Source: Streptomyces aquilus (GTDB lineage: Bacteria; Actinomycetota; Actinomycetes; Streptomycetales; Streptomycetaceae). Taken from it: DNA of 64,000 nucleotides. The position numbers and the translations under genes were made by a program. Below are positions 1-64,000 of the stretch, in pieces. The stretch spans positions 5,394,001 through 5,458,000 of the forward strand of contig NZ_CP034463.1 in NCBI RefSeq assembly GCF_003955715.1, read 5' to 3'. Position 1 is the stretch's first letter, and every line of letters begins with the position of its first letter. Below the pieces are notes generated by a model, which made no database searches, was not told where the DNA came from, and saw only the letters and a program-made list of their open reading frames with translations.

Positions 1-735
1 CTCGTCCCGGACGACATCGTCAGCGTCGACCTCACGGGTGAGATCAAGACCGTCACGGACACGGCGGGCACCGTCCACAAGGCGAAGGCCGTCATCGTCG
101 CCACCGGCTCGCAGCACCGCAAGCTCGGCCTGCCGAACGAGGACGCGCTCTCCGGCCGCGGTGTCTCGTGGTGTGCCACCTGTGACGGCTTCTTCTTCAA
201 GGACCAGGACATCGCCGTGATCGGTGGCGGTGACACCGCGATGGAGGAGGCTACCTTCCTCTCGCGCTTCGCCAAGTCCGTGACGATCGTCCACCGCCGC
301 GACACCCTGCGCGCCTCCAAGGCCATGCAGGAGCGTGCCTTCGCCGACCCGAAGATCAAGTTCGTGTGGGACAGCGAGGTCGCCGAGATCCAGGGTGACC
401 CGAAGCTGGCCGGCCTGAAGCTGCGCAACCTCAAGACCGGCGAGCTGTCGGACCTGGCGGTGACCGGCCTGTTCATCGCGATCGGCCACGACCCGCGCAC
501 CGAGCTCTTCAAGGGCCAGCTCGACCTCGACGAGGAGGGCTACCTGAAGGTCGCCGCGCCCTCCACGCGGACGAACGTCACCGGTGTGTTCGCGGCCGGC
601 GACGTGGTCGACCACACCTACCGCCAGGCGATCACCGCGGCCGGCACCGGCTGTTCCTCCGCCCTCGACGCCGAGCGCTACCTCGCCGCCCTAGCGGACG
701 AGGAGCAGGCCGAGCCCGAGAAGACCTCTGTCTGA
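1..735 (+). CDS. trxB: Thioredoxin reductase, 5' end outside window
   Basis: NADPH-dependent flavoprotein that reduces thioredoxin in the cytosol. The reading frame is open from the first base, so the start and the N-terminal FAD-binding GxGxxG lie to the left of the window. Visible are the redox-active CATC motif (codons at 172-183, context SWCATCDG), the NADPH-binding GGGDTAMEEA just after it, and the C-terminal FAD motif around VFAAGDVVDH near 586-615. The order FAD / CxxC / NADPH / FAD matches the low-molecular-weight TrxB family. trxA follows after 47 bases on the same strand, so the two form the usual Streptomyces trxBA pair. Confidence 0.97.
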   Translation, partial: LVPDDIVSVDLTGEIKTVTDTAGTVHKAKAVIVATGSQHRKLGLPNEDALSGRGVSWCATCDGFFFKDQDIAVIGGGDTAMEEATFLSRFAKSVTIVHRRDTLRASKAMQERAFADPKIKFVWDSEVAEIQGDPKLAGLKLRNLKTGELSDLAVTGLFIAIGHDPRTELFKGQLDLDEEGYLKVAAPSTRTNVTGVFAAGDVVDHTYRQAITAAGTGCSSALDAERYLAALADEEQAEPEKTSV

Positions 736-782
736 TCCCCTCCCACCCACCACCCCACGCAACAAGAGTTAAGGAGCCCGCC

Positions 783-1115
783 GTGGCCGGCACCCTGAAG
801 AACGTGACCGACGACTCCTTCGAGCAGGACGTCCTCAAGAGCGACAAGCCCGTCCTGGTGGACTTCTGGGCTGCCTGGTGCGGCCCGTGCCGCCAGATCG
901 CTCCGTCCCTTGAGGCGATCGCCGCCGAGTACGGCGACAAGATCGAGATCGTGAAGCTCAACATCGACGAGAACCCGGGTACGGCCGCCAAGTACGGCGT
1001 CATGTCCATCCCGACCCTGAACGTCTACCAGGGTGGCGAGGTCGCCAAGACCATCGTCGGTGCGAAGCCGAAGGCCGCCATCGTGCGCGACCTTGAGGAC
1101 TTCATCGCCGAGTGA
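783..1115 (+). CDS. trxA: Thioredoxin
   Basis: A 110-residue classical thioredoxin, the cytosolic protein-disulfide reductant recharged by the TrxB encoded immediately upstream. The active site WCGPC is at residues 32-36 (Cys33 and Cys36), preceded by the conserved VDFWA strand, and the cis-proline is in the SIPT motif near residue 75. It starts with GTG at 783, supported by AAGGAG eight bases upstream. The length is normal for the family. The gene is followed by a perfect parS site and a strong hairpin that probably ends the trxBA transcript. Confidence 0.97.
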   Translation: MAGTLKNVTDDSFEQDVLKSDKPVLVDFWAAWCGPCRQIAPSLEAIAAEYGDKIEIVKLNIDENPGTAAKYGVMSIPTLNVYQGGEVAKTIVGAKPKAAIVRDLEDFIAE

Positions 1116-1143
1116 CGCACCGAGCCATCGAGCCGATGGCACA

Positions 1144-1159
1144 TGTTTCACGTGAAACA
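1144..1159. other. parS site (perfect)
   Basis: TGTTTCACGTGAAACA is a perfect 16-bp palindrome that matches the Streptomyces ParB-binding consensus GTTTCACGTGAAAC. It lies between trxA and its terminator hairpin. ParB encoded at 2159-3259 should nucleate here for origin segregation. Confidence 0.95.
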
Positions 1160-1163
1160 CGAC

Positions 1164-1189
1164 TGGGCCGGCCCAAGAGGGCCGGCCCA
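1164..1189. terminator. Bidirectional terminator hairpin between trxA and the GNAT gene
   Basis: GGGCCGGCCC, loop AAGA, GGGCCGGCCC form a perfect 10-bp stem extended by a T-A pair. There is no T-tract, as is common in Streptomyces. It sits between the convergent trxA (+) and GNAT (-) genes and can serve both. Confidence 0.8.
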
Positions 1190-1195
1190 TCGTCG

Positions 1196-1813
1196 TCAGA
1201 GGGGACGGAGAGCGGGTTCCTTCTGCACCGCACCCAGAAGGCGGTCCAGTGCCATCTCCACGTCTTCCTTCCAGGAGAGCGTCGTGCGCAGCTCCAGCCT
1301 GAGTCGTGGGTGCACGGGGTGGGGACGCACCGTCTTGAAGCCCACCGCCAGCAGATGGTCGGCGGGCAGCACACAGGCCGGTTCCTTCCAACGAGCGTCC
1401 CCGAAGGCCTCGATGGCCTTGAAGCCGCGTCGCAGCAGGTCCTTGGCCACCGTCTGAACCATCACCCGGCCCAGCCCCTGCCCCTGGTACCCCGGCATGA
1501 TGAGCGCCGTCATCAGCTGCACCGCGTCGGGTGAGACGGGGCTCGTCGGGAACGCCGTCGACCGCGGGACATAGGCCGGAGGGGCGTACAGCACGAAGCC
1601 CACCGGCACGTCATCGACGTAGACGACCCGGCCACACGATCCCCAGTCCAAGAGGACGGCGGAGATCCAGGCTTCCTTCTCCAGGGCGGCTGTGCCCCCT
1701 CTTACCGCGGCCTCACCGCTGACTGGGTCCAGCTCCCAGAAGACGCACGAGCGACAGCGCTGGGGAATGTCTTGAAGGTTGTCCAGCGTGAGCGGTACGA
1801 GCCGACGCCCCAT
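1196..1813 (-). CDS. GNAT-family N-acetyltransferase
   Basis: A 205-residue acetyl-CoA-dependent acyltransferase of unknown substrate. The GNAT acetyl-CoA pyrophosphate-binding motif (V/IxxxxQxxGxG) is seen as MPGYQGQGLGRVMV near residue 120, followed by the helix and the ADHLLAVGFKTVR segment typical of motif B. The frame is open further upstream, but ATG at 1813 (MGRRLVPLTL) is chosen because GAGGAA lies about nine bases ahead and codon bias collapses upstream in this frame. I recall this gene beside parB in many Streptomyces genomes. The upstream small ORF at 1702-1959 overlaps its beginning in another frame. Confidence 0.85.
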   Translation of the reverse strand: MGRRLVPLTLDNLQDIPQRCRSCVFWELDPVSGEAAVRGGTAALEKEAWISAVLLDWGSCGRVVYVDDVPVGFVLYAPPAYVPRSTAFPTSPVSPDAVQLMTALIMPGYQGQGLGRVMVQTVAKDLLRRGFKAIEAFGDARWKEPACVLPADHLLAVGFKTVRPHPVHPRLRLELRTTLSWKEDVEMALDRLLGAVQKEPALRPL

Positions 1814-1959
1814 GAAGGCTGTTCCTCGCTTCCCTCGCCCGCGGCATCGCGGGCGGCTGTCAGAGCGCTCCGTTCCCGGAGCAGGCTGCCGACGAAGCCA
1901 CCGACCGCGCCCAGTCCCAGACCCGCGCTCACCAGTCCGCTGCGGCTCACCGTTCGCAT
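1702..1959 (-). CDS. Possible small membrane protein overlapping the GNAT gene
   Basis: An 85-codon frame starts with ATG at 1959 after a strong AGGGGAGG ribosome-binding site. Its first ~49 codons have the G/C third-position bias of real genes and encode a glycine-rich hydrophobic segment (LVSAGLGLGAVGGFVG) followed by RERSALTAARDAA. From 1813 onward the coding signal passes to the GNAT frame, and this frame only runs on to a stop inside it. It may be a genuine short gene translationally coupled to the acetyltransferase, or one whose natural stop was lost by a small indel. I do not recognise the product. Confidence 0.4.
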   Translation of the reverse strand: MRTVSRSGLVSAGLGLGAVGGFVGSLLRERSALTAARDAAGEGSEEQPSWGVGSYRSRWTTFKTFPSAVARASSGSWTQSAVRPR

Positions 1960-2158
1960 GACACCTGCCTCCCCTGAGAGGTGCTGCCGGGTGGATGCGC
2001 CGTACCCGATCGCATCGTATCCACGATGGGATGGCATCGACACCGCATGAAAGCAAAGAGCGGGCCGTGTCCGGTCCCTGCCGAACTCAGCCCGCTCTGC
2101 CGTTGCACACGGCCCGCTCTCCCGGCCGGCGGACGCTCTCACGCCACCGGTCGGACGA

Positions 2159-3259
2159 TCAGTCGTCCGTGTCCTCGGAGTCGCCGTCCAGAAGGCTCTT
2201 CTGAAGAACCGGCCCCTCGCCCGGGGCGAGCGTGCCGAGGATCCGCTCGAGGTCCTCCATGGAGGCGAACTCGACCGTGATCTTGCCCTTCTTCTGCCCC
2301 AGGTCGACCTTCACCCGCGTCTCGAAACGGTCCGAGAGGCGGCCCGCCAGATCGCTCAGCGCCGGGGAGACCCGGGTGCCGGCGCGCGGCCCCTTGGCGC
2401 GCTGAGCCGTCTGCGGACGCGACCCCATGAGGGTCACGATCTCCTCGACGGCACGCACCGAGAGTCCCTCGGCCACGATCCGGTGGGCGAGGCGGTCCTG
2501 CTCCTCCGAGTCCTCGACGGAGAGCAGCGCCCGCGCGTGCCCGGCGGAGAGAACCCCGGCGGCCACCCGGCGCTGGACGGCCGGGGAGAGCTTCAGCAGA
2601 CGCAGGGTGTTGGAGACCTGCGGGCGAGACCGGCCGATGCGGTCCGCCAGCTGGTCGTGCGTGCAGTTGAAGTCCTTCAGGAGCTGGTCGTAGGCGGCTG
2701 CCTCTTCCAGCGGGTTCAGCTGCGCCCGGTGCAGGTTCTCCAGAAGGGCGTCCAGAAGGAGCTTGTCGTCCTCCGTCGCCCGGACGATCGCGGGGATCGC
2801 CTCCAGGCCCGCCTCACGGCTGGCCCGCCAGCGCCGCTCGCCCATGATGAGCTCGTAGCGGGCGGGGCCCACCTGGCGTACGACGACCGGCTGGAGGAGA
2901 CCGACCTCCCTGATGGAGGTGACCAGTTCCTGCAGGGCGTCCTCGTCGAAGACCTCACGCGGCTGGCGCGGGTTCGGCGTGATGGAGTCGAGGGGGAGCT
3001 CCGCGAAGTGGGCACCGACCGGAGACGCGAACGTCTCCACGGCACCGTTCAGCGACGGCTCCTCCGTTTCATGTGAAACAGGCGGCAGCGTGGCCACCTT
3101 CGCCGCGGCCACCCCACGGTCGGTCGTCAGCACCGGGACAGCTGCCGGGGACGCGGAACCCGCGCCACCCATCGCGGCCGGAGTCGGCGTCTTCTCCGTC
3201 GGGGCAGCGGGGATCAGTGCGCCGAGACCACGGCCCAAACCCCTCCGTCGCTCGCTCAC
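2159..3259 (-). CDS. parB: Chromosome partitioning protein ParB
   Basis: A 366-residue ParB/Spo0J CTPase clamp that binds parS sites and, with ParA, segregates oriC regions during sporulation. The N-terminal region begins [13 protein letters not shown], followed by a variable linker, the ParB/Srx CTP-binding domain with NPRQPR and GERRWRA motifs (around residues 95-170), a helix-turn-helix region ([21 protein letters not shown] near 215) and a C-terminal dimerisation segment. GTG at 3259 overlaps the parA stop (GTGA), so the genes are translationally coupled. A near-consensus parS lies inside its N-terminal coding region. Confidence 0.97.
3066..3079. other. parS-like site inside parB (one mismatch)
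   Basis: GTTTCATGTGAAAC differs from the parS consensus GTTTCACGTGAAAC at one central base and remains a near-perfect inverted repeat. Its position within parB, close to the other three left-side sites, supports a functional weaker site. Confidence 0.75.
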
Positions 3260-4329
3260 TGAATGCCCTCCACCATGCTCGGGTTGCTCTGGGCGCCGAT
3301 GTGGGCCTGGGTCGGGTCATAGCTGACGCCCACGCCCTTCAGCGCGATTTCACGTGCCGCCTCAAGATAGGAGAGGGCACCGCTCGATCCTGGATCGTAA
3401 GTCAGCACCGTCTGCCCATAGCTCGGTGCCTCCGAAATACGGACCGAGCGGGGGATGCTCGTCCGCAGCACCTCGTCACCGAAGTGGGTGCGCACCTCTT
3501 CCGCGACCTGGGACGCGAGCCGCGTCCGGCCGTCGTACATGGTGAGCAGGATCGTCGAGACATGCAGGGCGGGGTTGAGGTGCCCCCGCACCAGGTCGAC
3601 GTTGCGCAGCAGCTGCCCCAGCCCCTCCAGCGCGTAGTACTCGCACTGGATCGGGATGAGGACCTCGGCTCCGGCGACCAGAGCGTTGACCGTCAGCAGG
3701 CCGAGCGACGGCGGGCAGTCGATGAGGATGTAGTCCAGGGGGTGCTCGTACGCCTGGATCGCGCGCTGAAGACGGCTCTCACGCGCCACCAGCGACACCA
3801 ACTCGATCTCCGCACCGGCGAGATCGATGGTGGCGGGCGCGCAGAAAAGCCCCTCGACGTCCGGGACCGGCTGAACGACCTCGGCCAGCGGCTTGCTGTC
3901 GATCAACACGTCGTAGATGGACGGCACTTCGGCGTGATGATCGATCCCGAGGGCCGTGGACGCATTGCCCTGCGGGTCCAGGTCGATCACAAGGACCCGG
4001 CCTCCGTGCACAGCCAGCGAAGCAGCGAGGTTGACGGTTGTCGTCGTCTTGCCCACGCCGCCCTTCTGGTTGGCGACAACGATGACACGCGTCTGCTCAG
4101 GCCGCGGCAGGCCCTCGCCGGCGCGGCCTAGAGCCTCGACCGCCAGCTGGGCAGCGCGACCGATGGGAGTGTCGTCCATCGGGGGCGGTGTTTCACGTGA
4201 AACATCGTCCCCGATCGACTCGGTACGGGGACCGGGGACCGGATCGGTCATCGGTCCCGCGATGTTGGCGTCGGACCGCAAGGATTCACTCTCCTCGACT
4301 TCAGGCTCGCAATGAACAGAGCCTCCCAT
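3256..4329 (-). CDS. parA: Chromosome partitioning ATPase ParA
   Basis: A 357-residue deviant Walker-type ATPase that binds DNA non-specifically and positions ParB-parS complexes. The deviant Walker A KGGVGKTT is at residues 89-96 and the Walker [10 protein letters not shown] is further on. ATG at 4329 ([13 protein letters not shown]) is my choice, from memory of the Streptomyces protein length; its ribosome-binding site is weak. The frame is open back to 4536, where an ATG falls inside a parS site. A start at MTDP (4251) is also possible. The acidic N-terminal extension and an internal parS are unusual compared with plasmid ParA but usual here. Confidence 0.93.
4189..4204. other. parS site (perfect) inside parA
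   Basis: TGTTTCACGTGAAACA is a perfect 16-bp match to the ParB-binding consensus, within the sequence coding the ParA N-terminal extension (read there as DDVSRETPP). Confidence 0.95.
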
Positions 4330-4365
4330 GTCTTCGGGGTCGTGAACCAGTGAGGCCTGGTGTTC

Positions 4366-4392
4366 TGTGGAGAAATCCACCTCTGTGGACAA
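4366..4392 (-). promoter_or_regulatory. DnaA-box pair upstream of parA
   Basis: On the minus strand TTGTCCACA (4384-4392) is a perfect match to the Streptomyces DnaA-box consensus, and TTCTCCACA (4366-4374) follows with one mismatch. The pair lies 37-63 bases upstream of the chosen parA start, in the 340-base stretch 4330-4669 that otherwise holds only a parS and no convincing gene. DnaA binding here could link initiation to parAB transcription. That role is inference. Confidence 0.6.
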
Positions 4393-4520
4393 CTCCGCGC
4401 CCCTTGAGGGGGGCGGAGTGTCATCAGAGCGACCTTCTCCAAGAGAACCTAGAGGTTTACGTTCGCGAGGTTCGGCCGCGGCGCGGCCACGGCTGATGAT
4501 GCCGTGCAGCAATGAGCGAC

Positions 4521-4534
4521 GTTTCACGTGAAAC
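4521..4534. other. parS site upstream of parA
   Basis: GTTTCACGTGAAAC is a perfect 14-bp consensus between rsmG and parA. It is the fourth site within 3.4 kb. Confidence 0.95.
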
Positions 4535-4669
4535 ACGATGCACAGCAGTCGGAGCCGAACTGTCGCGACACTCCGGCATGCGTAGGTTTGGCAGCTTGTG
4601 TGGAGTACGTCTCGTCGTCAGGACGGATCAGCGACGAGGGTGCGCAACCGATCCACGACGAGACCTCGC

Positions 4670-5389
4670 CTATCCGCGACGGCGGCGTGCCCGTCCCGTA
4701 CGGGCCGCCTTCGCCCGCTTGGCCGCAAAGCGCACCCCGCCGGGGCTCTCCCCGACCTCGACCCGGACAACTGTGGAGAGAGGATCCACGACCCCCTCAC
4801 CCACTTGCAGGACAGAGGTCTCCACGGCACCGAGCTTGCTGAGCGCCGTGGACGCCGCCTTGAGCTCCTCCTCGGCGGTGTCGCCCTTGAGGGCGAGCAT
4901 CTCGCCGTACGGGCGCAGCAGCGGAATGCCCCAGGTGGCCAACCGGTCCAACGGGGCCACGGCCCGTGCCGTCACCACGTGCACCGGCGGCAGCTTGCCC
5001 ATGACCTCCTCGGCACGGCCCCGCATGACGGTCACATGGTCCAAGCCGAGCAGTTCCACGACCTCGGTCAGGAAGGTCGTGCGCCGCAGCAGGGGCTCCA
5101 GGAGCGTGATCTTCAGGTCGGGTCGGACGAGCGCCAGGGGGATGCCCGGCAGGCCCGCACCGGAGCCGACGTCGCAGACGGTCACGCCCTCGGGGACGAC
5201 CTCAGAGAGCACCGCGCAGTTCAACAGATGCCGCTCCCACAGCCGGGGCACCTCACGCGGGCCGATCAGACCGCGCTGCACGCCCGCCTCAGCGAGCAGC
5301 TCCGCGTACCGGACCGCGTCCGCGTAGCGATCACCAAACACCGTGCGCGCCTGCTCGGGCGCAGGGGGAAGCTCAGCTGCCTCCGTCAC
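4670..5389 (-). CDS. rsmG: 16S rRNA (guanine-527-N7)-methyltransferase
   Basis: A 239-residue SAM-dependent methyltransferase (GidB/RsmG) that modifies G527 of 16S rRNA. Loss of RsmG is known to give low-level streptomycin resistance. SAM-binding motif I is VCDVGSGAGLPGIPLAL (about residues 70-86), the acidic motif II is in ITLLEPLLRR, and RAVAPLDRLATW is the conserved rRNA-facing segment. GTG at 5389 has AAGGAC upstream. The C-terminal tail (AKRAKAARTGRARRRR) is strongly basic. It lies between jag and parA, the normal order. Confidence 0.95.
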   Translation of the reverse strand: MTEAAELPPAPEQARTVFGDRYADAVRYAELLAEAGVQRGLIGPREVPRLWERHLLNCAVLSEVVPEGVTVCDVGSGAGLPGIPLALVRPDLKITLLEPLLRRTTFLTEVVELLGLDHVTVMRGRAEEVMGKLPPVHVVTARAVAPLDRLATWGIPLLRPYGEMLALKGDTAEEELKAASTALSKLGAVETSVLQVGEGVVDPLSTVVRVEVGESPGGVRFAAKRAKAARTGRARRRRG

Positions 5390-5470
5390 GGGGACCGTCC
5401 TTCCGTACCGCGATGGGCGCTCACGGCGCCGATCACCACAACCACCAGAACTATCAGGCTGACAAAGTTC

Positions 5471-5497
5471 GGCCCCGTCTGCCGGGCAGACGGGGCC
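5471..5497 (-). terminator. Terminator hairpin after jag
   Basis: GGCCCCGTCTG / CAGACGGGGCC form a perfect 11-bp stem with a 5-base loop just after the jag stop. It would end the leftward rpmH-to-jag transcript ahead of rsmG. Confidence 0.75.
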
Positions 5498-5516
5498 GGA
5501 GGAACCTACGGTCCGA

Positions 5517-6029
5517 TCAGGCGGGCAGTACGACGACGAAGCGCTGCGGCTCCTCGCCCTCGGACTCGCTGCGCAGACCGGCGGCCTTGACGGCGTCGTG
5601 GACGACCTTGCGCTCGAACGGCGTCATCGGCTTGAGCTTCACGGACTCGCCACTGCTCTTGACCTCGGCGGCGGCCTTGGCGCCCAGCTCGGAGAGCTCG
5701 GCACGCTTCTTGGCCCGGTAGCCCGCGATGTCCAGCATCAGGCGGCTGCGGTCGCCGGTCTCCCGGTGCACGGCCAGGCGCGTGAGCTCCTGGAGGGCCT
5801 CGAGCACCTCGCCGTCCCGGCCGACCAGCTTCTGCAGATCGCGGCTGCCGGCGTCGCTGATGATCGAGACAGCGGCGCGGTCGGCCTCGACGTCCATGTC
5901 GATGTCGCCGTCGAGATCGGCGATGTCCAGCAGACCCTCGAGGTAGTCCGCCGCGATCTCGCCCTCCTGCTCCAGGCGGGTCAGGGTGTCTGCACCCTCG
6001 GCAGCGGCGGAGGTGGTGCCTTCCGTCAC
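5517..6029 (-). CDS. jag: Jag/KhpB-type RNA-binding protein
   Basis: A 170-residue protein with a KH-like domain followed by an R3H domain, the SpoIIIJ-associated Jag family thought to bind RNA next to YidC. The KH GxxG-like loop is in LVGRDGEVLEALQEL (about residues 67-81). The R3H part carries RSRLMLDIAGYRAKKR and PMTPFERKVVHDAV. The N-terminus is very acidic. GTG at 6029 follows AAGGAG, fifteen bases after the yidC stop, so the genes are co-transcribed. Confidence 0.93.
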   Translation of the reverse strand: MTEGTTSAAAEGADTLTRLEQEGEIAADYLEGLLDIADLDGDIDMDVEADRAAVSIISDAGSRDLQKLVGRDGEVLEALQELTRLAVHRETGDRSRLMLDIAGYRAKKRAELSELGAKAAAEVKSSGESVKLKPMTPFERKVVHDAVKAAGLRSESEGEEPQRFVVVLPA

Positions 6030-6044
6030 GGGTTGGACTCCTTC

Positions 6045-7340
6045 TTACTTCTTGGACGGGGACTTGGGTCGCTGCGGACCCTTGCGCTGTCCGGACTGGG
6101 CCTTGCTGCGGGTACCGGCGCCGGGCTGCTGCTTCTGAGCGGCCTTCTTGGCGGGGGCGGGCTTGGCGTCTTCGGGCTCGTCGTCGGACTTGCTCAGCGA
6201 GGTGGGCTCGTCGGCAGGCTTCGCCGCACCGGCGCCGGCGGCGCCCGACTGCCGTTGCGACTTGCTCTGCCGCTTGGGCTGCTGACGCTTCGGCGTGCCG
6301 GTGCCGCCGGTGGTGGGCGTACCGTCCTCGGCCTGGGCGGCGGCCTGGCTCTCGCTCTTGATCACGGCGCCGTCGGCCTGGGCGGCGAGGCCCGCCTTGC
6401 TCAGGGCGTTGATGAACTTGCGCTCGAACTCGTTGCGGTCACGGCCCTTGGCGACGATCGCCTTGACGATGGTCTTCTCGCTGCGGCGGCGGACCTTGCC
6501 GTGGTGCGTGACGTGCTTGGTCAGACGCTCCAGGTAGGCGGCCTGAGCCTTGGAACCCGGGGTCGGGTTGTTGTGGATGACGTACATCTGCTGGCCCATG
6601 GTCCACACGTTGGTGGTCAGCCAGTAGACGAGGACACCGACCGGGAAGTTGATGCCGAAGACGGCGAACATGACCGGGAAGACGTACATCAGCATCTTCT
6701 GCTGCTGCATGAACGGCGTCTTCACCGTGGTGTCGACGTTCTTCGTCATCAGCTGGCGCTGGGTGAAGAACTGCGAGGCCGACATCATGACGATCATGAC
6801 CGCGGTGACGATGCGGACCGTGGTCAGCGAGGCGTCGAGGGCGGCGACGTCCGAGGCGCTGTCCGTGAACTTCGCGGCCAGCGGAGCACCGAAGATGTGC
6901 GCCTTCTGGGCGCTCGCCAGCAGGCTCTCGTTGATGACACCGATGGTGTCGTTGTTCGCGATGCCGTTGAGCACGTGGTACAGGGCGAAGAAGAACGGCG
7001 ACTGCGCGAGGATGGGAAGGCACGAGGAGAGCGGGTTGGTACCCGTCTCCTTGTACAGCTTCATCATCTCTTCGGACTGACGCTGCTTGTCGTTCTTGTA
7101 GCGCTCCTGGATCTTCTTCATCTCGGGCTGGAGCGTCTGCATGGCCCGCGTCGACTTGATCTGCTTCACGAAGAGCGGGATCAGGCAGATACGGATCAGG
7201 ATCACCAGAGACACGATCGACAGGCCCCAGGCCCAGCCGGTGTCAGGGCCGAAGATGGCGCCGTACACCTTGTGGAACTGGACGATGACCCAGGAGACGG
7301 GTGTCGTGATGAAGCTGAACAGGCTGGCAATCGTGTCCAC
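6045..7340 (-). CDS. yidC: Membrane protein insertase YidC
   Basis: A 431-residue Oxa1/Alb3/YidC insertase that folds membrane proteins alone or with SecYEG. It has the Gram-positive-like layout without the large periplasmic domain. TM segments begin near residues 12 and 38, the conserved substrate-groove arginine is in [16 protein letters not shown], a cytoplasmic coiled-coil hairpin rich in K/E/Q follows, and three more TM segments end near 270. The last ~100 residues are a Q/S/K-rich basic tail for ribosome contact. GTG at 7340 follows AAGGAG. Confidence 0.95.
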
Positions 7341-7343
7341 TAA

Positions 7344-7721
7344 TCATGCTCCTTGGGCATGGGACGGAGTCTCTGCGGCCGGGCTCGAAGGAGGAATCTC
7401 TTCGGTGGTCGAAGAGGGATTCTCCTCGGTGGCCGTTTCGGCGGCGGAGTGCCCGCCCCTGCGTGTACGCCAGGCGTCACGCAGCATTTCGTGCCACCGC
7501 GGACGCTTGCGCGGCGGGACATGGTCCACGCCTCCCAGCGACCACGGATTGCAGCGCAGGATGCGCCAGGCGGTGAGCGCCGTGCCCTTGATCGCACCGT
7601 GCCGGTCGATGGCCGTGTAGCCGTAGTGGGAGCACGACGGGTAGTACTTGCACACAGGCCCCAGCAGCGGACTGATCGTCCACTGGTACAGCTTGATCAG
7701 AGCCAGCAGCGGGTACTTCAT
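7344..7721 (-). CDS. yidD: Membrane protein insertion efficiency factor YidD
   Basis: A 125-residue YidD with the conserved core [20 protein letters not shown]...H...[12 protein letters not shown] (residues 13-66), including the three characteristic cysteines. The remainder is a low-complexity Glu/Thr/Ser/Pro tail longer than in most bacteria. The family is an amphipathic helix protein that helps YidC-dependent insertion. Its start overlaps the rnpA stop by four bases (ATGA) and its stop lies three bases from the yidC start. Confidence 0.94.
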
Positions 7722-8089
7722 CGCGCGCCCCCTCCCAGTAGCCGTTCGATGGCGGCATCCAGGTCTCGGGCCAGTTGTGCATGGTCGGCGTCACCCGCAC
7801 CGGGCAGCGCTCGTACGACTACCAGGCTACCGGGGGGCAGCAGGTCGACCCGGTCGCGCATCAGATGGCGAAGCCTGCGCTTCACCTTGTTGCGCACCAC
7901 CGCACCGCCCACAGCCTTGCTCACGACGAAACCCGCACGCGTCGGGGGAGCGCTCTCCCCAGGCGCGTGCGGGTCCGTTGCACCGCTACGAAGATGGACT
8001 ACGAGGTGCGGGCGGCCTGCCCGGCGTCCTCGTCGTACCGCGGTCGCGAAGTCCTCGCGCCGCCTCAGCCGGTTCTCGGTGGGCAGCAC
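7718..8089 (-). CDS. rnpA: Ribonuclease P protein component
   Basis: A 123-residue basic protein cofactor of RNase P, needed for tRNA 5' maturation. The N-terminal [13 protein letters not shown] and the RNR motif [18 protein letters not shown] (about residues 60-77) are diagnostic. GTG at 8089 is used; an ATG at 8097 is out of frame. It is flanked by rpmH and yidD. Confidence 0.95.
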
Positions 8090-8110
8090 GACGGCATGAC
8101 CTGACCGGAA

Positions 8111-8248
8111 TCAGGCGGACAGGCTGGCGCGACCCTTGGCACGGCGGTTCGCGAGAATCGCGCGACCGGCACGGGTGCGCATCCGCAGGCGGAAGCCGTG
8201 GGTCTTGGCACGACGACGGTTGTTCGGCTGGAAGGTGCGCTTGCTCAC
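8111..8248 (-). CDS. rpmH: 50S ribosomal protein L34
   Basis: A 45-residue ribosomal protein with the family-defining [20 protein letters not shown] start and [15 protein letters not shown] end. GTG at 8248 is chosen because the sequence upstream in this frame does not resemble the family. It is the first gene of the leftward rpmH-rnpA-yidD-yidC-jag transcript. Confidence 0.97.
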
Positions 8249-8625
8249 TCGGGGGCTCCAGAAATCAAATCGGTGGTGGCGGGTGCCGTCCTGGCTGTCA
8301 CCGTGCGCCCACGAGTAGCTCTCGCTTACGCCCGAGTGCACCGCTTCCCGATCACCTGACGCGATCTGTGCCCATCGGAGGCAGGCGGCAGCAGCCATCG
8401 ACAACTCGACCTGGTTACGGTACGCGCGGCTACGCCATCCGGTCAAACCAGCCGCCTCCGGGAGACACTATCCACAGGCTGGGGACAACAACTTGAACCG
8501 CACCCGTCGCCCTGACTACCGTGGCTGAACTCCGATTCGTTCCTTTGTCCCCCCGCGCCCCGCGGTGTAGATCCCGACCCGTCCCACCATCACACGTTCG
8601 TGGGACCTGTGAGAGAGCGTGCCCT
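8249..8625. promoter_or_regulatory. rpmH-dnaA divergent intergenic region with DnaA boxes
   Basis: This 377-base region separates the divergent rpmH and dnaA genes and must hold both promoters. CTATCCACA (8467-8475) and, on the other strand, TTGTCCCCA (8479-8487) each differ from a DnaA box at one position and lie in opposite orientation three bases apart. This fits DnaA autoregulation, which is known for Streptomyces dnaA. I could not define promoter hexamers with confidence, and no further gene is visible. Confidence 0.6.
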
Positions 8626-10686
8626 GTGGCTGACGTACCTGCCGATCTTGCCGCAGTGTGGCCACGAGTACTGGAGCAACTCCTCGGCGACGGCCGCGGG
8701 CAGGGCGTGGAGGTCAAGGACGAGCACTGGATCCGCCGCTGCCAGCCGCTGGCACTGGTCGCGGACACCGCCCTGCTCGCCGTACCGAACGAGTTCGCGA
8801 AGGGCGTCCTCGAAGGCCGCCTCGCCCCGATCGTCAGCGAGACCCTGAGCCGCGAGTGCGGCCGTCCGATCCGTATCGCGATCACCGTCGACGACTCCGC
8901 CGGCGAGCCCCCGGCCCCGCCGGCACCCCAGTCCGCGCGCCCCCAGCAGCAGCGCTACGAGGAGCCCGAGCTCCCCGCCGGCCAGTACGACGGCCAGAGC
9001 GGCTCGTACGACAACCAGTACGACAACGCCAACCAGTACGAGGGCTACGGCCGCCACCGCGCGGACGACCGCCACCGAGGCGATGACCGCCAGCCGGGCC
9101 GCCCCGAACAGCTCCCCGGCGGCCCCGGCGACCAGCTGCCCAGCGCCCGCCCCGCCTACCCCGGCGAGTACCAGCGCCCCGAGCCCGGCGCCTGGCCCCG
9201 GCCGCAGCAGGACGAGTACACCTGGCAGCAGCCGCGGCTCGGCTTCCCGGAGCGCGACCCGTACGCGACCCCGCCCGCGCAGGAGTCGTACGGCCAGGAG
9301 CCCTACCCCAAGGACTCCTACGCCTCGCCCTCGCAGGACTACCGCCCGCAGCCGATGGACCGCCCGCCCTACGACGGCCAGCGCCCCGACTACGACCAGC
9401 AGCGCGCGGACTACGACCAGCCCCGGCGGGACGACTACGACCAGCCCGGCCCGAGGCGGGACGGCTACGACCAGCCGGGTCCGCGCCGGGACGACTACGA
9501 CCAGCCCGGACCCCGCCGTGACCTGCCCGAGCCGCCCTCCGGCGGCGGGCACGCGCACCGCGGCGGGCCCGGCAGCTCGACGCTCCCCTCTGCCGGTGGC
9601 GCCCCCGGCCCGCTGGCCGCGAAGCCCGCGCCGGCGGCCGGACCCGGTGAGCCCACCGCGCGCCTGAACCCGAAGTACCTCTTCGACACGTTCGTCATCG
9701 GCGCCTCCAACCGCTTCGCGCACGCGGCCGCGGTGGCCGTCGCCGAGGCGCCCGCGAAGGCGTACAACCCCCTCTTCATCTACGGGGAGTCGGGGCTCGG
9801 CAAGACGCACCTGCTGCACGCGATCGGGCACTACGCGCGGAGTCTGTATCCCGGCACGCGTGTGCGCTACGTGAGCTCGGAGGAGTTCACCAACGAGTTC
9901 ATCAACTCCATCCGCGACGGCAAGGGCGACAGCTTCCGCAAGCGATACCGGGAGATGGACATCCTGCTCGTCGACGACATCCAGTTCCTCGCGGACAAGG
10001 AGTCGACGCAGGAGGAGTTCTTCCACACGTTCAACACGCTCCACAACGCGAACAAGCAGATCGTGCTCTCCAGCGACCGGCCGCCGAAGCAGCTGGTGAC
10101 GCTGGAGGACCGGCTGCGGAACCGTTTCGAGTGGGGACTGATCACCGACGTCCAGCCGCCCGAGCTGGAGACGCGGATCGCGATCCTCCGCAAGAAGGCG
10201 GTCCAGGAGCAGCTCAACGCCCCGCCGGAGGTACTGGAGTTCATCGCCTCCCGGATCTCGCGGAACATCCGTGAGCTGGAGGGCGCGCTGATCCGGGTGA
10301 CGGCGTTCGCGTCGCTCAACCGGCAGCCGGTGGACCTGGGCCTGACCGAGATCGTCCTCAAGGACCTGATCCCCGGCGGCGAGGACTCGGCACCCGAGAT
10401 CACCTCCACGGCGATCATGGGGGCGACGGCGGACTACTTCGGCCTGACCGTCGAGGACCTGTGCGGCACCTCGCGCGGACGCGCGCTGGTGACCGCCCGA
10501 CAGATCGCCATGTACCTGTGCCGCGAGCTGACGGACCTCTCGCTGCCCAAGATCGGCGCGCTGTTCGGCGGCCGCGACCACACGACCGTCATGCACGCGG
10601 ACCGCAAGATCCGCAATCTGATGGCCGAGCGGCGCTCCATCTACAACCAGGTGACGGAGCTGACGAACCGCATCAAGAACGGCTGA
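8626..10686 (+). CDS. dnaA: Chromosomal replication initiator DnaA
   Basis: A 686-residue initiator that binds DnaA boxes in the adjacent oriC and opens the duplex. Domain I spans about residues 1-88 ([16 protein letters not shown] start). Domain II is an unusually long Pro/Gln/Tyr/Asp-rich linker with [14 protein letters not shown] decapeptide repeats (9401-9525), as in other streptomycetes but rather long. The AAA+ domain III has Walker A GESGLGKT at 387-394 and Walker [10 protein letters not shown] at 446-454. Domain IV carries the DNA-binding [11 protein letters not shown] at 648-658. GTG at 8626 follows GAGAGAG. The frame is open back to 8521, but that part does not resemble DnaA. Confidence 0.98.
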
Positions 10687-11585
10687 CACAGGCGCGCTCA
10701 CGGCGCTCACGGCGTTCAGGGCGCTCCGGGACACGGTCCCGGGGCGCCCTTCGTCATGCCGCCACGGCCCGGGACGCCGTCCGTGCCGTCATGTCCTCGT
10801 AGCCGCATGTTCGATTACCTGCCGGGTTACGGCCTTCCTCCACAGATTCGGTGACTTTCTGCCGTCCACATCCTGGGGACCGTGAAGTTGTCCAGATCGC
10901 CGTCCACAGGGCGTCTGTTGAAAGACCATCAGGCCAGGTCAAGTGGTTGTGGATTCGTGGATGAACGATCTCCACAGACTGTGGACGACGAAAAGATCCA
11001 CAGGCTGTGCATCAAGTTGTCCACTGGCAACCCACAGGCTGAGCCAGGTTGTCCCCAGCGATCCCCAGCTTCTCCACATGCCTGTCCACTGTTCGGCAAC
11101 GCGACGCGGCTGCTCACCGTGTCGAGTGAAAGGCGTCACACGAAGGTGCCGGGTTGGGGTGTGGGAAACGTGGGTAAAGCTGGGGACGCAGCTGGGGAGA
11201 ACTCGGCTCAGCCTGTGCACGGGATGTGCAGAACTTTCTGTTCTCCACAGACACCCCGAGTTGTCCACCGCCTCCGCCCACAGGGCCCGTGGACAAAATT
11301 TCCGGTCTGACCTGCGCAAACGCAGTTATCCACGGTATCCACAGCCCCTACTACTACTCCCAACTAGAGAGAGCTGGGAATCCGTTTCGAAGGGGGTCCT
11401 GTGCACAACTCGCTGTCCGGCTCCCGACTGCCCCTCGTCACGACTTGACCCCGAGAGGCACCTACTGTCAGTGGGGTGCGTCAGACTGTTCCCCGGTGTC
11501 CTTCCCCTCACAGGGGCCGACAACACCGAGACAGACGACGAGGCCAGGCAGAGCGAAGCGCCGGCAACAGCAGGAGGCGGCAACA
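10687..11585. other. oriC: Chromosomal replication origin oriC
   Basis: This is the 899-base non-coding spacer between dnaA and dnaN, the known oriC position in Streptomyces. I count at least fourteen 9-mers resembling TTGTCCACA in both orientations. Examples are TTGTCCAGA 10888-10896, TTGTCCACT 11017-11025, TTGTCCCCA 11049-11057, TTCTCCACA 11070-11078 and 11241-11249, TTGTCCACC 11261-11269, TTATCCACG 11326-11334 and GTATCCACA 11335-11343. Inverted copies are at 10948-10956, 10980-10988 and 11288-11296. None that I found is a perfect consensus box. A short A/T-rich run (11293-11301) sits among the right-hand boxes and could be the unwinding site. Confidence 0.95.
10718..10750 (+). terminator. 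dnaA terminator hairpin
   Basis: AGGGCGCTCCGGGAC, loop ACG, GTCCCGGGGCGCCCT form a 15-bp stem with one wobble pair, 31 bases after the dnaA stop. It would shield oriC from dnaA read-through. Confidence 0.75.
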
Positions 11586-12716
11586 GTGAAGATCCGGGTG
11601 GAACGCGACGTACTCGCGGAGGCAGTGGCCTGGGCGGCACGCAGCCTCCCGGCCCGTCCGCCGGCGCCTGTCCTCGCCGGCCTTCTGCTGAAGGCCGAGG
11701 ACGGCCAGCTGAGCCTGTCCAGCTTCGACTACGAGGTCTCCGCGCGGGTGAGCGTCGAGGCCGAGGTCGAGGAGGAGGGCACGGTCCTGGTCTCCGGCCG
11801 CCTGCTCGCCGACATCTGCCGCGCTCTCCCCAACCGCCCGGTGGAGATTTCCACAGACGGTGTACGGGCGACCGTGGTCTGCGGCTCCTCGCGGTTCACC
11901 CTCCACACCCTGCCCGTGGAGGAGTACCCGGCGCTGCCGCAGATGCCGACCGCGACCGGCACCGTCCCCGGTGAGGTCTTCGCCTCCGCCGCCGCCCAGG
12001 TCGCCATCGCGGCCGGACGCGACGACACGCTGCCGGTGCTGACCGGTGTGCGCATCGAGATCGAGGGCGACACCGTCACGCTGGCCTCCACCGACCGCTA
12101 CCGCTTCGCGGTCCGCGAGTTCCTGTGGAAGCCGGAGAACCCCGAGGCGTCCGCAGTGGCCCTGGTGCCCGCCAAGACGCTCCTGGACACCGCCAAGGCG
12201 CTCACGAGCGGCGACAGCGTCACCCTGGCGCTCTCGGGCTCGGGCGCGGGCGAGGGCCTGATCGGTTTCGAGGGTGCGGGTCGGCGTACGACCACGCGTC
12301 TGCTCGAAGGCGACCTCCCGAAGTACCGCACGCTGTTCCCGACCGAGTTCAACTCCGTCGCCGTGATCGAGACCGCCCCCTTCGTGGAGGCCGTCAAGCG
12401 CGTGGCCCTGGTCGCCGAGCGCAACACCCCGGTGCGGCTGAGCTTCGAGCAGGGCGTGCTGATCCTGGAGGCCGGTTCCAGCGACGACGCACAGGCTGTG
12501 GAGCGCGTCGACGCCAACCTCGACGGCGACGACATCTCGATCGCCTTCAACCCGACCTTCCTGCTGGACGGCCTGAGCGCCATCGACTCCCCGGTCGCCC
12601 AGCTGTCCTTCACGACGTCCACGAAGCCCGCGCTGCTCAGCGGCAAGCCGGCCCTGGACGCGGAGGCGGACGAGGCCTACAAGTACCTGATCATGCCGGT
12701 GCGGCTGAGCGGCTGA
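11586..12716 (+). CDS. dnaN: DNA polymerase III beta sliding clamp
   Basis: A 376-residue clamp that dimerises around DNA and tethers Pol III. Three clamp domains of about 120 residues are visible, with landmarks LAGLLLKAEDG (domain I), VLTGVRIEIEGD and STDRYRFAVREF (domain II), and the C-terminal YLIMPVRLS that forms part of the peptide-binding pocket. GTG at 11586 follows AGGAGG (11572-11577). The open frame upstream runs through oriC and is not coding. Confidence 0.98.
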   Translation: MKIRVERDVLAEAVAWAARSLPARPPAPVLAGLLLKAEDGQLSLSSFDYEVSARVSVEAEVEEEGTVLVSGRLLADICRALPNRPVEISTDGVRATVVCGSSRFTLHTLPVEEYPALPQMPTATGTVPGEVFASAAAQVAIAAGRDDTLPVLTGVRIEIEGDTVTLASTDRYRFAVREFLWKPENPEASAVALVPAKTLLDTAKALTSGDSVTLALSGSGAGEGLIGFEGAGRRTTTRLLEGDLPKYRTLFPTEFNSVAVIETAPFVEAVKRVALVAERNTPVRLSFEQGVLILEAGSSDDAQAVERVDANLDGDDISIAFNPTFLLDGLSAIDSPVAQLSFTTSTKPALLSGKPALDAEADEAYKYLIMPVRLSG

Positions 12717-12891
12717 GGCAGCGGAAGTTATCCCCAGGCTGTGGGCGCGAGGACCCGGGCCTGGGGAGAACCCGCAGGTGGGGGCGTACGTATGAGCGCG
12801 TATGCCCACAGGTGTGCGTGAGCGTCCGGGTTTAGGCTCGGACGTAGGTACGAAGGTGCCACACACGCCACAGCAACCTAAGGAACAACTG

Positions 12892-13767
12892 ATGGAGCTC
12901 GGTCTCGTCGGCCTCGGCAAGATGGGCGGCAACATGCGCGAGCGGATCCGCCGCGCAGGCCACACCGTCATCGGATACGACCGCAACCCGGACCTCGCCG
13001 ATGTCCACAGCCTGGAAGAGCTTGTGGGCAAGCTCAAGGGACCGCGCGTGGTCTGGGTGATGGTCCCGGCCGGTGCCCCGACCCAGTCGACGGTCGACGA
13101 GCTGGCCGAGCTCCTGGAGCCGGGTGACGTCGTCGTGGACGGCGGCAACTCCCGCTGGACGGACGACGAGAAGCACGCCGAGGAGCTCGCGGCCAAGGGC
13201 ATCGGCTTCGTGGACTGCGGTGTCTCCGGCGGTGTGTGGGGCCTGGAGAACGGCTACGCGCTGATGTACGGCGGCGACGCGGAGAACGTCGCCAAGGTGC
13301 AGCCGGTCTTCGACGCCCTCAAGCCCGAGGGCGACTTCGGCTCGGTGCACGCCGGCAAGGTGGGCGCCGGGCACTTCGCGAAGATGGTCCACAACGGCAT
13401 CGAGTACGCGATGATGCAGGCTTACGCCGAGGGCTGGGAGCTGCTGGAGAAGGTCGACTCCGTCACCGACGTGCGCGAGGTCTTCCGGTCGTGGCAGGAG
13501 GGGACGGTCATCCGTTCCTGGCTGCTCGACCTGGCCGTCAACGCCCTCGACGAGGACGAGCACCTGGACAAGCTGCGCGGTTACGCACAGGACTCCGGCG
13601 AAGGCCGCTGGACTGTGGAGGCCGCCATCGACAACGCGGTGCCGCTGCCGGCGATCACCGCGTCCCTGTTCGCGCGGTTCGCGTCCCGGCAGGACGACTC
13701 GCCGCAGATGAAGATGATCGCGGCGCTGCGCAACCAGTTCGGCGGCCACGCGGTCGAGAAGAAGTAA
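12892..13767 (+). CDS. gnd: 6-phosphogluconate dehydrogenase (short, decarboxylating)
   Basis: A 291-residue enzyme of the oxidative pentose phosphate pathway that converts 6-phosphogluconate to ribulose 5-phosphate. The N-terminal Rossmann motif is [12 protein letters not shown]. The substrate region has [10 protein letters not shown] and [14 protein letters not shown] (about 110-150), and the catalytic lysine sits in [16 protein letters not shown] near residue 170. The length fits the short GndA-type enzymes, often NAD-dependent, rather than the ~470-residue form. ATG at 12892 follows AAGGA. Location between dnaN and recF is typical of Streptomyces. The 175-base spacer before it holds a TTATCCCCA box near 12727. 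Confidence 0.95.
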
Positions 13768-13820
13768 TCCACAGGGCTGTTGAGAACGGCCCACAAGCTG
13801 GGGGAGGTCGGCGCCCGACC

Positions 13821-14942
13821 ATGCACGTCACGCATCTGTCGCTGGCCGACTTCCGCTCGTACGCCCGGGTCGAAGTTCCGCTCGACCCGGGCGTCACGGC
13901 CTTCGTCGGCCCCAACGGGCAGGGCAAGACGAACCTGGTCGAGGCGGTCGGCTATCTCGCCACCCTCGGCAGCCACCGCGTCTCCTCCGACGCCCCCCTG
14001 GTCCGCATGGGCGCCGACCGTGCGATCGTCCGGGCGCAGGTCCGGCAGGGCGACCGGCAGCAGCTGGTCGAGCTGGAGCTGAACCCGGGCAAGGCGAACC
14101 GCGCCCGGATCAACAGGTCGTCGCAGGTCAGGCCGCGTGATGTGCTCGGCATCCTCAGGACGGTGCTCTTCGCCCCCGAGGACCTCGCCCTGGTGAAGGG
14201 TGACCCCGGGGAGCGGCGCCGTTTCCTCGACGAGCTGATCACCGCCCGCTCCCCGCGCATGGCGGGCGTGCGCTCCGACTACGAGCGGGTTCTCAAGCAG
14301 CGCAACACCCTGTTGAAGTCGGCGGCGCTCGCGCGTCGGCATGGCGGCCGCTCGATGGACCTGTCCACGCTCGACGTGTGGGACCAGCACCTCGCGCGCG
14401 TGGGTGCCGAGTTGCTCGCCCAGCGGCTCGATCTGATCGCCGCGATCCAGCCGCTGGCCGACAAGGCGTACGAACAGCTGGCGCCCGGCGGCGGCCCGAT
14501 CGCCCTGGAGTACAAGCCGTCGGCGCCGGGCGAGGCGCACACGCGCGATGATCTCTACGAGCAGCTGATGGCGGCGCTCGCGGAGGCCCGCAAGCAGGAG
14601 ATCGAGCGGGGCGTCACCCTCGTGGGCCCGCATAGGGACGATCTGCTTCTCAAACTCGGTCAGCTGCCCGCCAAGGGCTACGCCTCGCACGGGGAGTCCT
14701 GGTCGTACGCGCTGGCGTTGCGGCTGGCGTCGTACGACCTGCTGCGCGCGGAGGGCAACGAGCCGGTGCTGATCCTCGACGACGTGTTCGCCGAGCTGGA
14801 CACCCGGCGCCGGGAGCGGCTGGCGGAGCTGGTGGCGCCCGGGGAGCAGGTGCTGGTGACGGCGGCGGTCGACGACGACGTACCGCATCTGCTGGTGGGG
14901 GCGCGGTACTCGGTTTCGGATGGGGTGGTGGAGCGCGTATGA
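13821..14942 (+). CDS. recF: DNA replication and repair protein RecF
   Basis: A 373-residue SMC-like ABC ATPase that helps load RecA at gaps. Walker [10 protein letters not shown] is at about residues 34-42, the signature region is around [12 protein letters not shown] near 295, and Walker B is [13 protein letters not shown] near 320. ATG at 13821 ([14 protein letters not shown]) matches the canonical N-terminus. Its stop overlaps the next gene by four bases (ATGA). Confidence 0.97.
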
Positions 14943-15466
14943 CCGCCGAGGAGCCTCAGAAGACGCCCGAGCCCTCCGGTGTCGACCTCGCGCGGGTGGC
15001 CCTCAGGGCGGCCAAGGAGCAGGCACGCGCGCGGGGGGACGCGGCGCAGCAGAAGAAGCAGGCGCGGCGGGGCGGTCTGCGCTCCGGCGCGCGCGCCGAC
15101 GGGCGCGACCCGATGGCGCTGGGTTCGGCTATCAACCGGCTGATCAGTGAGCGGGGCTGGGAGGCGCCGGCGGCGGTCGGCGGGGTGATGGGGCGCTGGC
15201 CGGAGATCGTCGGGGAGAACCTCGCCAAGCACTGTGTGCCGCAGAAGTACGACGAGGACGAGCGGGTGCTGGTCGTGCAGTGCGACTCCACGGCGTGGGC
15301 GACCCAACTGCGTCACCTCGCGCCCGCTCTGGTGGCCCGCCTCAATGAGGACCTGGGCCAGGGCAGCGTGCGGATGATCAAAGTGCTCAACCCTGGTGGT
15401 CCCCCGCGGCGCTACGGCCCCTTGCGTGCCCCGGGCAGCACAGGCCCTGGTGACACCTACGGGTGA
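14939..15466 (+). CDS. dciA: DciA-like DUF721 protein
   Basis: A 175-residue DUF721/DciA-family protein. DciA is the ancestral loader or activator of the replicative helicase DnaB in bacteria without DnaC. The conserved domain begins [19 protein letters not shown] and includes [14 protein letters not shown] and [17 protein letters not shown]. The N-terminal ~55 residues are basic and disordered-looking. Translation is coupled to recF by the ATGA overlap. Confidence 0.9.
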
Positions 15467-17922
<2,456 letters not shown>

Positions 17923-17964
17923 GTCGGTCTCAGCTGACCGCACCAGGAAGGATCTTCACCAGCA

Positions 17965-20559
<2,595 letters not shown>

Positions 20560-20576
20560 CACGAGGAGTGAGTCAC

Positions 20577-21413
20577 GTGAGCGGAGCCACGGGCGCCGGA
20601 CCGTCCAGTACCCCTTCCGGTACGGACACGGACGACGGCGGTCGTGGCTCCGCCGCGCGTACGGACGCCGCGCGTACGACCGACGCGCGCGCCACGGACG
20701 GGCGGGGCACGGACGGGCGGGCGACAGATTCGCACACGACCCAGCTCAAGGCGATCAAGGTGCCCGCCAAGGACTCTCCCTCGCCCGACGCATCTGGATC
20801 ACAGGGGGGAACTGTGACGGACACCCGAGGCCCGCAGACCCAGCAGTACGCGGCCGGCGCGGGCCCGGCTGCTCCGGGCCCACAGCCGCAGCCGCCGGCC
20901 CAGCAGCCGCCGTCGCCGCTGCCGGGGGACCGCCGGCCGGAACAGGCCGCGGGCCCCTACCACCCGCCGCAGGCCTACCCCGCGCAGGCCGCCGCGACCG
21001 GCGCCGTCCGCCGGCCGCGCACCGGCGCGCGCACCACGCCGCGCACCCGCAAGGCGCGGCTGCGGGTGGCCAAGGCCGACCCGTGGTCGGTGATGAAGGT
21101 CAGCTTCCTGCTCTCCATCGCGCTCGGCATCTGCACGATCGTCGCGGCCGCCGTGCTGTGGATGGTCATGGACGCGATGGGCGTCTTCTCGACCGTCGGC
21201 GGCACCATCTCGGAGGCGACCGGCTCGAACGAGTCCAACGGCTTCGACCTGCAGTCGTTCCTCTCCCTGCCCAACGTCCTGATGTTCACGACGATCATCG
21301 CGGTCATCGACGTCGTCCTCGCGACGGCCCTCGCGACGCTCGGCGCGTTCATCTACAACCTCTCCGCCGGCTTCGTCGGCGGCGTCGAGCTGACGCTCGC
21401 CGAGGACGAGTGA
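20577..21413 (+). CDS. DUF3566 two-TM membrane protein
   Basis: A 278-residue protein: a long disordered N-terminal region rich in Thr/Asp, then Pro/Gln/Gly, followed from about residue 175 by the DUF3566 domain with two TM helices (VSFLLSIALGICTIVAAAVLWMV and FTTIIAVIDVVLATALATLGAF). Members next to gyrA are actinobacterial and mostly uncharacterised; the mycobacterial relative is linked to cell-envelope growth. GTG at 20577 has GAGGAG correctly spaced, whereas GTG at 20568 would overlap that site. Confidence 0.88.
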   Translation: MSGATGAGPSSTPSGTDTDDGGRGSAARTDAARTTDARATDGRGTDGRATDSHTTQLKAIKVPAKDSPSPDASGSQGGTVTDTRGPQTQQYAAGAGPAAPGPQPQPPAQQPPSPLPGDRRPEQAAGPYHPPQAYPAQAAATGAVRRPRTGARTTPRTRKARLRVAKADPWSVMKVSFLLSIALGICTIVAAAVLWMVMDAMGVFSTVGGTISEATGSNESNGFDLQSFLSLPNVLMFTTIIAVIDVVLATALATLGAFIYNLSAGFVGGVELTLAEDE

Positions 21414-21432
21414 GGGGCCCCGACTATCGATT

Positions 21433-21461
21433 TTGGGACTGCCCCGGTCGTGCGCTAATCT
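21433..21461 (+). promoter_or_regulatory. Probable tRNA-Ile promoter
   Basis: TTGGGA (21433-21438), a 17-base spacer and TAATCT (21456-21461) resemble a housekeeping sigma HrdB promoter. The predicted start near 21468 is about 34 bases before the tRNA. Confidence 0.6.
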
Positions 21462-21501
21462 TCAGGAGTCAGCGCGCGGGACACACACCGCAGAGCGCGG
21501 C

Positions 21502-21575
21502 GGGGCTATAGCTCAGTTGGTTAGAGCGCATCCCTGATAAGGATGAGGCCACAGGTTCAAATCCTGTTAGCCCCA
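21502..21575 (+). tRNA. tRNA-Ile(GAT)
   Basis: A 74-base cloverleaf: acceptor GGGGCTA/TAGCCCC, D-arm AGCTCAGTTGGTTAGAGC, anticodon GAT in CCTGATAAGG and T-loop GGTTCAAATCC, with discriminator A. The CCA end is not encoded. A terminator follows directly. Confidence 0.97.
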
Positions 21576-21583
21576 CAGAACGA

Positions 21584-21615
21584 AGACCCCCAGTCGAATC
21601 GGCTGGGGGTCTTTC
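21584..21615 (+). terminator. Rho-independent terminator after tRNA-Ile
   Basis: AGACCCCCAG / CTGGGGGTCT form a perfect 10-bp stem with a 9-base loop, followed by TTTCT. Confidence 0.9.
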
Positions 21616-21658
21616 TCGTGTACGACGTCCATGGTGACCGGGCCCGGGTACGCGAACG

Positions 21659-21696
21659 CCCGGTCGCTGGCGACGGGGGATGCACCAGCGACCGGG
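21659..21696 (-). terminator. Hairpin downstream of the WD40/STAND gene
   Basis: CCCGGTCGCTGG and CCAGCGACCGGG form a perfect 12-bp stem with a 14-base loop, 90 bases after the stop of the leftward STAND gene. It is a plausible terminator. The rest of 21616-21785 shows no gene. Confidence 0.6.
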
Positions 21697-21785
21697 CTAT
21701 GGCCAAGGCTAACAACGGTGACGGTGCTGGGGGAGGCGGCTGCTCGGGACCGGTGAGGGGTTGTGACGGGGATCACGTGATCCCG

Positions 21786-24700
21786 TCAGTCCTCGCACGG
21801 GGGTTCATAGGAGAGTCGCGGCAGGTACTCGTGCCATTTCCCGGGCGTCAGGACGCCGTGCGTGGCCGAGCAGATGCGGCGGACCGCCGTGTCGGTGTCG
21901 AGGTTCCACAGCCGTACGGTGTCGACGCCGCTGGAGATGCCGAGCAGGTCGGCGCGCGGGCTGAAGGACAGGAAGCTGCCCGTCTTGCCGCCCGGGCTCA
22001 TCGCCTGGCCGATGGGCGTCGCGAGCGCCGGGTCGGTGACGTCCCAGGCGCGGATCGTGTTGTCGTTGCCGCCGCTGGCGAGGGTGTCGCCGTCCTTGCT
22101 GAAGGTGAGGGACACGATCGCCTCGGTGTGGCCGGTGAGGACGGGGCCGACCCGGGAGGCCTCGCCGGGGTCGGCGACGTTCCACAGGCGGACCGTGTCG
22201 TCGTCGCCGGCGGAGGCAAGGATGCGGCCGTCGGGGCTGTAGGCGAGGGTGTCGACGGGGCCCGAGTGGCCGGTGAGCGGGGCGCCGAGCGGGGTCGCGT
22301 GCCCGGGGTCGGCGACGTTCCACAGGCGGACCGTGTCGTCGGCGCTGCCGCTGGCCAGGGTGTGGCTGTCCGGGCTGAACAGCAGGGAGTTGACGTACCC
22401 CTTGTGTCCGGCCAGCGGGGCGCCGAGCCGGGTGAGGTGGGCCGGGTCGGTGACGTTCCACAGCTGGATCGTGCGGTCGTCGTGGGCCGTTGCCAGGAGG
22501 CGGCCGTCCGGGCTGAACGCCAGCGCCTCGGGCCCCGGGAAGCGGGTCTGGAGGCGGACCGGGCGGCCGTAGGGGACCGGGTGGCGGGGATCGGCGACGT
22601 TCCACAGCTGCACCGCGTGGCTGCCCGTCAGCACCGCGAGGGTCCGGCCGTCCGGGGCGAACGCCAGTGCGCGGATGTCGCCCTCCCCCGGCCTGAAGGG
22701 CGCGGCCAGCCGCCGGGGCCGGTCGGGGTCGGTGATGCTCCACAGGCGGATGTTCTCGTCGCGGGCCGCCGTGGCGAGGACGCGGCCGTCGGGGCGGAAC
22801 GCGCCGAGCCTGCCGGTCATGTCCGAGGTGGGGATCGACCACAGACGGACCTTGTTGTCGCCGTTGCCGGTGGCGAGCGTACGGCCGTCAGGGCTGAAGC
22901 CGAGTGCGTACATCTCCCCGCTCGCGCCGGACAGCGGCTCCCCGATCTGGGACGGGGACGCGGGGTTGGCGACGTTCCACAGGCTGGCCGTGCTGTCCGC
23001 GCTCGCGGCGGCGAGACGCGTGCCGTCGGGACTGAACGCCACCGACCAGACGGGGCCGGTGTGCCCGGTCAGCGGGGTGCCCAGCGGCTCGGGCGCCTGC
23101 GGATCGGCCACGTTCCACAGCCGTACGGTGTCGTCCGTGCTGCCGCTGGCGAGGGTGCGGCCGTCCGGGCTGAACGCCACGGAGTGGATGATTCCGGTGT
23201 GCCCGGTCAACGGGCTGCCCAGCGGCTCGGGTTCGCGCGGGTCGGTCGTGTCCCACAACCGGATCGTGTCGTCGTCGCCCCCGGCCGCCAGGGTCCGTCC
23301 GTCCGGGCTGAACGCGACGGAACGCACGGCCGCGGTGGAGCCGGTGAGCGGTCTGCCGAGCGGCTCGGGGCGGGTGGGGTCGGTCACGTTCCACAGGCGG
23401 ACGGTGTGGTCGTCGCCGGCGGAGGCCAGGGTGCGGCCGTCCGGGCTGAACGCGACCAGGTAGATCGTGCCGCCGTGGCCGGTCAACGGGGTGCCGAGGG
23501 AACGCGGGTGGCCCGGCCGCCGTACGTCCCACAGGCGAATCGTTCCGTCGTCCGAGGCGCTGGCGAGGGTGTGGCCGTCCGGGCTGAAGACCGCGCTGCT
23601 GACCCAGCTCGTGTGGCCGGTCAGGGGCCTGCCGAGCGGCTCGGGGCGGGCGGGGTCGGAGACGTCCCACAGCCGGACCGTGCGGTCGTAGCTGGCGGTG
23701 GCCAGCGTGCGGCCGTCGGGGCTGAACGAGGTGAGGTAGACGGCGCCGGTGTGGCCGAGCAGTGGGGTGGCCAGCGGGGCGTTCGCCGTCGACAGCACGC
23801 GGCTGCGCGCGCCCTCGTCGTCCCCGCGCAGCCGGTGCGCCACCAGAGCCAACTGGGCGGACAAAGAGGGGTCGGTGTCCTGGAAGCGGTCCGCCTCGGC
23901 GACGACCTGCTCGAAGACGGCGTCGTCCCGCTGCTTCCACGCGATCACCGCCGCGCAGACGGCGACGAGCGTGAGCGCGAGCAGTGCGGAGATCGCGGCC
24001 CGGCTGATCCACACCGTGCGCCGGCGCAGCCGTACCGAGGCCGCCAGGAACTCCACCGCGCTGCGGGTCAGGAAGGTGTCGCCGGCCGACTTGGCCCAGG
24101 TGCGCGCCTGTTCGAGGCGCGAGCCGCGGTACAGGAGCGCGGAGTCGCGCTCGGCGGCCTCCCAGGACCTGCCGTCCTCCTCCAGGCGCTGGCGCAGCAG
24201 GTTGCCGCTCCGGTCCTCGTCGATCCACTCGCGCAGCCGCGGCCAGGCGTGCAGGAGCGCCTCGTGGGTGATCTCCACGGTCTCCGCGTCCAGGGTCACC
24301 AACCGGGCCCGGACCAGCGCCTCCAGGGACTCCTCGGTCTTGTCGGGGTCCGCCGACTCCGCCGCCAGCTGACGCCGGGTGCCGCGCCTGCGGGTGGCCT
24401 GGGTGTCCTCGCTGAGCCGGACCAGCCGCAGCAGAAGCAGTCGCGCGGCGGTACGGGCGGCCGGGTCCAGGCCCGACCAGGCACGCTCCGCCGTCGCCGC
24501 GACGGCGCCCTGGATGCCGCCCGCGGCTCTGTATCCGGCCAGCGTCAGCCGCCCCGACTTGCGGCGCTGCCAGGTGGCGAGCAGGGCGTGGGAGAGCAGC
24601 GGCAGCACCCCGGCGTCGTGCTCCCCGCGCGGCCCGTCGGCGCTCACCTCACGCACGATCAGCTCCGCGAGACCGGGCTCCAGCTCAAGACCCACGGCCT

Positions 24701-25868
24701 TGGCCGGGGCGGTCACGGCCTCACGCAGCTCCGTGGCGGTCAGCGGACCGAGCACCATGTGCCGGTGCTGGAGCGCGTCGGCGAGCTCGGGATAGGAGAG
24801 GCACTGCTCGTAGAAATCGGCGCGGATACCGAGGACGACCAGCATCGGGGCCGGATCATCCGGATCGTCCAGATCGTTCGGATCATTCGGATCGTCCGGG
24901 CCGTCGCCGGGTGTGGACACGGCGTGCAGGAGTCGGACGAACGTACGGCGGTCCGCCTCGTCGGCGCAGAGAGTGAACGTCTCTTCGAACTGGTCGACGA
25001 TCAGGACCGGCCGGAGCCCACCGGACGAGCCCTCGCCGGCCCACGCGCGCACGGAGTCCCGTACGGTCCGGGCGAACGCGGGATCGGCCGGGTCCGGGAC
25101 CGCGGCGAGTGGGGGGTCGGCCGGGTCCGGGACCGCGGCGAGTGGGGGACCGGACGGGTCCGGGACCGCGGTGAGTGTGGGATCGGGCGGTTCCGGGGCC
25201 GCGGCGAGTGCGGGGATACGGCGGGTCAGCTCGGCGAGCGGATCGGTGCCCGGCACAAGCTGGACCACCTCCCGGCCGGCGCCGGCCAGCGCGGGCACCA
25301 GACCGGCGTTGAGCAGGGAGGACTTCCCCGCTCCCGAGGCGCCCACCAGCATGACCAGGCCCCCGGTCCGCTCCGCGCACAGCAGCTGGGCGACGAGGGC
25401 GTCGGTGCTGCGTTCGCGGCCGAAGAACCAGCGGGCGTCCTCGCGACGGTACGAGGCGAGACCGCGGTAGGGGCAGACGCCGGCCGCGGGCGGAGGCGGG
25501 GCCTCGGACGGAGGGCGCTCCTCGTCGGCGGCGCCGGTGATCGCCCGCTCCCACAGGTGCTGCCAGTGGGTGAGGTCGTAGAGCCCGGTGGAGACCGGGG
25601 TGGGCTGGGCGCGGCGCGCCTGGGGTATCAGGATGTGCAGGACGGCCGCGAGCGCGGTGAACTGTGCGGGTACGTTCCGCGCCCGGCGCCAGTCGCTGAT
25701 CCGCTGCGCGGACACCCGTACGGGACGCCCCCGTTCGTCGACCCGCTGGAGTCGGCCGACCGCCTCGGACACGCTCTTGAGGGGAGGGTTTCCGGCCTCC
25801 CGGTACAGCAGCGCGAGGCGTTCGGCGAAGGCCGTGCGTGCCCCTGAGTCGGAACTCAAGGCCTCCAC
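21786..25868 (-). CDS. STAND NTPase with transmembrane helix and fourteen WD40 repeats
   Basis: A 1360-residue multidomain protein. Residues 1-100 resemble a helix-turn-helix module (VRVSAQRISDWRRARNVP). Residues 130-450 are an nSTAND1-type NTPase with Walker A GASGAGKS (176-183) and Walker B LIVDQFEE (289-296). Helical repeats lead to one TM helix at about 619-644. From about residue 690 there are fourteen FSPDG-x-LA-x-DDTVRLW WD40 repeats, enough for two seven-bladed propellers. The NTPase loop contains tandem VPDPADPPLAA repeats and an Asp/Pro run coded by 24853-24900. STAND proteins act as signal-triggered oligomeric switches; the ligand and output here are unknown. GTG at 25868 is the likely start. 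Confidence 0.9.
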   Translation of the reverse strand: MEALSSDSGARTAFAERLALLYREAGNPPLKSVSEAVGRLQRVDERGRPVRVSAQRISDWRRARNVPAQFTALAAVLHILIPQARRAQPTPVSTGLYDLTHWQHLWERAITGAADEERPPSEAPPPPAAGVCPYRGLASYRREDARWFFGRERSTDALVAQLLCAERTGGLVMLVGASGAGKSSLLNAGLVPALAGAGREVVQLVPGTDPLAELTRRIPALAAAPEPPDPTLTAVPDPSGPPLAAVPDPADPPLAAVPDPADPAFARTVRDSVRAWAGEGSSGGLRPVLIVDQFEETFTLCADEADRRTFVRLLHAVSTPGDGPDDPNDPNDLDDPDDPAPMLVVLGIRADFYEQCLSYPELADALQHRHMVLGPLTATELREAVTAPAKAVGLELEPGLAELIVREVSADGPRGEHDAGVLPLLSHALLATWQRRKSGRLTLAGYRAAGGIQGAVAATAERAWSGLDPAARTAARLLLLRLVRLSEDTQATRRRGTRRQLAAESADPDKTEESLEALVRARLVTLDAETVEITHEALLHAWPRLREWIDEDRSGNLLRQRLEEDGRSWEAAERDSALLYRGSRLEQARTWAKSAGDTFLTRSAVEFLAASVRLRRRTVWISRAAISALLALTLVAVCAAVIAWKQRDDAVFEQVVAEADRFQDTDPSLSAQLALVAHRLRGDDEGARSRVLSTANAPLATPLLGHTGAVYLTSFSPDGRTLATASYDRTVRLWDVSDPARPEPLGRPLTGHTSWVSSAVFSPDGHTLASASDDGTIRLWDVRRPGHPRSLGTPLTGHGGTIYLVAFSPDGRTLASAGDDHTVRLWNVTDPTRPEPLGRPLTGSTAAVRSVAFSPDGRTLAAGGDDDTIRLWDTTDPREPEPLGSPLTGHTGIIHSVAFSPDGRTLASGSTDDTVRLWNVADPQAPEPLGTPLTGHTGPVWSVAFSPDGTRLAAASADSTASLWNVANPASPSQIGEPLSGASGEMYALGFSPDGRTLATGNGDNKVRLWSIPTSDMTGRLGAFRPDGRVLATAARDENIRLWSITDPDRPRRLAAPFRPGEGDIRALAFAPDGRTLAVLTGSHAVQLWNVADPRHPVPYGRPVRLQTRFPGPEALAFSPDGRLLATAHDDRTIQLWNVTDPAHLTRLGAPLAGHKGYVNSLLFSPDSHTLASGSADDTVRLWNVADPGHATPLGAPLTGHSGPVDTLAYSPDGRILASAGDDDTVRLWNVADPGEASRVGPVLTGHTEAIVSLTFSKDGDTLASGGNDNTIRAWDVTDPALATPIGQAMSPGGKTGSFLSFSPRADLLGISSGVDTVRLWNLDTDTAVRRICSATHGVLTPGKWHEYLPRLSYEPPCED

Positions 25869-26610
25869 CCCTTACTTCCCTCGCCGCTGGACATCCGGAC
25901 CGGAAAACTCACTCTATAGGGCTGACCTGCGGAAAAGTCGATCCCCTGAGTCCGGAACCTCCCCGGCGGCGACACCAAAGGGCAGGATCAAGCCACCGCA
26001 ACGCGTTGACTGTGTGTTGCCTGAGCTTCCGCCGGAGTAATCACCGGCCGCATCCGGACTGCCATGTTCCGGCCATTGCCCGGCCCACGCCGCCCTGGCG
26101 CGGGCCGACGCTGCCCCAGGGTTCGGCACCGGTCCCCACGAGGGGAGGGACCGGTGCCGGACGATGGGGCGGTTCCGGCTGCGGGGCCTTCGGAGTCGTA
26201 CGTCAGTGAGAGGCGGCGAGTGCACGCGCCCTTTCCTCCATGACGGACATCCGGGCCTCACGCTCGACCGGATCCATGTGTGCGGAAGTCGTTGGTCCTT
26301 CAGTGGTGGAGGGCTGCTCCGTGTTCGATCGGGCCGTCTTCCTGGATCACCCACTGCCCTTCCCGGCCGTGGGGCAACCGCTGCTCGCGATGGGAGCGGT
26401 AGGCCTCCGGCAGGTAGCCGGCAGAGGGGGCGTGTACGAGCGGTACGTGGGTCTGCTGTTACATCCGTGCCGTTGCGTCCTGCTGTTGCGTCCGTGCTGG
26501 TGCGTCCGTGCTGTTACGCCGTGCTGTTACGCCGTGCTGCTACTTCGTGCCGTTACGTCGTGCCGTTACGTCGTGCCGTTACGTCGGGGTCGTGCGCGCG
26601 TGCCGGGTGT
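25869..26610. other. 742-base non-coding stretch with hairpin and tandem repeats
   Basis: No frame here has convincing codon bias plus a ribosome-binding site. It contains a perfect 13-bp hairpin at 26124-26159 (CGGCACCGGTCCC / GGGACCGGTGCCG, 10-base loop) and the 13-bp tandem array described separately at 26453-26586. The promoter of the leftward STAND gene must lie at its left end. Confidence 0.55.
26453..26586. repeat. 13-bp degenerate tandem array
   Basis: About ten head-to-tail copies of a GTGCYGTTACGTC-like unit. The last three (about 26545-26586) are identical and the earlier ones diverge and vary by one base in length. It lies immediately downstream of the DUF6344-like gene. Confidence 0.8.
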
Positions 26611-27015
26611 TCAGCGGCCGTGCGGGGCAGCCGGCTCGGCCTGCGGGGCGGCGGCCGTGTCGTCGCAGAGGGCGGTCGCCTCGTCGGTGGACTCGGTGGA
26701 CTCGGTGGACTCGGTGTCCGACGGGGAGCGGTGGCGGCAGCTCGGGGTCTTGCCGTGGGCCTCGGCGCGGATGCGCTGCTTCATCGTGGGCGGCAGGGAC
26801 CTGGCATGGGTCAGGGACCAGGACCAGGACCAGGACCAGGCCGCGGCCCACGGGGCCGGCTCCTGCGTCGTGACCGGCGCGGTGCTGGTGCGCGTGGTGT
26901 CGGCCTGCGGTACGGCCGCCGCGGCGGTGGTGGTGACGAGTCCGAGCGTCGTGCACAGCGCCAGGAAGGCGGTGACGATCGCGGTCCACAGCTTCATGAC
27001 CTTGTTCCGGTCCAT
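26611..27015 (-). CDS. Secreted DUF6344-like protein
   Basis: A 134-residue Streptomyces-type small secreted protein that I recognise as similar to DUF6344. The signal peptide MDRNKVMKLWTAIVTAFLAL ends near an AAAAVPQA cleavage-like site (about residue 36). The mature part has a Trp/Ser repeat (WSWSWSWS, from four ggacca units near 26814-26840), the conserved core LPPTMKQRIRAEAHGKTPSC and a TESTESTEST run, with a second cysteine near the end. ATG at 27015 follows AGAGGGA. Function is unknown; two cysteines could form a disulfide outside the cell. Confidence 0.75.
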   Translation of the reverse strand: MDRNKVMKLWTAIVTAFLALCTTLGLVTTTAAAAVPQADTTRTSTAPVTTQEPAPWAAAWSWSWSWSLTHARSLPPTMKQRIRAEAHGKTPSCRHRSPSDTESTESTESTDEATALCDDTAAAPQAEPAAPHGR

Positions 27016-27355
27016 GGTCCCTCTACTTTCGGGTTGGGCGATTTGCGTACTTTCCTCATGATGTGTATGAGGGCCGCGAAAGCACGGACCGACGCCCATG
27101 GCGCGTCGATCTTCAGATGAACACCACCCGGATGGGCGCAGGGGGTCAGAAATCCGGAGGAGAGCGGAGAGACCGCCTCAAAAGTCACTGTGTGTGGAGG
27201 TGTGATCACCCACTGATCGGAGCGGGATCATCCGCTTCTATTGCGGTGCGGAAGGCGGAAGTTGGGGGGCTGACGCAGGTCACCGATCGGTATCGGACGG
27301 TGTGTATAGTCGGGCGCCAGAGGTCCCCTACGTCAAGGAAAGACGAGGTCGCGCG
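27016..27355. promoter_or_regulatory. Divergent intergenic region, extended -10 for the DLW-39 gene
   Basis: This 340-base spacer separates the DUF6344-like gene (-) from the DLW-39 gene (+). TATAGT at 27305-27310 in context TGTGTATAGT is a good extended -10 element 45 bases before the DLW-39 start, without an obvious -35. Nothing else stands out. Confidence 0.45.
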
Positions 27356-27484
27356 GTGAAGAAGCTTCTCCTGGTCGCACTGGCCGCCATCGGCGGGCTC
27401 CTCGTGTACCGCCAGATCCAGGCGGATCGCGCCGAGCAGGATCTGTGGACGGAGGCGACTGACTCCGTGCCCACGGGTTCGTGA
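27356..27484 (+). CDS. DLW-39 family small membrane protein
   Basis: A 42-residue actinobacterial microprotein. A lysine-led hydrophobic helix (VKKLLLVALAAIGGLLVYRQ) is followed by a short charged segment containing the family-naming DLW (AEQDLWTEATDSVP). It is probably a single-pass membrane protein of unknown function. GTG at 27356 follows GAGG. A terminator follows 24 bases after the stop, so it appears to be monocistronic. Confidence 0.88.
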   Translation: MKKLLLVALAAIGGLLVYRQIQADRAEQDLWTEATDSVPTGS

Positions 27485-27508
27485 GCACTGACACCCGATA
27501 CTGAACAG

Positions 27509-27536
27509 ACCCCGGCCGCCTTGCGGTCGGGGTTTT
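27509..27536 (+). terminator. Rho-independent terminator after the DLW-39 gene
   Basis: ACCCCGGCCGC / GCGGTCGGGGT form an 11-bp stem with one wobble pair and a 3-base loop, then TTT. Confidence 0.88.
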
Positions 27537-27602
27537 GCGTTGCCTGAAGGGTTTTGCGTCGCCTGAAAGGCGCCTGGAATACGGGGTGGCCTGAATACGG
27601 GG

Positions 27603-29129
27603 GTGAGCGCCGCCCCGGCTGGGCAGGATGGGCCACGGTCCGGCGACGAGGAGAGGTGGCGGGTTGCGGTGGGGCGGCGTACCGTGCGGTGGCGTTCTCG
27701 GCCGTGGACCGCTCTGCGCCCGGCGCTCGTGGGAACGGTCGTGGCGGCCGTCACCCTGATGGGGCAGACGGCGTCACTCGCGGCCGAGGGGGCGAGGGCT
27801 GCCGGGTCGTACGGCCTCGACGCCGACTCGTCAGCTGCCGGGTCGTACGGCCTCTCCGACCGGTCAGCTGTCGGGTCGTACGGCCTCTCCGACCGGTCAG
27901 CTGCCGAGTCGTACGGCTTCTCGCCCGATGATCAGCCGGTCGACGGTGCCGCGGGCACCGGGGACGCCGAGCTCCTCGTCCCCGGCAAGACCTACAAGAG
28001 CTCCCTGCCGGCGGACGGCGACGTCTACTACCGCCTCGATCTCGACGACACCTCCGACGCGTACGTCTCCGTCACCGCGGTCCCGCGCGCGGGCGCGACG
28101 GTGACCGCGTCGGACGGCATCAGGGTGACCGTGCAGGATGCCGACAGCCGTAACTGCTCCATCGAGAGCGATCTGGTGCGTGCGGGGCGCAGTCCGCGGC
28201 CGCTCGTGGTGTCGGGGACACGGGAGATCTCCCCCCGGCGGACGGCGTGCCAGGACGACGGCTCCTACTACGTGATCGTGCACCGTATCGCCGGGACGGG
28301 CGGGACCCCGGACGACTGGGATCTTGAGCTGGCGCCGTTCCTGGAACCGCGGCTTGAGAAGGCCGTGGGCACCACTCCGCCGGGGAGCCCGGACCAGGAC
28401 TCCGACTCCGCCTCCCCCGGCGGCGTCACGGGCGCGGCCACACCCCGCTCCGGAGGCGCGGGCTTCGGCTCGGCCGCGCCGGTCGAGCAGGGGGTCTGGC
28501 GCGCCGACATCTCCCCCGGCCAGACGCTCTTCTACGCGGTACCGGTCGGCTGGGGGCAACGACTCGGCGCCACCGCCGAACTGGGCAGCACGATCCGCGG
28601 CGCTTATGTGGGCGGCGCCCTGACCATGTCCCTCTACAACCCCGCGCGCGGTCCCGTCGCCGACGTGGGCTTCGGCTACAGCGGCGGCCAGAAGACGGTC
28701 GCGCTCCGCCCGGTCCCGCCGGTCGACTACGCCAACCGCTACGACTCCTCCGACGCGGTGCGCGGCACGCGGTTCGCCGGGTCGTACTACCTCGTCCTCC
28801 ATCTCTCCGAGCAGATGGGCGAGGAGTACGGTGCCGGGCCCTTCGGAGTGACATTGCGCGTGCGGGTCGACGGCTCGGCCGAGGCGGGGCCCGCGTATGA
28901 CGGGCGGTTCCAGCCTCCGGGGCCCTTCGAGGTGGCGGCTCAGGGGCAGGGGCAGGGGCCGGGGGCCGGGGTCGCAGGGGGAGGTGACGGCGGCGGTGGC
29001 GGGGCCGCGGGGGGCGATGCGGTGATGACGGTGGTCGCTGTCGCCGGGATCGGGGGCGGGACTGTGCTGCTGGGGGTGCTCGGGGTGTGGACGGTGGTGG
29101 CTCGGCGGCGGGCCAGGGGTGCCGTGTAG
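27603..29129 (+). CDS. Exported, C-terminally membrane-anchored protein of unknown function
   Basis: A 508-residue protein. A basic N-terminus and hydrophobic segment (ALVGTVVAAVTLMGQTASLAAE, about 40-61) form a signal peptide. Next come four copies of an AAGSYGLSDRS-like repeat, then two beta-rich domains, each containing a PG-x-TYKSSLPADGDVYYRL / SPGQTLFYAVPVGWG start reminiscent of bacterial pre-peptidase C-terminal-like extracellular modules. A Gly-rich spacer follows, then a C-terminal TM (VVAVAGIGGGTVLLGVLGVW) with a RRRAR anchor. GTG at 27603 has only a weak ribosome-binding site. It converges on a membrane-anchored kinase gene. Confidence 0.75.
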   Translation: MSAAPAGQDGPRSGDEERWRVAVGRRTVRWRSRPWTALRPALVGTVVAAVTLMGQTASLAAEGARAAGSYGLDADSSAAGSYGLSDRSAVGSYGLSDRSAAESYGFSPDDQPVDGAAGTGDAELLVPGKTYKSSLPADGDVYYRLDLDDTSDAYVSVTAVPRAGATVTASDGIRVTVQDADSRNCSIESDLVRAGRSPRPLVVSGTREISPRRTACQDDGSYYVIVHRIAGTGGTPDDWDLELAPFLEPRLEKAVGTTPPGSPDQDSDSASPGGVTGAATPRSGGAGFGSAAPVEQGVWRADISPGQTLFYAVPVGWGQRLGATAELGSTIRGAYVGGALTMSLYNPARGPVADVGFGYSGGQKTVALRPVPPVDYANRYDSSDAVRGTRFAGSYYLVLHLSEQMGEEYGAGPFGVTLRVRVDGSAEAGPAYDGRFQPPGPFEVAAQGQGQGPGAGVAGGGDGGGGGAAGGDAVMTVVAVAGIGGGTVLLGVLGVWTVVARRRARGAV

Positions 29130-29192
29130 GGGTGCTTGGCCAAGTGGAGCGGCCGGGCCGTCGTCTTCCGCTTGTTCGTGGGGGGGGGGTGA

Positions 29193-30950
29193 TCAGATGC
29201 GGGTCAGTGCCCAGAAGCCCACGGCGTAGCAGGTCAGCGCCAGGAGCAGGAGGGGGAGCGCCACCTTGGCCGGGGGGCCCGGGCGGCGTCGGGCCCTTGA
29301 GCCGCGGCGGCGGGGGATTGCCTGAGCCGGAGGTGGAACCTGCGGGACCTGAGCGGTGTATGAAGCGGTAGAGGCATCGGCGGGCTGCCGCGGGAGCGGT
29401 GGGGCCAGGGGCGGTGCCGGGTGGGGCGACTGGTGCGGTTGGTGCGGCTGGCCGGGCTGATTGCGCTGGTTGGGCTGGTGGGGCGCTTCGGGACGGGGGG
29501 TGGGCAGGACGTGCGTGGGGTCGTGGGGGGCGATCGAGGCTGGGTGCGTGGGCTGCTGTGGTGCGCCGCTGTGCTGTGGTTCTGGGGCGGTCGTCTGTGG
29601 CGGCGGCAGGTGGAAGCTGCCGGTGTCCGACATGGAGGGCGGCTGCGCTCCGGTCGACGGGTCCGTGGCGGGCGGGTGCTGAGGGCGGGGTGGCGTGATG
29701 TCCGGCGTGGGGCCGGTGGCGGTGCCTTGTCGGGGGTCGGGCGGTACGACTCCGGGGGCGTCGGTGTGATGTGGGCCGGTCGTCCTCGAATTCGCGGCGG
29801 CGCGAGGCGGATCGGCCGTCCTCGAATTCGCGGCGGCGCGAGGCGGATCAGTCGGCCTCGAACTGGCGGCGGCGCGACGGGGATCGGTCGTCACCGAACC
29901 CGTGCCCGGCCATACGGAGTCGGAGGAGCTGTCCGGCCAGGAAGAGTCCGTCGGCTCAGCGGGCGCGCCTCGTGGAGTCTTTGGCCCGCTGATGCCCTGC
30001 GTCCCCGTCGCTTCCCGCGCCTCCCGCGCTGCCCTCGCCCCCCGGGTCGTCTCCACACCCGGTGCCGGCTTGAGTGGTCCCTCGGGGCTGAACCCCGGTG
30101 GCAGGGGACCGAGTTGGTCGAAGATCTCGATCAGCTCGTCGTCGGGGCCCGGCTCGGGCAGGAGTTCCATGGCCGAGGCGAGTGCTTTGCGCGCCCCCGT
30201 GGCCGTGCGGAACCGCGCCTGTGGATCGGGCTGGAGCAGGGTGGCCACCACCTGCCAGAGCGGCTCGGGTATGCCCTTGGGCGCCCCCGGTGTGCCGTGC
30301 GCCGCGAAGTACTGCACGAGTGCCTTGGTGTCGGGCCGCGCGCCCTCCAGGAGATAGAGGGCGACCAGTCCCACGGCGAACAGGTCGGCGGGGAAGTCCG
30401 GTTCGGAGCCCATCATCTGCTCGGGCGAGATGTATCCCGGCGTCCCCACCACGAGGTCGGTCTCCGTCAGGCGCGGCTCGCCCAGCCGCATGGCGATCCC
30501 GAAGTCGGACAGCCGCAGCCGGGGGCGGCCCGCGCCGGTGGCTTCCAGGAGCAGGTTGGCCGGCTTGATGTCCCGGTGGACGACGTCCTCCGCGTGCACC
30601 GCGGCCAGCCCGGACAGCAACTGGTCCAGCAGTGTGCAGACGAAGAACGGCGGCAGCGGGCCGTAGTCCCCGACCAGGTGGACCAGCGAACCGCCGCCGA
30701 CCAGGTCCATGGTGAACAGGACCTTGTCGTCGTCGGCGGCCCAGCTGGCGGGCGCGAGCACATGGGGGTGGTCGATCCGCAGCGCCTGCTCACGGACGAA
30801 CCGCAGCAGGGAGTGCGCGTCGCTCTGCTGGAGCACCTTGGCGGCGACATAGCGCCGACGCCGGTGGTCCCAGGCACGCCAGACCGCGCCGACGCCACCG
30901 CGCCCGATCGGGTCGACGAGTTCGTACCGGCCGGCGAAGACCTCACCCAT
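29193..30950 (-). CDS. Membrane-anchored serine/threonine protein kinase
   Basis: A 585-residue Hanks-type kinase. The glycine loop is IGRGGVGAVW (15-24), the ATP lysine is Lys38 in VAAKVL, the catalytic HRDIKPAN has Asp127 and DFG has Asp149; the activation loop is followed by GTPGYISPEQ. The juxtamembrane region of ~280 residues is Pro/His/Gln-rich and includes a 45-base tandem repeat (DPPRAAANSRT, about 29780-29870). A single C-terminal TM (VALPLLLLALTCYAVGFWAL) leaves almost nothing outside, so it lacks a sensor domain such as PASTA. ATG at 30950 has GGAGGAG about 13 bases upstream; the frame upstream is low-complexity. Confidence 0.88.
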   Translation of the reverse strand: MGEVFAGRYELVDPIGRGGVGAVWRAWDHRRRRYVAAKVLQQSDAHSLLRFVREQALRIDHPHVLAPASWAADDDKVLFTMDLVGGGSLVHLVGDYGPLPPFFVCTLLDQLLSGLAAVHAEDVVHRDIKPANLLLEATGAGRPRLRLSDFGIAMRLGEPRLTETDLVVGTPGYISPEQMMGSEPDFPADLFAVGLVALYLLEGARPDTKALVQYFAAHGTPGAPKGIPEPLWQVVATLLQPDPQARFRTATGARKALASAMELLPEPGPDDELIEIFDQLGPLPPGFSPEGPLKPAPGVETTRGARAAREAREATGTQGISGPKTPRGAPAEPTDSSWPDSSSDSVWPGTGSVTTDPRRAAASSRPTDPPRAAANSRTADPPRAAANSRTTGPHHTDAPGVVPPDPRQGTATGPTPDITPPRPQHPPATDPSTGAQPPSMSDTGSFHLPPPQTTAPEPQHSGAPQQPTHPASIAPHDPTHVLPTPRPEAPHQPNQRNQPGQPHQPHQSPHPAPPLAPPLPRQPADASTASYTAQVPQVPPPAQAIPRRRGSRARRRPGPPAKVALPLLLLALTCYAVGFWALTRI

Positions 30951-31125
30951 GGCTGTGCGTCGCTCCTCCCCCTTCGGTCTCCCCCCTTGCTTCCCCCACT
31001 GCGAGGGATACGACTCCCGTCGTGTCCCTCGGAGATGAGTGACACCCCTCATGCCCCTCCCGCACCTCGTCCGCCCGGGAGATGAGAGCCCGTGCGATGC
31101 GAGACCGGCGGATGAGAACGCCGGG

Positions 31126-31215
31126 TGGTGCGGGTCCGGTGGTGCAGGCCCGGTGTGCAGGCCCGGTGGTGCGGTCCGGACGGTGTGGGCCCGGGTGGTG
31201 CGGGTCCGGTGGAAG
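31126..31215. repeat. GC-rich minisatellite in the kinase-HTH spacer
   Basis: Repeated GGTGCGGGTCCGGTGGTGCAGG-like units (about 10-17 bases, imperfect) occur in the 333-base spacer 30951-31283, which otherwise holds no supported gene. Confidence 0.6.
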
Positions 31216-31283
31216 GACACGCCCCCACGTGTCGTTCTCCGGTCCCTCTGTGGTGAGGCGTGACCCCCTCGCGCCTCACCGCG

Positions 31284-31832
31284 TCAGCTCTGGTGGGACT
31301 GGTAGTGCGTGACGGCGTCGGAAGTGCGGCCGGCGCCGTAGACCCGGAGGAACTCTGCCAGTTCCGGGTGGGTCGGGGCGAGGGTGTCGGCGGCGTCGAT
31401 GATGTCGCCGGCGGCCGCGACCGAGCGCAGCAGCGACTGGATCTCGCGGACGACCCGCTTGACCGTCGGCGCTCCCGAACTGTTCGTCGTGGTCGTGGTG
31501 TTGCTGAGCACCGAGCCCCCCTGGGACTTCTTGATCTCGTCCATCCGTTCCGTCGCCTCGGCGGCGCTGACGCTGCCGTCCGCGACCTGCCCCGCCAGGT
31601 CCTGAAGCAGCTGCACGCGCTGCACCACGGCCGGGTTGCCGATCTTCGCCCGCTGTCCGCTCATCAGCTGCGACAGCATCGGTGCGGACAGTCCCAGTAC
31701 CCCCGCGAGACGAGCCTGGTTGAGGCCAAGATCGTCTATGAGCTTACGGAAGAGCGCCCCCAGCGGCTCCCCGTACCAGTTCCGCTGCAGTTCCCGCGCT
31801 CTTGCGGTGGCTTCCTGCTGTGCGGCGTCCAT
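31284..31832 (-). CDS. Helix-turn-helix DNA-binding protein
   Basis: A 182-residue XRE/Cro-like regulator. The helix-turn-helix is in LIDDLGLNQARLAGVLGLSAPMLSQLMSG (about residues 31-59). A conserved helical middle (ATERMDEIKKSQGGSVL), a Thr/Ser linker and a C-terminal helical domain (REIQSLLRSVAAAGDIIDAAD) follow. I recall close relatives next to tRNA-Ala in other Streptomyces. ATG at 31832 is preferred because GGGGAGA precedes it; an in-frame ATG at 31910 has no good site. Confidence 0.85.
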   Translation of the reverse strand: MDAAQQEATARARELQRNWYGEPLGALFRKLIDDLGLNQARLAGVLGLSAPMLSQLMSGQRAKIGNPAVVQRVQLLQDLAGQVADGSVSAAEATERMDEIKKSQGGSVLSNTTTTTNSSGAPTVKRVVREIQSLLRSVAAAGDIIDAADTLAPTHPELAEFLRVYGAGRTSDAVTHYQSHQS

Positions 31833-32015
31833 TGCGTCTCCCCATCGCTTCCCCAAATACGGCGGTTCGCTGTAGCGAACCACGCCGAGCATCTTACGGA
31901 GAGTGGTCATTCATCGGGACCCCCAATCTTTTTGCGAGATACCCCTGGCGACCCGGTACTCTGGTCTGCGGCGCCCGCCGGTGGTGTGACTCCGCCGGAC
32001 GGACGTTCCTTTTCC

Positions 32016-32088
32016 GGGGCCTTAGCTCAGTTGGTAGAGCGCTGTCTTTGCATGGCAGATGTCAGGGGTTCGACTCCCCTAGGCTCCA
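32016..32088 (+). tRNA. tRNA-Ala(TGC)
   Basis: A 73-base cloverleaf: acceptor GGGGCCT/AGGCTCC with one G-U pair, D-arm AGCTCAGTTGGTAGAGC, anticodon TGC in CTTTGCATG and T-arm AGGGGTTCGACTCCCCT, with discriminator A. CCA is not encoded. Confidence 0.97.
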
Positions 32089-32093
32089 CAACA

Positions 32094-32134
32094 AAGAACC
32101 CCCTGACCTGCGGGAACGCGGTCAGGGGGTTCTT
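32094..32134 (+). terminator. Rho-independent terminator after tRNA-Ala
   Basis: AAGAACCCCCTGACC and GGTCAGGGGGTTCTT form a perfect 15-bp stem with an 11-base loop. Confidence 0.9.
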
Positions 32135-32260
32135 GTGTCCGTTTTCCGCGAGCACAGCGGTGAGCGCGTCGGTGAACTCACCTGACGGAGTGCGCGGAGA
32201 CCTGACAACGTCTGGATGACGACAGTGACGTGTTCCAGCCAATCCCCCTAGGTTTGGGGG

Positions 32261-33250
32261 GTGATGACGTCTGAAGCTATGGGGCTCCTCGAGGAGCTCG
32301 TCGCCGAAGGGGTCGCGCCGTGGTGGGAGGCGGGCCCGCAGGAGGGCCCGGCGGTGCTCGATGCCGTGCGGTGCGGATTCCGCGGGGTCCGGATGGCGTC
32401 CGGGACGCCGCTGGGCGCGGTCCGGGCGGCGTGTGACGCGGTGCGGGTGCGCGGCGGCTTCGTGTCGGTCGCCGCGGCCGCCTTCGACGGGGCCGACGAC
32501 CCGGAGGCGTGGGTGGCGGCGGCCCGGGTGCTGCGCAGCGCGGTGGACCGGCCGAACGTGCTGGTGAGCGTGCCGGCGACAGCGGCCGGCATCGACACCG
32601 TGGCCGACTGCCTGGCCGAGGGGATCGGCGTCGAGTCCACTCTGGTCTTCTCGGTGCGTCAGTACCGTGCCGTCCTCGCCGCCCAGGAGGCGGGACTGGA
32701 GCGGGCCCGGGAGCGCGGTGTGGAGCTGGCGGGCCTGGGCACGGCCGCTTCGTGCGAGCTGGGGGCGCTGGAGGACGAGGTGGACGCCCGTCTCGACCGT
32801 CGGCCCGGCACCGCGGCGAGCGGGCTGCGCGGCACGGCCGCCCTGGCCACCGCCCGGCTGCTGTACCGGGCGCGGGAGACCGCGCTGGGCGGTGAGCACT
32901 GGCAGAGTCTGCGGGCCTGCGGTGCCCGGCCGCCGATGCTGCTGTGGTCGGGGACGCGGGCCGAGCAGGTGCGGACCCTGGTCAGCTGGAACACCGGGCA
33001 TGTGATGACGACGCAGACGGTGGAGGCGGCGGCGCGTGGCCGGGCGCTGGAGGGCGACACGCTGCTGGGCTGTCATGAGCAGTCCCTGCGCGAGCTGCGC
33101 TGTCTGGCCGAGTGTGACGTCGACGTCGACGTCGTAGGAGAGGAACTGCTGCGGGCCCGGTCCCCTTGGGGAGCCGGGCCCGCGGTGTCAGTGGGCGGCC
33201 GTCGGCAGCGGCTGCCGGAGGTCGGCGAAGCCGGTGCCGGCCAGCGCTAG
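32261..33250 (+). CDS. Transaldolase-fold protein lacking the catalytic lysine
   Basis: A 329-residue protein aligned by eye with transaldolases: NVLVSVPATAAGIDTVADCL corresponds to their N(V/L)xIKVPAT block, then GIGVESTLVFSVRQY matches GIxVNxTLIFS, EDEVDARLD matches the DTxVDxxL block, and LLWSGTRAEQVRTLVSWNTGHVMTTQTV matches LLWASTG...LIGPDTVNTMP. The Schiff-base lysine of the KVPAT motif is Ser here, so normal transaldolase activity is unlikely. The C-terminus is conserved (CHEQSLRELRCLAECDVDVD). GTG 32261, ATG 32264 or ATG 32279 are possible starts. The 3' end overlaps the convergent pabAB gene by 63 bases. Confidence 0.75.
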   Translation: MMTSEAMGLLEELVAEGVAPWWEAGPQEGPAVLDAVRCGFRGVRMASGTPLGAVRAACDAVRVRGGFVSVAAAAFDGADDPEAWVAAARVLRSAVDRPNVLVSVPATAAGIDTVADCLAEGIGVESTLVFSVRQYRAVLAAQEAGLERARERGVELAGLGTAASCELGALEDEVDARLDRRPGTAASGLRGTAALATARLLYRARETALGGEHWQSLRACGARPPMLLWSGTRAEQVRTLVSWNTGHVMTTQTVEAAARGRALEGDTLLGCHEQSLRELRCLAECDVDVDVVGEELLRARSPWGAGPAVSVGGRRQRLPEVGEAGAGQR

Positions 33251-35332
33251 CAGCGGGGCCGCCTTGACGACCGTCTCCTCGAACTCGGCGGCCGGGTCGG
33301 ACAGGGCGACGATCGCGCCGCCGACGCCGTACCGCAGCCGGCCCGGGGTGACGACGGCGGTGCGGATGACGACGCTGAAGTCGGCGGCGCCGGTCAGGGA
33401 GAGGTAGCCGATGGCGCCGGAGTAGATGCCGCGCGGGCCGTCCTCCAGGCGGTCGATGATCTCCATGGTGCGGGGCTTGGGCGCGCCGGTCATCGACCCC
33501 GGCGGGAAGGCCGCGCGCAGACAGCGCACCGGGCTGCTGTCGGGGCGCAGCCGTGCGGTCACGGTGCTGACGAGCTGGTGGACGGTGGCGTAGCTCTCGA
33601 CGGCGAACACGGGGTCGGCGCGGACGCTGCCGGTCTCGGCGCAGCGGCCCAGGTCGTTGCGGACCAGGTCGACGATCATCAGGTTCTCGGCGCGGTCCTT
33701 CTCGTGTGTGCGCAGGTCGGCGACGAGAGCGGCGTCCTCCTCGGGGGTGGCGCCGCGCGGGCGGGTGCCCTTGATGGGCTTGGACTCCACGACACCGTCG
33801 GCCGAGACGCGCAGGAACCGTTCGGGAGAGGTGGAGAGCACCGACAGTTCGCCGAAGCGGAGCAGGGCGCCGAAAGGTGCCGGGCTGGTGCGCCGCAGGA
33901 AGCGGTAGGCCTGCCAGGGGTGCACGCCCGTCTTCGCCTCGGCCATGTTGGTCAGGCAGATCTCGTAGCTCTCCCCTGCGGCGATCTCCTCCTGGCAGGC
34001 GTCGATGAGCCGGAGGTAGGTGTCGCGGTCGTGGCGCAGCCGCACCTCCCCGAAGGGGGCCAGGGGTTCGGGCGGCGGAGCCGGGAGGGCGCCGGTGAGG
34101 GCGGTGAGGCGGCGGGCGGTGGCGTCGAGCCAGGCGCGGGCGGGCTCCGGGTCGTCGGGCTCGGCGAGGGCCAGGAGGTGGGTCGTACCCGTCTCGTGGT
34201 CGAGGACGAGGGCGCGGTCCGCGAAGACCATCACGGCGTCGGGTTCCTCCGCGCGCGGGCCGGGCGGGGCGCCGCACTCCGCCTTGAGGCCGTAGCCGAG
34301 GTAGCCGGTCCAGCCGAGGGCGAAGTCGCAGGGGAGCGGCGGCACTTCGACGTCGAGGGCGGCCAGGTCCCGGTCGAGCCAGTCCAGGAACGGGCCCTCC
34401 ACGGTCTCCTCGGACGTCGCCGACCGCACGGTGACGGTGTTGGTCGCCACGTCCGCCGTGGCCACCCGGGCCAGCGGTCCCGAGGCGTCGCCCATGACGG
34501 AGAAGCGGCCCTGGCCGTCGCGGCGGCTGCTGTCCAGCCAGAACGCGTGGTCGGCGGCGTGGAAGAGACGGTCGTGGAGCGTCTCGTCGTCGCAGGGCGT
34601 GGGGACTTGGGCGGTGAGCACCCGCAGCGAACGGGCGGGGGTACGGGGAAGGGGCGCCGGCGGCTGGGGCATCGCCGTCTCGTGCGCGGAGCGGGTGTGG
34701 GGAGGCGCCAGCGGCGCCGGGGGCCGGAGCGTCACCGTCTCGCGGCGGCGGCCGACGCCGGTCCGGGCCAGGCGGTGGAAGTTGGCCAGCAGCTCGTCGC
34801 CGTACTGCGAACAGATCGACTCGGGGTGGAACTGCACGCCCCACAGCGGCCGTTCCCGGTGCCGCAGGCCCATGACCACGCCGTCCGGCGTCCACGCGGT
34901 GACCTCAAGGCGGTCGGGGAGGCCGGTGACGGCGAGGGAGTGGTAGCGCACCGCCTCGAACGGCGAGGGCAGGCCGGCGAACAGGCCCTCGCCCTCGTGC
35001 AGCACCGGCGAGGTGCGGCCGTGCCGGGGCTCCGGGGCGCGGCCGACGCTCGCCCCGTTCAGCAGCCCGATGCCCTGGTGGCCCAGACACACACCGAGCA
35101 GCGGAAGGTCCGTGCGCTCGACGATCTCCCGGCTGATGCCGAAGTCCGCGGCGCGCTGCGGGGTTCCGGGGCCGGGTGAGATGACGACGGCGTCGAACTC
35201 CGTCAGCAGGGCGGGGTGCCAGTCCGGGTCGTCGTTGCGGACGACCGTCGGCTCGGCGCCGGTGACGCGCGCGAGCTGGTGGACGAGGTTGTAGGTGAAC
35301 GAGTCGTGGTTGTCGACGAGCAGGGTGCGCAT
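33188..35332 (-). CDS. pabAB: Fused aminodeoxychorismate/anthranilate-type synthase
   Basis: A 714-residue fusion. Residues 1-190 are a glutamine amidotransferase with nucleophile Cys82 (GVCLGHQG) and His169/Glu171 in FHPES. After a Pro-rich linker, residues ~240-700 are a chorismate-utilising PabB/TrpE domain with ESYEICLTNM, RNDLGRCAETGSV and FPPGSMTGAPKPRTMEII, the last typical of 4-amino-4-deoxychorismate synthases. Such fusions occur in folate/PABA supply and in antibiotic clusters that need PABA or p-aminophenylalanine. No PAPA-pathway partner is visible here. It follows a methyltransferase gene by 109 bases on the same strand. Confidence 0.9.
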   Translation of the reverse strand: MRTLLVDNHDSFTYNLVHQLARVTGAEPTVVRNDDPDWHPALLTEFDAVVISPGPGTPQRAADFGISREIVERTDLPLLGVCLGHQGIGLLNGASVGRAPEPRHGRTSPVLHEGEGLFAGLPSPFEAVRYHSLAVTGLPDRLEVTAWTPDGVVMGLRHRERPLWGVQFHPESICSQYGDELLANFHRLARTGVGRRRETVTLRPPAPLAPPHTRSAHETAMPQPPAPLPRTPARSLRVLTAQVPTPCDDETLHDRLFHAADHAFWLDSSRRDGQGRFSVMGDASGPLARVATADVATNTVTVRSATSEETVEGPFLDWLDRDLAALDVEVPPLPCDFALGWTGYLGYGLKAECGAPPGPRAEEPDAVMVFADRALVLDHETGTTHLLALAEPDDPEPARAWLDATARRLTALTGALPAPPPEPLAPFGEVRLRHDRDTYLRLIDACQEEIAAGESYEICLTNMAEAKTGVHPWQAYRFLRRTSPAPFGALLRFGELSVLSTSPERFLRVSADGVVESKPIKGTRPRGATPEEDAALVADLRTHEKDRAENLMIVDLVRNDLGRCAETGSVRADPVFAVESYATVHQLVSTVTARLRPDSSPVRCLRAAFPPGSMTGAPKPRTMEIIDRLEDGPRGIYSGAIGYLSLTGAADFSVVIRTAVVTPGRLRYGVGGAIVALSDPAAEFEETVVKAAPLLALAGTGFADLRQPLPTAAH

Positions 35333-35403
35333 GGAAATCCGGTCTCTCCGCAGGTCGGATCCGTGGGGTGCGGTCAGCGGGCCAGCACGATCCGCGCCGG
35401 TCG

Positions 35404-35481
35404 GCCGACCGGCAGGATCTGGAGGAGCAGGTGCTCGACGGTCAGCCGACCGGCACGATCTGGAGGAGCAGGTGCTCGACG
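35404..35481. repeat. Direct repeat duplicating the methyltransferase 3' end
   Basis: A 37-base sequence at 35445-35481, which encodes the end of the methyltransferase (VEHLLLQIVPVG stop), is repeated at 35404-35440 with one mismatch and a 41-base period. It looks like a recent tandem duplication just past the stop codon. Confidence 0.85.
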
Positions 35482-36173
35482 ATGTCGTTGCCGTACTCCC
35501 CCTCCCGGACCTGGCAGCTCTTCAGGACCCGCAGCTCGCGGCCGGTCTCCTCGGCGATGCGGGTCAGGCAGGGGTGGTCGCCGCGGCTGCTGAAGTGCAG
35601 CAGGGCCCGGCCGCCGGGCGTGGTGTACAGCGGGGCCTGCTCCAGGTAGCGGCGGTGGGTGCGGTAGCCGGCGTCGACGTAGGCGCGTTCGTGGGCGGAG
35701 CGGTACTCGTAATGGTCGGGTCCGAGCACGTAGTTGGAGCTCCAGAAGACGGTGTCGAAGCGTTCGTCGGTGTCGAGGCCGGAGAACAGGTCGCCGTGCA
35801 CGGTCCTGACCCGGTCCGTCACGGCGTGGCGGCGGGCGTTGAGGGCCGCGTTCTCCACCGCCCGTACGTTGATGTCCGAGGCGACGACCGGGGTGTGGCC
35901 GGCCAGGGCGGCGGTCACCGCGATGGCCCCCGTACCGCAGCCGATCTCCAGGAACGAGCCGCCGCGCACCTCGGCGGCGCCGGGGCCGGTGAGGCCGAGG
36001 AAGTCCAGGGCCACGCCGGTCGACGGCGAGTACACCGGCGCGAACACCTCGTCGAGCAGGTCCCATTGCCGTCCGGCGAGGGTGAACACGTCCGGCCGGT
36101 CGGCCCGGTTGAGGGACTGCCGACTGCGTTCCAGGGAGCGCTGATAGTCCTGCACCTGCGGCGTGTACGTCAT
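35442..36173 (-). CDS. Class I SAM-dependent methyltransferase
   Basis: A 243-residue methyltransferase with SAM motif I FLEIGCGTGAIAVTAAL (about residues 74-90), acidic motif II VVASDINVRAVENA, and a post-motif segment FDTVFWSSNYV where PrmC/HemK enzymes carry NPPY. The Asn is kept but the Pro-Pro is lost, so it may be a small-molecule or divergent N-methyltransferase. ATG at 36173 (MTYTPQVQDYQ) is chosen; the frame extends upstream into non-coding-like sequence. It probably forms a two-gene operon with pabAB. Confidence 0.8.
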   Translation of the reverse strand: MTYTPQVQDYQRSLERSRQSLNRADRPDVFTLAGRQWDLLDEVFAPVYSPSTGVALDFLGLTGPGAAEVRGGSFLEIGCGTGAIAVTAALAGHTPVVASDINVRAVENAALNARRHAVTDRVRTVHGDLFSGLDTDERFDTVFWSSNYVLGPDHYEYRSAHERAYVDAGYRTHRRYLEQAPLYTTPGGRALLHFSSRGDHPCLTRIAEETGRELRVLKSCQVREGEYGNDIVEHLLLQIVPVG

Positions 36174-36295
36174 GAGTCCCCACCCGTTCCGGTCGATGCG
36201 CGGCGTCGCACTGTGCGTTGCCTGTGCTGCCGAGCGTGACGGGCGGGACGGACGTGGCGGAAGGTGCTCCGGCAACAGCGCGGGCCCGCCGGTTT

Positions 36296-36310
36296 GGTGA
36301 CCGCACCACC
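36296..36310. promoter_or_regulatory. Operator-like motif, copy 1
   Basis: GGTGACCGCACCACC in the 257-base divergent region between the methyltransferase and the GAF/PucR regulator. It differs by one base from GGTGACCGGACCACC at 39954-39968 and its inverted copy at 40019-40033. The shared sequence suggests one regulator acting on both promoter regions. Confidence 0.6.
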
Positions 36311-36345
36311 GTCGACACCGCTGACCTGCGATTTTGAAGTGACCC

Positions 36346-36388
36346 GGTCAAGGACTGGTTGACCCTCGGTAAAAACCTGAACTAGGTT
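36346..36388 (+). promoter_or_regulatory. Promoter and inverted repeat of the GAF/PucR regulator gene
   Basis: TTGACC (36359-36364), an 18-base spacer and TAGGTT (36383-36388) make a good vegetative promoter. The -35 is the right arm of the inverted repeat GGTCAA-N7-TTGACC (36346-36364), a possible repressor or autoregulation site. Transcription would start near 36396, 20 bases before the GGGGAGG ribosome-binding site. Confidence 0.6.
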
Positions 36389-36430
36389 TTCCGGAACGAT
36401 CTGGTCCATGCTCTGGGGGAGGGCCGCGGG

Positions 36431-38398
36431 TTGCAGACCGGTGGGGGCCTGCTGGACGCGTATGTGCTGGCGATGCTCGACCTGCTGGCCAGAGAGGCGC
36501 CCGCCGAGCGCTTCGAGGAACTGTTGCGACAGGCGGCCGAGGCCGGTGTCGACGGGACGGACCTGGCGCAGCTGACCACGGCCAAGGACCGCTCGCTGGA
36601 GGTCAGACAGCTGTTCGCGCGGCGCCAGCAGCGCGAGGCCGGACTGTCCGCGCTGGTCGACACGGCCCGCGATCTGACGCACCCGTACAGCCTGGACACC
36701 CTGCTGGCGGTGATCACCCGTCGGGCCCGGCTGCTGATGGGCCTCGACATGTCCTGGGTGAGCCTGCACGGCGACGACGGGGTGTCCGAGGTCAGAGCCG
36801 CGGACGGGCACGCCTCGGCGATCACCGTCGGGTTCGAGGTGCCGTTCGCCGGCGGGGTCGGAGCGCACGCGCAGAAACGGTCCGCTCCCTTCTGGACGCC
36901 GGACTACCTGCACGACGACACCTTCGTCCACAACGAGACCATCGACCACGTGGTCCGCTCCGAGGGACTGCGGGCCATCATGGCCGTCCCGCTGCGCCAC
37001 GAGCACTCCACGCTCGGCGTGCTCTATGTCGCCGACCGCAACATCCGGCACTTCCTGCCCAACGAGATCTCCCTGATGGCCTCGCTGGCCGACCTCGCGG
37101 CCGTCGCCATCGAACGGACCCGGCTGCTGGAGCGGACCCGCACCGAGGTCGCCGAGCTGGCGGGTGACGTCTCGCAGGCCATGGACTCCTCGGCCGCCGT
37201 GCGCCGCCTGCACAGCGTCCATCGCGGTCTGATCGACCTCGCCCTCGGCGGCAGCGAACTGCCCGCCCTGCTGGAGCGGGCCGCCGCCGAACTGGGCGGC
37301 CCGCTGCTGGTGCGGGGCGCCATCGGCAAAGATCTCGCGTGTACGGAAGGCTTCCCGGATTTTTTGTCGGGCACCGAATCTACCCGCATAGACAACCGCA
37401 CGGACGGCTCCCCGCTCGACCGCCTGTGCCTGGACGCGCAGGCCGCCGACGAGCCCGTACGCTGCGACGACGGCACCGGCGGCGTGCTCTCGGCATGCCC
37501 GGTCACCGGCGGCACGGAGAGCCTCGGCACCCTGCTGCTGCACGGCGCCCGGCCCCCGTCCGAGACGCAGGAGCAACTGCTGGGCCTGGTCGCGCAGGCC
37601 GTCGCGGTGCAGCTGCTGATGCAGCGCAGTACGGCGGTGGCCGAGGGCCAGGTCAGGGACGAGCTGCTGCACGACCTGCTGCACGTCTCCCAACTGCCGC
37701 CCACCCAGCTCGCGGCCCGCGGCCGCCGGCTCGGCGTCGACCTCGCCGAACCGCACGTGGTCGTGGTGGTCCGCCCGGAAGGCGGTTCGCAGAGCCGGGC
37801 CAACGCCTGGGCCTCGGCGTGCGCGCACCGGCTGTCGGGGCTCAAGTACGTCGACGGCGGCCACATCGTGTTACTGCTGCCCGGCGACGACCCGTCGGGT
37901 GCCGCCAGATCCGTACAGCGCGAACTGTCCGTCGTCCTCGGGCATCCGGTGACCGGTGGCGCGGCCGGGCCGACCACCGCGCCGGACGACGTCCGACGCG
38001 TCCACCAGGAGGCCCGCCGGTGCCTGGAGGCCCTGACCGTGCTGGAGGGCGTCGGCGGTACGGCGTCGCCGAAGGAACTGGGGTTCCTGGGGCTGCTGCT
38101 GTCGGAGAAGCAGGACGTCGAACGGTTCGTACGGTCGGCTGTCGGGCCCGTACTGGACTACGACCACCAGCAGTCGACGGAGCTGCTGCGGACCCTGGAG
38201 TCGTACTTCACCTCCGGCAGCAGCCCCACGCGGGCGGCGGAGCTGCTGCACGTCCACCCCAACACCGTCTCGCGCCGCCTGGAGCGGATCACCGACCTCC
38301 TCGGCTCCGACTGGCAGGAGCCCGCGCAGGCGCTGGAGGTGCAGTTGGCGCTGCGGCTGCATCGGACACGGCATCTGCTGGGCGGCGGGCAGCAGTAG
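36431..38398 (+). CDS. GAF-domain PucR/CdaR-type transcriptional regulator (TTA codon)
   Basis: A 655-residue regulator. Residues ~80-235 are a GAF sensor (SLDTLLAVITRRARLLMG ... GLRAIMAVPLRHEHSTLGVLYVADR), a second ligand-domain-like region spans 275-400, and the C-terminus is a PucR helix-turn-helix (LLRTLESYFTSGSSPTRAAE, LHVHPNTVSRRLERI near 610). TTG at 36431 is used, eight bases after GGGGAGG. Codon 481 (37871-37873) is TTA, so translation should depend on the bldA tRNA, which in Streptomyces ties a gene to development and antibiotic production. It is the likely activator of the block to its right. Confidence 0.88.
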   Translation: MQTGGGLLDAYVLAMLDLLAREAPAERFEELLRQAAEAGVDGTDLAQLTTAKDRSLEVRQLFARRQQREAGLSALVDTARDLTHPYSLDTLLAVITRRARLLMGLDMSWVSLHGDDGVSEVRAADGHASAITVGFEVPFAGGVGAHAQKRSAPFWTPDYLHDDTFVHNETIDHVVRSEGLRAIMAVPLRHEHSTLGVLYVADRNIRHFLPNEISLMASLADLAAVAIERTRLLERTRTEVAELAGDVSQAMDSSAAVRRLHSVHRGLIDLALGGSELPALLERAAAELGGPLLVRGAIGKDLACTEGFPDFLSGTESTRIDNRTDGSPLDRLCLDAQAADEPVRCDDGTGGVLSACPVTGGTESLGTLLLHGARPPSETQEQLLGLVAQAVAVQLLMQRSTAVAEGQVRDELLHDLLHVSQLPPTQLAARGRRLGVDLAEPHVVVVVRPEGGSQSRANAWASACAHRLSGLKYVDGGHIVLLLPGDDPSGAARSVQRELSVVLGHPVTGGAAGPTTAPDDVRRVHQEARRCLEALTVLEGVGGTASPKELGFLGLLLSEKQDVERFVRSAVGPVLDYDHQQSTELLRTLESYFTSGSSPTRAAELLHVHPNTVSRRLERITDLLGSDWQEPAQALEVQLALRLHRTRHLLGGGQQ

Positions 38399-38506
38399 GG
38401 GGTACGGCGGGGTCAGGCGCTCGCTGTGGGCAGTAATAGGGCGTACGGCGGGGGTCAGGCGCTCGCTGTGGGCAGTAGGGCGTACGGCGGGGTCAGGCGC
38501 TGCGTG
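38392..38506. repeat. Three tandem ~40-bp copies at the end of two convergent genes
   Basis: The unit GCAGTAGGGCGTACGGCGGG plus GTCAGGCGCTCGCTGTGG occurs three times, starting at 38392, 38430 and 38472. The first copy contains the regulator's stop codon and the third the last codons of the convergent IS701-like gene. Confidence 0.85.
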
Positions 38507-39848
38507 CCGGTGTTGTGATGGCGCCGGAGGTGTCCAGCGTGCGGGCCGCGTAGGCGACGGAGGCCAGGGTGGTGTGCCGGTGCCAGCCCTTGAAGGAGCG
38601 GCCGACGAAGTCCCGTAGCCCGACCTGCTCCCCGGTCGTGGCGCAGTCCCGGGCCACCCGGCGGGCCAGCTTGGCCAGCCTCAGCAGGGCGGGGACCGGC
38701 ATCCGGTCCAGGTCGGTCAGCCAGAAATCCGTCGGCGGGCGGCACGGGTCGGCCTGCGGGCCGGAGCGGAGCCCGGGCCGGGGTCCGGTTCGAGGGCCGG
38801 ACCGGGGGTCGGGCCACTCGCCGAGCAGCAGCCCCGGCCGCCCGTCGTCCGGCAGCGTCACCGGGACGCCCACCACCAGCGAGCTGCGTACGGTCGTCGG
38901 GCCGGCCAGCGGATCGGCCCACTGGACGGGGCGGCGCAGGGCCCGGACCGAGTCGGCGATCCGCTGCGCGGCGAGCGGTCCCGCACCGAAGCCGGGCAGC
39001 GACGGCTCGGCCACGGTCAGCGCGGTGCCGCCGGGCACCCGCACCAGCAGCGGTACCCCGGCCTCCCGGTAGCGCCGCATCGCCGTACCCAGGTCCGGGC
39101 CCGCCGCCCCGAGGACCACGGGCCGGCGCGGCAGCCCCCACTTGAGCGTGGACCGCACGACAGCGGCCGCGCACTCCTCCAGCGTCTCCTCGCCCGCGGC
39201 CTCGGGGATCTCCGCCCGGCGGCGCCGTTCCGCGTCGCGGATCCAGCCGCCGGGCAGATGCAGCCGCCAGTTGACCGGCGCGCTCGCCTGCTCGGAGGCG
39301 AACCAGAGGCCGAACGCCTGCTGCCCGCTGTCCGGACGGCCCGCGCGCGGCACGAACTGCCGGCCGACGCCCACCGAGTGCTCGCCGACCTTGGGGATGG
39401 CCATCGGCTGCACCACCCAGGCCGCCGGGGCGACGGCGTCCTGGAGCCGCTGGGCCAGGGCCGCTCGCAGCGGCGACCAGTCCCAGGTGGAGGCGGCGAT
39501 GAGGTGGTGCAGGCTCTGCTCGGCCGCCCCGCCGCCGACCGCGGAGGCGATCCGGCGCACTGACTTGCGGCCGTCCGCGGCGAGCAGTCCGCGCACGTAC
39601 TGCTCGGCCCACCAGCGCTGGTCCTTGCGGCGCAGCACCTGCGGGAAGAGCGCGGCGGACAGCTCGGCCACGACGTCCGGCGGCTGGTGGAAGCCGGCCC
39701 AGCCGAGGTCCGCGCCGGGGCGGTCGAAGACGGCTTCACCGAAGTCGGCCTCGCTGAAGTCGGCCTCGCTGAAGTCGGCCTCGCTGAAGTCGGCTTCGCT
39801 GAAGTCGGCCTCGCCGAACACGGCTTCGCTGAAGACGGCTCTGCTCAC
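38493..39848 (-). CDS. IS701-like transposase-derived protein, catalytic residues lost
   Basis: A 451-residue protein clearly related to IS701 DDE transposases: WAEQYVRGLLAADGRKSVRRI, EQSLHHLIAASTWDW, HSVGVGRQF, PVNWRLHLPGGW and FVGRSFKGWHRHTTLASVAYA. The catalytic positions appear lost. The first DDTG is QPMA (WVVQPMAIPKVG), the second DAGYG is GAAGPD, and the glutamate of GLDHFEGRS is Val (LRDFVGRS). No terminal inverted repeats are evident. The N-terminus has six FSEAD-type pentapeptides. GTG at 39848 is chosen (VSRAVFSEA). A domesticated DNA-binding protein is more likely than a mobile element. Confidence 0.8.
   Translation of the reverse strand: MSRAVFSEAVFGEADFSEADFSEADFSEADFSEADFGEAVFDRPGADLGWAGFHQPPDVVAELSAALFPQVLRRKDQRWWAEQYVRGLLAADGRKSVRRIASAVGGGAAEQSLHHLIAASTWDWSPLRAALAQRLQDAVAPAAWVVQPMAIPKVGEHSVGVGRQFVPRAGRPDSGQQAFGLWFASEQASAPVNWRLHLPGGWIRDAERRRRAEIPEAAGEETLEECAAAVVRSTLKWGLPRRPVVLGAAGPDLGTAMRRYREAGVPLLVRVPGGTALTVAEPSLPGFGAGPLAAQRIADSVRALRRPVQWADPLAGPTTVRSSLVVGVPVTLPDDGRPGLLLGEWPDPRSGPRTGPRPGLRSGPQADPCRPPTDFWLTDLDRMPVPALLRLAKLARRVARDCATTGEQVGLRDFVGRSFKGWHRHTTLASVAYAARTLDTSGAITTPARSA
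39725..39843. repeat. 15-bp tandem repeat coding FSEAD pentapeptides
   Basis: Seven to eight copies of a GAAGTCGGCCTCGCT-type unit lie in the 5' end of the IS701-like gene and are translated as EADFS repeats. The copies are nearly identical, so copy number may vary between strains. Confidence 0.85.
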
Positions 39849-39950
39849 GGTGACGCCTGCCTCTCTCGCCCGCTGACTTCTGACGCGTCCCACCCTGCCG
39901 AGCGGCCGGGCGTCCGCAGGAGGTGCCCGGGGAACCCCGTCCGCCCGGCA

Positions 39951-40036
39951 GATGGTGACCGGACCACCACACCGGGTCGCCGACCGGCGGACGAAAGCGC
40001 TCCGCACGGACTCCGGGAGGTGGTCCGGCCACCATC
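39951..40036. promoter_or_regulatory. Inverted pair of operator-like sites in the bidirectional promoter region
   Basis: GATGGTGACCGGACCACC (39951-39968) recurs inverted at 40019-40036 as GGTGGTCCGGCCACCATC, with one mismatch and 50 bases between. Both lie in the 384-base gap 39849-40232 between the divergent IS701-like and adenylation-enzyme genes. A third copy of the core is at 36296-36310. I could not assign promoter hexamers in this gap and see no gene in it. Confidence 0.6.
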
Positions 40037-40232
40037 CGCGGCCCGGCGCTCCCTGTGCCCGGGGGGCGACCTGACGGATTCCTGTGGACCTGATGAGGAT
40101 CACGGACCGTGCTTGTGACACCCCCGGCCCGCTCCACACAGTGAGGGTCGTGATCAACGCCCGGCACCGGGGCCCGACCGCAGGGCGACCGGAACGCGCC
40201 GGGTTCCCTTCACCACCGTCCGGGGGCCGTTC

Positions 40233-41705
40233 ATGCCGTCACCACACCTAGCCGACGCCGTCGGCGCCCATCGCGAAAGACGTGCCGACCGCGTCGCCCT
40301 GTCCTGCTGCCACCAGAGCGTCACCTACCGGCAACTCGACGACCTGACCTCGGCGTTCGCCGACCAACTGGACCGCCTCGGCCTCACGCCGGGTGCCGTC
40401 GTCTGCGTCCCGGCCCACAAGTCGCCGCAGACCGTCGCCCTGCTGCTGGCCGTGTTCCGCAAGGGCCTGGTCGCCCTCGTCCCCTCGCCCGACCTCGGGG
40501 CCGAGGCGCTGGCCCGGCTGAGCCGGCAGGCACGTGCCGTTCAGCTGCTCGGCGCGGACGAGCGGGGCACGCTGTCGGCCGAGCCGATACCGCCCGACGA
40601 GACCGAGGCGGCCGGGTTCGCGATCCCCGACCCCGGCCGCACCCGGCTGCTGCTCACCACCTCCGGTTCCACCGGAACCCCGAAGATCGTGCCCATCCCC
40701 GCCGACGGCTTCACCGCCTTCGCCGACTGGGCGACCCACGCCTTCGGCCTCACCGGCGACGACGTCGCCCTCTCCTACGCCCCCCTCAACTTCGACCTCG
40801 CGCTGCTCGACGTATGGACCTTCCTGCGGCTCGGCGCCCAGGTCGTCCTCGTCGGCAAGGAGCAGGCCGCCGACGCGGGCCGGCTCGCCGAGCTCGTGAG
40901 CGGGCGGGGGGTGACCTTCGTCCAGGGCGTGCCGATGCTGCACCGGCTGCTCGCGCAGGGCCCCGCCCAACCCACCGTCCGGCAGGCCGTGTTCACCGGC
41001 GAGGCGATGCCGGCCGACCTGCTGCCGGCGGTGTTCGAGACGTACCCCGCCGCGCGCTGCCACAACGTCTTCGGCTGCACCGAGACCAACGACTCCTTCG
41101 TGCACGAGGTCCCCCGCACCCCGGACCCGCAGGCCAGGATGCCGATCGGCCGCCCCCTCCCCGGCGTACGCGCTCTCGTGCTCGCCCCCGACGGAACCCC
41201 GCTGGACGGCCCCGGCACCGGCGAACTCGTCGTCGCCACGCCCTTCCAGACCGACGGCTACCTCCGCACCGCCCTGAACGAGCAGGCGTTCACCGAGATC
41301 GACGGCCACGCCCACTACCGCACCGGCGACATCGTCACCCGCGCCGCGGACGGCCTCGTCCACCTCGAAGGACGCGCCGACTGGCAGGTCAAGGTGCGCG
41401 GCATCCGCACCAACCTCCAGGAGGTCGAGGCCGTCATCACCACCCATCCCGATGTCGCCGAGGCGGTCGTCGTCGCCCTGCCCGACGACCAGGCGGGCGC
41501 CCGCCTGCACGCCAGGGTGACCCTGCGCCCGACCGCCGCGCTGACCGGCCTCGGCCTGCGCAGCCACGTGGGCGCACGGCTGCCCCGGCATGCCATCCCG
41601 TCCTCGGTCCAACTCACCGACCAGCCGCTGCCCCGCACCTCCACGGGCAAACCCGACCGCAACCGGATCAGAGACGACCGCATGAAGGAGACCGCGACCG
41701 CATGA
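40233..41705 (+). CDS. Free-standing adenylation enzyme (amino acid-AMP ligase)
   Basis: A 490-residue ANL-superfamily enzyme that should activate a carboxylic acid with ATP and load it on the carrier protein encoded next. Core motifs are A3 LLTTSGSTGTPK (about 139-150), A5 near NVFGCTETN, A7 YRTGDIV, A8 DWQVKVRGIRTNLQEVE and A10 PRTSTGKPDRNR with the catalytic lysine. It resembles NRPS A domains without a condensation domain. By pathway logic the substrate is probably L-glutamine; this is inference, not read from the pocket. ATG at 40233. Its stop overlaps the carrier gene (ATGA). Confidence 0.9.
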   Translation: MPSPHLADAVGAHRERRADRVALSCCHQSVTYRQLDDLTSAFADQLDRLGLTPGAVVCVPAHKSPQTVALLLAVFRKGLVALVPSPDLGAEALARLSRQARAVQLLGADERGTLSAEPIPPDETEAAGFAIPDPGRTRLLLTTSGSTGTPKIVPIPADGFTAFADWATHAFGLTGDDVALSYAPLNFDLALLDVWTFLRLGAQVVLVGKEQAADAGRLAELVSGRGVTFVQGVPMLHRLLAQGPAQPTVRQAVFTGEAMPADLLPAVFETYPAARCHNVFGCTETNDSFVHEVPRTPDPQARMPIGRPLPGVRALVLAPDGTPLDGPGTGELVVATPFQTDGYLRTALNEQAFTEIDGHAHYRTGDIVTRAADGLVHLEGRADWQVKVRGIRTNLQEVEAVITTHPDVAEAVVVALPDDQAGARLHARVTLRPTAALTGLGLRSHVGARLPRHAIPSSVQLTDQPLPRTSTGKPDRNRIRDDRMKETATA

Positions 41706-41980
41706 CGACCACACCGACCCCCCACGCCATAGCCGACGAACTGCGCACCCACATCGCCGCCGAGTACCTGGCCGGCGAGGACGCCTCCGACCTCACCGAC
41801 GACTTCGACCTCGTCGCCTCCGGCGTCATCGACAGCCTCGGCCTCGTCCGGCTGGTGTCCCACATCGTGACCGCCTATCAGGTCCCGGTCGACGACCTCG
41901 AGATCAAGCCGGAGCACTTCCGGAACATCGCCGCGATCACCGAGCTGATCGTCCGGCACTCCGCGCCCGCCGCGGCCTGA
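41702..41980 (+). CDS. Peptidyl/acyl carrier protein
   Basis: A 92-residue stand-alone carrier with the phosphopantetheine attachment serine in VASGVIDSLGLVRLV (Ser near residue 45). The four-helix length and acidic character (DASDLTDDFDL) are normal. It is translated through an ATGA overlap with the adenylation gene, so the two are almost certainly partners that hold the amino acid as a thioester during ring formation. Confidence 0.92.
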   Translation: MTTTPTPHAIADELRTHIAAEYLAGEDASDLTDDFDLVASGVIDSLGLVRLVSHIVTAYQVPVDDLEIKPEHFRNIAAITELIVRHSAPAAA

Positions 41981-42020
41981 CCCCGCACCACCCCCCACCG
42001 AGAATCCGAGGAGAATCCCT

Positions 42021-42395
42021 GTGTTCACGCGCACCGTTGACGAAGTCGCCCCCGTCGAGTGGGGCAACGGCACCAGCCACCGGCTGCTCGTCGAGGCCGA
42101 CCGGATGGGCTTCGCCTTCGCCGTGACCCTGGTCCGCCAGGGCACCACGAGCGCGCTTCAGTACCGCAACCACCTGGAGGCCTGCTACTGCGTCGCGGGC
42201 TCCGGCGAGGTCGTCGAGAAGGACGGCACCCGGCACAAGATCATGCCGGGCACGATCTACGTCCTCGACGAGCACGACCCGCACTACCTCATAGCCTCCG
42301 ACTACGAGGACCTGCACCTGGTCTCGGTCTTCAACCCGCCGATCGTCGGCAACGAACGGCACACCCTGTCCGAGGACGGCTTCTCCCAGTACTGA
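42021..42395 (+). CDS. Ectoine-synthase-like cupin cyclase
   Basis: A 124-residue EctC-family cupin. Glu53 (NHLEACYC), Tyr80 (PGTIYVLD) and His88 (HDPHYL) have nearly the spacing of the iron-binding Glu/Tyr/His of EctC, and LHLVSVFNPPIVG matches its C-terminal core. EctC closes a ring by intramolecular amidine formation and can also cyclise glutamine to 5-amino-3,4-dihydro-2H-pyrrole-2-carboxylate. No ectA, ectB or ectD is nearby, so it is not an ectoine operon. Here it probably cyclises carrier-bound glutamine. GTG at 42021 follows CGAGGAG. Confidence 0.88.
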   Translation: MFTRTVDEVAPVEWGNGTSHRLLVEADRMGFAFAVTLVRQGTTSALQYRNHLEACYCVAGSGEVVEKDGTRHKIMPGTIYVLDEHDPHYLIASDYEDLHLVSVFNPPIVGNERHTLSEDGFSQY

Positions 42396-42444
42396 CGGCC
42401 CGACAGCCCTACGGCGTCACGGTTCGACCGTTCAAGGAGCAGCC

Positions 42445-43578
42445 ATGTCCGATCAGCCACCCCCCTCCGACCTCCTCCACCTGATGGCCCCCTGGGCCGA
42501 CCGCCTCAACGCCGATCTCGAAGGCCTCGACCACCGGGCCGAGTTCCCCCGGGACAAGTGGGCGGCCGTCCAGGACTCCGGCCTGCTGCGCACCCCCTTC
42601 GCCCCCGCGTACGGCGGCCACGGCCGGTCCCTCACCGAGACCATGCGGGCCCTGGAAGGACTGGGCCGCGTCTCCCACGACTCCGGCCTGTCCTTCTCCG
42701 CCTCCACCCAGATCGTGTCCGTGGGCACACCGCTCCAGCGGTTCGGCGACGACGACCTGAAGGAGCGCTACCTCCCGAAGATCGTCTCCGGCGATCTGAT
42801 CACCGCCCACGCCATCACCGAGGAGTCCGGCGGCTCCGACGCGATGAACATCTCCACCACCGCCGTCCGCGACGGCGACCACTACGTCGTCAGCGGCGCA
42901 AAGATGTTCATCACCAACGCCCCCGTCGCCGACGTCTTCCTCCTCTACGTCCGCACCGGCGCCCCCGGCCCGTTCGGCCTGACCTGCCTCCTCGTCGAGG
43001 CCGGGACGCCCGGCCTGGAGGTCGGGCCGGCCATGGACAAGATCGGGCTGCGCACCAGCCCGCTCGGCACCCTCGCCTTCGACGGACTGCGGGTGCCGGT
43101 CGCCCAGCGGGTCGGCGGGGAAGGCGCCGGGTTCCTCGTCCTGGACCACGTGATGAAGCGCGAGGTGCTCTACTCCTTCTCCATCACGCTCGGCGAGATG
43201 ACCCGCCGCCTGGAGGAGACGGTCCGCTTCGCCAAGGACCGCACCCAGTTCGGCCAGTCCATCGGGAAGTACCAGGCGATCTCCCACAAGATCGCCACCA
43301 TGAAGATCCGGACCGAGACCGCCCGCAAGTGGCTGCGGGACACCGGCGCGAAAGTGGAGGCCCGCAAGGACGCCGCCCTCGACCTCGCCGCCACCAAGAC
43401 CGTCGTATCGGAGGCGAACGTGCAGAACGCCCTCGACGCGGTCCGCATCCACGGCGGCCGCGGGGTCCTCACCTCCCACGGCGTCGAACGCGGACTGCGC
43501 GACTCCGTCGCCGGGACCATCTACTCCGGCACCAGCGAGATCCAGCGCACCCGGATCGCCAGCCTCCTCGGCCTCTGA
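42445..43578 (+). CDS. Acyl-CoA-dehydrogenase-like flavoprotein
   Basis: A 377-residue FAD enzyme with the ACAD signatures EESGGSDAMNISTTA, DRTQFGQSIGKYQAI and the C-terminal GTIYSGTSEIQRTRIA. The usual medium-chain catalytic Glu (IYEGT) is Ser361, while Glu240 in MKREVLYS sits where isovaleryl-CoA and carrier-bound prolyl dehydrogenases keep their base. This suggests alpha-beta oxidation of a cyclic aminoacyl thioester on the carrier, giving an aromatic 2-aminopyrrole. ATG at 42445 follows AAGGAG. It lies between the cyclase and the proposed release enzyme. Confidence 0.9.
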   Translation: MSDQPPPSDLLHLMAPWADRLNADLEGLDHRAEFPRDKWAAVQDSGLLRTPFAPAYGGHGRSLTETMRALEGLGRVSHDSGLSFSASTQIVSVGTPLQRFGDDDLKERYLPKIVSGDLITAHAITEESGGSDAMNISTTAVRDGDHYVVSGAKMFITNAPVADVFLLYVRTGAPGPFGLTCLLVEAGTPGLEVGPAMDKIGLRTSPLGTLAFDGLRVPVAQRVGGEGAGFLVLDHVMKREVLYSFSITLGEMTRRLEETVRFAKDRTQFGQSIGKYQAISHKIATMKIRTETARKWLRDTGAKVEARKDAALDLAATKTVVSEANVQNALDAVRIHGGRGVLTSHGVERGLRDSVAGTIYSGTSEIQRTRIASLLGL

Positions 43579-43592
43579 CCAGGGAACCAGTC

Positions 43593-44345
<753 letters not shown>

Positions 44346-44356
44346 GGAGCACCCGC

Positions 44357-45313
44357 ATGACCGTCACCGTCACCGCCCCCGACCCCACCCTCCTCGACAT
44401 CGACGAGGAGGTCCGCGAGGCCCTGCACGAAGGCCGCCCGGTCGTCGCCCTGGAGTCCTCGGCCATCCCGCACGGCCTGCCCTACCCCGCCAACCTCGAC
44501 CTCGCCCTCGACATCGACGCCGCCGTCCGCGCCGAGGGCGCCGTCCCCGCCCGGGTCGCCCTGCTCGACGGCCGGATACGCATCGGCATGACCAAGGAGC
44601 AGCTCGAACTCTTCGCCGCCGACCCCGCCGTACCCAAGGTCAGCACCCGCGACATGGGCATCACGCTGGCCCGCGGCGGCTCCGGCGCCACCACCGTGTC
44701 CTCCTCCCTGGTCGCGGCGGAGCTGGCCGGCATCAGGGTGTTCGCCGTGGCCGGCATCGGCGGGGTGCACCGGGACGCCCCGGACACCTTCGACATCTCC
44801 GCCGACCTCGTGCAGTTCACCCGCAGCAAGGTGGCCGTGGTCTGCGCGGGCGCCAAGTCGATGCTCCACCCGGCGTGGACCCTGGAGTGGCTGGAGACGG
44901 CCGGCATCCCCGTCCTCGGCTACCGCTGCGACGACTTCCCCGCCTACCTGAGCGTCAGCAGCGGCATCCCCAACCCGCACCGCCTGGACGACCTGCGCGA
45001 GATCGCCTCGGTCGTCCTCGCCCACTGGCGGGCCGGCAACGCCACCTCCCCGCTGATCACGCACCCGATCCGCGAGGAGGACGGCATCCCGTCCGCCGAC
45101 ATCGAGACCGCCCTCGCCGACGCCACCGCCGAGGCCAAGGCCGCCGGCGTCACCGGCCCCGCCATCACCCCGTACCTCCTCAAGGCGATCTCCCAGGCGA
45201 CCGCGGGCCGCACCTCGGCCGCCAACCGGTCGGTCCTGCTGTCCACCGCGAGCCTCGCCGGGCGGTTCGCCGCCCAGTTCGCCCTCGAACTGGCGGCGGG
45301 AGCGGACTCGTGA
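44357..45313 (+). CDS. Pseudouridine-5'-phosphate glycosidase homologue (C-glycosidase)
   Basis: A 318-residue PsuG-family enzyme. PsuG reversibly joins uracil and ribose 5-phosphate through a C-C bond, and homologues build C-nucleosides in antibiotic pathways. Catalytic Glu33 (ALESSAIPHGLPYP), Lys94 (KVSTRD) and Schiff-base Lys167 (VCAGAKSML) are kept, as are GIGGVHR and FDISADL. The base-facing segments differ from PsuG (LESSAIP for LESTxI; KSMLHPAWTLEWLET for the KSILD-type block), fitting a different base. It overlaps the HAD gene, and no PsuK kinase is present, so a catabolic pseudouridine role is unlikely. Confidence 0.92.
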   Translation: MTVTVTAPDPTLLDIDEEVREALHEGRPVVALESSAIPHGLPYPANLDLALDIDAAVRAEGAVPARVALLDGRIRIGMTKEQLELFAADPAVPKVSTRDMGITLARGGSGATTVSSSLVAAELAGIRVFAVAGIGGVHRDAPDTFDISADLVQFTRSKVAVVCAGAKSMLHPAWTLEWLETAGIPVLGYRCDDFPAYLSVSSGIPNPHRLDDLREIASVVLAHWRAGNATSPLITHPIREEDGIPSADIETALADATAEAKAAGVTGPAITPYLLKAISQATAGRTSAANRSVLLSTASLAGRFAAQFALELAAGADS

Positions 45314-46008
45314 CAGCCGCCCAGGGACCCGACGCCGTCCTCTTCGACCTCGACGGCACCCTCCTCGACACCCCCGGCGCCATCGCAGGTGTCCTCGCCC
45401 GGGTACTGGAGCGCACCGGCCGCCCCGACGTGGCCGACGACCGGATCCGCGCCACCGTCGGCAAGCCGCTCGGAGCCGTCTTCGCCGAACTCACCGCCCT
45501 CCCCGAGGAACACCCGGACGTGACCACCGCGGTCGCCCTGTTCCGGGAGCTCTTCCGCGAGGAAGTCGTCCCCAAGGCCGCCGACCTGGTCTTCCCCGGC
45601 GTCCCCGAACTCCTGGGCCGACTACGGGCCGAAGGCCGCAGAACCGCGATCTGCACCAGCAAGATCCGGACCAGCGCCCTCGAACTCCTCGAACCCGCCG
45701 GCCTCCTCGACGCCTTCGACGCCGTCGTCTGCCACGGCATGGCCCCACGCGGCAAACCCCACCCCGACCTGGCCCTGCTCGCCGCCCGCTCGGTCGACGT
45801 GCCGCCCGGCCGATGCGTGGTCGTCGGCGACGCCGTCGACGACATGCGGATGGCCGCCGCGGCCGGCATCCCCGCGATCGGCGTCACCTACGGCGTCGCC
45901 ACACGCCACCAACTGACCGAGGCAGGAGCCCGGGCGGTGGCCGACACGGTCGAGGAACTGGCCCAGGCGCTCACCCCCGCCCGAGCCCCCCAGGCACCTC
46001 ACCTCTGA
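45310..46008 (+). CDS. HAD-superfamily phosphatase
   Basis: A 232-residue HAD hydrolase: motif I FDLDGTLLDT, motif II CTSKIRTS, conserved lysine in PRGKPHPD and motif III VVGDAVDDMRMA. The helical cap is of the phosphoglycolate-phosphatase type. GTG at 45310 overlaps the psuG-like stop. PsuG-like/HAD pairs occur in the indigoidine, minimycin and alnumycin clusters, where the phosphatase removes the 5'-phosphate of the C-ribosylated product; the same role is inferred here. Confidence 0.9.
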   Translation: MTAAQGPDAVLFDLDGTLLDTPGAIAGVLARVLERTGRPDVADDRIRATVGKPLGAVFAELTALPEEHPDVTTAVALFRELFREEVVPKAADLVFPGVPELLGRLRAEGRRTAICTSKIRTSALELLEPAGLLDAFDAVVCHGMAPRGKPHPDLALLAARSVDVPPGRCVVVGDAVDDMRMAAAAGIPAIGVTYGVATRHQLTEAGARAVADTVEELAQALTPARAPQAPHL

Positions 46009-46078
46009 CGGCACGACAGACGACGCCGCTGACAGCACACCCGACGGCACGACTACAGAACCAGGCGGTCACCCCACC

Positions 46079-47512
46079 ATGCCCCTACCCACCACACCCC
46101 CCGCGCCGGCGGCGTCCCGCGGACTCCTCGGCGGGCTCATCACCCTCTCCGCGGCCCAGTTCCTCATCGCGCTCGACTTCTCCGTCATCTTCGTCGCCCT
46201 GCCCGACATCAGCGCCGACCTGGACCTGTCCGGCACCGCCAAGCAGTGGGTCGTCAGCGCCTACTCCGTGTTCTTCGCCGGCTTCCTGATCGTCGGCGGG
46301 CGGATCGGCGACCGGCTCGGCGCACGCAAGCTGTTCATGGCCGCGCTGGTCCTCTTCGGCATCGCCTCGCTACTGGGCGGCCTCGCCGCCAACGCCGCCC
46401 TGCTGCTGATCACCCGCGCCCTCCAGGGCATCGCCGCGGCCTGCCTCCAGCCCTCGATCCTCGCCCTGGTGAACACCACGTTCCCCGCCGGAAAGGAACG
46501 CACCCGGGCGCTCGCCGTCTGGGGCACCGTCGGCGCCAGCGGCCTCGCCGCCGGTGTCGTCATCGGCGGCCTGCTGACCAGCCTCTCCTGGCGCTGGACG
46601 TTCTTCGTCAACCTGCCCTTCGCCGTGCTGTGCGTGCTCGCCGCCCCCAAGTTCCTGCCGGGCAAGGCCGAGCACGGCCGCACCACCGCACTCAACGTCC
46701 TCAACGCCGTCCTGTGCACCGCCATGGTCCTCGTCTCCGTCTTCGGCCTCACCCTCGCCGCCGACGCCGGCTGGACCGACCCCCTCACCCTCGGCAGTTT
46801 CCTCGCCGCAGCCGTCCTGCTGGTGCTCTTCGCCGGACGCGAGCGGGTCAGCACCCAGCCCCTGGTCGACCCCGTACTGCGCCGCACCCGCAGCCTCGTC
46901 ATGGGCTGCTCCTCCTCCGCGCTCTACATGGCCAGCGTCGCGGGCGTCGAGTTCTACCTGGTGACGCTGCTCCTCCAGGACGGCCGCGACTACGCCCCAC
47001 TCGCCGCCGGCATCGCCTTCCTGCCGCTCGCCGCCTGCATCACCTTCGGCAACATGATCGCCGGAAAGATCATCGGCCCCTTCGGCGTACGCCGCTCGCT
47101 GACCCTGGCCTTCACCGTCGGCGCGCTCGGCCTCGCCCTGCTCGGCGTCTCCGCCACCCACCACGGCTACCTCGCCGCGATGCTGCCCGGCCTCGTCATC
47201 AGCGGACTCGGCCACGGCATGATCTACACCTCGATGTTCGTCGGCGGCACCCGCGACGTGGACGACCGCAACCAAGGCGTCGCCGGTGCCCTGATGACCA
47301 CCACGCAGTACGCGGGCGGCGCCTTCGGAGTCGCCGCCCTGGTCCTCGTCCTCGGCACCGACCCCGGCGACGAGGCCTTCCGTACGGCGTTCCTGCTCGC
47401 CGGAGGCGTCGCCCTGGCCGGCGCGGTGATCGCGTGGATCGGCTTCGGAACGACCACGGAAGCCACCGACCGGATCACGGAAGCCACCCCCACCCCGGTG
47501 GGTGAGCACTGA
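46079..47512 (+). CDS. DHA2-type MFS exporter (14 TM)
   Basis: A 477-residue drug/H+ antiporter of the 14-TM DHA2 family. Typical landmarks are the first helix ITLSAAQFLIALDFSVIFVALPDI, the loop GGRIGDRLGARKLFMA (motif A) and the antiporter motif C region around GLAAGVVIGGLL. It probably exports the cluster product and confers self-protection. ATG at 46079 follows a 70-base gap, the widest within the operon, so a weak internal promoter is possible. Its stop and the next start overlap (TGATG). Confidence 0.92.
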   Translation: MPLPTTPPAPAASRGLLGGLITLSAAQFLIALDFSVIFVALPDISADLDLSGTAKQWVVSAYSVFFAGFLIVGGRIGDRLGARKLFMAALVLFGIASLLGGLAANAALLLITRALQGIAAACLQPSILALVNTTFPAGKERTRALAVWGTVGASGLAAGVVIGGLLTSLSWRWTFFVNLPFAVLCVLAAPKFLPGKAEHGRTTALNVLNAVLCTAMVLVSVFGLTLAADAGWTDPLTLGSFLAAAVLLVLFAGRERVSTQPLVDPVLRRTRSLVMGCSSSALYMASVAGVEFYLVTLLLQDGRDYAPLAAGIAFLPLAACITFGNMIAGKIIGPFGVRRSLTLAFTVGALGLALLGVSATHHGYLAAMLPGLVISGLGHGMIYTSMFVGGTRDVDDRNQGVAGALMTTTQYAGGAFGVAALVLVLGTDPGDEAFRTAFLLAGGVALAGAVIAWIGFGTTTEATDRITEATPTPVGEH

Positions 47513-48315
47513 TGACCACCCCCGCCGCCCGCCTCGGCATCCTCGTCATCCACAACGACCCCGTGCCCGAGACCGAGATCTGGCGCATGGCCCCTGACTC
47601 CGCCTCGGTCCACACCGCCCGTTTCGAGTGCCCCCGCCCCGCCGACACCGAGTACGTCGGCAGCCCGGCCGCGGCCCTCGCCAACGCCCCCGACGTCATC
47701 CGGGGCCTGGACCAGCTGGGCCGGCTGGGCGCACACAGCATCGCTCTCTGCTTCGGATCGAGCAGCTTCTTCGGCGGACCCGCCTTCGACACCGAGTTCA
47801 TCGAGGCGGCCGGCGCCCACGCCCACGGCGTCCGGGTCTACACCGCGGCCACCGCCATCACCGCCGCCCTCCAGACGACCGGTGTGCGCCACCCGCTGCT
47901 CGTCATGCCGCCCTGGTTCACCGAGCCCACCTTCCGGGCCACGGAGGAGTACCTCGGGAAACTCGGCATCGACGAGACCAGCCTCGTCCAGTTCCAACTC
48001 GGCCCGGAGTGGGACGGCATCCCCCGCTACAACGCCTTCGACGAGGGCGCCCACTGGACGATCGACCCCGCCGAGGTGCACCAGCAGGTCGCCAAGGCGT
48101 TCCACACCCCGGACGCCCCACGCCCCGACAGCGTCCTGATACCCGGCAGCGGCTTCCCCTCCCTGGGCGCGGTCGCCCCCCTGGAACAGGAACTCGGCGT
48201 CCCGGTCATCACCTCGAACCAGGCGGTGCTCTGGTACGGCCTCCAGCTCACCGCACCCGACAGCACCCCGGACACGGCAACGGCCGGGAGCCTCTTCGGC
48301 CGACGTTTCACGTGA
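47512..48315 (+). CDS. Asp/Glu racemase-superfamily protein (maleate isomerase-like)
   Basis: A 267-residue protein of the aspartate/glutamate racemase and maleate isomerase/arylmalonate decarboxylase fold. Landmarks are LGILVIHNDPVPETEI at the N-terminus, IALCFGSSSFFGG where relatives have a (C)TSGS motif, and PGSGFPSLGAVAPLEQELGVPVITSNQAVLW matching the second half-site. The second catalytic Cys is Gly/Ser and the first seems shifted, so the chemistry is uncertain. It might act on a maleimide- or maleamate-like product, or in detoxification; this is inference. Its TGA stop lies inside a parS site. Confidence 0.78.
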   Translation: MTTPAARLGILVIHNDPVPETEIWRMAPDSASVHTARFECPRPADTEYVGSPAAALANAPDVIRGLDQLGRLGAHSIALCFGSSSFFGGPAFDTEFIEAAGAHAHGVRVYTAATAITAALQTTGVRHPLLVMPPWFTEPTFRATEEYLGKLGIDETSLVQFQLGPEWDGIPRYNAFDEGAHWTIDPAEVHQQVAKAFHTPDAPRPDSVLIPGSGFPSLGAVAPLEQELGVPVITSNQAVLWYGLQLTAPDSTPDTATAGSLFGRRFT

Positions 48316-48318
48316 AAC
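48305..48318. other. parS site overlapping a stop codon
   Basis: GTTTCACGTGAAAC is a perfect ParB site. It supplies the last codons and TGA stop of the racemase-like gene, so it marks the exact right end of the accessory operon. Confidence 0.93.
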
Positions 48319-48321
48319 ATC

Positions 48322-48363
48322 GCTGTGGGGCGGAAGGCACCTTCACACCTCCCGCCCCACAGC
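48322..48363 (+). terminator. Terminator hairpin of the biosynthetic operon
   Basis: GCTGTGGGGCGG and CCGCCCCACAGC form a perfect 12-bp stem with an 18-base loop, seven bases after the operon's last stop. Confidence 0.75.
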
Positions 48364-48427
48364 ACCACTCACAGAGCCGAACGGACCCATCGGACCCATC
48401 GGCCCCACCAGCTCAAGGAATCAGCTG

Positions 48428-49129
48428 TCACCGCCGTTCGTCGCGGTGCGCCGCCTCCTCCTCAGCCTGCTTGGCCTGCACCTCGGGGTCGAGAACGGAC
48501 TGACCGCTACCGTCCACCGACGTCAGCCGACCCGACTCGGGCACCTCCGTCGCGGCGGGCGGCTCGACCAACCAGTCCGGGTTGGCCTGCTTGTCCCACC
48601 ACTTCCACGCCGCGAAAGCGCCGCCCGCCAGCAGCCCGGCAACCGCCAACGCCTTCGCAACCCGGCCGGCCCTCGCCCGCCGCGCATGCTTACGCGCCAG
48701 CTTCTCGATCTCCTTCGGCGAAACCTGGCCACGCAACGCGGCCAGAGCGGCCACCCCACGCGCAGCAGCCTCGTCCCTCACAGGACCGGCCGCAGCCACG
48801 GCCTGCTCGATCCTCGGCCGTGAATAATCAGCGGCCTGCCGGGCAGCCTTACGGGTGCGCTCGGCGGCCTCATGGGCGGCCTGGTCGACCTTCGGCGGCA
48901 CATGCGTACGGGCCTGTTCCAGACGCGGCGCCACATGCGCGCCGTACTGGACGCGGGCTTGCTCGGCCGCCAGCGACACCCTCGGCGCGAGCCGTACACG
49001 CGCCTCCTGTGCGTAGTGCGAGGCCCTGTCCTTGGCCGTGTCGGCGTAGGGCGCCACCACTTCCGCGGCGTGCAGCACGCTGTCCTTCGCCGAACCGGTC
49101 GCGGCGCGCACGCTGTCAATGCGGGTCAC
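48428..49129 (-). CDS. DUF5324-like membrane-associated protein
   Basis: A 233-residue protein resembling the Streptomyces DUF5324 family. The N-terminal ~150 residues are a long amphipathic helix rich in Ala/Arg/Glu (SAKDSVLHAAEVVAPYADTAKDRASHYA and similar heptads). A basic stretch (KHARRARAGRVAK), one TM helix (ALAVAGLLAGGAFAAWKWW) and a polar tail follow. GTG at 49129 follows a strong GAGGAGGA. Function is unknown. It marks the return to conserved core order. Confidence 0.82.
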   Translation of the reverse strand: MTRIDSVRAATGSAKDSVLHAAEVVAPYADTAKDRASHYAQEARVRLAPRVSLAAEQARVQYGAHVAPRLEQARTHVPPKVDQAAHEAAERTRKAARQAADYSRPRIEQAVAAAGPVRDEAAARGVAALAALRGQVSPKEIEKLARKHARRARAGRVAKALAVAGLLAGGAFAAWKWWDKQANPDWLVEPPAATEVPESGRLTSVDGSGQSVLDPEVQAKQAEEEAAHRDERR

Positions 49130-49411
49130 GGGAATCCTCCTCCTCGGTGGCGTACGGTAATTCGACTTTCCACCCTTTTACGGATCATGCATGCCAACAG
49201 CAGGAGAGGCATGCGAGGGCGGGCATACGGGGCAACGGGAGCTTGCCGTCGACAATGCCACGGATCGTCGAAGAGCGCGCCCGACCCGGGAGGACTCGCC
49301 CCTTTTTCTCCGAACAGCGTCTGAACGAGACCTCCACCGAGGCGACGGGCGCCGAACCACCCGGGCCGTGCGAGGATCGCAGGGTCACAGAAAGACAACG
49401 GAAGGCACACC

Positions 49412-49945
49412 GTGGCAGAGCAGCTCTACGCCACCATCAGGACCAACCAAGGCGACATCGAAGTCCGGCTGCTGCCGAACCACGCCCCCAAGACAGTCCG
49501 GAACTTCGTCGAGCTCGCCCAGGGCGAGCGTGAGTGGACCCACCCCGCCACCGGCGAGAAATCCACCGACAAGCTCTACGACGGCACGGTCTTCCACCGC
49601 GTGATCAGCGGATTCATGATCCAGGGCGGCGACCCCCTGGGCAACGGCACCGGCGGCCCCGGCTACCAGTTCGAGGACGAATTCCACCCCGACCTCCGCT
49701 TCGACCGGCCCTACCTCCTGGCCATGGCCAACGCCGGCCCCGCCACCAACGGCTCGCAGTTCTTCATCACCCTCGGCCCCACGACGTGGCTGAACCGCAA
49801 GCACACCATCTTCGGCGAAGTCACCGACGCCGGCAGCCAGAAGGTCGTCGACACCATCGCCGCCACCCCCACCAACCCCAACACCAACCGCCCCCTCAAC
49901 GACGTCGTCATCGAAACCGTCGCCGTCGAGACCCGCGCACACTGA
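49412..49945 (+). CDS. Cyclophilin-type peptidyl-prolyl cis-trans isomerase
   Basis: A 177-residue cytosolic cyclophilin. The active-site arginine lies in [15 protein letters not shown], with the downstream [31 protein letters not shown] block. No signal peptide is present. GTG at 49412 follows GGAAGG. It is the usual neighbour of the rhomboid gene near the Streptomyces origin. Confidence 0.95.
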
Positions 49946-49973
49946 CACCAGCACCCGCAGGGAACAAAACGCC

Positions 49974-50002
49974 CCGCCCGTCCGTAAGGATGGACGGGGC
50001 GG
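49974..50002 (+). terminator. Terminator after the cyclophilin gene
   Basis: CCGCCCGTCC pairs with GGACGGGGCGG (one bulged G) across an 8-base loop, followed by TTTCATT. Confidence 0.7.
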
Positions 50003-50036
50003 TTTCATTGCATACGACGACGTAGGGGACGACCTC

Positions 50037-50924
50037 ATGGACCAGGCGCCAGGCAGCCCACAGCAGGAACAGGGCCTGCCCGGCTGCTACCGCCACCCCG
50101 ACCGCGAGACCGGCATCCGCTGCACCCGCTGCGAACGCCCCATCTGCCCCGAGTGCATGATCAGCGCCTCCGTCGGCTTCCAGTGCCCCCACTGCGTCCG
50201 CACCGGCTCCGGCACCGGCCACGCCCCGGACGCGGCGACACCCCGCACGCTCGCCGGAGGCACGGTCACCACCAACGCCCGCCTCATCACCACGCTCCTC
50301 GTCGCCATCAACCTCGCCGTCTTCATCGCCGTCCAGTACTCGGACTCGCTCCTCAACGACCTCGTCCTCATCGGCTCCTGGCCACCGGCCCCCTTCACCC
50401 CCACCGAAGGCGTCGCCGACGGCCAGTGGTACCGCCTGCTGACCTCGATGTTCACCCACCAGGAGCCCTGGCACATCGGCTTCAACATGCTGAGCCTCTG
50501 GTTCCTCGGCGGCCCCCTCGAAGCCGCCCTCGGCCGCGCCCGCTACCTCACGCTCTACCTGGTCTCCGGCCTCTGCGGCAGCGTCCTGGCCTACCTTCTG
50601 GCCTCCCCGACCACCGCCACCCTCGGCGCCTCCGGCGCGATCTTCGGCCTCTTCGGCGCCACCGGCGTCCTCATGCGCCACCGCAACTACGACCTGCGGC
50701 CGATCATCGCCCTGCTGGTGATCAACCTGATCTTCACCTTCAACCCGAGCTTCAACATCTCCTGGCAGGCCCACATCGGCGGCCTCGTCGGCGGCCTCGT
50801 CATCGGCTACGCCATGATCCACGCCCCGCGCGAGCGCCGCGCCCTCGTCCAGTACGGGACCTGCGCGGTCGTCCTCGTCGTGATCGTCGCCCTGACTCTG
50901 CTGCGCACGGCCCAGCTCACCTGA
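50037..50924 (+). CDS. Rhomboid-family intramembrane serine protease
   Basis: A 295-residue protein. The N-terminal zinc-ribbon/B-box-like module has paired cysteines (CYRHPDRETGIRCTRC, CPECM, CPHC). Six TM segments include the rhomboid signatures EPWHIGFNMLSLWFLGGPLE, the nucleophile serine in LGASGAIFGLFGA and the partner histidine in SWQAHIGGLVGG. It cleaves membrane proteins within the bilayer; substrates are unknown. ATG at 50037 follows AGGGGA. Confidence 0.93.
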   Translation: MDQAPGSPQQEQGLPGCYRHPDRETGIRCTRCERPICPECMISASVGFQCPHCVRTGSGTGHAPDAATPRTLAGGTVTTNARLITTLLVAINLAVFIAVQYSDSLLNDLVLIGSWPPAPFTPTEGVADGQWYRLLTSMFTHQEPWHIGFNMLSLWFLGGPLEAALGRARYLTLYLVSGLCGSVLAYLLASPTTATLGASGAIFGLFGATGVLMRHRNYDLRPIIALLVINLIFTFNPSFNISWQAHIGGLVGGLVIGYAMIHAPRERRALVQYGTCAVVLVVIVALTLLRTAQLT

Positions 50925-50939
50925 GCTCGAAAAGCCCCG

Positions 50940-51174
50940 TTGTCCACAGCGGGTTGCGAATCTTGTGCATAGTGTGCGCGAACAACTGTGCCCCCTGTCG
51001 CTGACCCGTGTTTCCGCAGGTCAGGCAGGGGGCGAACAGATTTGCGGGAGCCGGTGTGGCAGTCGTACCGGCGTCAATCCAGTCGTACCGGCGTCAACCC
51101 TCTGTGAGTTATCCACAGATCGTCGTTCTATTGTCCCCAGGCAGCCTGTGGATACTTCTTCGATCTGTGGATAA
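50940..51174. other. DnaA-box cluster upstream of crgA
   Basis: Five DnaA-box-like 9-mers lie in this spacer: TTGTCCACA 50940-50948 and TTATCCACA 51109-51117 (both perfect), TTGTCCCCA 51131-51139, and on the minus strand GTATCCACA 51147-51155 and TTATCCACA 51166-51174 (perfect). The gap 50925-51198 holds no gene. Three perfect boxes is more than I found in oriC itself. Confidence 0.75.
51061..51100. repeat. 20-bp tandem duplication
   Basis: AGTCGTACCGGCGTCAATCC is followed directly by AGTCGTACCGGCGTCAACCC (one mismatch), beside the DnaA boxes. Confidence 0.85.
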
Positions 51175-51198
51175 CTCAGCGAACAGCTCGGGGCAGAG

Positions 51199-51453
51199 CT
51201 ACTTCCACTGGGTGGAAACGCCGAATCCGGCGGCGATGAAGCCGAAGCCCACCACGATGTTCCAGTTGTCCAACGCGTCGATGGGCAGCGAGCCGTCCGT
51301 CACATAGAAGACGACGATCCAGGCCAGCCCGATGACGAACAGGGCCAGCATCACGGGCGCGACCCAGGCGCGGCTGTTCAGCTTGATGCTGGTCGCCTGC
51401 TTCGCCGGCGGCGGCGTGTAATCGGCCTTCTTGCGGATACGTGACTTCGGCAC
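51199..51453 (-). CDS. crgA: Cell division protein CrgA
   Basis: An 84-residue two-TM actinobacterial protein that coordinates septation and influences FtsZ in Streptomyces. It has a basic N-terminus ([15 protein letters not shown]), TM1 [20 protein letters not shown], a short loop [13 protein letters not shown] and TM2 [18 protein letters not shown] at 51453 follows AGGAGA. The DnaA-box cluster lies just downstream of its stop, and the divergent DUF881 gene lies on the other side. Confidence 0.95.
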
Positions 51454-51594
51454 GAGGGTCTCTCCTGTCGATGCGCTGCGTGGCCGCGCAGGTAGCTGGG
51501 TCGGGCTCGGGGCAGCGTACAAGGGGACACTGAGTGCTCCCCCGGGCGTCCGTTAGCGTAGTGCTTCCGCGGCGCCGAAGGAGATAAGGGTACG

Positions 51595-52374
51595 TTGAGC
51601 AATTCTGCCAACCCCCAGGGGATGGGATCCACCCCTGCCCGCGGCCGACGTTTCCGGCCCGTGCGGCTGCTCACGGTGGCCGTCTTCGCACTCGCGGGGC
51701 TCATCTTCTTCACCAGTTTCAACACGGCCAAGGGCACCAACATCCGCACGGATGCCTCGCTGCTGAAGCTTTCCGACCTGATCCTGGAGCGCAGCCACAA
51801 GAACGGTCAGCTCGACGAGTCCAACGGCGCCCTGCGCGACGACGTCGAGGCGCTGGCCGAGCGGGACGACGGTTCGACCAAGGCCGAGGACGAGAAGCTG
51901 GCGGGGCTGGAGAAGAAGGCGGGCACCCAGCAGCTGAAGGGCGAGGCGATCAGCGTCACGCTCAACGACGCCCCGCCGGACGCGACGGCCAAGCTCCCCG
52001 GCTATCCCGAGCCGCAGCCCGACTACCTCGTCATCCACCAGCAGGACCTCCAGGCCGTGGTCAACGCGCTGTGGCAGGGCGGCGCGCAGGGCATCAAGGT
52101 CATGGACCAGCGGCTGATCTCCACCAGCGCCGTGCGCTGTGTGGGCAACACGCTGATCCTCCAGGGCCGGGTCTACTCGCCGCCGTACAAGATCACGGCG
52201 GTCGGGGACCCGGACAGGCTGAAGCAGTCGCTGGCCGCCAGCAAGGCGATCCAGAACTACATGGTCTACGTCAACGTCTACGGCCTCGGATGGAAAGTCG
52301 AGGACGACGGAGCGGTGACTCTGCCCGGCTACTCGGGCACAGTGGATCTGCAGTACGCCAAGCCTGTGGAGTAG
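51595..52374 (+). CDS. DUF881 membrane-anchored protein
   Basis: A 259-residue protein. After a short basic N-terminus comes one TM (LLTVAVFALAGLIFFTSFN), then a coiled-coil-like Lys/Glu/Leu segment and the DUF881 domain (PDYLVIHQQDLQAVVNALWQGGAQGIKVMDQRL, VRCVGNTLILQGRVYSPPYKI). The domain faces outward; function is unknown, with a link to division suggested by its constant position beside crgA. TTG at 51595 with AAGG upstream is the best start; ATG at 51619 is an alternative. Confidence 0.85.
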   Translation: MSNSANPQGMGSTPARGRRFRPVRLLTVAVFALAGLIFFTSFNTAKGTNIRTDASLLKLSDLILERSHKNGQLDESNGALRDDVEALAERDDGSTKAEDEKLAGLEKKAGTQQLKGEAISVTLNDAPPDATAKLPGYPEPQPDYLVIHQQDLQAVVNALWQGGAQGIKVMDQRLISTSAVRCVGNTLILQGRVYSPPYKITAVGDPDRLKQSLAASKAIQNYMVYVNVYGLGWKVEDDGAVTLPGYSGTVDLQYAKPVE

Positions 52375-52393
52375 GTCTCTCCGGGAGCCGCCG

Positions 52394-53095
52394 GTGCGAG
52401 TACGTCTCGTCGTCAGGACCCTCAGCGAACTCTGCATCACCGTCGGCGCCGTCATAGTCCTGTTCGTCGTGTACGTGCTCTTCTGGACCGGCGTGAAGGC
52501 CGACAACGTCATGGGTGAGCAGATCGACCAGCTCCAGGAGCAGTGGTCGAGGGGGAAGGTGGAGCAGCCGAAGGCCACCGGGGGCGCCGAGGCTTCCGCG
52601 AGCCCGTCCGCTCCGGCGCCGTACAAGAAGGACAAGCCCTTCGCGATCATGTACATCCCGCGTCTTGGTTTCACGTGGAACAAGCCGGTGCTGGAGGGGA
52701 CGGCGGTCGGCACCCTGAAAAAGGGCCTGGGCCACTACGCGCGGACCGCGCAGCTGGGCCAGGAGGGCAACTTCTCGGTGGCGGGGCACCGGCGGACGTA
52801 CGGCGACCCGTTCAAGGACTTCCCGAAGCTGCGGCGCGGGGACGCGGTGGTGCTGACGGACGGGGCGACCTGGTTCACGTATCGGATCGACAAAGGGCCC
52901 TACAAAACCGTACCCACGGACGTTGAGGTGATCGATCCTGTGCCACGTAACTCCGGGTATACGCGGTCGGGGCGCTATCTCACCCTGACCACGTGCGATC
53001 CGGAGTGGGGTCACAGCGACCGGTTGATCGTGTGGGCGCATCTGGACTCCACACAGCCTGTGGAGGCAGGGAAACCGGAGGCGCTGCGCCGTTAG
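52394..53095 (+). CDS. Class E sortase 1 of 3
   Basis: A 233-residue membrane-anchored transpeptidase. One N-terminal TM (LCITVGAVIVLFVVYVLFW) precedes the sortase beta-barrel with catalytic His in VAGHRRTYGDPF, Cys in LTLTTCDPEW and Arg in SDRLIVWA. Class E sortases attach LAXTG proteins, such as chaplins, to the peptidoglycan. GTG at 52394. A parS-like sequence lies within the codons for GFTWN. Confidence 0.92.
   Translation: MRVRLVVRTLSELCITVGAVIVLFVVYVLFWTGVKADNVMGEQIDQLQEQWSRGKVEQPKATGGAEASASPSAPAPYKKDKPFAIMYIPRLGFTWNKPVLEGTAVGTLKKGLGHYARTAQLGQEGNFSVAGHRRTYGDPFKDFPKLRRGDAVVLTDGATWFTYRIDKGPYKTVPTDVEVIDPVPRNSGYTRSGRYLTLTTCDPEWGHSDRLIVWAHLDSTQPVEAGKPEALRR
52668..52681. other. parS-like sequence in sortase 1 (one mismatch)
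   Basis: GTTTCACGTGGAAC differs from the ParB consensus at one base. It is a weak candidate site, about 41 kb right of oriC. Confidence 0.45.
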
Positions 53096-53148
53096 TCTGG
53101 TGGCTGTACGGCGTGAGTCTGGTGCCGTGGTGCGACGGAAGGGACGGC

Positions 53149-53310
53149 ATGTACGGCTGGATCTGGCGGCATCTGCCGGGGAACGCGTGGGTGAAGGCGC
53201 TGCTCTCACTCGTGCTGGCGCTTGCTGTGGTCTACGTCCTCTTCCAGTACGTCTTCCCGTGGGCCGAACCGCTGCTGCCCTTCAACGATGTGACGGTGGA
53301 CAACCAGTGA
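53149..53310 (+). CDS. 53-residue single-pass membrane protein
   Basis: Small protein MYGWIWRHLPGNAWVKALLS followed by a TM helix (LVLALAVVYVLFQYVFPW) and a short outer tail ending VTVDNQ. ATG at 53149 follows GGAAGGGA. Its stop overlaps the next start (GTGA). I know of similar Streptomyces small proteins at this position but no function. Confidence 0.8.
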   Translation: MYGWIWRHLPGNAWVKALLSLVLALAVVYVLFQYVFPWAEPLLPFNDVTVDNQ

Positions 53311-53945
53311 GTGCGCGGATTCTCGTCGTGGACAACTACGACAGCTTCGTCTTCAACCTGGTGCAGTACCTGTACCAGCTGGGCGCCGAGTGCGAGGTGC
53401 TGCGCAACGACGAGGTGTCGACGGCGCATGCCCAGGACGGCTTCGACGGCGTCCTGCTGTCGCCGGGGCCGGGGACGCCGGAGGAGGCGGGCGTCTGCAT
53501 CGAGATGGTCCGCCACTGCGCGGCGACCGGGGTGCCGGTCTTCGGTGTCTGCCTCGGCATGCAGTCGATGCAGGTGGCGTACGGCGGGGTCGTGGACCGC
53601 GCGCCGGAGCTGCTGCACGGCAAGACGTCGTTGGTGGAGCACGAGGGCAAGGGTGTGTTCGCGGGCCTGCCGAGCCCGTTCACGGCGACGCGCTACCACT
53701 CGTTGGCGGCGGAGCCAGGGACAGTCCCTGCCGAGTTGGAGGTGACTGCCCGGACGCGCGACGGCATCATCATGGGGCTGCGGCACCGTGAACTGCCCGT
53801 CGAGGGTGTCCAGTTCCACCCCGAGTCGGTGCTCACCGAGCACGGTCACCGGATGCTGGCCAACTGGCTGGTGGAGTGCGGCGACCAGGGTGCGGTGGCA
53901 CGATCTGCGGGGCTGGCCCCGGTGGTGGGCAGGGCCACGGCGTGA
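53307..53945 (+). CDS. pabA: Glutamine amidotransferase, TrpG/PabA type
   Basis: A 212-residue class I amidotransferase supplying ammonia to anthranilate or aminodeoxychorismate synthase. Cys82 lies in GVCLGMQS, with His171 and Glu173 in QFHPES; the N-terminus ILVVDNYDSFVFN is canonical. No synthase partner lies beside it, as it sits between two sortase genes, which is the normal Streptomyces arrangement. It is distinct from the fused PabAB at 33.2 kb. GTG at 53307. The choice between pabA and trpG is uncertain. Confidence 0.88.
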   Translation: MSARILVVDNYDSFVFNLVQYLYQLGAECEVLRNDEVSTAHAQDGFDGVLLSPGPGTPEEAGVCIEMVRHCAATGVPVFGVCLGMQSMQVAYGGVVDRAPELLHGKTSLVEHEGKGVFAGLPSPFTATRYHSLAAEPGTVPAELEVTARTRDGIIMGLRHRELPVEGVQFHPESVLTEHGHRMLANWLVECGDQGAVARSAGLAPVVGRATA

Positions 53946-54985
53946 CCGCACTGCGCCCCGAGCGCGAGTCGGAGGCCTCGTACGGGGAGCAGCAGCCGTA
54001 CGAGCCCTACGAGCCTTATGTGCCGCCTCTGGATGACGAGACGGTGGCGCTCAGGCTCTCCGACCTGTCGGAGCGAATAGGTGGGGCTACGTCTGGGGCT
54101 ACGTCGCCCTCTGGCGCCTCGTCCGTCACAGGAGCCACTGGGAGTCCCACAGGTGGCCGTGCGGCCCGCAGGAAGGCCGCCAAGCGGCGTGGTGGGCGTC
54201 ATGGGGCGGGAGCGAGCCCCTCCACGGAGTCGGCGGAGGCTGCGGATTCCCCGGATGAGTCCTCTGCTCCCCTCTCCCGTGTCGAGGCCCGTCGGCGGGC
54301 GAAGGCCCGTAAGCCCAGCCCAGGGGTGCTCGTCAGCCGGGCGATCGGTGAGGTGTTCATCACCACCGGTGTGCTGATGCTGCTGTTCGTCACGTACCAG
54401 TTGTGGTGGACGAACGTGCGGGCGCATGCGCAGGCCGGCAAGGAGGCGAGCAACCTCCAGGAGGAGTGGGAGAGCGGGAAGCGGGCGCCGGGTGAGTTCG
54501 CGCCCGGGCAGGGTTTCGCCCTGCTCCACATTCCCAAGCTGGACGTGGTCGTGCCGATAGCCGAGGGCGTCAGCAACAAGAAGGTGCTCGACCGGGGCAT
54601 GGTGGGCCACTACTCGGAGGGCCCGCTGAAGACGGCGATGCCGGGCGCGAAGACCGGCAACTTCGGGCTGGCGGGCCACCGCAACACGCACGGCGAGCCG
54701 TTCCGGTACATCAACCGCCTGTCCAAGGGCGACGAGATAGTCGTAGAGACGCAGGACGACTATTACGTGTACAAGATGACGTCGTCGCTCCCGGTGACGT
54801 CGCCGAGCAACACGAGCGTGCTGAACCCGGTGCCGCCGCAGTCCGGGTTCAAGGAGCCGGGCCGCTACATCACGCTCACCACCTGCACGCCGGAGTTCAC
54901 CAGCAAGTACCGGTTGATCGTCTGGGGCAAGATGGTCGAGGAACGGCCGCGCAGCAAGGGCAAGCCGGATGCGCTCGTCAATTAA
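53942..54985 (+). CDS. Class E sortase 2 of 3
   Basis: A 347-residue sortase with a long cytoplasmic N-terminal extension (~135 residues, acidic then Ala/Arg-rich, with EPYEPY and ATSGATS repeats), one TM (VFITTGVLMLLFVTYQLWW), and the catalytic domain with His in LAGHRNTHGEPF, Cys in LTTCTPEF and Arg in KYRLIVWG. GTG at 53942 overlaps the amidotransferase stop, so it is translationally coupled to it. Confidence 0.92.
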   Translation: MTALRPERESEASYGEQQPYEPYEPYVPPLDDETVALRLSDLSERIGGATSGATSPSGASSVTGATGSPTGGRAARRKAAKRRGGRHGAGASPSTESAEAADSPDESSAPLSRVEARRRAKARKPSPGVLVSRAIGEVFITTGVLMLLFVTYQLWWTNVRAHAQAGKEASNLQEEWESGKRAPGEFAPGQGFALLHIPKLDVVVPIAEGVSNKKVLDRGMVGHYSEGPLKTAMPGAKTGNFGLAGHRNTHGEPFRYINRLSKGDEIVVETQDDYYVYKMTSSLPVTSPSNTSVLNPVPPQSGFKEPGRYITLTTCTPEFTSKYRLIVWGKMVEERPRSKGKPDALVN

Positions 54986-54999
54986 GGGCAGATGACCAA

Positions 55000-55737
55000 G
55001 TGGCAGCCACCACCGACCACCAAGAGCACACCGACATGCCTTCCGCTCCGCGCCGCCGCCGCGGCATGGGCCCGATCGCGACGGCGGTCAGTGTCTTCGG
55101 TGAACTCCTCATCACGGCGGGCCTGATTCTGGGCCTGTTCGTCGTCTACTCCTTGTGGTGGACGAACGTCATCGCCGACCGCGCGGCGGACAAGCAGGCC
55201 GACAAGGTCCGTGACAACTGGGCCCAGGACACGGGCCCTGGTGCACTGGACACCGGTGCGGGCATCGGCTTCCTGCACGTGCCCGCGATGAGGAACGGCG
55301 AGGTCCTGGTCGAGAAGGGCACGTCGACGAAGATCCTGAACGACGGTGTGGCCGGCTACTACACGGACCCGGTGAAGGCGACGCTGCCGATGTCCGACAA
55401 GGACGGCAACTTCTCCCTGGCCGCCCACCGGGACGGCCACGGCGCCAAGTTCCACAACATCGACAAGATCGAGAAGGGCGACCCGATCGTCTTCGAGACG
55501 AAGGACAAGTGGTACGTCTACAAGGCGTACGCGATCCTTCCGGAGACGTCGAAGTACAACGTGAAGGTGCTGGGCGCGATCCCGAAGGAGTCGGGGAAGA
55601 AGAACGCCGGCAAGTACATCACGCTGACCACCTGCACGCCGGTGTACACGTCTCGGTATCGGTATGTGGTGTGGGGGGAGCTGGTGCGGGTGGAGAAGGT
55701 GGATGGGGAGCGGACGTTGCCTAAGGAACTTCAGTAG
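55000..55737 (+). CDS. Class E sortase 3 of 3
   Basis: A 245-residue sortase, one TM (LLITAGLILGLFVVYSLWW), catalytic His143 in LAAHRDGHG (AAH rather than the AGH of its two neighbours), Cys in LTTCTPVY and Arg in RYRYVVWG. GTG at 55000, fourteen bases after sortase 2. Three tandem class E sortases suggest divided substrate sets. Confidence 0.92.
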   Translation: MAATTDHQEHTDMPSAPRRRRGMGPIATAVSVFGELLITAGLILGLFVVYSLWWTNVIADRAADKQADKVRDNWAQDTGPGALDTGAGIGFLHVPAMRNGEVLVEKGTSTKILNDGVAGYYTDPVKATLPMSDKDGNFSLAAHRDGHGAKFHNIDKIEKGDPIVFETKDKWYVYKAYAILPETSKYNVKVLGAIPKESGKKNAGKYITLTTCTPVYTSRYRYVVWGELVRVEKVDGERTLPKELQ

Positions 55738-55741
55738 GTTT

Positions 55742-55817
55742 CGAGAGTGACATGCCGTCACTCTCGGTATGAGCGGGGCCCGAAGCCGCAACTACCCTTT
55801 GCGGCTTCGGGCCCTTT
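55742..55817. terminator. Double hairpin between convergent sortase 3 and the Mrr-like gene
   Basis: CGAGAGTGAC/GTCACTCTCG (55742-55766, 10-bp stem, 5-base loop) is followed by GGGCCCGAAGCCGCAA pairing with TTGCGGCTTCGGGCCC (about 55776-55814) and TTT. The second is a strong, probably bidirectional terminator. Confidence 0.85.
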
Positions 55818-55831
55818 GCGTCATGCCGTAT

Positions 55832-56800
55832 CTACTCCAGGACCTTCAGCGGCTCCCCGGTGCTCCATTCCTCCAGCACGCCGCGGTGTACGGCGGTGAT
55901 CCCCGTTTCGGCGGCGAGGGCGAGGGCCTCGGGGGTGAAGGGACACGTCGCGACGAAGAGGGCCACTTCCGCGCTGTACAGCACCTTCGCCGATCCGATG
56001 AACTTCTGGATGTCGGAGCTTGCGATGGTGAGGTAGGGGGCGCGCCTCTTGCACTGGACGACCATGCGTCGTCCGTCGGCCGTGAGCCCGATGAGGTCGA
56101 CGCCTCTGTCTCCGTGACCGCCCTGTACGACGACGTTGGTGCAGCCGTCCCGCACCAGCAGCTTGGCGATGTGACGCTCGAACGCGCTGCCGTTCATGGC
56201 GTCCATGGCGGCCATGACGCCGATGGCGGGTCGGTCGTCCCGTACCCCTTCGAGCCTTTTCAGTCGCTCGTGGTGCCGACGAAGCCGCCGCTCGATGCGC
56301 TGGACGCCGGTGCGCAGGGCGATGAGTTCCCTTCGGTGTTCGCCCGAGGTCTCGATCAGGGCGTTGAACATGGGGACGACGGTCTTGCCGAGGATGTGGG
56401 TGATGCGTTGGTCGATGCGGTCGTCGAGGTTGTCGGAGGCTGTGGACGGGGCGGGCGCGGAGTTATCCACAGGCTGGGTGCGGGCCAGGTACTCCATGTC
56501 GAGGAGGTACACACGCACCTGACGTGCGACTTCGCTGTCGCGGAGGAGCATGGCGACGTTGAGGACGGCTCGGCGGGAGAAGAGCGCGAGGGATGCGGTG
56601 CGCGACTGAATCCCACTGAGCTCCTTAAAGGAGCTCAGTTCTGAACCTGTCAAAACTCGGGTGGTTGCGACCATCGCCGTGGTCACATGCATCCCGTCCG
56701 GCAGCAGCGACAGCGCCTTGACTCTGTCGAGTACGTCGGTCCGTTCCAGCACGCTGTCGCGCAGGCTCTTCGATTCCAGCAGCGCGGATTCGTTGATCAT
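55832..56800 (-). CDS. Mrr-type restriction endonuclease-like protein
   Basis: A 322-residue protein. The C-terminal ~115 residues are an Mrr/PD-(D/E)xK nuclease: GSAFERHIAKLLVRDGCTNVVVQGGHGDRGVDLIG with the catalytic Asp, then VVQCKRR (QxK) and LFVATCPFTPEALALA. The N-terminal ~120 residues resemble a domain seen in Streptomyces Mrr-like proteins (DRVKALSLLPDGMHVTTAMVA and FSRRAVLNVAMLLRDSEVARQVR). By eye the segment between MVAT and TRVLTGSEL is shorter than I expect, suggesting an internal deletion. A helical linker joins the two. It may be a type IV-like defence nuclease. Confidence 0.8.
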   Translation of the reverse strand: MINESALLESKSLRDSVLERTDVLDRVKALSLLPDGMHVTTAMVATTRVLTGSELSSFKELSGIQSRTASLALFSRRAVLNVAMLLRDSEVARQVRVYLLDMEYLARTQPVDNSAPAPSTASDNLDDRIDQRITHILGKTVVPMFNALIETSGEHRRELIALRTGVQRIERRLRRHHERLKRLEGVRDDRPAIGVMAAMDAMNGSAFERHIAKLLVRDGCTNVVVQGGHGDRGVDLIGLTADGRRMVVQCKRRAPYLTIASSDIQKFIGSAKVLYSAEVALFVATCPFTPEALALAAETGITAVHRGVLEEWSTGEPLKVLE

Positions 56801-56863
56801 GGTTCGCCCTTCTGTTCGGTGTTTGGACTGATCAACGAGTTGTCGTATGTAAGGACACGAGTG

Positions 56864-56910
56864 CGACTGAGCCCCGGCCCCCTGAGATTCAGGGAGCCGG
56901 GGCTCAGTCG
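56864..56910 (-). terminator. Terminator hairpin after pknB
   Basis: CGACTGAGCCCCGGC (56864-56878) pairs perfectly with GCCGGGGCTCAGTCG (56896-56910), and inner CCTGA/TCAGG extends the stem. It lies just beyond the pknB stop on the leftward strand. Confidence 0.85.
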
Positions 56911-56946
56911 TTGCCGTATGTCGGCGTCAGTCCTTCGTCGGGACGC

Positions 56947-58932
56947 CTATCCGGTCGTACCGCCGAAGAAGTTGGTGCCGCCGTTGTTGCCGCCGCCGCC
57001 CTGGTCGGTGGTGAACAGGGTGACGGTCTCGCCCTTGTTGATCGTGCTGCCCGGTTGCGGGTTGGAGGTGACGACCGTGGCGTTGCCGTCCTGGGAGCCC
57101 TGGACCTGTACCTGGAGGCCGAGGCCCTGGAGCGTGTTCCTGACGTCGTTCAGCTTCTTGCCAGCGATGTCCTGGGGGATCTGGACCTGCTGGTTCTCCT
57201 TGGCCTTACCGATGTGGATCGTCACGGTCGAGCCCTTGTCGACCGAGTTGCCGATGCCCGGGTCGGTGCTGATGACCTTGTCGACCAGGTTGGGGTCGTC
57301 GGTCTCCGAGTCGGTGACGCAGTTGCCGGTGAGGTCGTTCTGTGTCATCAGGGCCTTGGCTTCGTCGCAGGTCTTGCCGGCGACGTCCGGAACTGTGGAC
57401 TTCTTGACCTCGACGGCGACCGTGAGGGTGATCGTCGAGCCCTTCTCCACCTGCTTATTGAAGACCGGATCCTGGTCGAGGACGGAGCCCGCTTCCTCCG
57501 TGGACTCCTTCTCCTTCTTCTTGACGACCAGACCGAAGTCCGGGCCTTCGAGCCTCGCCTTGGCGTCGTCGTACTGGTCGCCGATCACGCTCGGCACGGT
57601 GACCTTCGGGGCGCCCGTCGAGACCACCAGCTCGACGGTGGACTTCTTGTCGACCTTGGTGCCCGCTTCGGGGTTCTGGTCGCAGATGTTGCCCTTGGGC
57701 TGGTCCTCGCACTCCTTCTTGGTGAAGGTCAGCTGTAGATCGCTGTTCGTCGCCATGGTCTTGGCGTTCTCTTGCGTCTCGCCGACAAACGTCGGCACCG
57801 CCACCTTGTCATCGGCCGCGTTGTTGCCGCTGAACGCCCACTTCCCGATCAGGATCGCGCCGATCAGGACCAGGACCGCCGCCACGACCAGCAGGATCGT
57901 GGAGGTGTTGTTCTTCTTCTGGCGGCGGCGGTCAGGGCGGTCGTCGTAACCGCCGTAGCCCGGGTCGTCCGGGTTCATCGGCGGGAGCATCGACGTGGCG
58001 CCGGCGTCCGTCGAGCGGAGCGCGGTGGTCGGCTGGTCGTCGGGGTAGCCGCCGTAGCCGACCGAACCCATCGCCGCCGTGGCCGCGACCGGCTGGCCGT
58101 CGAGGCACGCCTCGATGTCGATGCGCATCTCGTCGGCGGACTGGTAGCGGTAGTTCGGGTCCTTGACCAGGGCCTTCAGGACGATCGCGTCCATCTCGGG
58201 CGTGATCTCGGGGTCGAAGACCGACGGGGGCTGTGCTTCCTCGCGGACGTGTTGGTAGGCCACCGCGACCGGAGAGTCGCCCACGAAGGGAGGCCTGACC
58301 GTCAGCAGTTCGTACAGCAGGCAGCCCGTGGAGTAGAGGTCCGAGCGCGCGTCGACCTGCTCGCCCTTCGCCTGCTCCGGTGACAGGTACTGCGCCGTGC
58401 CGATCACCGCGGACGTCTGGGTCATCGTCATGCCGGAGTCGCCCATGGCGCGGGCGATGCCGAAGTCCATGACCTTGACCTGGCCGTTGCGCGTCAGCAT
58501 GACGTTGGCTGGCTTGATGTCGCGGTGGACGATCTGGTTGCGGTGGGAGTACTCCAGGGCCTGGAGGATGCCGATCGTCATCTCCATCGCCCGCTCCGGC
58601 AGGAGCTTGCGGCCGGAGTGGAGCAGCTCACGGAGCGTGGAGCCGTCGACGTACTCCATGACGATGTACGGGATCGAGACCCCGTCGATGTAGTCCTCGC
58701 CCGTGTCGTAGACCGCGACGATCGCGGGATGGTTGAGCGAGGCGGCCGACTGGGCCTCCCGGCGGAACCGGGCCTGGAAGGACGGGTCGCGCGCGAGGTC
58801 GGCGCGCAGCGTCTTCACCGCCACGGTGCGGCCGAGGCGGGTGTCATGCGCGAGGTAGACCTCCGCCATGCCACCACGACCGAGCACCTGGCCCAGTTCG
58901 TACCGGCCGCCGAGGCGACGCGGCTCTTCCAT
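56947..58932 (-). CDS. pknB: PASTA-domain serine/threonine protein kinase
   Basis: A 661-residue receptor kinase of the cell-wall growth operon. Kinase domain: GRGGMAEVY (18-26), Lys40, HRDIKPAN with Asp138, DFG with Asp156 and the phosphorylatable loop MTQTSAVIGTAQYLSPEQ. One TM lies near 343-366. Four extracellular PASTA repeats (starting VAVPTFVG, VTVPSVIG, STVPDVAG, VQIPQDIAG) bind muropeptides or lipid II in the family. A Gly/Asn-rich tail ends the protein. It is the last gene of the leftward FHA-PP2C-RodA-PBP-PknB group. Confidence 0.96.
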   Translation of the reverse strand: MEEPRRLGGRYELGQVLGRGGMAEVYLAHDTRLGRTVAVKTLRADLARDPSFQARFRREAQSAASLNHPAIVAVYDTGEDYIDGVSIPYIVMEYVDGSTLRELLHSGRKLLPERAMEMTIGILQALEYSHRNQIVHRDIKPANVMLTRNGQVKVMDFGIARAMGDSGMTMTQTSAVIGTAQYLSPEQAKGEQVDARSDLYSTGCLLYELLTVRPPFVGDSPVAVAYQHVREEAQPPSVFDPEITPEMDAIVLKALVKDPNYRYQSADEMRIDIEACLDGQPVAATAAMGSVGYGGYPDDQPTTALRSTDAGATSMLPPMNPDDPGYGGYDDRPDRRRQKKNNTSTILLVVAAVLVLIGAILIGKWAFSGNNAADDKVAVPTFVGETQENAKTMATNSDLQLTFTKKECEDQPKGNICDQNPEAGTKVDKKSTVELVVSTGAPKVTVPSVIGDQYDDAKARLEGPDFGLVVKKKEKESTEEAGSVLDQDPVFNKQVEKGSTITLTVAVEVKKSTVPDVAGKTCDEAKALMTQNDLTGNCVTDSETDDPNLVDKVISTDPGIGNSVDKGSTVTIHIGKAKENQQVQIPQDIAGKKLNDVRNTLQGLGLQVQVQGSQDGNATVVTSNPQPGSTINKGETVTLFTTDQGGGGNNGGTNFFGGTTG

Positions 58933-59101
58933 AGTTCCCTACCAGCCCTCTCCGTCGGTCCCGACCGGCACTGGTGTGCGGTCGGGGGCTGCCGTCCGGG
59001 CCTACCGTACCCGGCTGGCTTTGTGTGACCTGGCCAAGCCCGTCACCCGATACAGGACCGGTATCCCAACGTGCACGGATGTGAAGGGGGCGTGATGGGG
59101 G

Positions 59102-60577
59102 TCACTTCTTGGAGTTGATGACCGCCTCCATGACGCTCTTGGCGATCGGTGCCGCGAGGCCGCTGCCGGAGATGTTCTCGCGGACGGCGGTCTCGTCCTC
59201 GACGACCACGGCCACGGCGACCGGCTTGCTGCCGTCGGCGAGCTTGGCGTACGAGATGAACCAGGCGTACGGGTTCTTGCTGTTGTTCTCGCCGTGCTGG
59301 GCGGTACCGGTCTTGCCGCCGACCGTGACGCCGCCCCCGATCTTGGCAGTGGTACCGGTGCCCTTCTCGACCACGGTCTCCATCATCGACTGGAGGATCT
59401 GCGCGTTGTCCGGCGACAGCGGCTGGCTCAGTTCCGCCGGGTCGTTCTTCGCGATGGTGTCCAGGTTCGGGGCCTGGAGCTCGTCGACCATGTACGGCTT
59501 CATGAGCTTGCCGTCGTTGGCGACCGCGGAGGCGACCATGGCCATCTGGAGCGGGGTGGCGGCGGTGTTGTACTGGCCGATGGAGGACAGGGCGACCTGG
59601 GAGTCGTTCATGCCCTCGGAGAAGACGGAGGCGCTGGAGCGGACCGGGGTGAACTGCTCCTCGGTGAAGCCGAACTTCTTGGCCTCGTCCAGCATCTTGT
59701 CGTTGCCGAGGTCGTAGCCGGCCTTGCCGAAGACGGTGTTGCAGGACCACTGCAGGGCGACGCGCAGGGTGGCGTTCTCGCAGGGGATGTTGCCCTCGTT
59801 CTTCAGCGGGGTCGTGGTGCCCGGCATGGTCCAGGGCAGTGGCGACTTCGTCTTCTCGTCGGCGCTGGAGTACAGGCCGTTCTCCAGGGCCGCCGCCGCG
59901 GTGACGACCTTGAAGGTGGAACCGGGCGGGTAGACCTCGCGCAGGGCCCGGTTGAGCATCGGGTCGTCGGGGTTGTTCTTCTTGTCGAGCTTCTTCCAGG
60001 CCTCGGCGTCGGAGTCGCCGCCGCCGGCGATCGTTCCGGGGTCGTACGACGGGTAGGAGGCCAGCGCCAGGATCTTGCCGGTGGACGGCTCCAGGGCGAC
60101 GACGGCGCCCTTGCCGCGCTTGGCGAGGCCCTCGTAGGCGGCCTTCTGGGCGGCGGCGTTGAGGGTGGTCACGACGTTGCCGCCCTCCTTCGCCTTGCCC
60201 GTGATCATGTCGAGGGTGTTGCGGAAGAAGAGCCGGTCGTCGTTGCCGGTGAGGATGCCGTCCTCGATGGACTCCAGCTGGTTGGCGCCGTAGGACTGCG
60301 AGACGAACCCGGTGACCGGCGCCCACATGGCGCCGTTCTTGTAGGTGCGCTTGAACTTGAAGTCGCCGGTGGTCGTTTCCTTGTGCCCGGTGATGGCCTT
60401 GCCGTCGACGATGATGTCGCCGCGCGGGGTGGCGTAGCGCTCAATGGCGACGCGGCGGTTGTCGGTGTCGGTCCTGAGCTCGTCGGCCTTGACGTACTGG
60501 AGCCAGTTGTCGCGGATGAGCAGGGCGAGGACGAGCAGCCCGCAGAAGATCGCGATCCGGCGCAGGGGCTTGTTCAT
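59102..60577 (-). CDS. pbpA: Class B penicillin-binding protein (PbpA type)
   Basis: A 491-residue peptidoglycan transpeptidase. One N-terminal TM (IAIFCGLLVLALLI), a dimerisation region, and the transpeptidase domain with SxxK Ser220-Lys223 (PPGSTFKVV), SxN in WSCNTVFG and KTG in VGGKTGTAQHG. It works with the SEDS glycosyltransferase encoded just before it; ATG at 60577 overlaps that gene's stop (ATGA). Confidence 0.95.
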   Translation of the reverse strand: MNKPLRRIAIFCGLLVLALLIRDNWLQYVKADELRTDTDNRRVAIERYATPRGDIIVDGKAITGHKETTTGDFKFKRTYKNGAMWAPVTGFVSQSYGANQLESIEDGILTGNDDRLFFRNTLDMITGKAKEGGNVVTTLNAAAQKAAYEGLAKRGKGAVVALEPSTGKILALASYPSYDPGTIAGGGDSDAEAWKKLDKKNNPDDPMLNRALREVYPPGSTFKVVTAAAALENGLYSSADEKTKSPLPWTMPGTTTPLKNEGNIPCENATLRVALQWSCNTVFGKAGYDLGNDKMLDEAKKFGFTEEQFTPVRSSASVFSEGMNDSQVALSSIGQYNTAATPLQMAMVASAVANDGKLMKPYMVDELQAPNLDTIAKNDPAELSQPLSPDNAQILQSMMETVVEKGTGTTAKIGGGVTVGGKTGTAQHGENNSKNPYAWFISYAKLADGSKPVAVAVVVEDETAVRENISGSGLAAPIAKSVMEAVINSKK

Positions 60578-62025
60578 GACGGGCGGACCACCTGGGTCAT
60601 CTCGGCGTCGGGGTTCGGGGCGGGGGCGGGGGCCGGGCGGCGTGCGGTGTCGCTGATGCGGATCAGGATGCCGATGAGGGCCCAGTTGGCGATGACGGAG
60701 GATCCGCCGTACGCCAGGAAGGGCATCGTCATACCGGTCAGCGGGATGAGGCCCATGACACCGCCGGCCACGACGAAGACCTGGAGTGCGAAGGCGCCGG
60801 ACAGGCCGACCGCCAGCAGCTTGCCGAAGGGGTCGCGGGCGGCGAGGGCGGTTCGTACGCCGCGTTCCACGATCAGGCCGTAGATCAGCAGGATGGCCAT
60901 GACGCCGGCCAGGCCGAGTTCCTCGCCGAAGGTGGCGAGGATGAAGTCGGAGTTGGCGGCGAAGCGGATGAGCTCGGAGTGACCCTGGCCCCAGCCGGTG
61001 CCGAGGGTGCCGCCGGAGCCGAAGGCCCACAGGGCCTGCATGGCCTGCTCGGAGTGGACGATGCCGTCGTTGCTGCCGTTGCGGCTGAGCAGGTACTCAT
61101 GCATCGGGTCGAGCCAGGCCTGGACGCGGGTCTGGACGTGCGGTTCGAAGCTGGCGACGCCGACGGCGCCGGCCGCAGACATCAGCAGACCGAAGACGAT
61201 CCAGCTGGTCCGCTCCGTGGCGACGTACAGCATGATGACGAACATCCCGAAGAACAGCAGGGACGTACCGAGGTCGGTCTCGAAGACGAGGATGAGGATC
61301 GAGATCATCCAGACGACGACGATGGGTCCCAGGTCGCGGCCGCGGGGCAGGTACAGGCCCATGAAGCGGCGGCTGGCCAGAGCGAGCGCGTCGCGCTTGA
61401 CCATGAGGTAGCCGGCGAAGAAGATCGCCAGCACGATCTTGGCGAACTCACCGGGCTGGATGGTGAAGCTGCCGACCTGGATCCAGATCTTGGCGCCGTA
61501 GGTGATGTTGGCGCCGAGGCCCGGGACGAGTGGGAGCAGCAGCAGGAACAGCGCGCCGGCCATCGAGATGTATGTGTAGCGCTGCAGGGTGCGGTGGTCC
61601 TTGAGGAAGATCAGCACGGCGATGAAGAGGGTGATGCCCATCGCGGTGTAGATCAGCTGGTTGGTGGCCTTGCCACCGGCCTGTCCGATCTGCTGCAGCA
61701 GTTTCGACTGGTCCAGCCGCCAGATGGCCACCAGTCCGAGCCCGTTCAGCAGGGTCGCCAGCGGCAGCAGCAGCGGGTCGGCGTACGGTGCGAACTTTCG
61801 TACGGCGAGATGGCCGACGCCCGCCAGGAGCCCGAGCCCCAGGCCATAGCCCAGCAGACCGGCGGGCAGCTCGTCGTTGATGGCGAGGCCCACGTTGGCG
61901 TAGGCGAACACCGGGATGACGACGGCGAACACGAGCAGTGCGAGCTCGGTGTTGCGTCGGCTCGGCGTGCCGATCGAGCCGATCGTGGACGTGTGGTGCG
62001 TCGGCGAGTTGGTGGTACTGCTCAT
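60574..62025 (-). CDS. rodA: SEDS-family glycosyltransferase (FtsW/RodA)
   Basis: A 483-residue polytopic membrane protein with ~11 TM helices that polymerises lipid II together with the class B PBP. Landmarks are ADPLLLPLATLLNGLGLVAIWRLD, QPGEFAKIVLAIFFAGYL (containing the conserved acidic residue region), SEQAMQALWAFGSGGTLGTGWGQG and PLTGMTMPFLAYGGSSVIANW. The N-terminal ~30 residues are Thr/Ser-rich. The choice between FtsW and RodA follows its pairing with PbpA and is not certain. Confidence 0.92.
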   Translation of the reverse strand: MSSTTNSPTHHTSTIGSIGTPSRRNTELALLVFAVVIPVFAYANVGLAINDELPAGLLGYGLGLGLLAGVGHLAVRKFAPYADPLLLPLATLLNGLGLVAIWRLDQSKLLQQIGQAGGKATNQLIYTAMGITLFIAVLIFLKDHRTLQRYTYISMAGALFLLLLPLVPGLGANITYGAKIWIQVGSFTIQPGEFAKIVLAIFFAGYLMVKRDALALASRRFMGLYLPRGRDLGPIVVVWMISILILVFETDLGTSLLFFGMFVIMLYVATERTSWIVFGLLMSAAGAVGVASFEPHVQTRVQAWLDPMHEYLLSRNGSNDGIVHSEQAMQALWAFGSGGTLGTGWGQGHSELIRFAANSDFILATFGEELGLAGVMAILLIYGLIVERGVRTALAARDPFGKLLAVGLSGAFALQVFVVAGGVMGLIPLTGMTMPFLAYGGSSVIANWALIGILIRISDTARRPAPAPAPNPDAEMTQVVRPS

Positions 62026-62041
62026 CGTGTGACGGGGCCTC

Positions 62042-63580
62042 TCACGTACCGCACTTGCCCGCGACCTGCTTCTCTTCGTCCGAGAGCGTGGGGCCGGGGG
62101 TGGGAGTGGGCGCGGTCGGGGTTGCGGACGCGTTCGGGGTCGGTGAGGTCGAGGTGTTCGGGCTGGGCGATGCCTTGGACGTCAGGGAGGAGCGGGTGGT
62201 TCCCGTGGTCCCTCCTGCCTCGCCTTCACCGGTCTTGGAGTTCTTCTCGCTCTCGGTCGCCTGCGCCTCGGCCACCTTGCGGCACGCGGAGGCCTGCACG
62301 GAGAGTTCGTCGATCTTCTTCTGGGCGGTCTTCAGGCCGCCTTCCGCGATGGTGTTCTCGACGAGCTCCTGCTGGTACGGCTGCAGGTACTTGAGTTCGA
62401 TCTTCGGGTAGTCCTTCTCCACCTTCGACAGCGAGACCCAGGCGAGGTCCTGGCTGATGCCGCGGTAGAGGGCGACGTGGTCGCCGTTGGCGGCGACGTA
62501 GTACTGGGTCTGGGTCCAGCGGTAGCCGCCGTAGAGCCCGCCGCCGATGACGCCGAGGGCGAGCGCGATGTAGAGGGATCTCTTCAGCCACTTACGGCCC
62601 TTGCGGGGCTTGACGAAGTCGTCGTCGGAGTAGCCGCCGAAGCCGTCGGTGGAGATGAAACCGGTCACGTCGCCGGAGCCGGGCGGGCCGAACTCGCCGC
62701 CCCCGCCGCCCTGTCCGGGGACCTGGCGGCCGAGCCCGGAGGCGCGTCCGGCGGGGGTCTGCATGATGCCGTTGTCGTGCAGGTGGTTCTGGTTCTCGGC
62801 GACGGCGCCGACCACGACCGGGGTGTCGTGCAGCTGCCCGGCGAGGGTGTCGCCGGTGTCGAGGTCGAGGACGTCGGCGACGATGACGGTGATGTTGTCG
62901 GGGCCGCCGCCGCGCAGTGCGAGCTCGATGAGCTGCTGGACGGTCTCCTGCGGGCCCTGGTAGCTGGCGAGGGTCTCTTCCAGGGTCTGGTGGGAGACGA
63001 CGCCGGAGAGGCCGTCGGAGCAGATCAGGTAGCGGTCGCCGGCGCGGACCTCGCGGATGGAGAGGTCGGGCTCGACGTGCTCGCCGCTGCCCAGCGCGCG
63101 CATCAGCAGGGAGCGCTGCGGGTGGGTGGTGGCTTCTTCCTCGGTGATGCGGCCCTCGTCGACCAGACGCTGCACCCAGGTGTGGTCCTGGGTGATCTGG
63201 GTCAGGACGCCGTCGCGCAGCAGGTATGCGCGGGAGTCGCCGACGTGGACGAGGCCGAGGCGCTGGCCCGTCCAGAGGAGGGCGGTGAGCGTCGTGCCCA
63301 TGCCTTCGAGCTGCGGGTCCTCCTCGACCATGGAGCGCAGCTGGTCGTTGGCGCGCTGCACGGCGATGCCGAGGGAGGTGAGGACGTCGGAGCCGGGGAC
63401 GTCGTCGTCGAGGGCGACGATGGTGGAGATGGCCTCGGAGGAGGCGACCTCACCGGCGGCGGCGCCGCCCATGCCGTCGGCGATCGCGAGCAGTCGGGGA
63501 CCGGCGTATCCGGAGTCCTCGTTGCCCTCCCGGATCATGCCTTTGTGCGATCCGGCGGCGAAGCGCAGTGACAGACTCAT
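62042..63580 (-). CDS. pstP: PP2C-type Ser/Thr phosphatase, membrane-anchored
   Basis: A 512-residue PPM-family phosphatase that should dephosphorylate PknB and its substrates. Metal-binding motifs are REGNEDSGYAG, IADGMGGAAAGE, CSDGLSGV and GGGPDNITVIVAD. After ~310 residues comes a Gly-rich linker, a TM (SLYIALALGVIGGGLYGGYRW) and an extracellular helical region ending in a Thr/Pro/Ser tail. ATG at 63580 (MSLSLRF) has GAGG five bases ahead; ATG at 63610 (MYPEPTG) or GTG at 63625 are alternative starts. It lies sixteen bases before the SEDS gene. Confidence 0.93.
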   Translation of the reverse strand: MSLSLRFAAGSHKGMIREGNEDSGYAGPRLLAIADGMGGAAAGEVASSEAISTIVALDDDVPGSDVLTSLGIAVQRANDQLRSMVEEDPQLEGMGTTLTALLWTGQRLGLVHVGDSRAYLLRDGVLTQITQDHTWVQRLVDEGRITEEEATTHPQRSLLMRALGSGEHVEPDLSIREVRAGDRYLICSDGLSGVVSHQTLEETLASYQGPQETVQQLIELALRGGGPDNITVIVADVLDLDTGDTLAGQLHDTPVVVGAVAENQNHLHDNGIMQTPAGRASGLGRQVPGQGGGGGEFGPPGSGDVTGFISTDGFGGYSDDDFVKPRKGRKWLKRSLYIALALGVIGGGLYGGYRWTQTQYYVAANGDHVALYRGISQDLAWVSLSKVEKDYPKIELKYLQPYQQELVENTIAEGGLKTAQKKIDELSVQASACRKVAEAQATESEKNSKTGEGEAGGTTGTTRSSLTSKASPSPNTSTSPTPNASATPTAPTPTPGPTLSDEEKQVAGKCGT

Positions 63581-63705
63581 GCGCACCTCGCCCGTCGGCT
63601 CCGGATACATCCGCACGGTGCCCACCCTCCGGTCGGGAGCGCGCCGGGGCCCGGGGTGGGGGCCGCTGCGTGCTCGCTCCGCTCGCGCCTATTCATGATG
63701 TAGCA

Positions 63706-64000
63706 CTACTTCCGCAGCTCGATGACGGTCTTGCCGATGCGGATCGGCGCGCCCAGCGGAATCGGTGTGGGGGTCGTCAGCCGGTTTCGGTCCAGGTACG
63801 TGCCGTTGGTGGAGCCGAGGTCCTCGACGATCCACTGGCCGTCCCGGTCCGGGTAGATCCGCGCGTGGCGGCTGGAGGCGTAGTCGTCGTCCAGCACGAT
63901 GGTGCTGTCGTGCGCCCGGCCGAGCGTGATGGTCTGGCCCTGGAGCGCGACGGTGGTGCCGGTGAGGGTGCCCTCGGAGACGACCAGCTTGGTGGGGGCG
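63706..64000 (-). CDS. FHA-domain protein, 5' part outside window
   Basis: The C-terminal 98 residues of a forkhead-associated protein. The phosphothreonine-binding signatures are LGRAHDSTIVL, SSRHARIY and DLGSTNGTYLD, ending IGKTVIELRK. The frame is open to the right edge. The position upstream of the PP2C gene matches the FhaB/FipA-type protein of the actinobacterial cell-wall operon, a reader of PknB phosphorylation. Confidence 0.93.
   Translation of the reverse strand, partial: APTKLVVSEGTLTGTTVALQGQTITLGRAHDSTIVLDDDYASSRHARIYPDRDGQWIVEDLGSTNGTYLDRNRLTTPTPIPLGAPIRIGKTVIELRK

What the first reader, a model, noticed from the sequence alone, without database searches (positions are those of the whole stretch)
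40233..48315. Nine-gene C-nucleoside biosynthetic operon of showdomycin type
Seen: a continuous co-directional operon, with four- and one-base overlaps at several junctions, encoding an A enzyme, carrier protein, EctC-like cupin, ACAD-like flavoenzyme, transglutaminase-like protein, PsuG-like C-glycosidase, HAD phosphatase, MFS exporter and racemase-fold protein. Known: showdomycin biosynthesis is reported to use NRPS-type assembly of 2-amino-1H-pyrrole-5-carboxylate followed by C-ribosylation by a PsuG homologue; EctC can cyclise glutamine to an amino-pyrroline carboxylate. Inference: Gln-carrier is cyclised by the EctC-like enzyme, oxidised by the ACAD-like enzyme, released by the transglutaminase-like enzyme, C-ribosylated, dephosphorylated and exported. 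The product is either showdomycin or a relative.
Basis: partly seen in the sequence, partly recalled or inferred. Interest (0 to 1): 0.92.

Follow-up and report, generated by a model that had tools for sequence, protein, structure and literature searches.

The report
Compact showdomycin-type antibiotic gene cluster
This Streptomyces carries a nine-gene operon closely related to the known gene cluster for the nucleoside antibiotic showdomycin, and comparing the two suggests which genes form the shared core and which puzzling gene still lacks a role.

Summary
In detail: nine co-directional genes at 40233-48315 with all nine domain assignments confirmed. I located the showdomycin (sdm) cluster of Streptomyces showdoensis (locus L159): 16 genes in 12,239 bp, a trpF beside it, one protein identical to a protein named S. 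showdoensis on a contig of the same length. All nine window genes have counterparts there (52-78% identity), and the window groups with it in trees. The other seven sdm genes are absent here; elsewhere they stand with their own aminopyrrole genes and no C-glycosynthase, so they are probably not core. Corrections: glutamine is most likely cyclised before loading (published scheme); the 'racemase-fold' protein R has no cysteine at either classical site; the upstream block (32261-40157) also exists without the cassette. R occurs in 19 of 19 loci holding the C-glycosynthase plus aminopyrrole genes (broken in one decayed cluster) and in 0 of 9 holding the C-glycosynthase without them. It probably acts on the ribosylated aminopyrrole, a stage a review calls non-enzymatic. 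The EctC-like enzyme falls, with 'orphan' EctCs of unsolved function, apart from ectABC-type ectoine synthases. A new member of a known kind.

The parts
40233..41705 (+). A: stand-alone adenylation enzyme (SdmC-like)
   Evidence: Pfam AMP-binding; 59% to the S. showdoensis gene in L159
41702..41980 (+). T: peptidyl carrier protein (SdmD-like)
   Evidence: Pfam PP-binding 22 bits, cut-off 20.8; 52% to L159
42021..42395 (+). E: EctC-type cupin, proposed glutamine cyclase (SdmE-like)
   Evidence: Ectoine_synth 121 bits; 11 of 12 checked EctC positions kept; 78% to L159; in a clade apart from ectABC-type EctC
42445..43578 (+). O: acyl-CoA-dehydrogenase-like flavoenzyme, proposed oxidase of the carrier-bound aminopyrroline
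   Evidence: best solved relative prolyl-ACP dehydrogenase 4irn, 265 bits; NCBIfam prolyl-PCP dehydrogenase 335 bits, below its cut-off of 650; 71% to L159
43593..44345 (+). G: transglutaminase-like protein, proposed release from the carrier
   Evidence: Transglut_core 53 bits, no NCBIfam match; 72% to L159; function inferred
44357..45313 (+). P: PsuG/IndA-family C-glycosynthase (SdmA-like)
   Evidence: Indigoidine_A 340 bits; best solved relative AlnA 4ex8, 257 bits, nearly tied with PsuG at 255; 70% to L159; 44% to the chromosome's other PsuG
45310..46008 (+). H: HAD phosphatase (SdmB-like)
   Evidence: HAD_2 112 bits; 64% to L159
46079..47512 (+). M: MFS exporter
   Evidence: MFS_1 172 bits; 70% to L159
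47512..48315 (+). R: arylmalonate-decarboxylase/maleate-isomerase-fold protein, reaction unknown
36431..38398 (+). PucR-type regulator next to the cassette (neighbour, membership unproven; one TTA codon)
   Evidence: Pfam HTH_30, GAF; TTA; beside the cassette in L003, L004, L005, L006, L009, L010 but also found without it
38493..39848 (-). IS701 transposase-like gene next to the cassette (neighbour, membership unproven; start uncertain)
   Evidence: IS701 transposase model 298 bits; same recurrence as the PucR gene

Best explanation
The nine genes form a compact biosynthetic operon for showdomycin or a very close maleimide/aminopyrrole C-nucleoside. [quoted passage not shown] A activates it and loads it on T, which would also pull the unfavourable cyclisation forward. 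O aromatises it on the carrier as prolyl-PCP dehydrogenases do. G releases 2-amino-1H-pyrrole-5-carboxylate. P joins it to ribose 5-phosphate by a C-C bond, H removes the phosphate and M exports the product. R helps turn the ribosylated aminopyrrole acid into the maleimide. Shown here: gene content, conservation and kinship with the S. showdoensis cluster. Taken from the literature (review passages): the SdmA-E steps. Inferred: the roles of O, G, M and R here, and the final product.
For: Domain content. L159 is the S. showdoensis cluster: 16 genes, 12,239 bp, trpF beside it; its R2 protein is 100% identical to a protein named for S. showdoensis whose longest contig, 525,707 bases, equals that of G310:C12. 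A review gives sdm as 16 genes, 12.2 kb; another paper puts a trpF close to the showdomycin cluster. Window genes are 52-78% identical to L159. P+H+M+R tree: window, L159 and kin form 9 of 29 rows at 100/100. A+E+O+G tree: window and L159 lie in one 17-row clade of 36, 100/100. The window's E keeps 11 of 12 checked EctC positions; EctC makes ADPC from glutamine slowly and reversibly (passages).
Against: Seven of the 16 sdm genes are absent: DsbA-like, deaminase, two SMR transporters, MarR, R2 and DUF6253; one of them could be needed for showdomycin itself. No chemistry was or could be tested. The primary sdm papers (Palmu 2017, Ren 2021) were not held. AlnA is nearly tied with PsuG as P's best solved relative (257 against 255 bits), so P alone does not prove synthesis over cleavage. 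A's substrate was not tested. The branch that joins all 19 aminopyrrole rows in the P+H+M+R tree is weak, 81/42. In the E tree L159 is not grouped tightly with the window. One relative, G142 (L170), has a decayed cluster: E, O, G and R2 were not found in the 20 kb held and R lies in two frames.
Confidence: 0.87

Rival explanations
1. The operon makes a different C-nucleoside: the aminopyrrole, its acid or a tautomer is the end product, because the missing sdm genes (for instance the deaminase) finish showdomycin.
For: The window lacks seven sdm genes, among them a dCMP/cytidine-deaminase-like and a DsbA-like protein.
Against: The same seven genes occur without P, H and M in class II clusters (all seven in six of ten loci), so they seem to serve another product. 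The review calls the last steps non-enzymatic.
Confidence: 0.25
2. The operon is for pseudouridine salvage or degradation: P cleaves pseudouridine phosphate.
For: P belongs to the PsuG family and is almost as close to PsuG as to AlnA.
Against: No kinase gene but A, T, E, O and G in the operon. The genome has another, higher-scoring PsuG (390 against 340 bits). P groups with the S. showdoensis gene.
Confidence: 0.03
3. The cluster makes a non-ribosylated aminopyrrole product, as class II clusters presumably do, with P and H as passengers.
For: A-T-E-O-G occurs without P in class II, and A-T-E-O in class III clusters.
Against: P, H, M and R are kept with the cassette over three layouts.
Confidence: 0.05

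Closest known systems
Showdomycin (sdm) cluster of Streptomyces showdoensis
   Same: All nine window genes have counterparts (52-78% identity); same clades.
   Different: sdm has 16 genes in two divergent arms; the window is one operon without the DsbA-like, deaminase, two SMR, MarR, R2 and DUF6253 genes.
Minimycin/indigoidine-type clusters
   Same: Minimycin too uses a YeiN(PsuG)-like C-glycosynthase (review passages).
   Different: The review speaks of NRPS machinery for minimycin; its multidomain IndC-type build is recalled. Here A is a 490-residue stand-alone protein, with an EctC-type cyclase and a transglutaminase-like gene.
AlnA/AlnB of alnumycin
   Same: AlnA is the best solved relative of P; AlnA and AlnB were the queries that found sdm.
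   Different: AlnA works on naphthoquinones (passage); here an aminopyrrole is proposed.
Ectoine synthase EctC
   Same: Same cupin family; metal and substrate residues kept.
   Different: No EctA- or EctB-type gene among the neighbours scanned; Ser at the Cys-104 site; separate clade, 100/100 with branch length 1.05.
Arylmalonate decarboxylase / maleate isomerase
   Different: No Cys at either catalytic site: F81 and G212 align with AMDase 74 and 188; the invariant C80 stands one residue before the first.

Membership tests
Showdomycin-type C-nucleoside cluster | PsuG-family C-glycosynthase paired with a HAD phosphatase | tested here: met
   (sequence only)
Showdomycin-type C-nucleoside cluster | Stand-alone A enzyme and carrier protein (SdmC, SdmD) | tested here: met
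Showdomycin-type C-nucleoside cluster | Cyclase for glutamine (SdmE), EctC type | tested here: met
   (sequence only; activity not tested)
Showdomycin-type C-nucleoside cluster | Enzymes for oxidation and hydrolysis on the carrier | tested here: met
   O and G present and kin to the S. showdoensis genes; that these two do the steps is inferred
Showdomycin-type C-nucleoside cluster | Same clade as the S. showdoensis genes | tested here: met
Showdomycin-type C-nucleoside cluster | Full 16-gene content of sdm | tested here: not met
   nine of 16. The other seven are missing from all 16 class I loci within the stretch held, so I do not count them as defining
Showdomycin-type C-nucleoside cluster | Makes showdomycin | not testable with these tools
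   needs chemistry
Ectoine biosynthesis (ectABC) | EctC beside EctA/EctB and within the ectABC-type clade | tested here: not met
   neighbours; tree
Two-cysteine Asp/Glu racemase or maleate isomerase | Two catalytic cysteines at the classical sites | tested here: not met
   F81 and G212 at the two sites by profile alignment; only Cys invariant is C80
Pseudouridine degradation operon (PsuG/PsuK) | Sugar kinase beside PsuG | tested here: not met
   no kinase among the nine genes
Indigoidine/minimycin cluster | Multidomain NRPS with Ox and TE domains (recalled) | tested here: not met
   A is 490 residues with AMP-binding domains only; no such protein among the nine

The most novel reading that the evidence does not exclude
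Two linked readings. (a) Showdomycin-type E proteins and the widespread 'orphan' EctC proteins (Corynebacterium, Micrococcus, Brevibacterium, Pseudomonas and others) form one family of glutamine cyclases whose native product is ADPC, distinct from ectoine synthases. (b) R is a dedicated enzyme that carries the ribosylated aminopyrrole acid to the maleimide, so the end of showdomycin biosynthesis is not spontaneous.
Probability: 0.3. Interest if true: 0.68.

Novelty: new member of a known kind. Interest (0 to 1): 0.45.

Why it matters
Showdomycin-type clusters are rare (at least 6 of 392 Streptomyces genomes, one of them decayed). A compact, single-operon version lets the true core be tested: nine genes are kept over three layouts, while seven sdm genes look like part of another pathway. 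It also singles out R as a constant but unexplained gene, and gives a concrete, cheap hypothesis for the orphan EctC proteins, whose function two papers call unclear or unresolved (passages).

Tried and rejected
Upstream block as part of the cluster: the transaldolase-like, aminodeoxychorismate synthase, methyltransferase, PucR and IS701-like genes (32261-40157) follow the cassette in L003, L005, L006, L009 and L010, with identities that roughly track it (the transaldolase-like gene falls to 50% in L009 and L010; in L004 only part of the block matched). But all five stand together in a 14-kb stretch of G017 without the cassette (L126), and four of the five in L118, L122, L123 and L124. Those four loci are only 4.9 kb long; that their genomes G060, G009, G014 and G001 lack the cassette rests on the R search, where none had a close R. 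I treat the block as an independent Streptomyces locus; a regulatory link through PucR is not excluded.

R as a racemase: rejected on the cysteine sites. I could not inspect coordinates, so whether C80 faces the active site is open.

Substrate code of A: not derived; the alignments printed were to linear gramicidin synthetase, and no glutamine-activating reference was compared.

Paper searches that gave no direct help: Trp-like aminopyrrole clusters; showdomycin plus 'ectoine synthase': no paper. Primary sdm papers and the minimycin paper were not held. Of the papers cited I saw passages only.

Full report
WHAT IS THERE. The window lies at 5,394,001-5,458,000 of a 10.39-Mb single-contig genome; that it is a Streptomyces is inferred from its nearest named relatives. 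At 40233-48315 nine genes run in one direction with junctions of -4, +40, +49, +14, +11, -4, +70 and -1 bases, GC3 of 0.88-0.98 and no TTA codons. NCBIfam has no match for G or P. O is closest to prolyl-ACP/PCP dehydrogenases (4irn 265 bits, 5zw0 235 bits). P's best solved relative is AlnA (257 bits), nearly tied with PsuG (255 bits). The same chromosome holds another PsuG (390 bits; 44% identical to P) and another EctC (177 bits) beside genes of EctB and EctD size, so P and E are second, specialised copies.

RELATED LOCI. A scan of genome contigs with E confirmed 278 relatives and kept the best 80. Mapping the nine proteins on them and clustering gene calls gave four classes. Class I: the full nine-gene set, in the window's order (L003, L004, L005, L006, L009, L010; diverged L026, L053, L056, L057) or as T-E-P-H-M-R-A-O-G (L041, L047, L048, L055, L058). 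Class II: A-T-E-O-G with a distant R homologue (R2, about 30% to R) and no P, H or M (L007, L008, L011, L012, L014-L018; also L070, where E stands apart). Class III and others: A-T-E-O with TrpD-, TrpA-, TrpF- and TrpC-like genes, or with other partners. Class IV: E without the cassette (orphans). L013 is a hybrid of classes I and II.

THE SHOWDOMYCIN CLUSTER ITSELF. A search of 392 Streptomyces genomes with P gave 31 with E <= 1e-95, the window's own included; 14 others were fetched and 16 were not inspected. One, G310 (L159), holds 16 genes in 6775-19013, that is 12,239 bp: R, M, H, P, DsbA-like, deaminase, SMR, SMR on one strand and MarR, A, T, E, O, G, R2, DUF6253 on the other, with a TrpF gene 267 bases away (Pfam PRAI 122 bits). 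A review, of which I saw passages, gives the S. showdoensis sdm cluster as 16 genes in 12.2 kb and names SdmA (C-glycosynthase), SdmB (phosphatase), SdmC (A), SdmD (carrier) and SdmE (cyclase of L-glutamine) (PMC8724604). A 2026 paper, passage seen, reports a trpF close to the showdomycin cluster (PMC13055916). R2 of L159 is 100% identical to a protein named for Streptomyces showdoensis whose longest contig is 525,707 bases, the length of G310:C12. I therefore take L159 as the sdm cluster. Window against L159, percent identity: A 59, T 52, E 78, O 71, G 72, P 70, H 64, M 70, R 60.

TREES. P+H+M+R, 29 rows: window, L003, L005, L006, L009, L010 and the hybrids L159, L013, L170 form a 100/100 clade of nine; the reordered class I loci join at 98/95. 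Nine P loci without the aminopyrrole set and the chromosome's other PsuG fall outside all 19 aminopyrrole rows, but that outermost branch is weak (81/42). A+E+O+G, 36 rows of 37 offered (L170 dropped, fewer than two of the four genes): the window clade (six rows, 100/98) lies inside a 17-row, 100/100 clade of class II and hybrids that includes L159 (placed at 92/93); L070 is a very long branch.

WHICH GENES ARE CORE. The seven sdm genes that the window lacks are all present in L159 and L013 and, without P, H and M, in six of ten class II loci (L007, L008, L011, L014, L017, L018); the other four have part of them, one being cut by a contig end. None was seen in the 16 class I loci within the stretch held, nor in L157, L158 and L161. 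In L013 (S. triticisoli) remnants of a second G and O (43-53% identical, G as an 85-residue frame) lie next to P in class I order, beside a whole class II set, as if a class I and a class II cluster had met and the duplicate half had decayed. The simplest reading is that sdm of S. showdoensis joins two clusters that share the aminopyrrole genes, and that the window's nine genes are the C-nucleoside core. Which lineage gained or lost genes is not settled.

E AND ORPHAN ECTC. The window's E keeps 11 of the 12 EctC positions that I checked; the exception, Cys-104, is Ser in all 30 class I, II and hybrid sequences (28 records, two seen twice) and in all 32 remaining ones (L070 among them, which is near a class II set), but Cys in 21 of 23 class III sequences and in the chromosome's other EctC. 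Position names follow the solved-structure alignment and recall; PMC6344544 (passages) confirms Trp-21 and Cys-104 and says that orphan EctCs often have Ser there. In a tree of 77 E rows (21 of the 32 orphan-type and 18 of the 23 class III loci were used) all 68 cassette and orphan rows are split by a 100/100 branch of length 1.05 from eight high-scoring EctCs and L178. I checked the neighbours of three of the eight and found EctB-sized genes beside each. Inner forks are weak because only 124 columns are available, and the orphan rows were found with E as query, which biases them towards E. H. elongata EctC makes ADPC from L-glutamine with very low efficiency and an equilibrium on the glutamine side, and the function of solitary EctCs is called unresolved (PMC5924519, passages; PMC6344544). 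Against reading (a), the same papers report that a solitary EctC of P. syringae supported ectoine formation in an ectC mutant. If SdmE is a glutamine cyclase, its orphan sisters may be too, and loading by A and T would pull an unfavourable cyclisation. This is inference.

PREVALENCE. With R as query, 34 of 150 Streptomyces genomes matched at E <= 1e-10, but only the window's genome and G142 at high identity. With P, at least six of 392 (own, G295, G142, G203, G310, G214) carry P with aminopyrrole genes.

JUDGEMENT. The finding is real and its interpretation essentially right. The cluster is a compact new member of a known kind. What is new is comparative: a nine-gene core, a constant but unexplained R, and the orphan-EctC link.

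Noticed in passing
L065:6402-16221 (Lentzea albidocapillata subsp. violacea); also L040, L044, L052, L073 and kin: Aminopyrrole genes beside TrpD-, TrpA-, TrpF- and TrpC-like genes, in L065 also a TrpB-like (PALP) gene and a UbiD gene: a possible second tryptophan-like pathway that treats aminopyrrole carboxylate as anthranilate. Not found in the held library.
   Followed up: partly
L007:4582-13488, L014, L016 and others: Class II clusters: MarR, two SMR transporters, DsbA-like, deaminase, A-T-E-O-G, R2 and (in most) DUF6253 without a C-glycosynthase; product unknown.
   Followed up: partly
L013:4186-4900: Remnants of a second G and O gene next to P in S. triticisoli, beside an intact class II set: looks like a merged class I and class II cluster with a decayed duplicate half.
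   Followed up: partly
window 32261-40157; L126; L118, L122-L124: A transaldolase-like, aminodeoxychorismate synthase, methyltransferase, PucR and IS701-like block recurs in Streptomyces with and without the cassette.
   Followed up: partly
window 38493-39848 and cluster c16 loci: An IS701 transposase-like gene recurs beside class I, class II and PucR loci, as if it were a stable partner and not a passing insertion.
   Followed up: no
L067, L071, L072, L080: Orphan-type ectC genes in Pseudomonas and Agrobacterium stand near an adenylation-enzyme gene (about 515 aa) and a protein of about 330 residues, hinting at small clusters that use the cyclised glutamine.
   Followed up: no
L041:9022-9948 and L047, L048, L055, L058: In the reordered clusters a weakly ornithine-cyclodeaminase-like gene precedes or is fused to the carrier domain (fused in the gene calls of L041 and L048, separate in L047, L055 and L058).
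   Followed up: no
L160, L162, L165, L166, L169: P-H-M sets without T, E, G or R, presumably other C-nucleoside or C-glycoside clusters.
   Followed up: no
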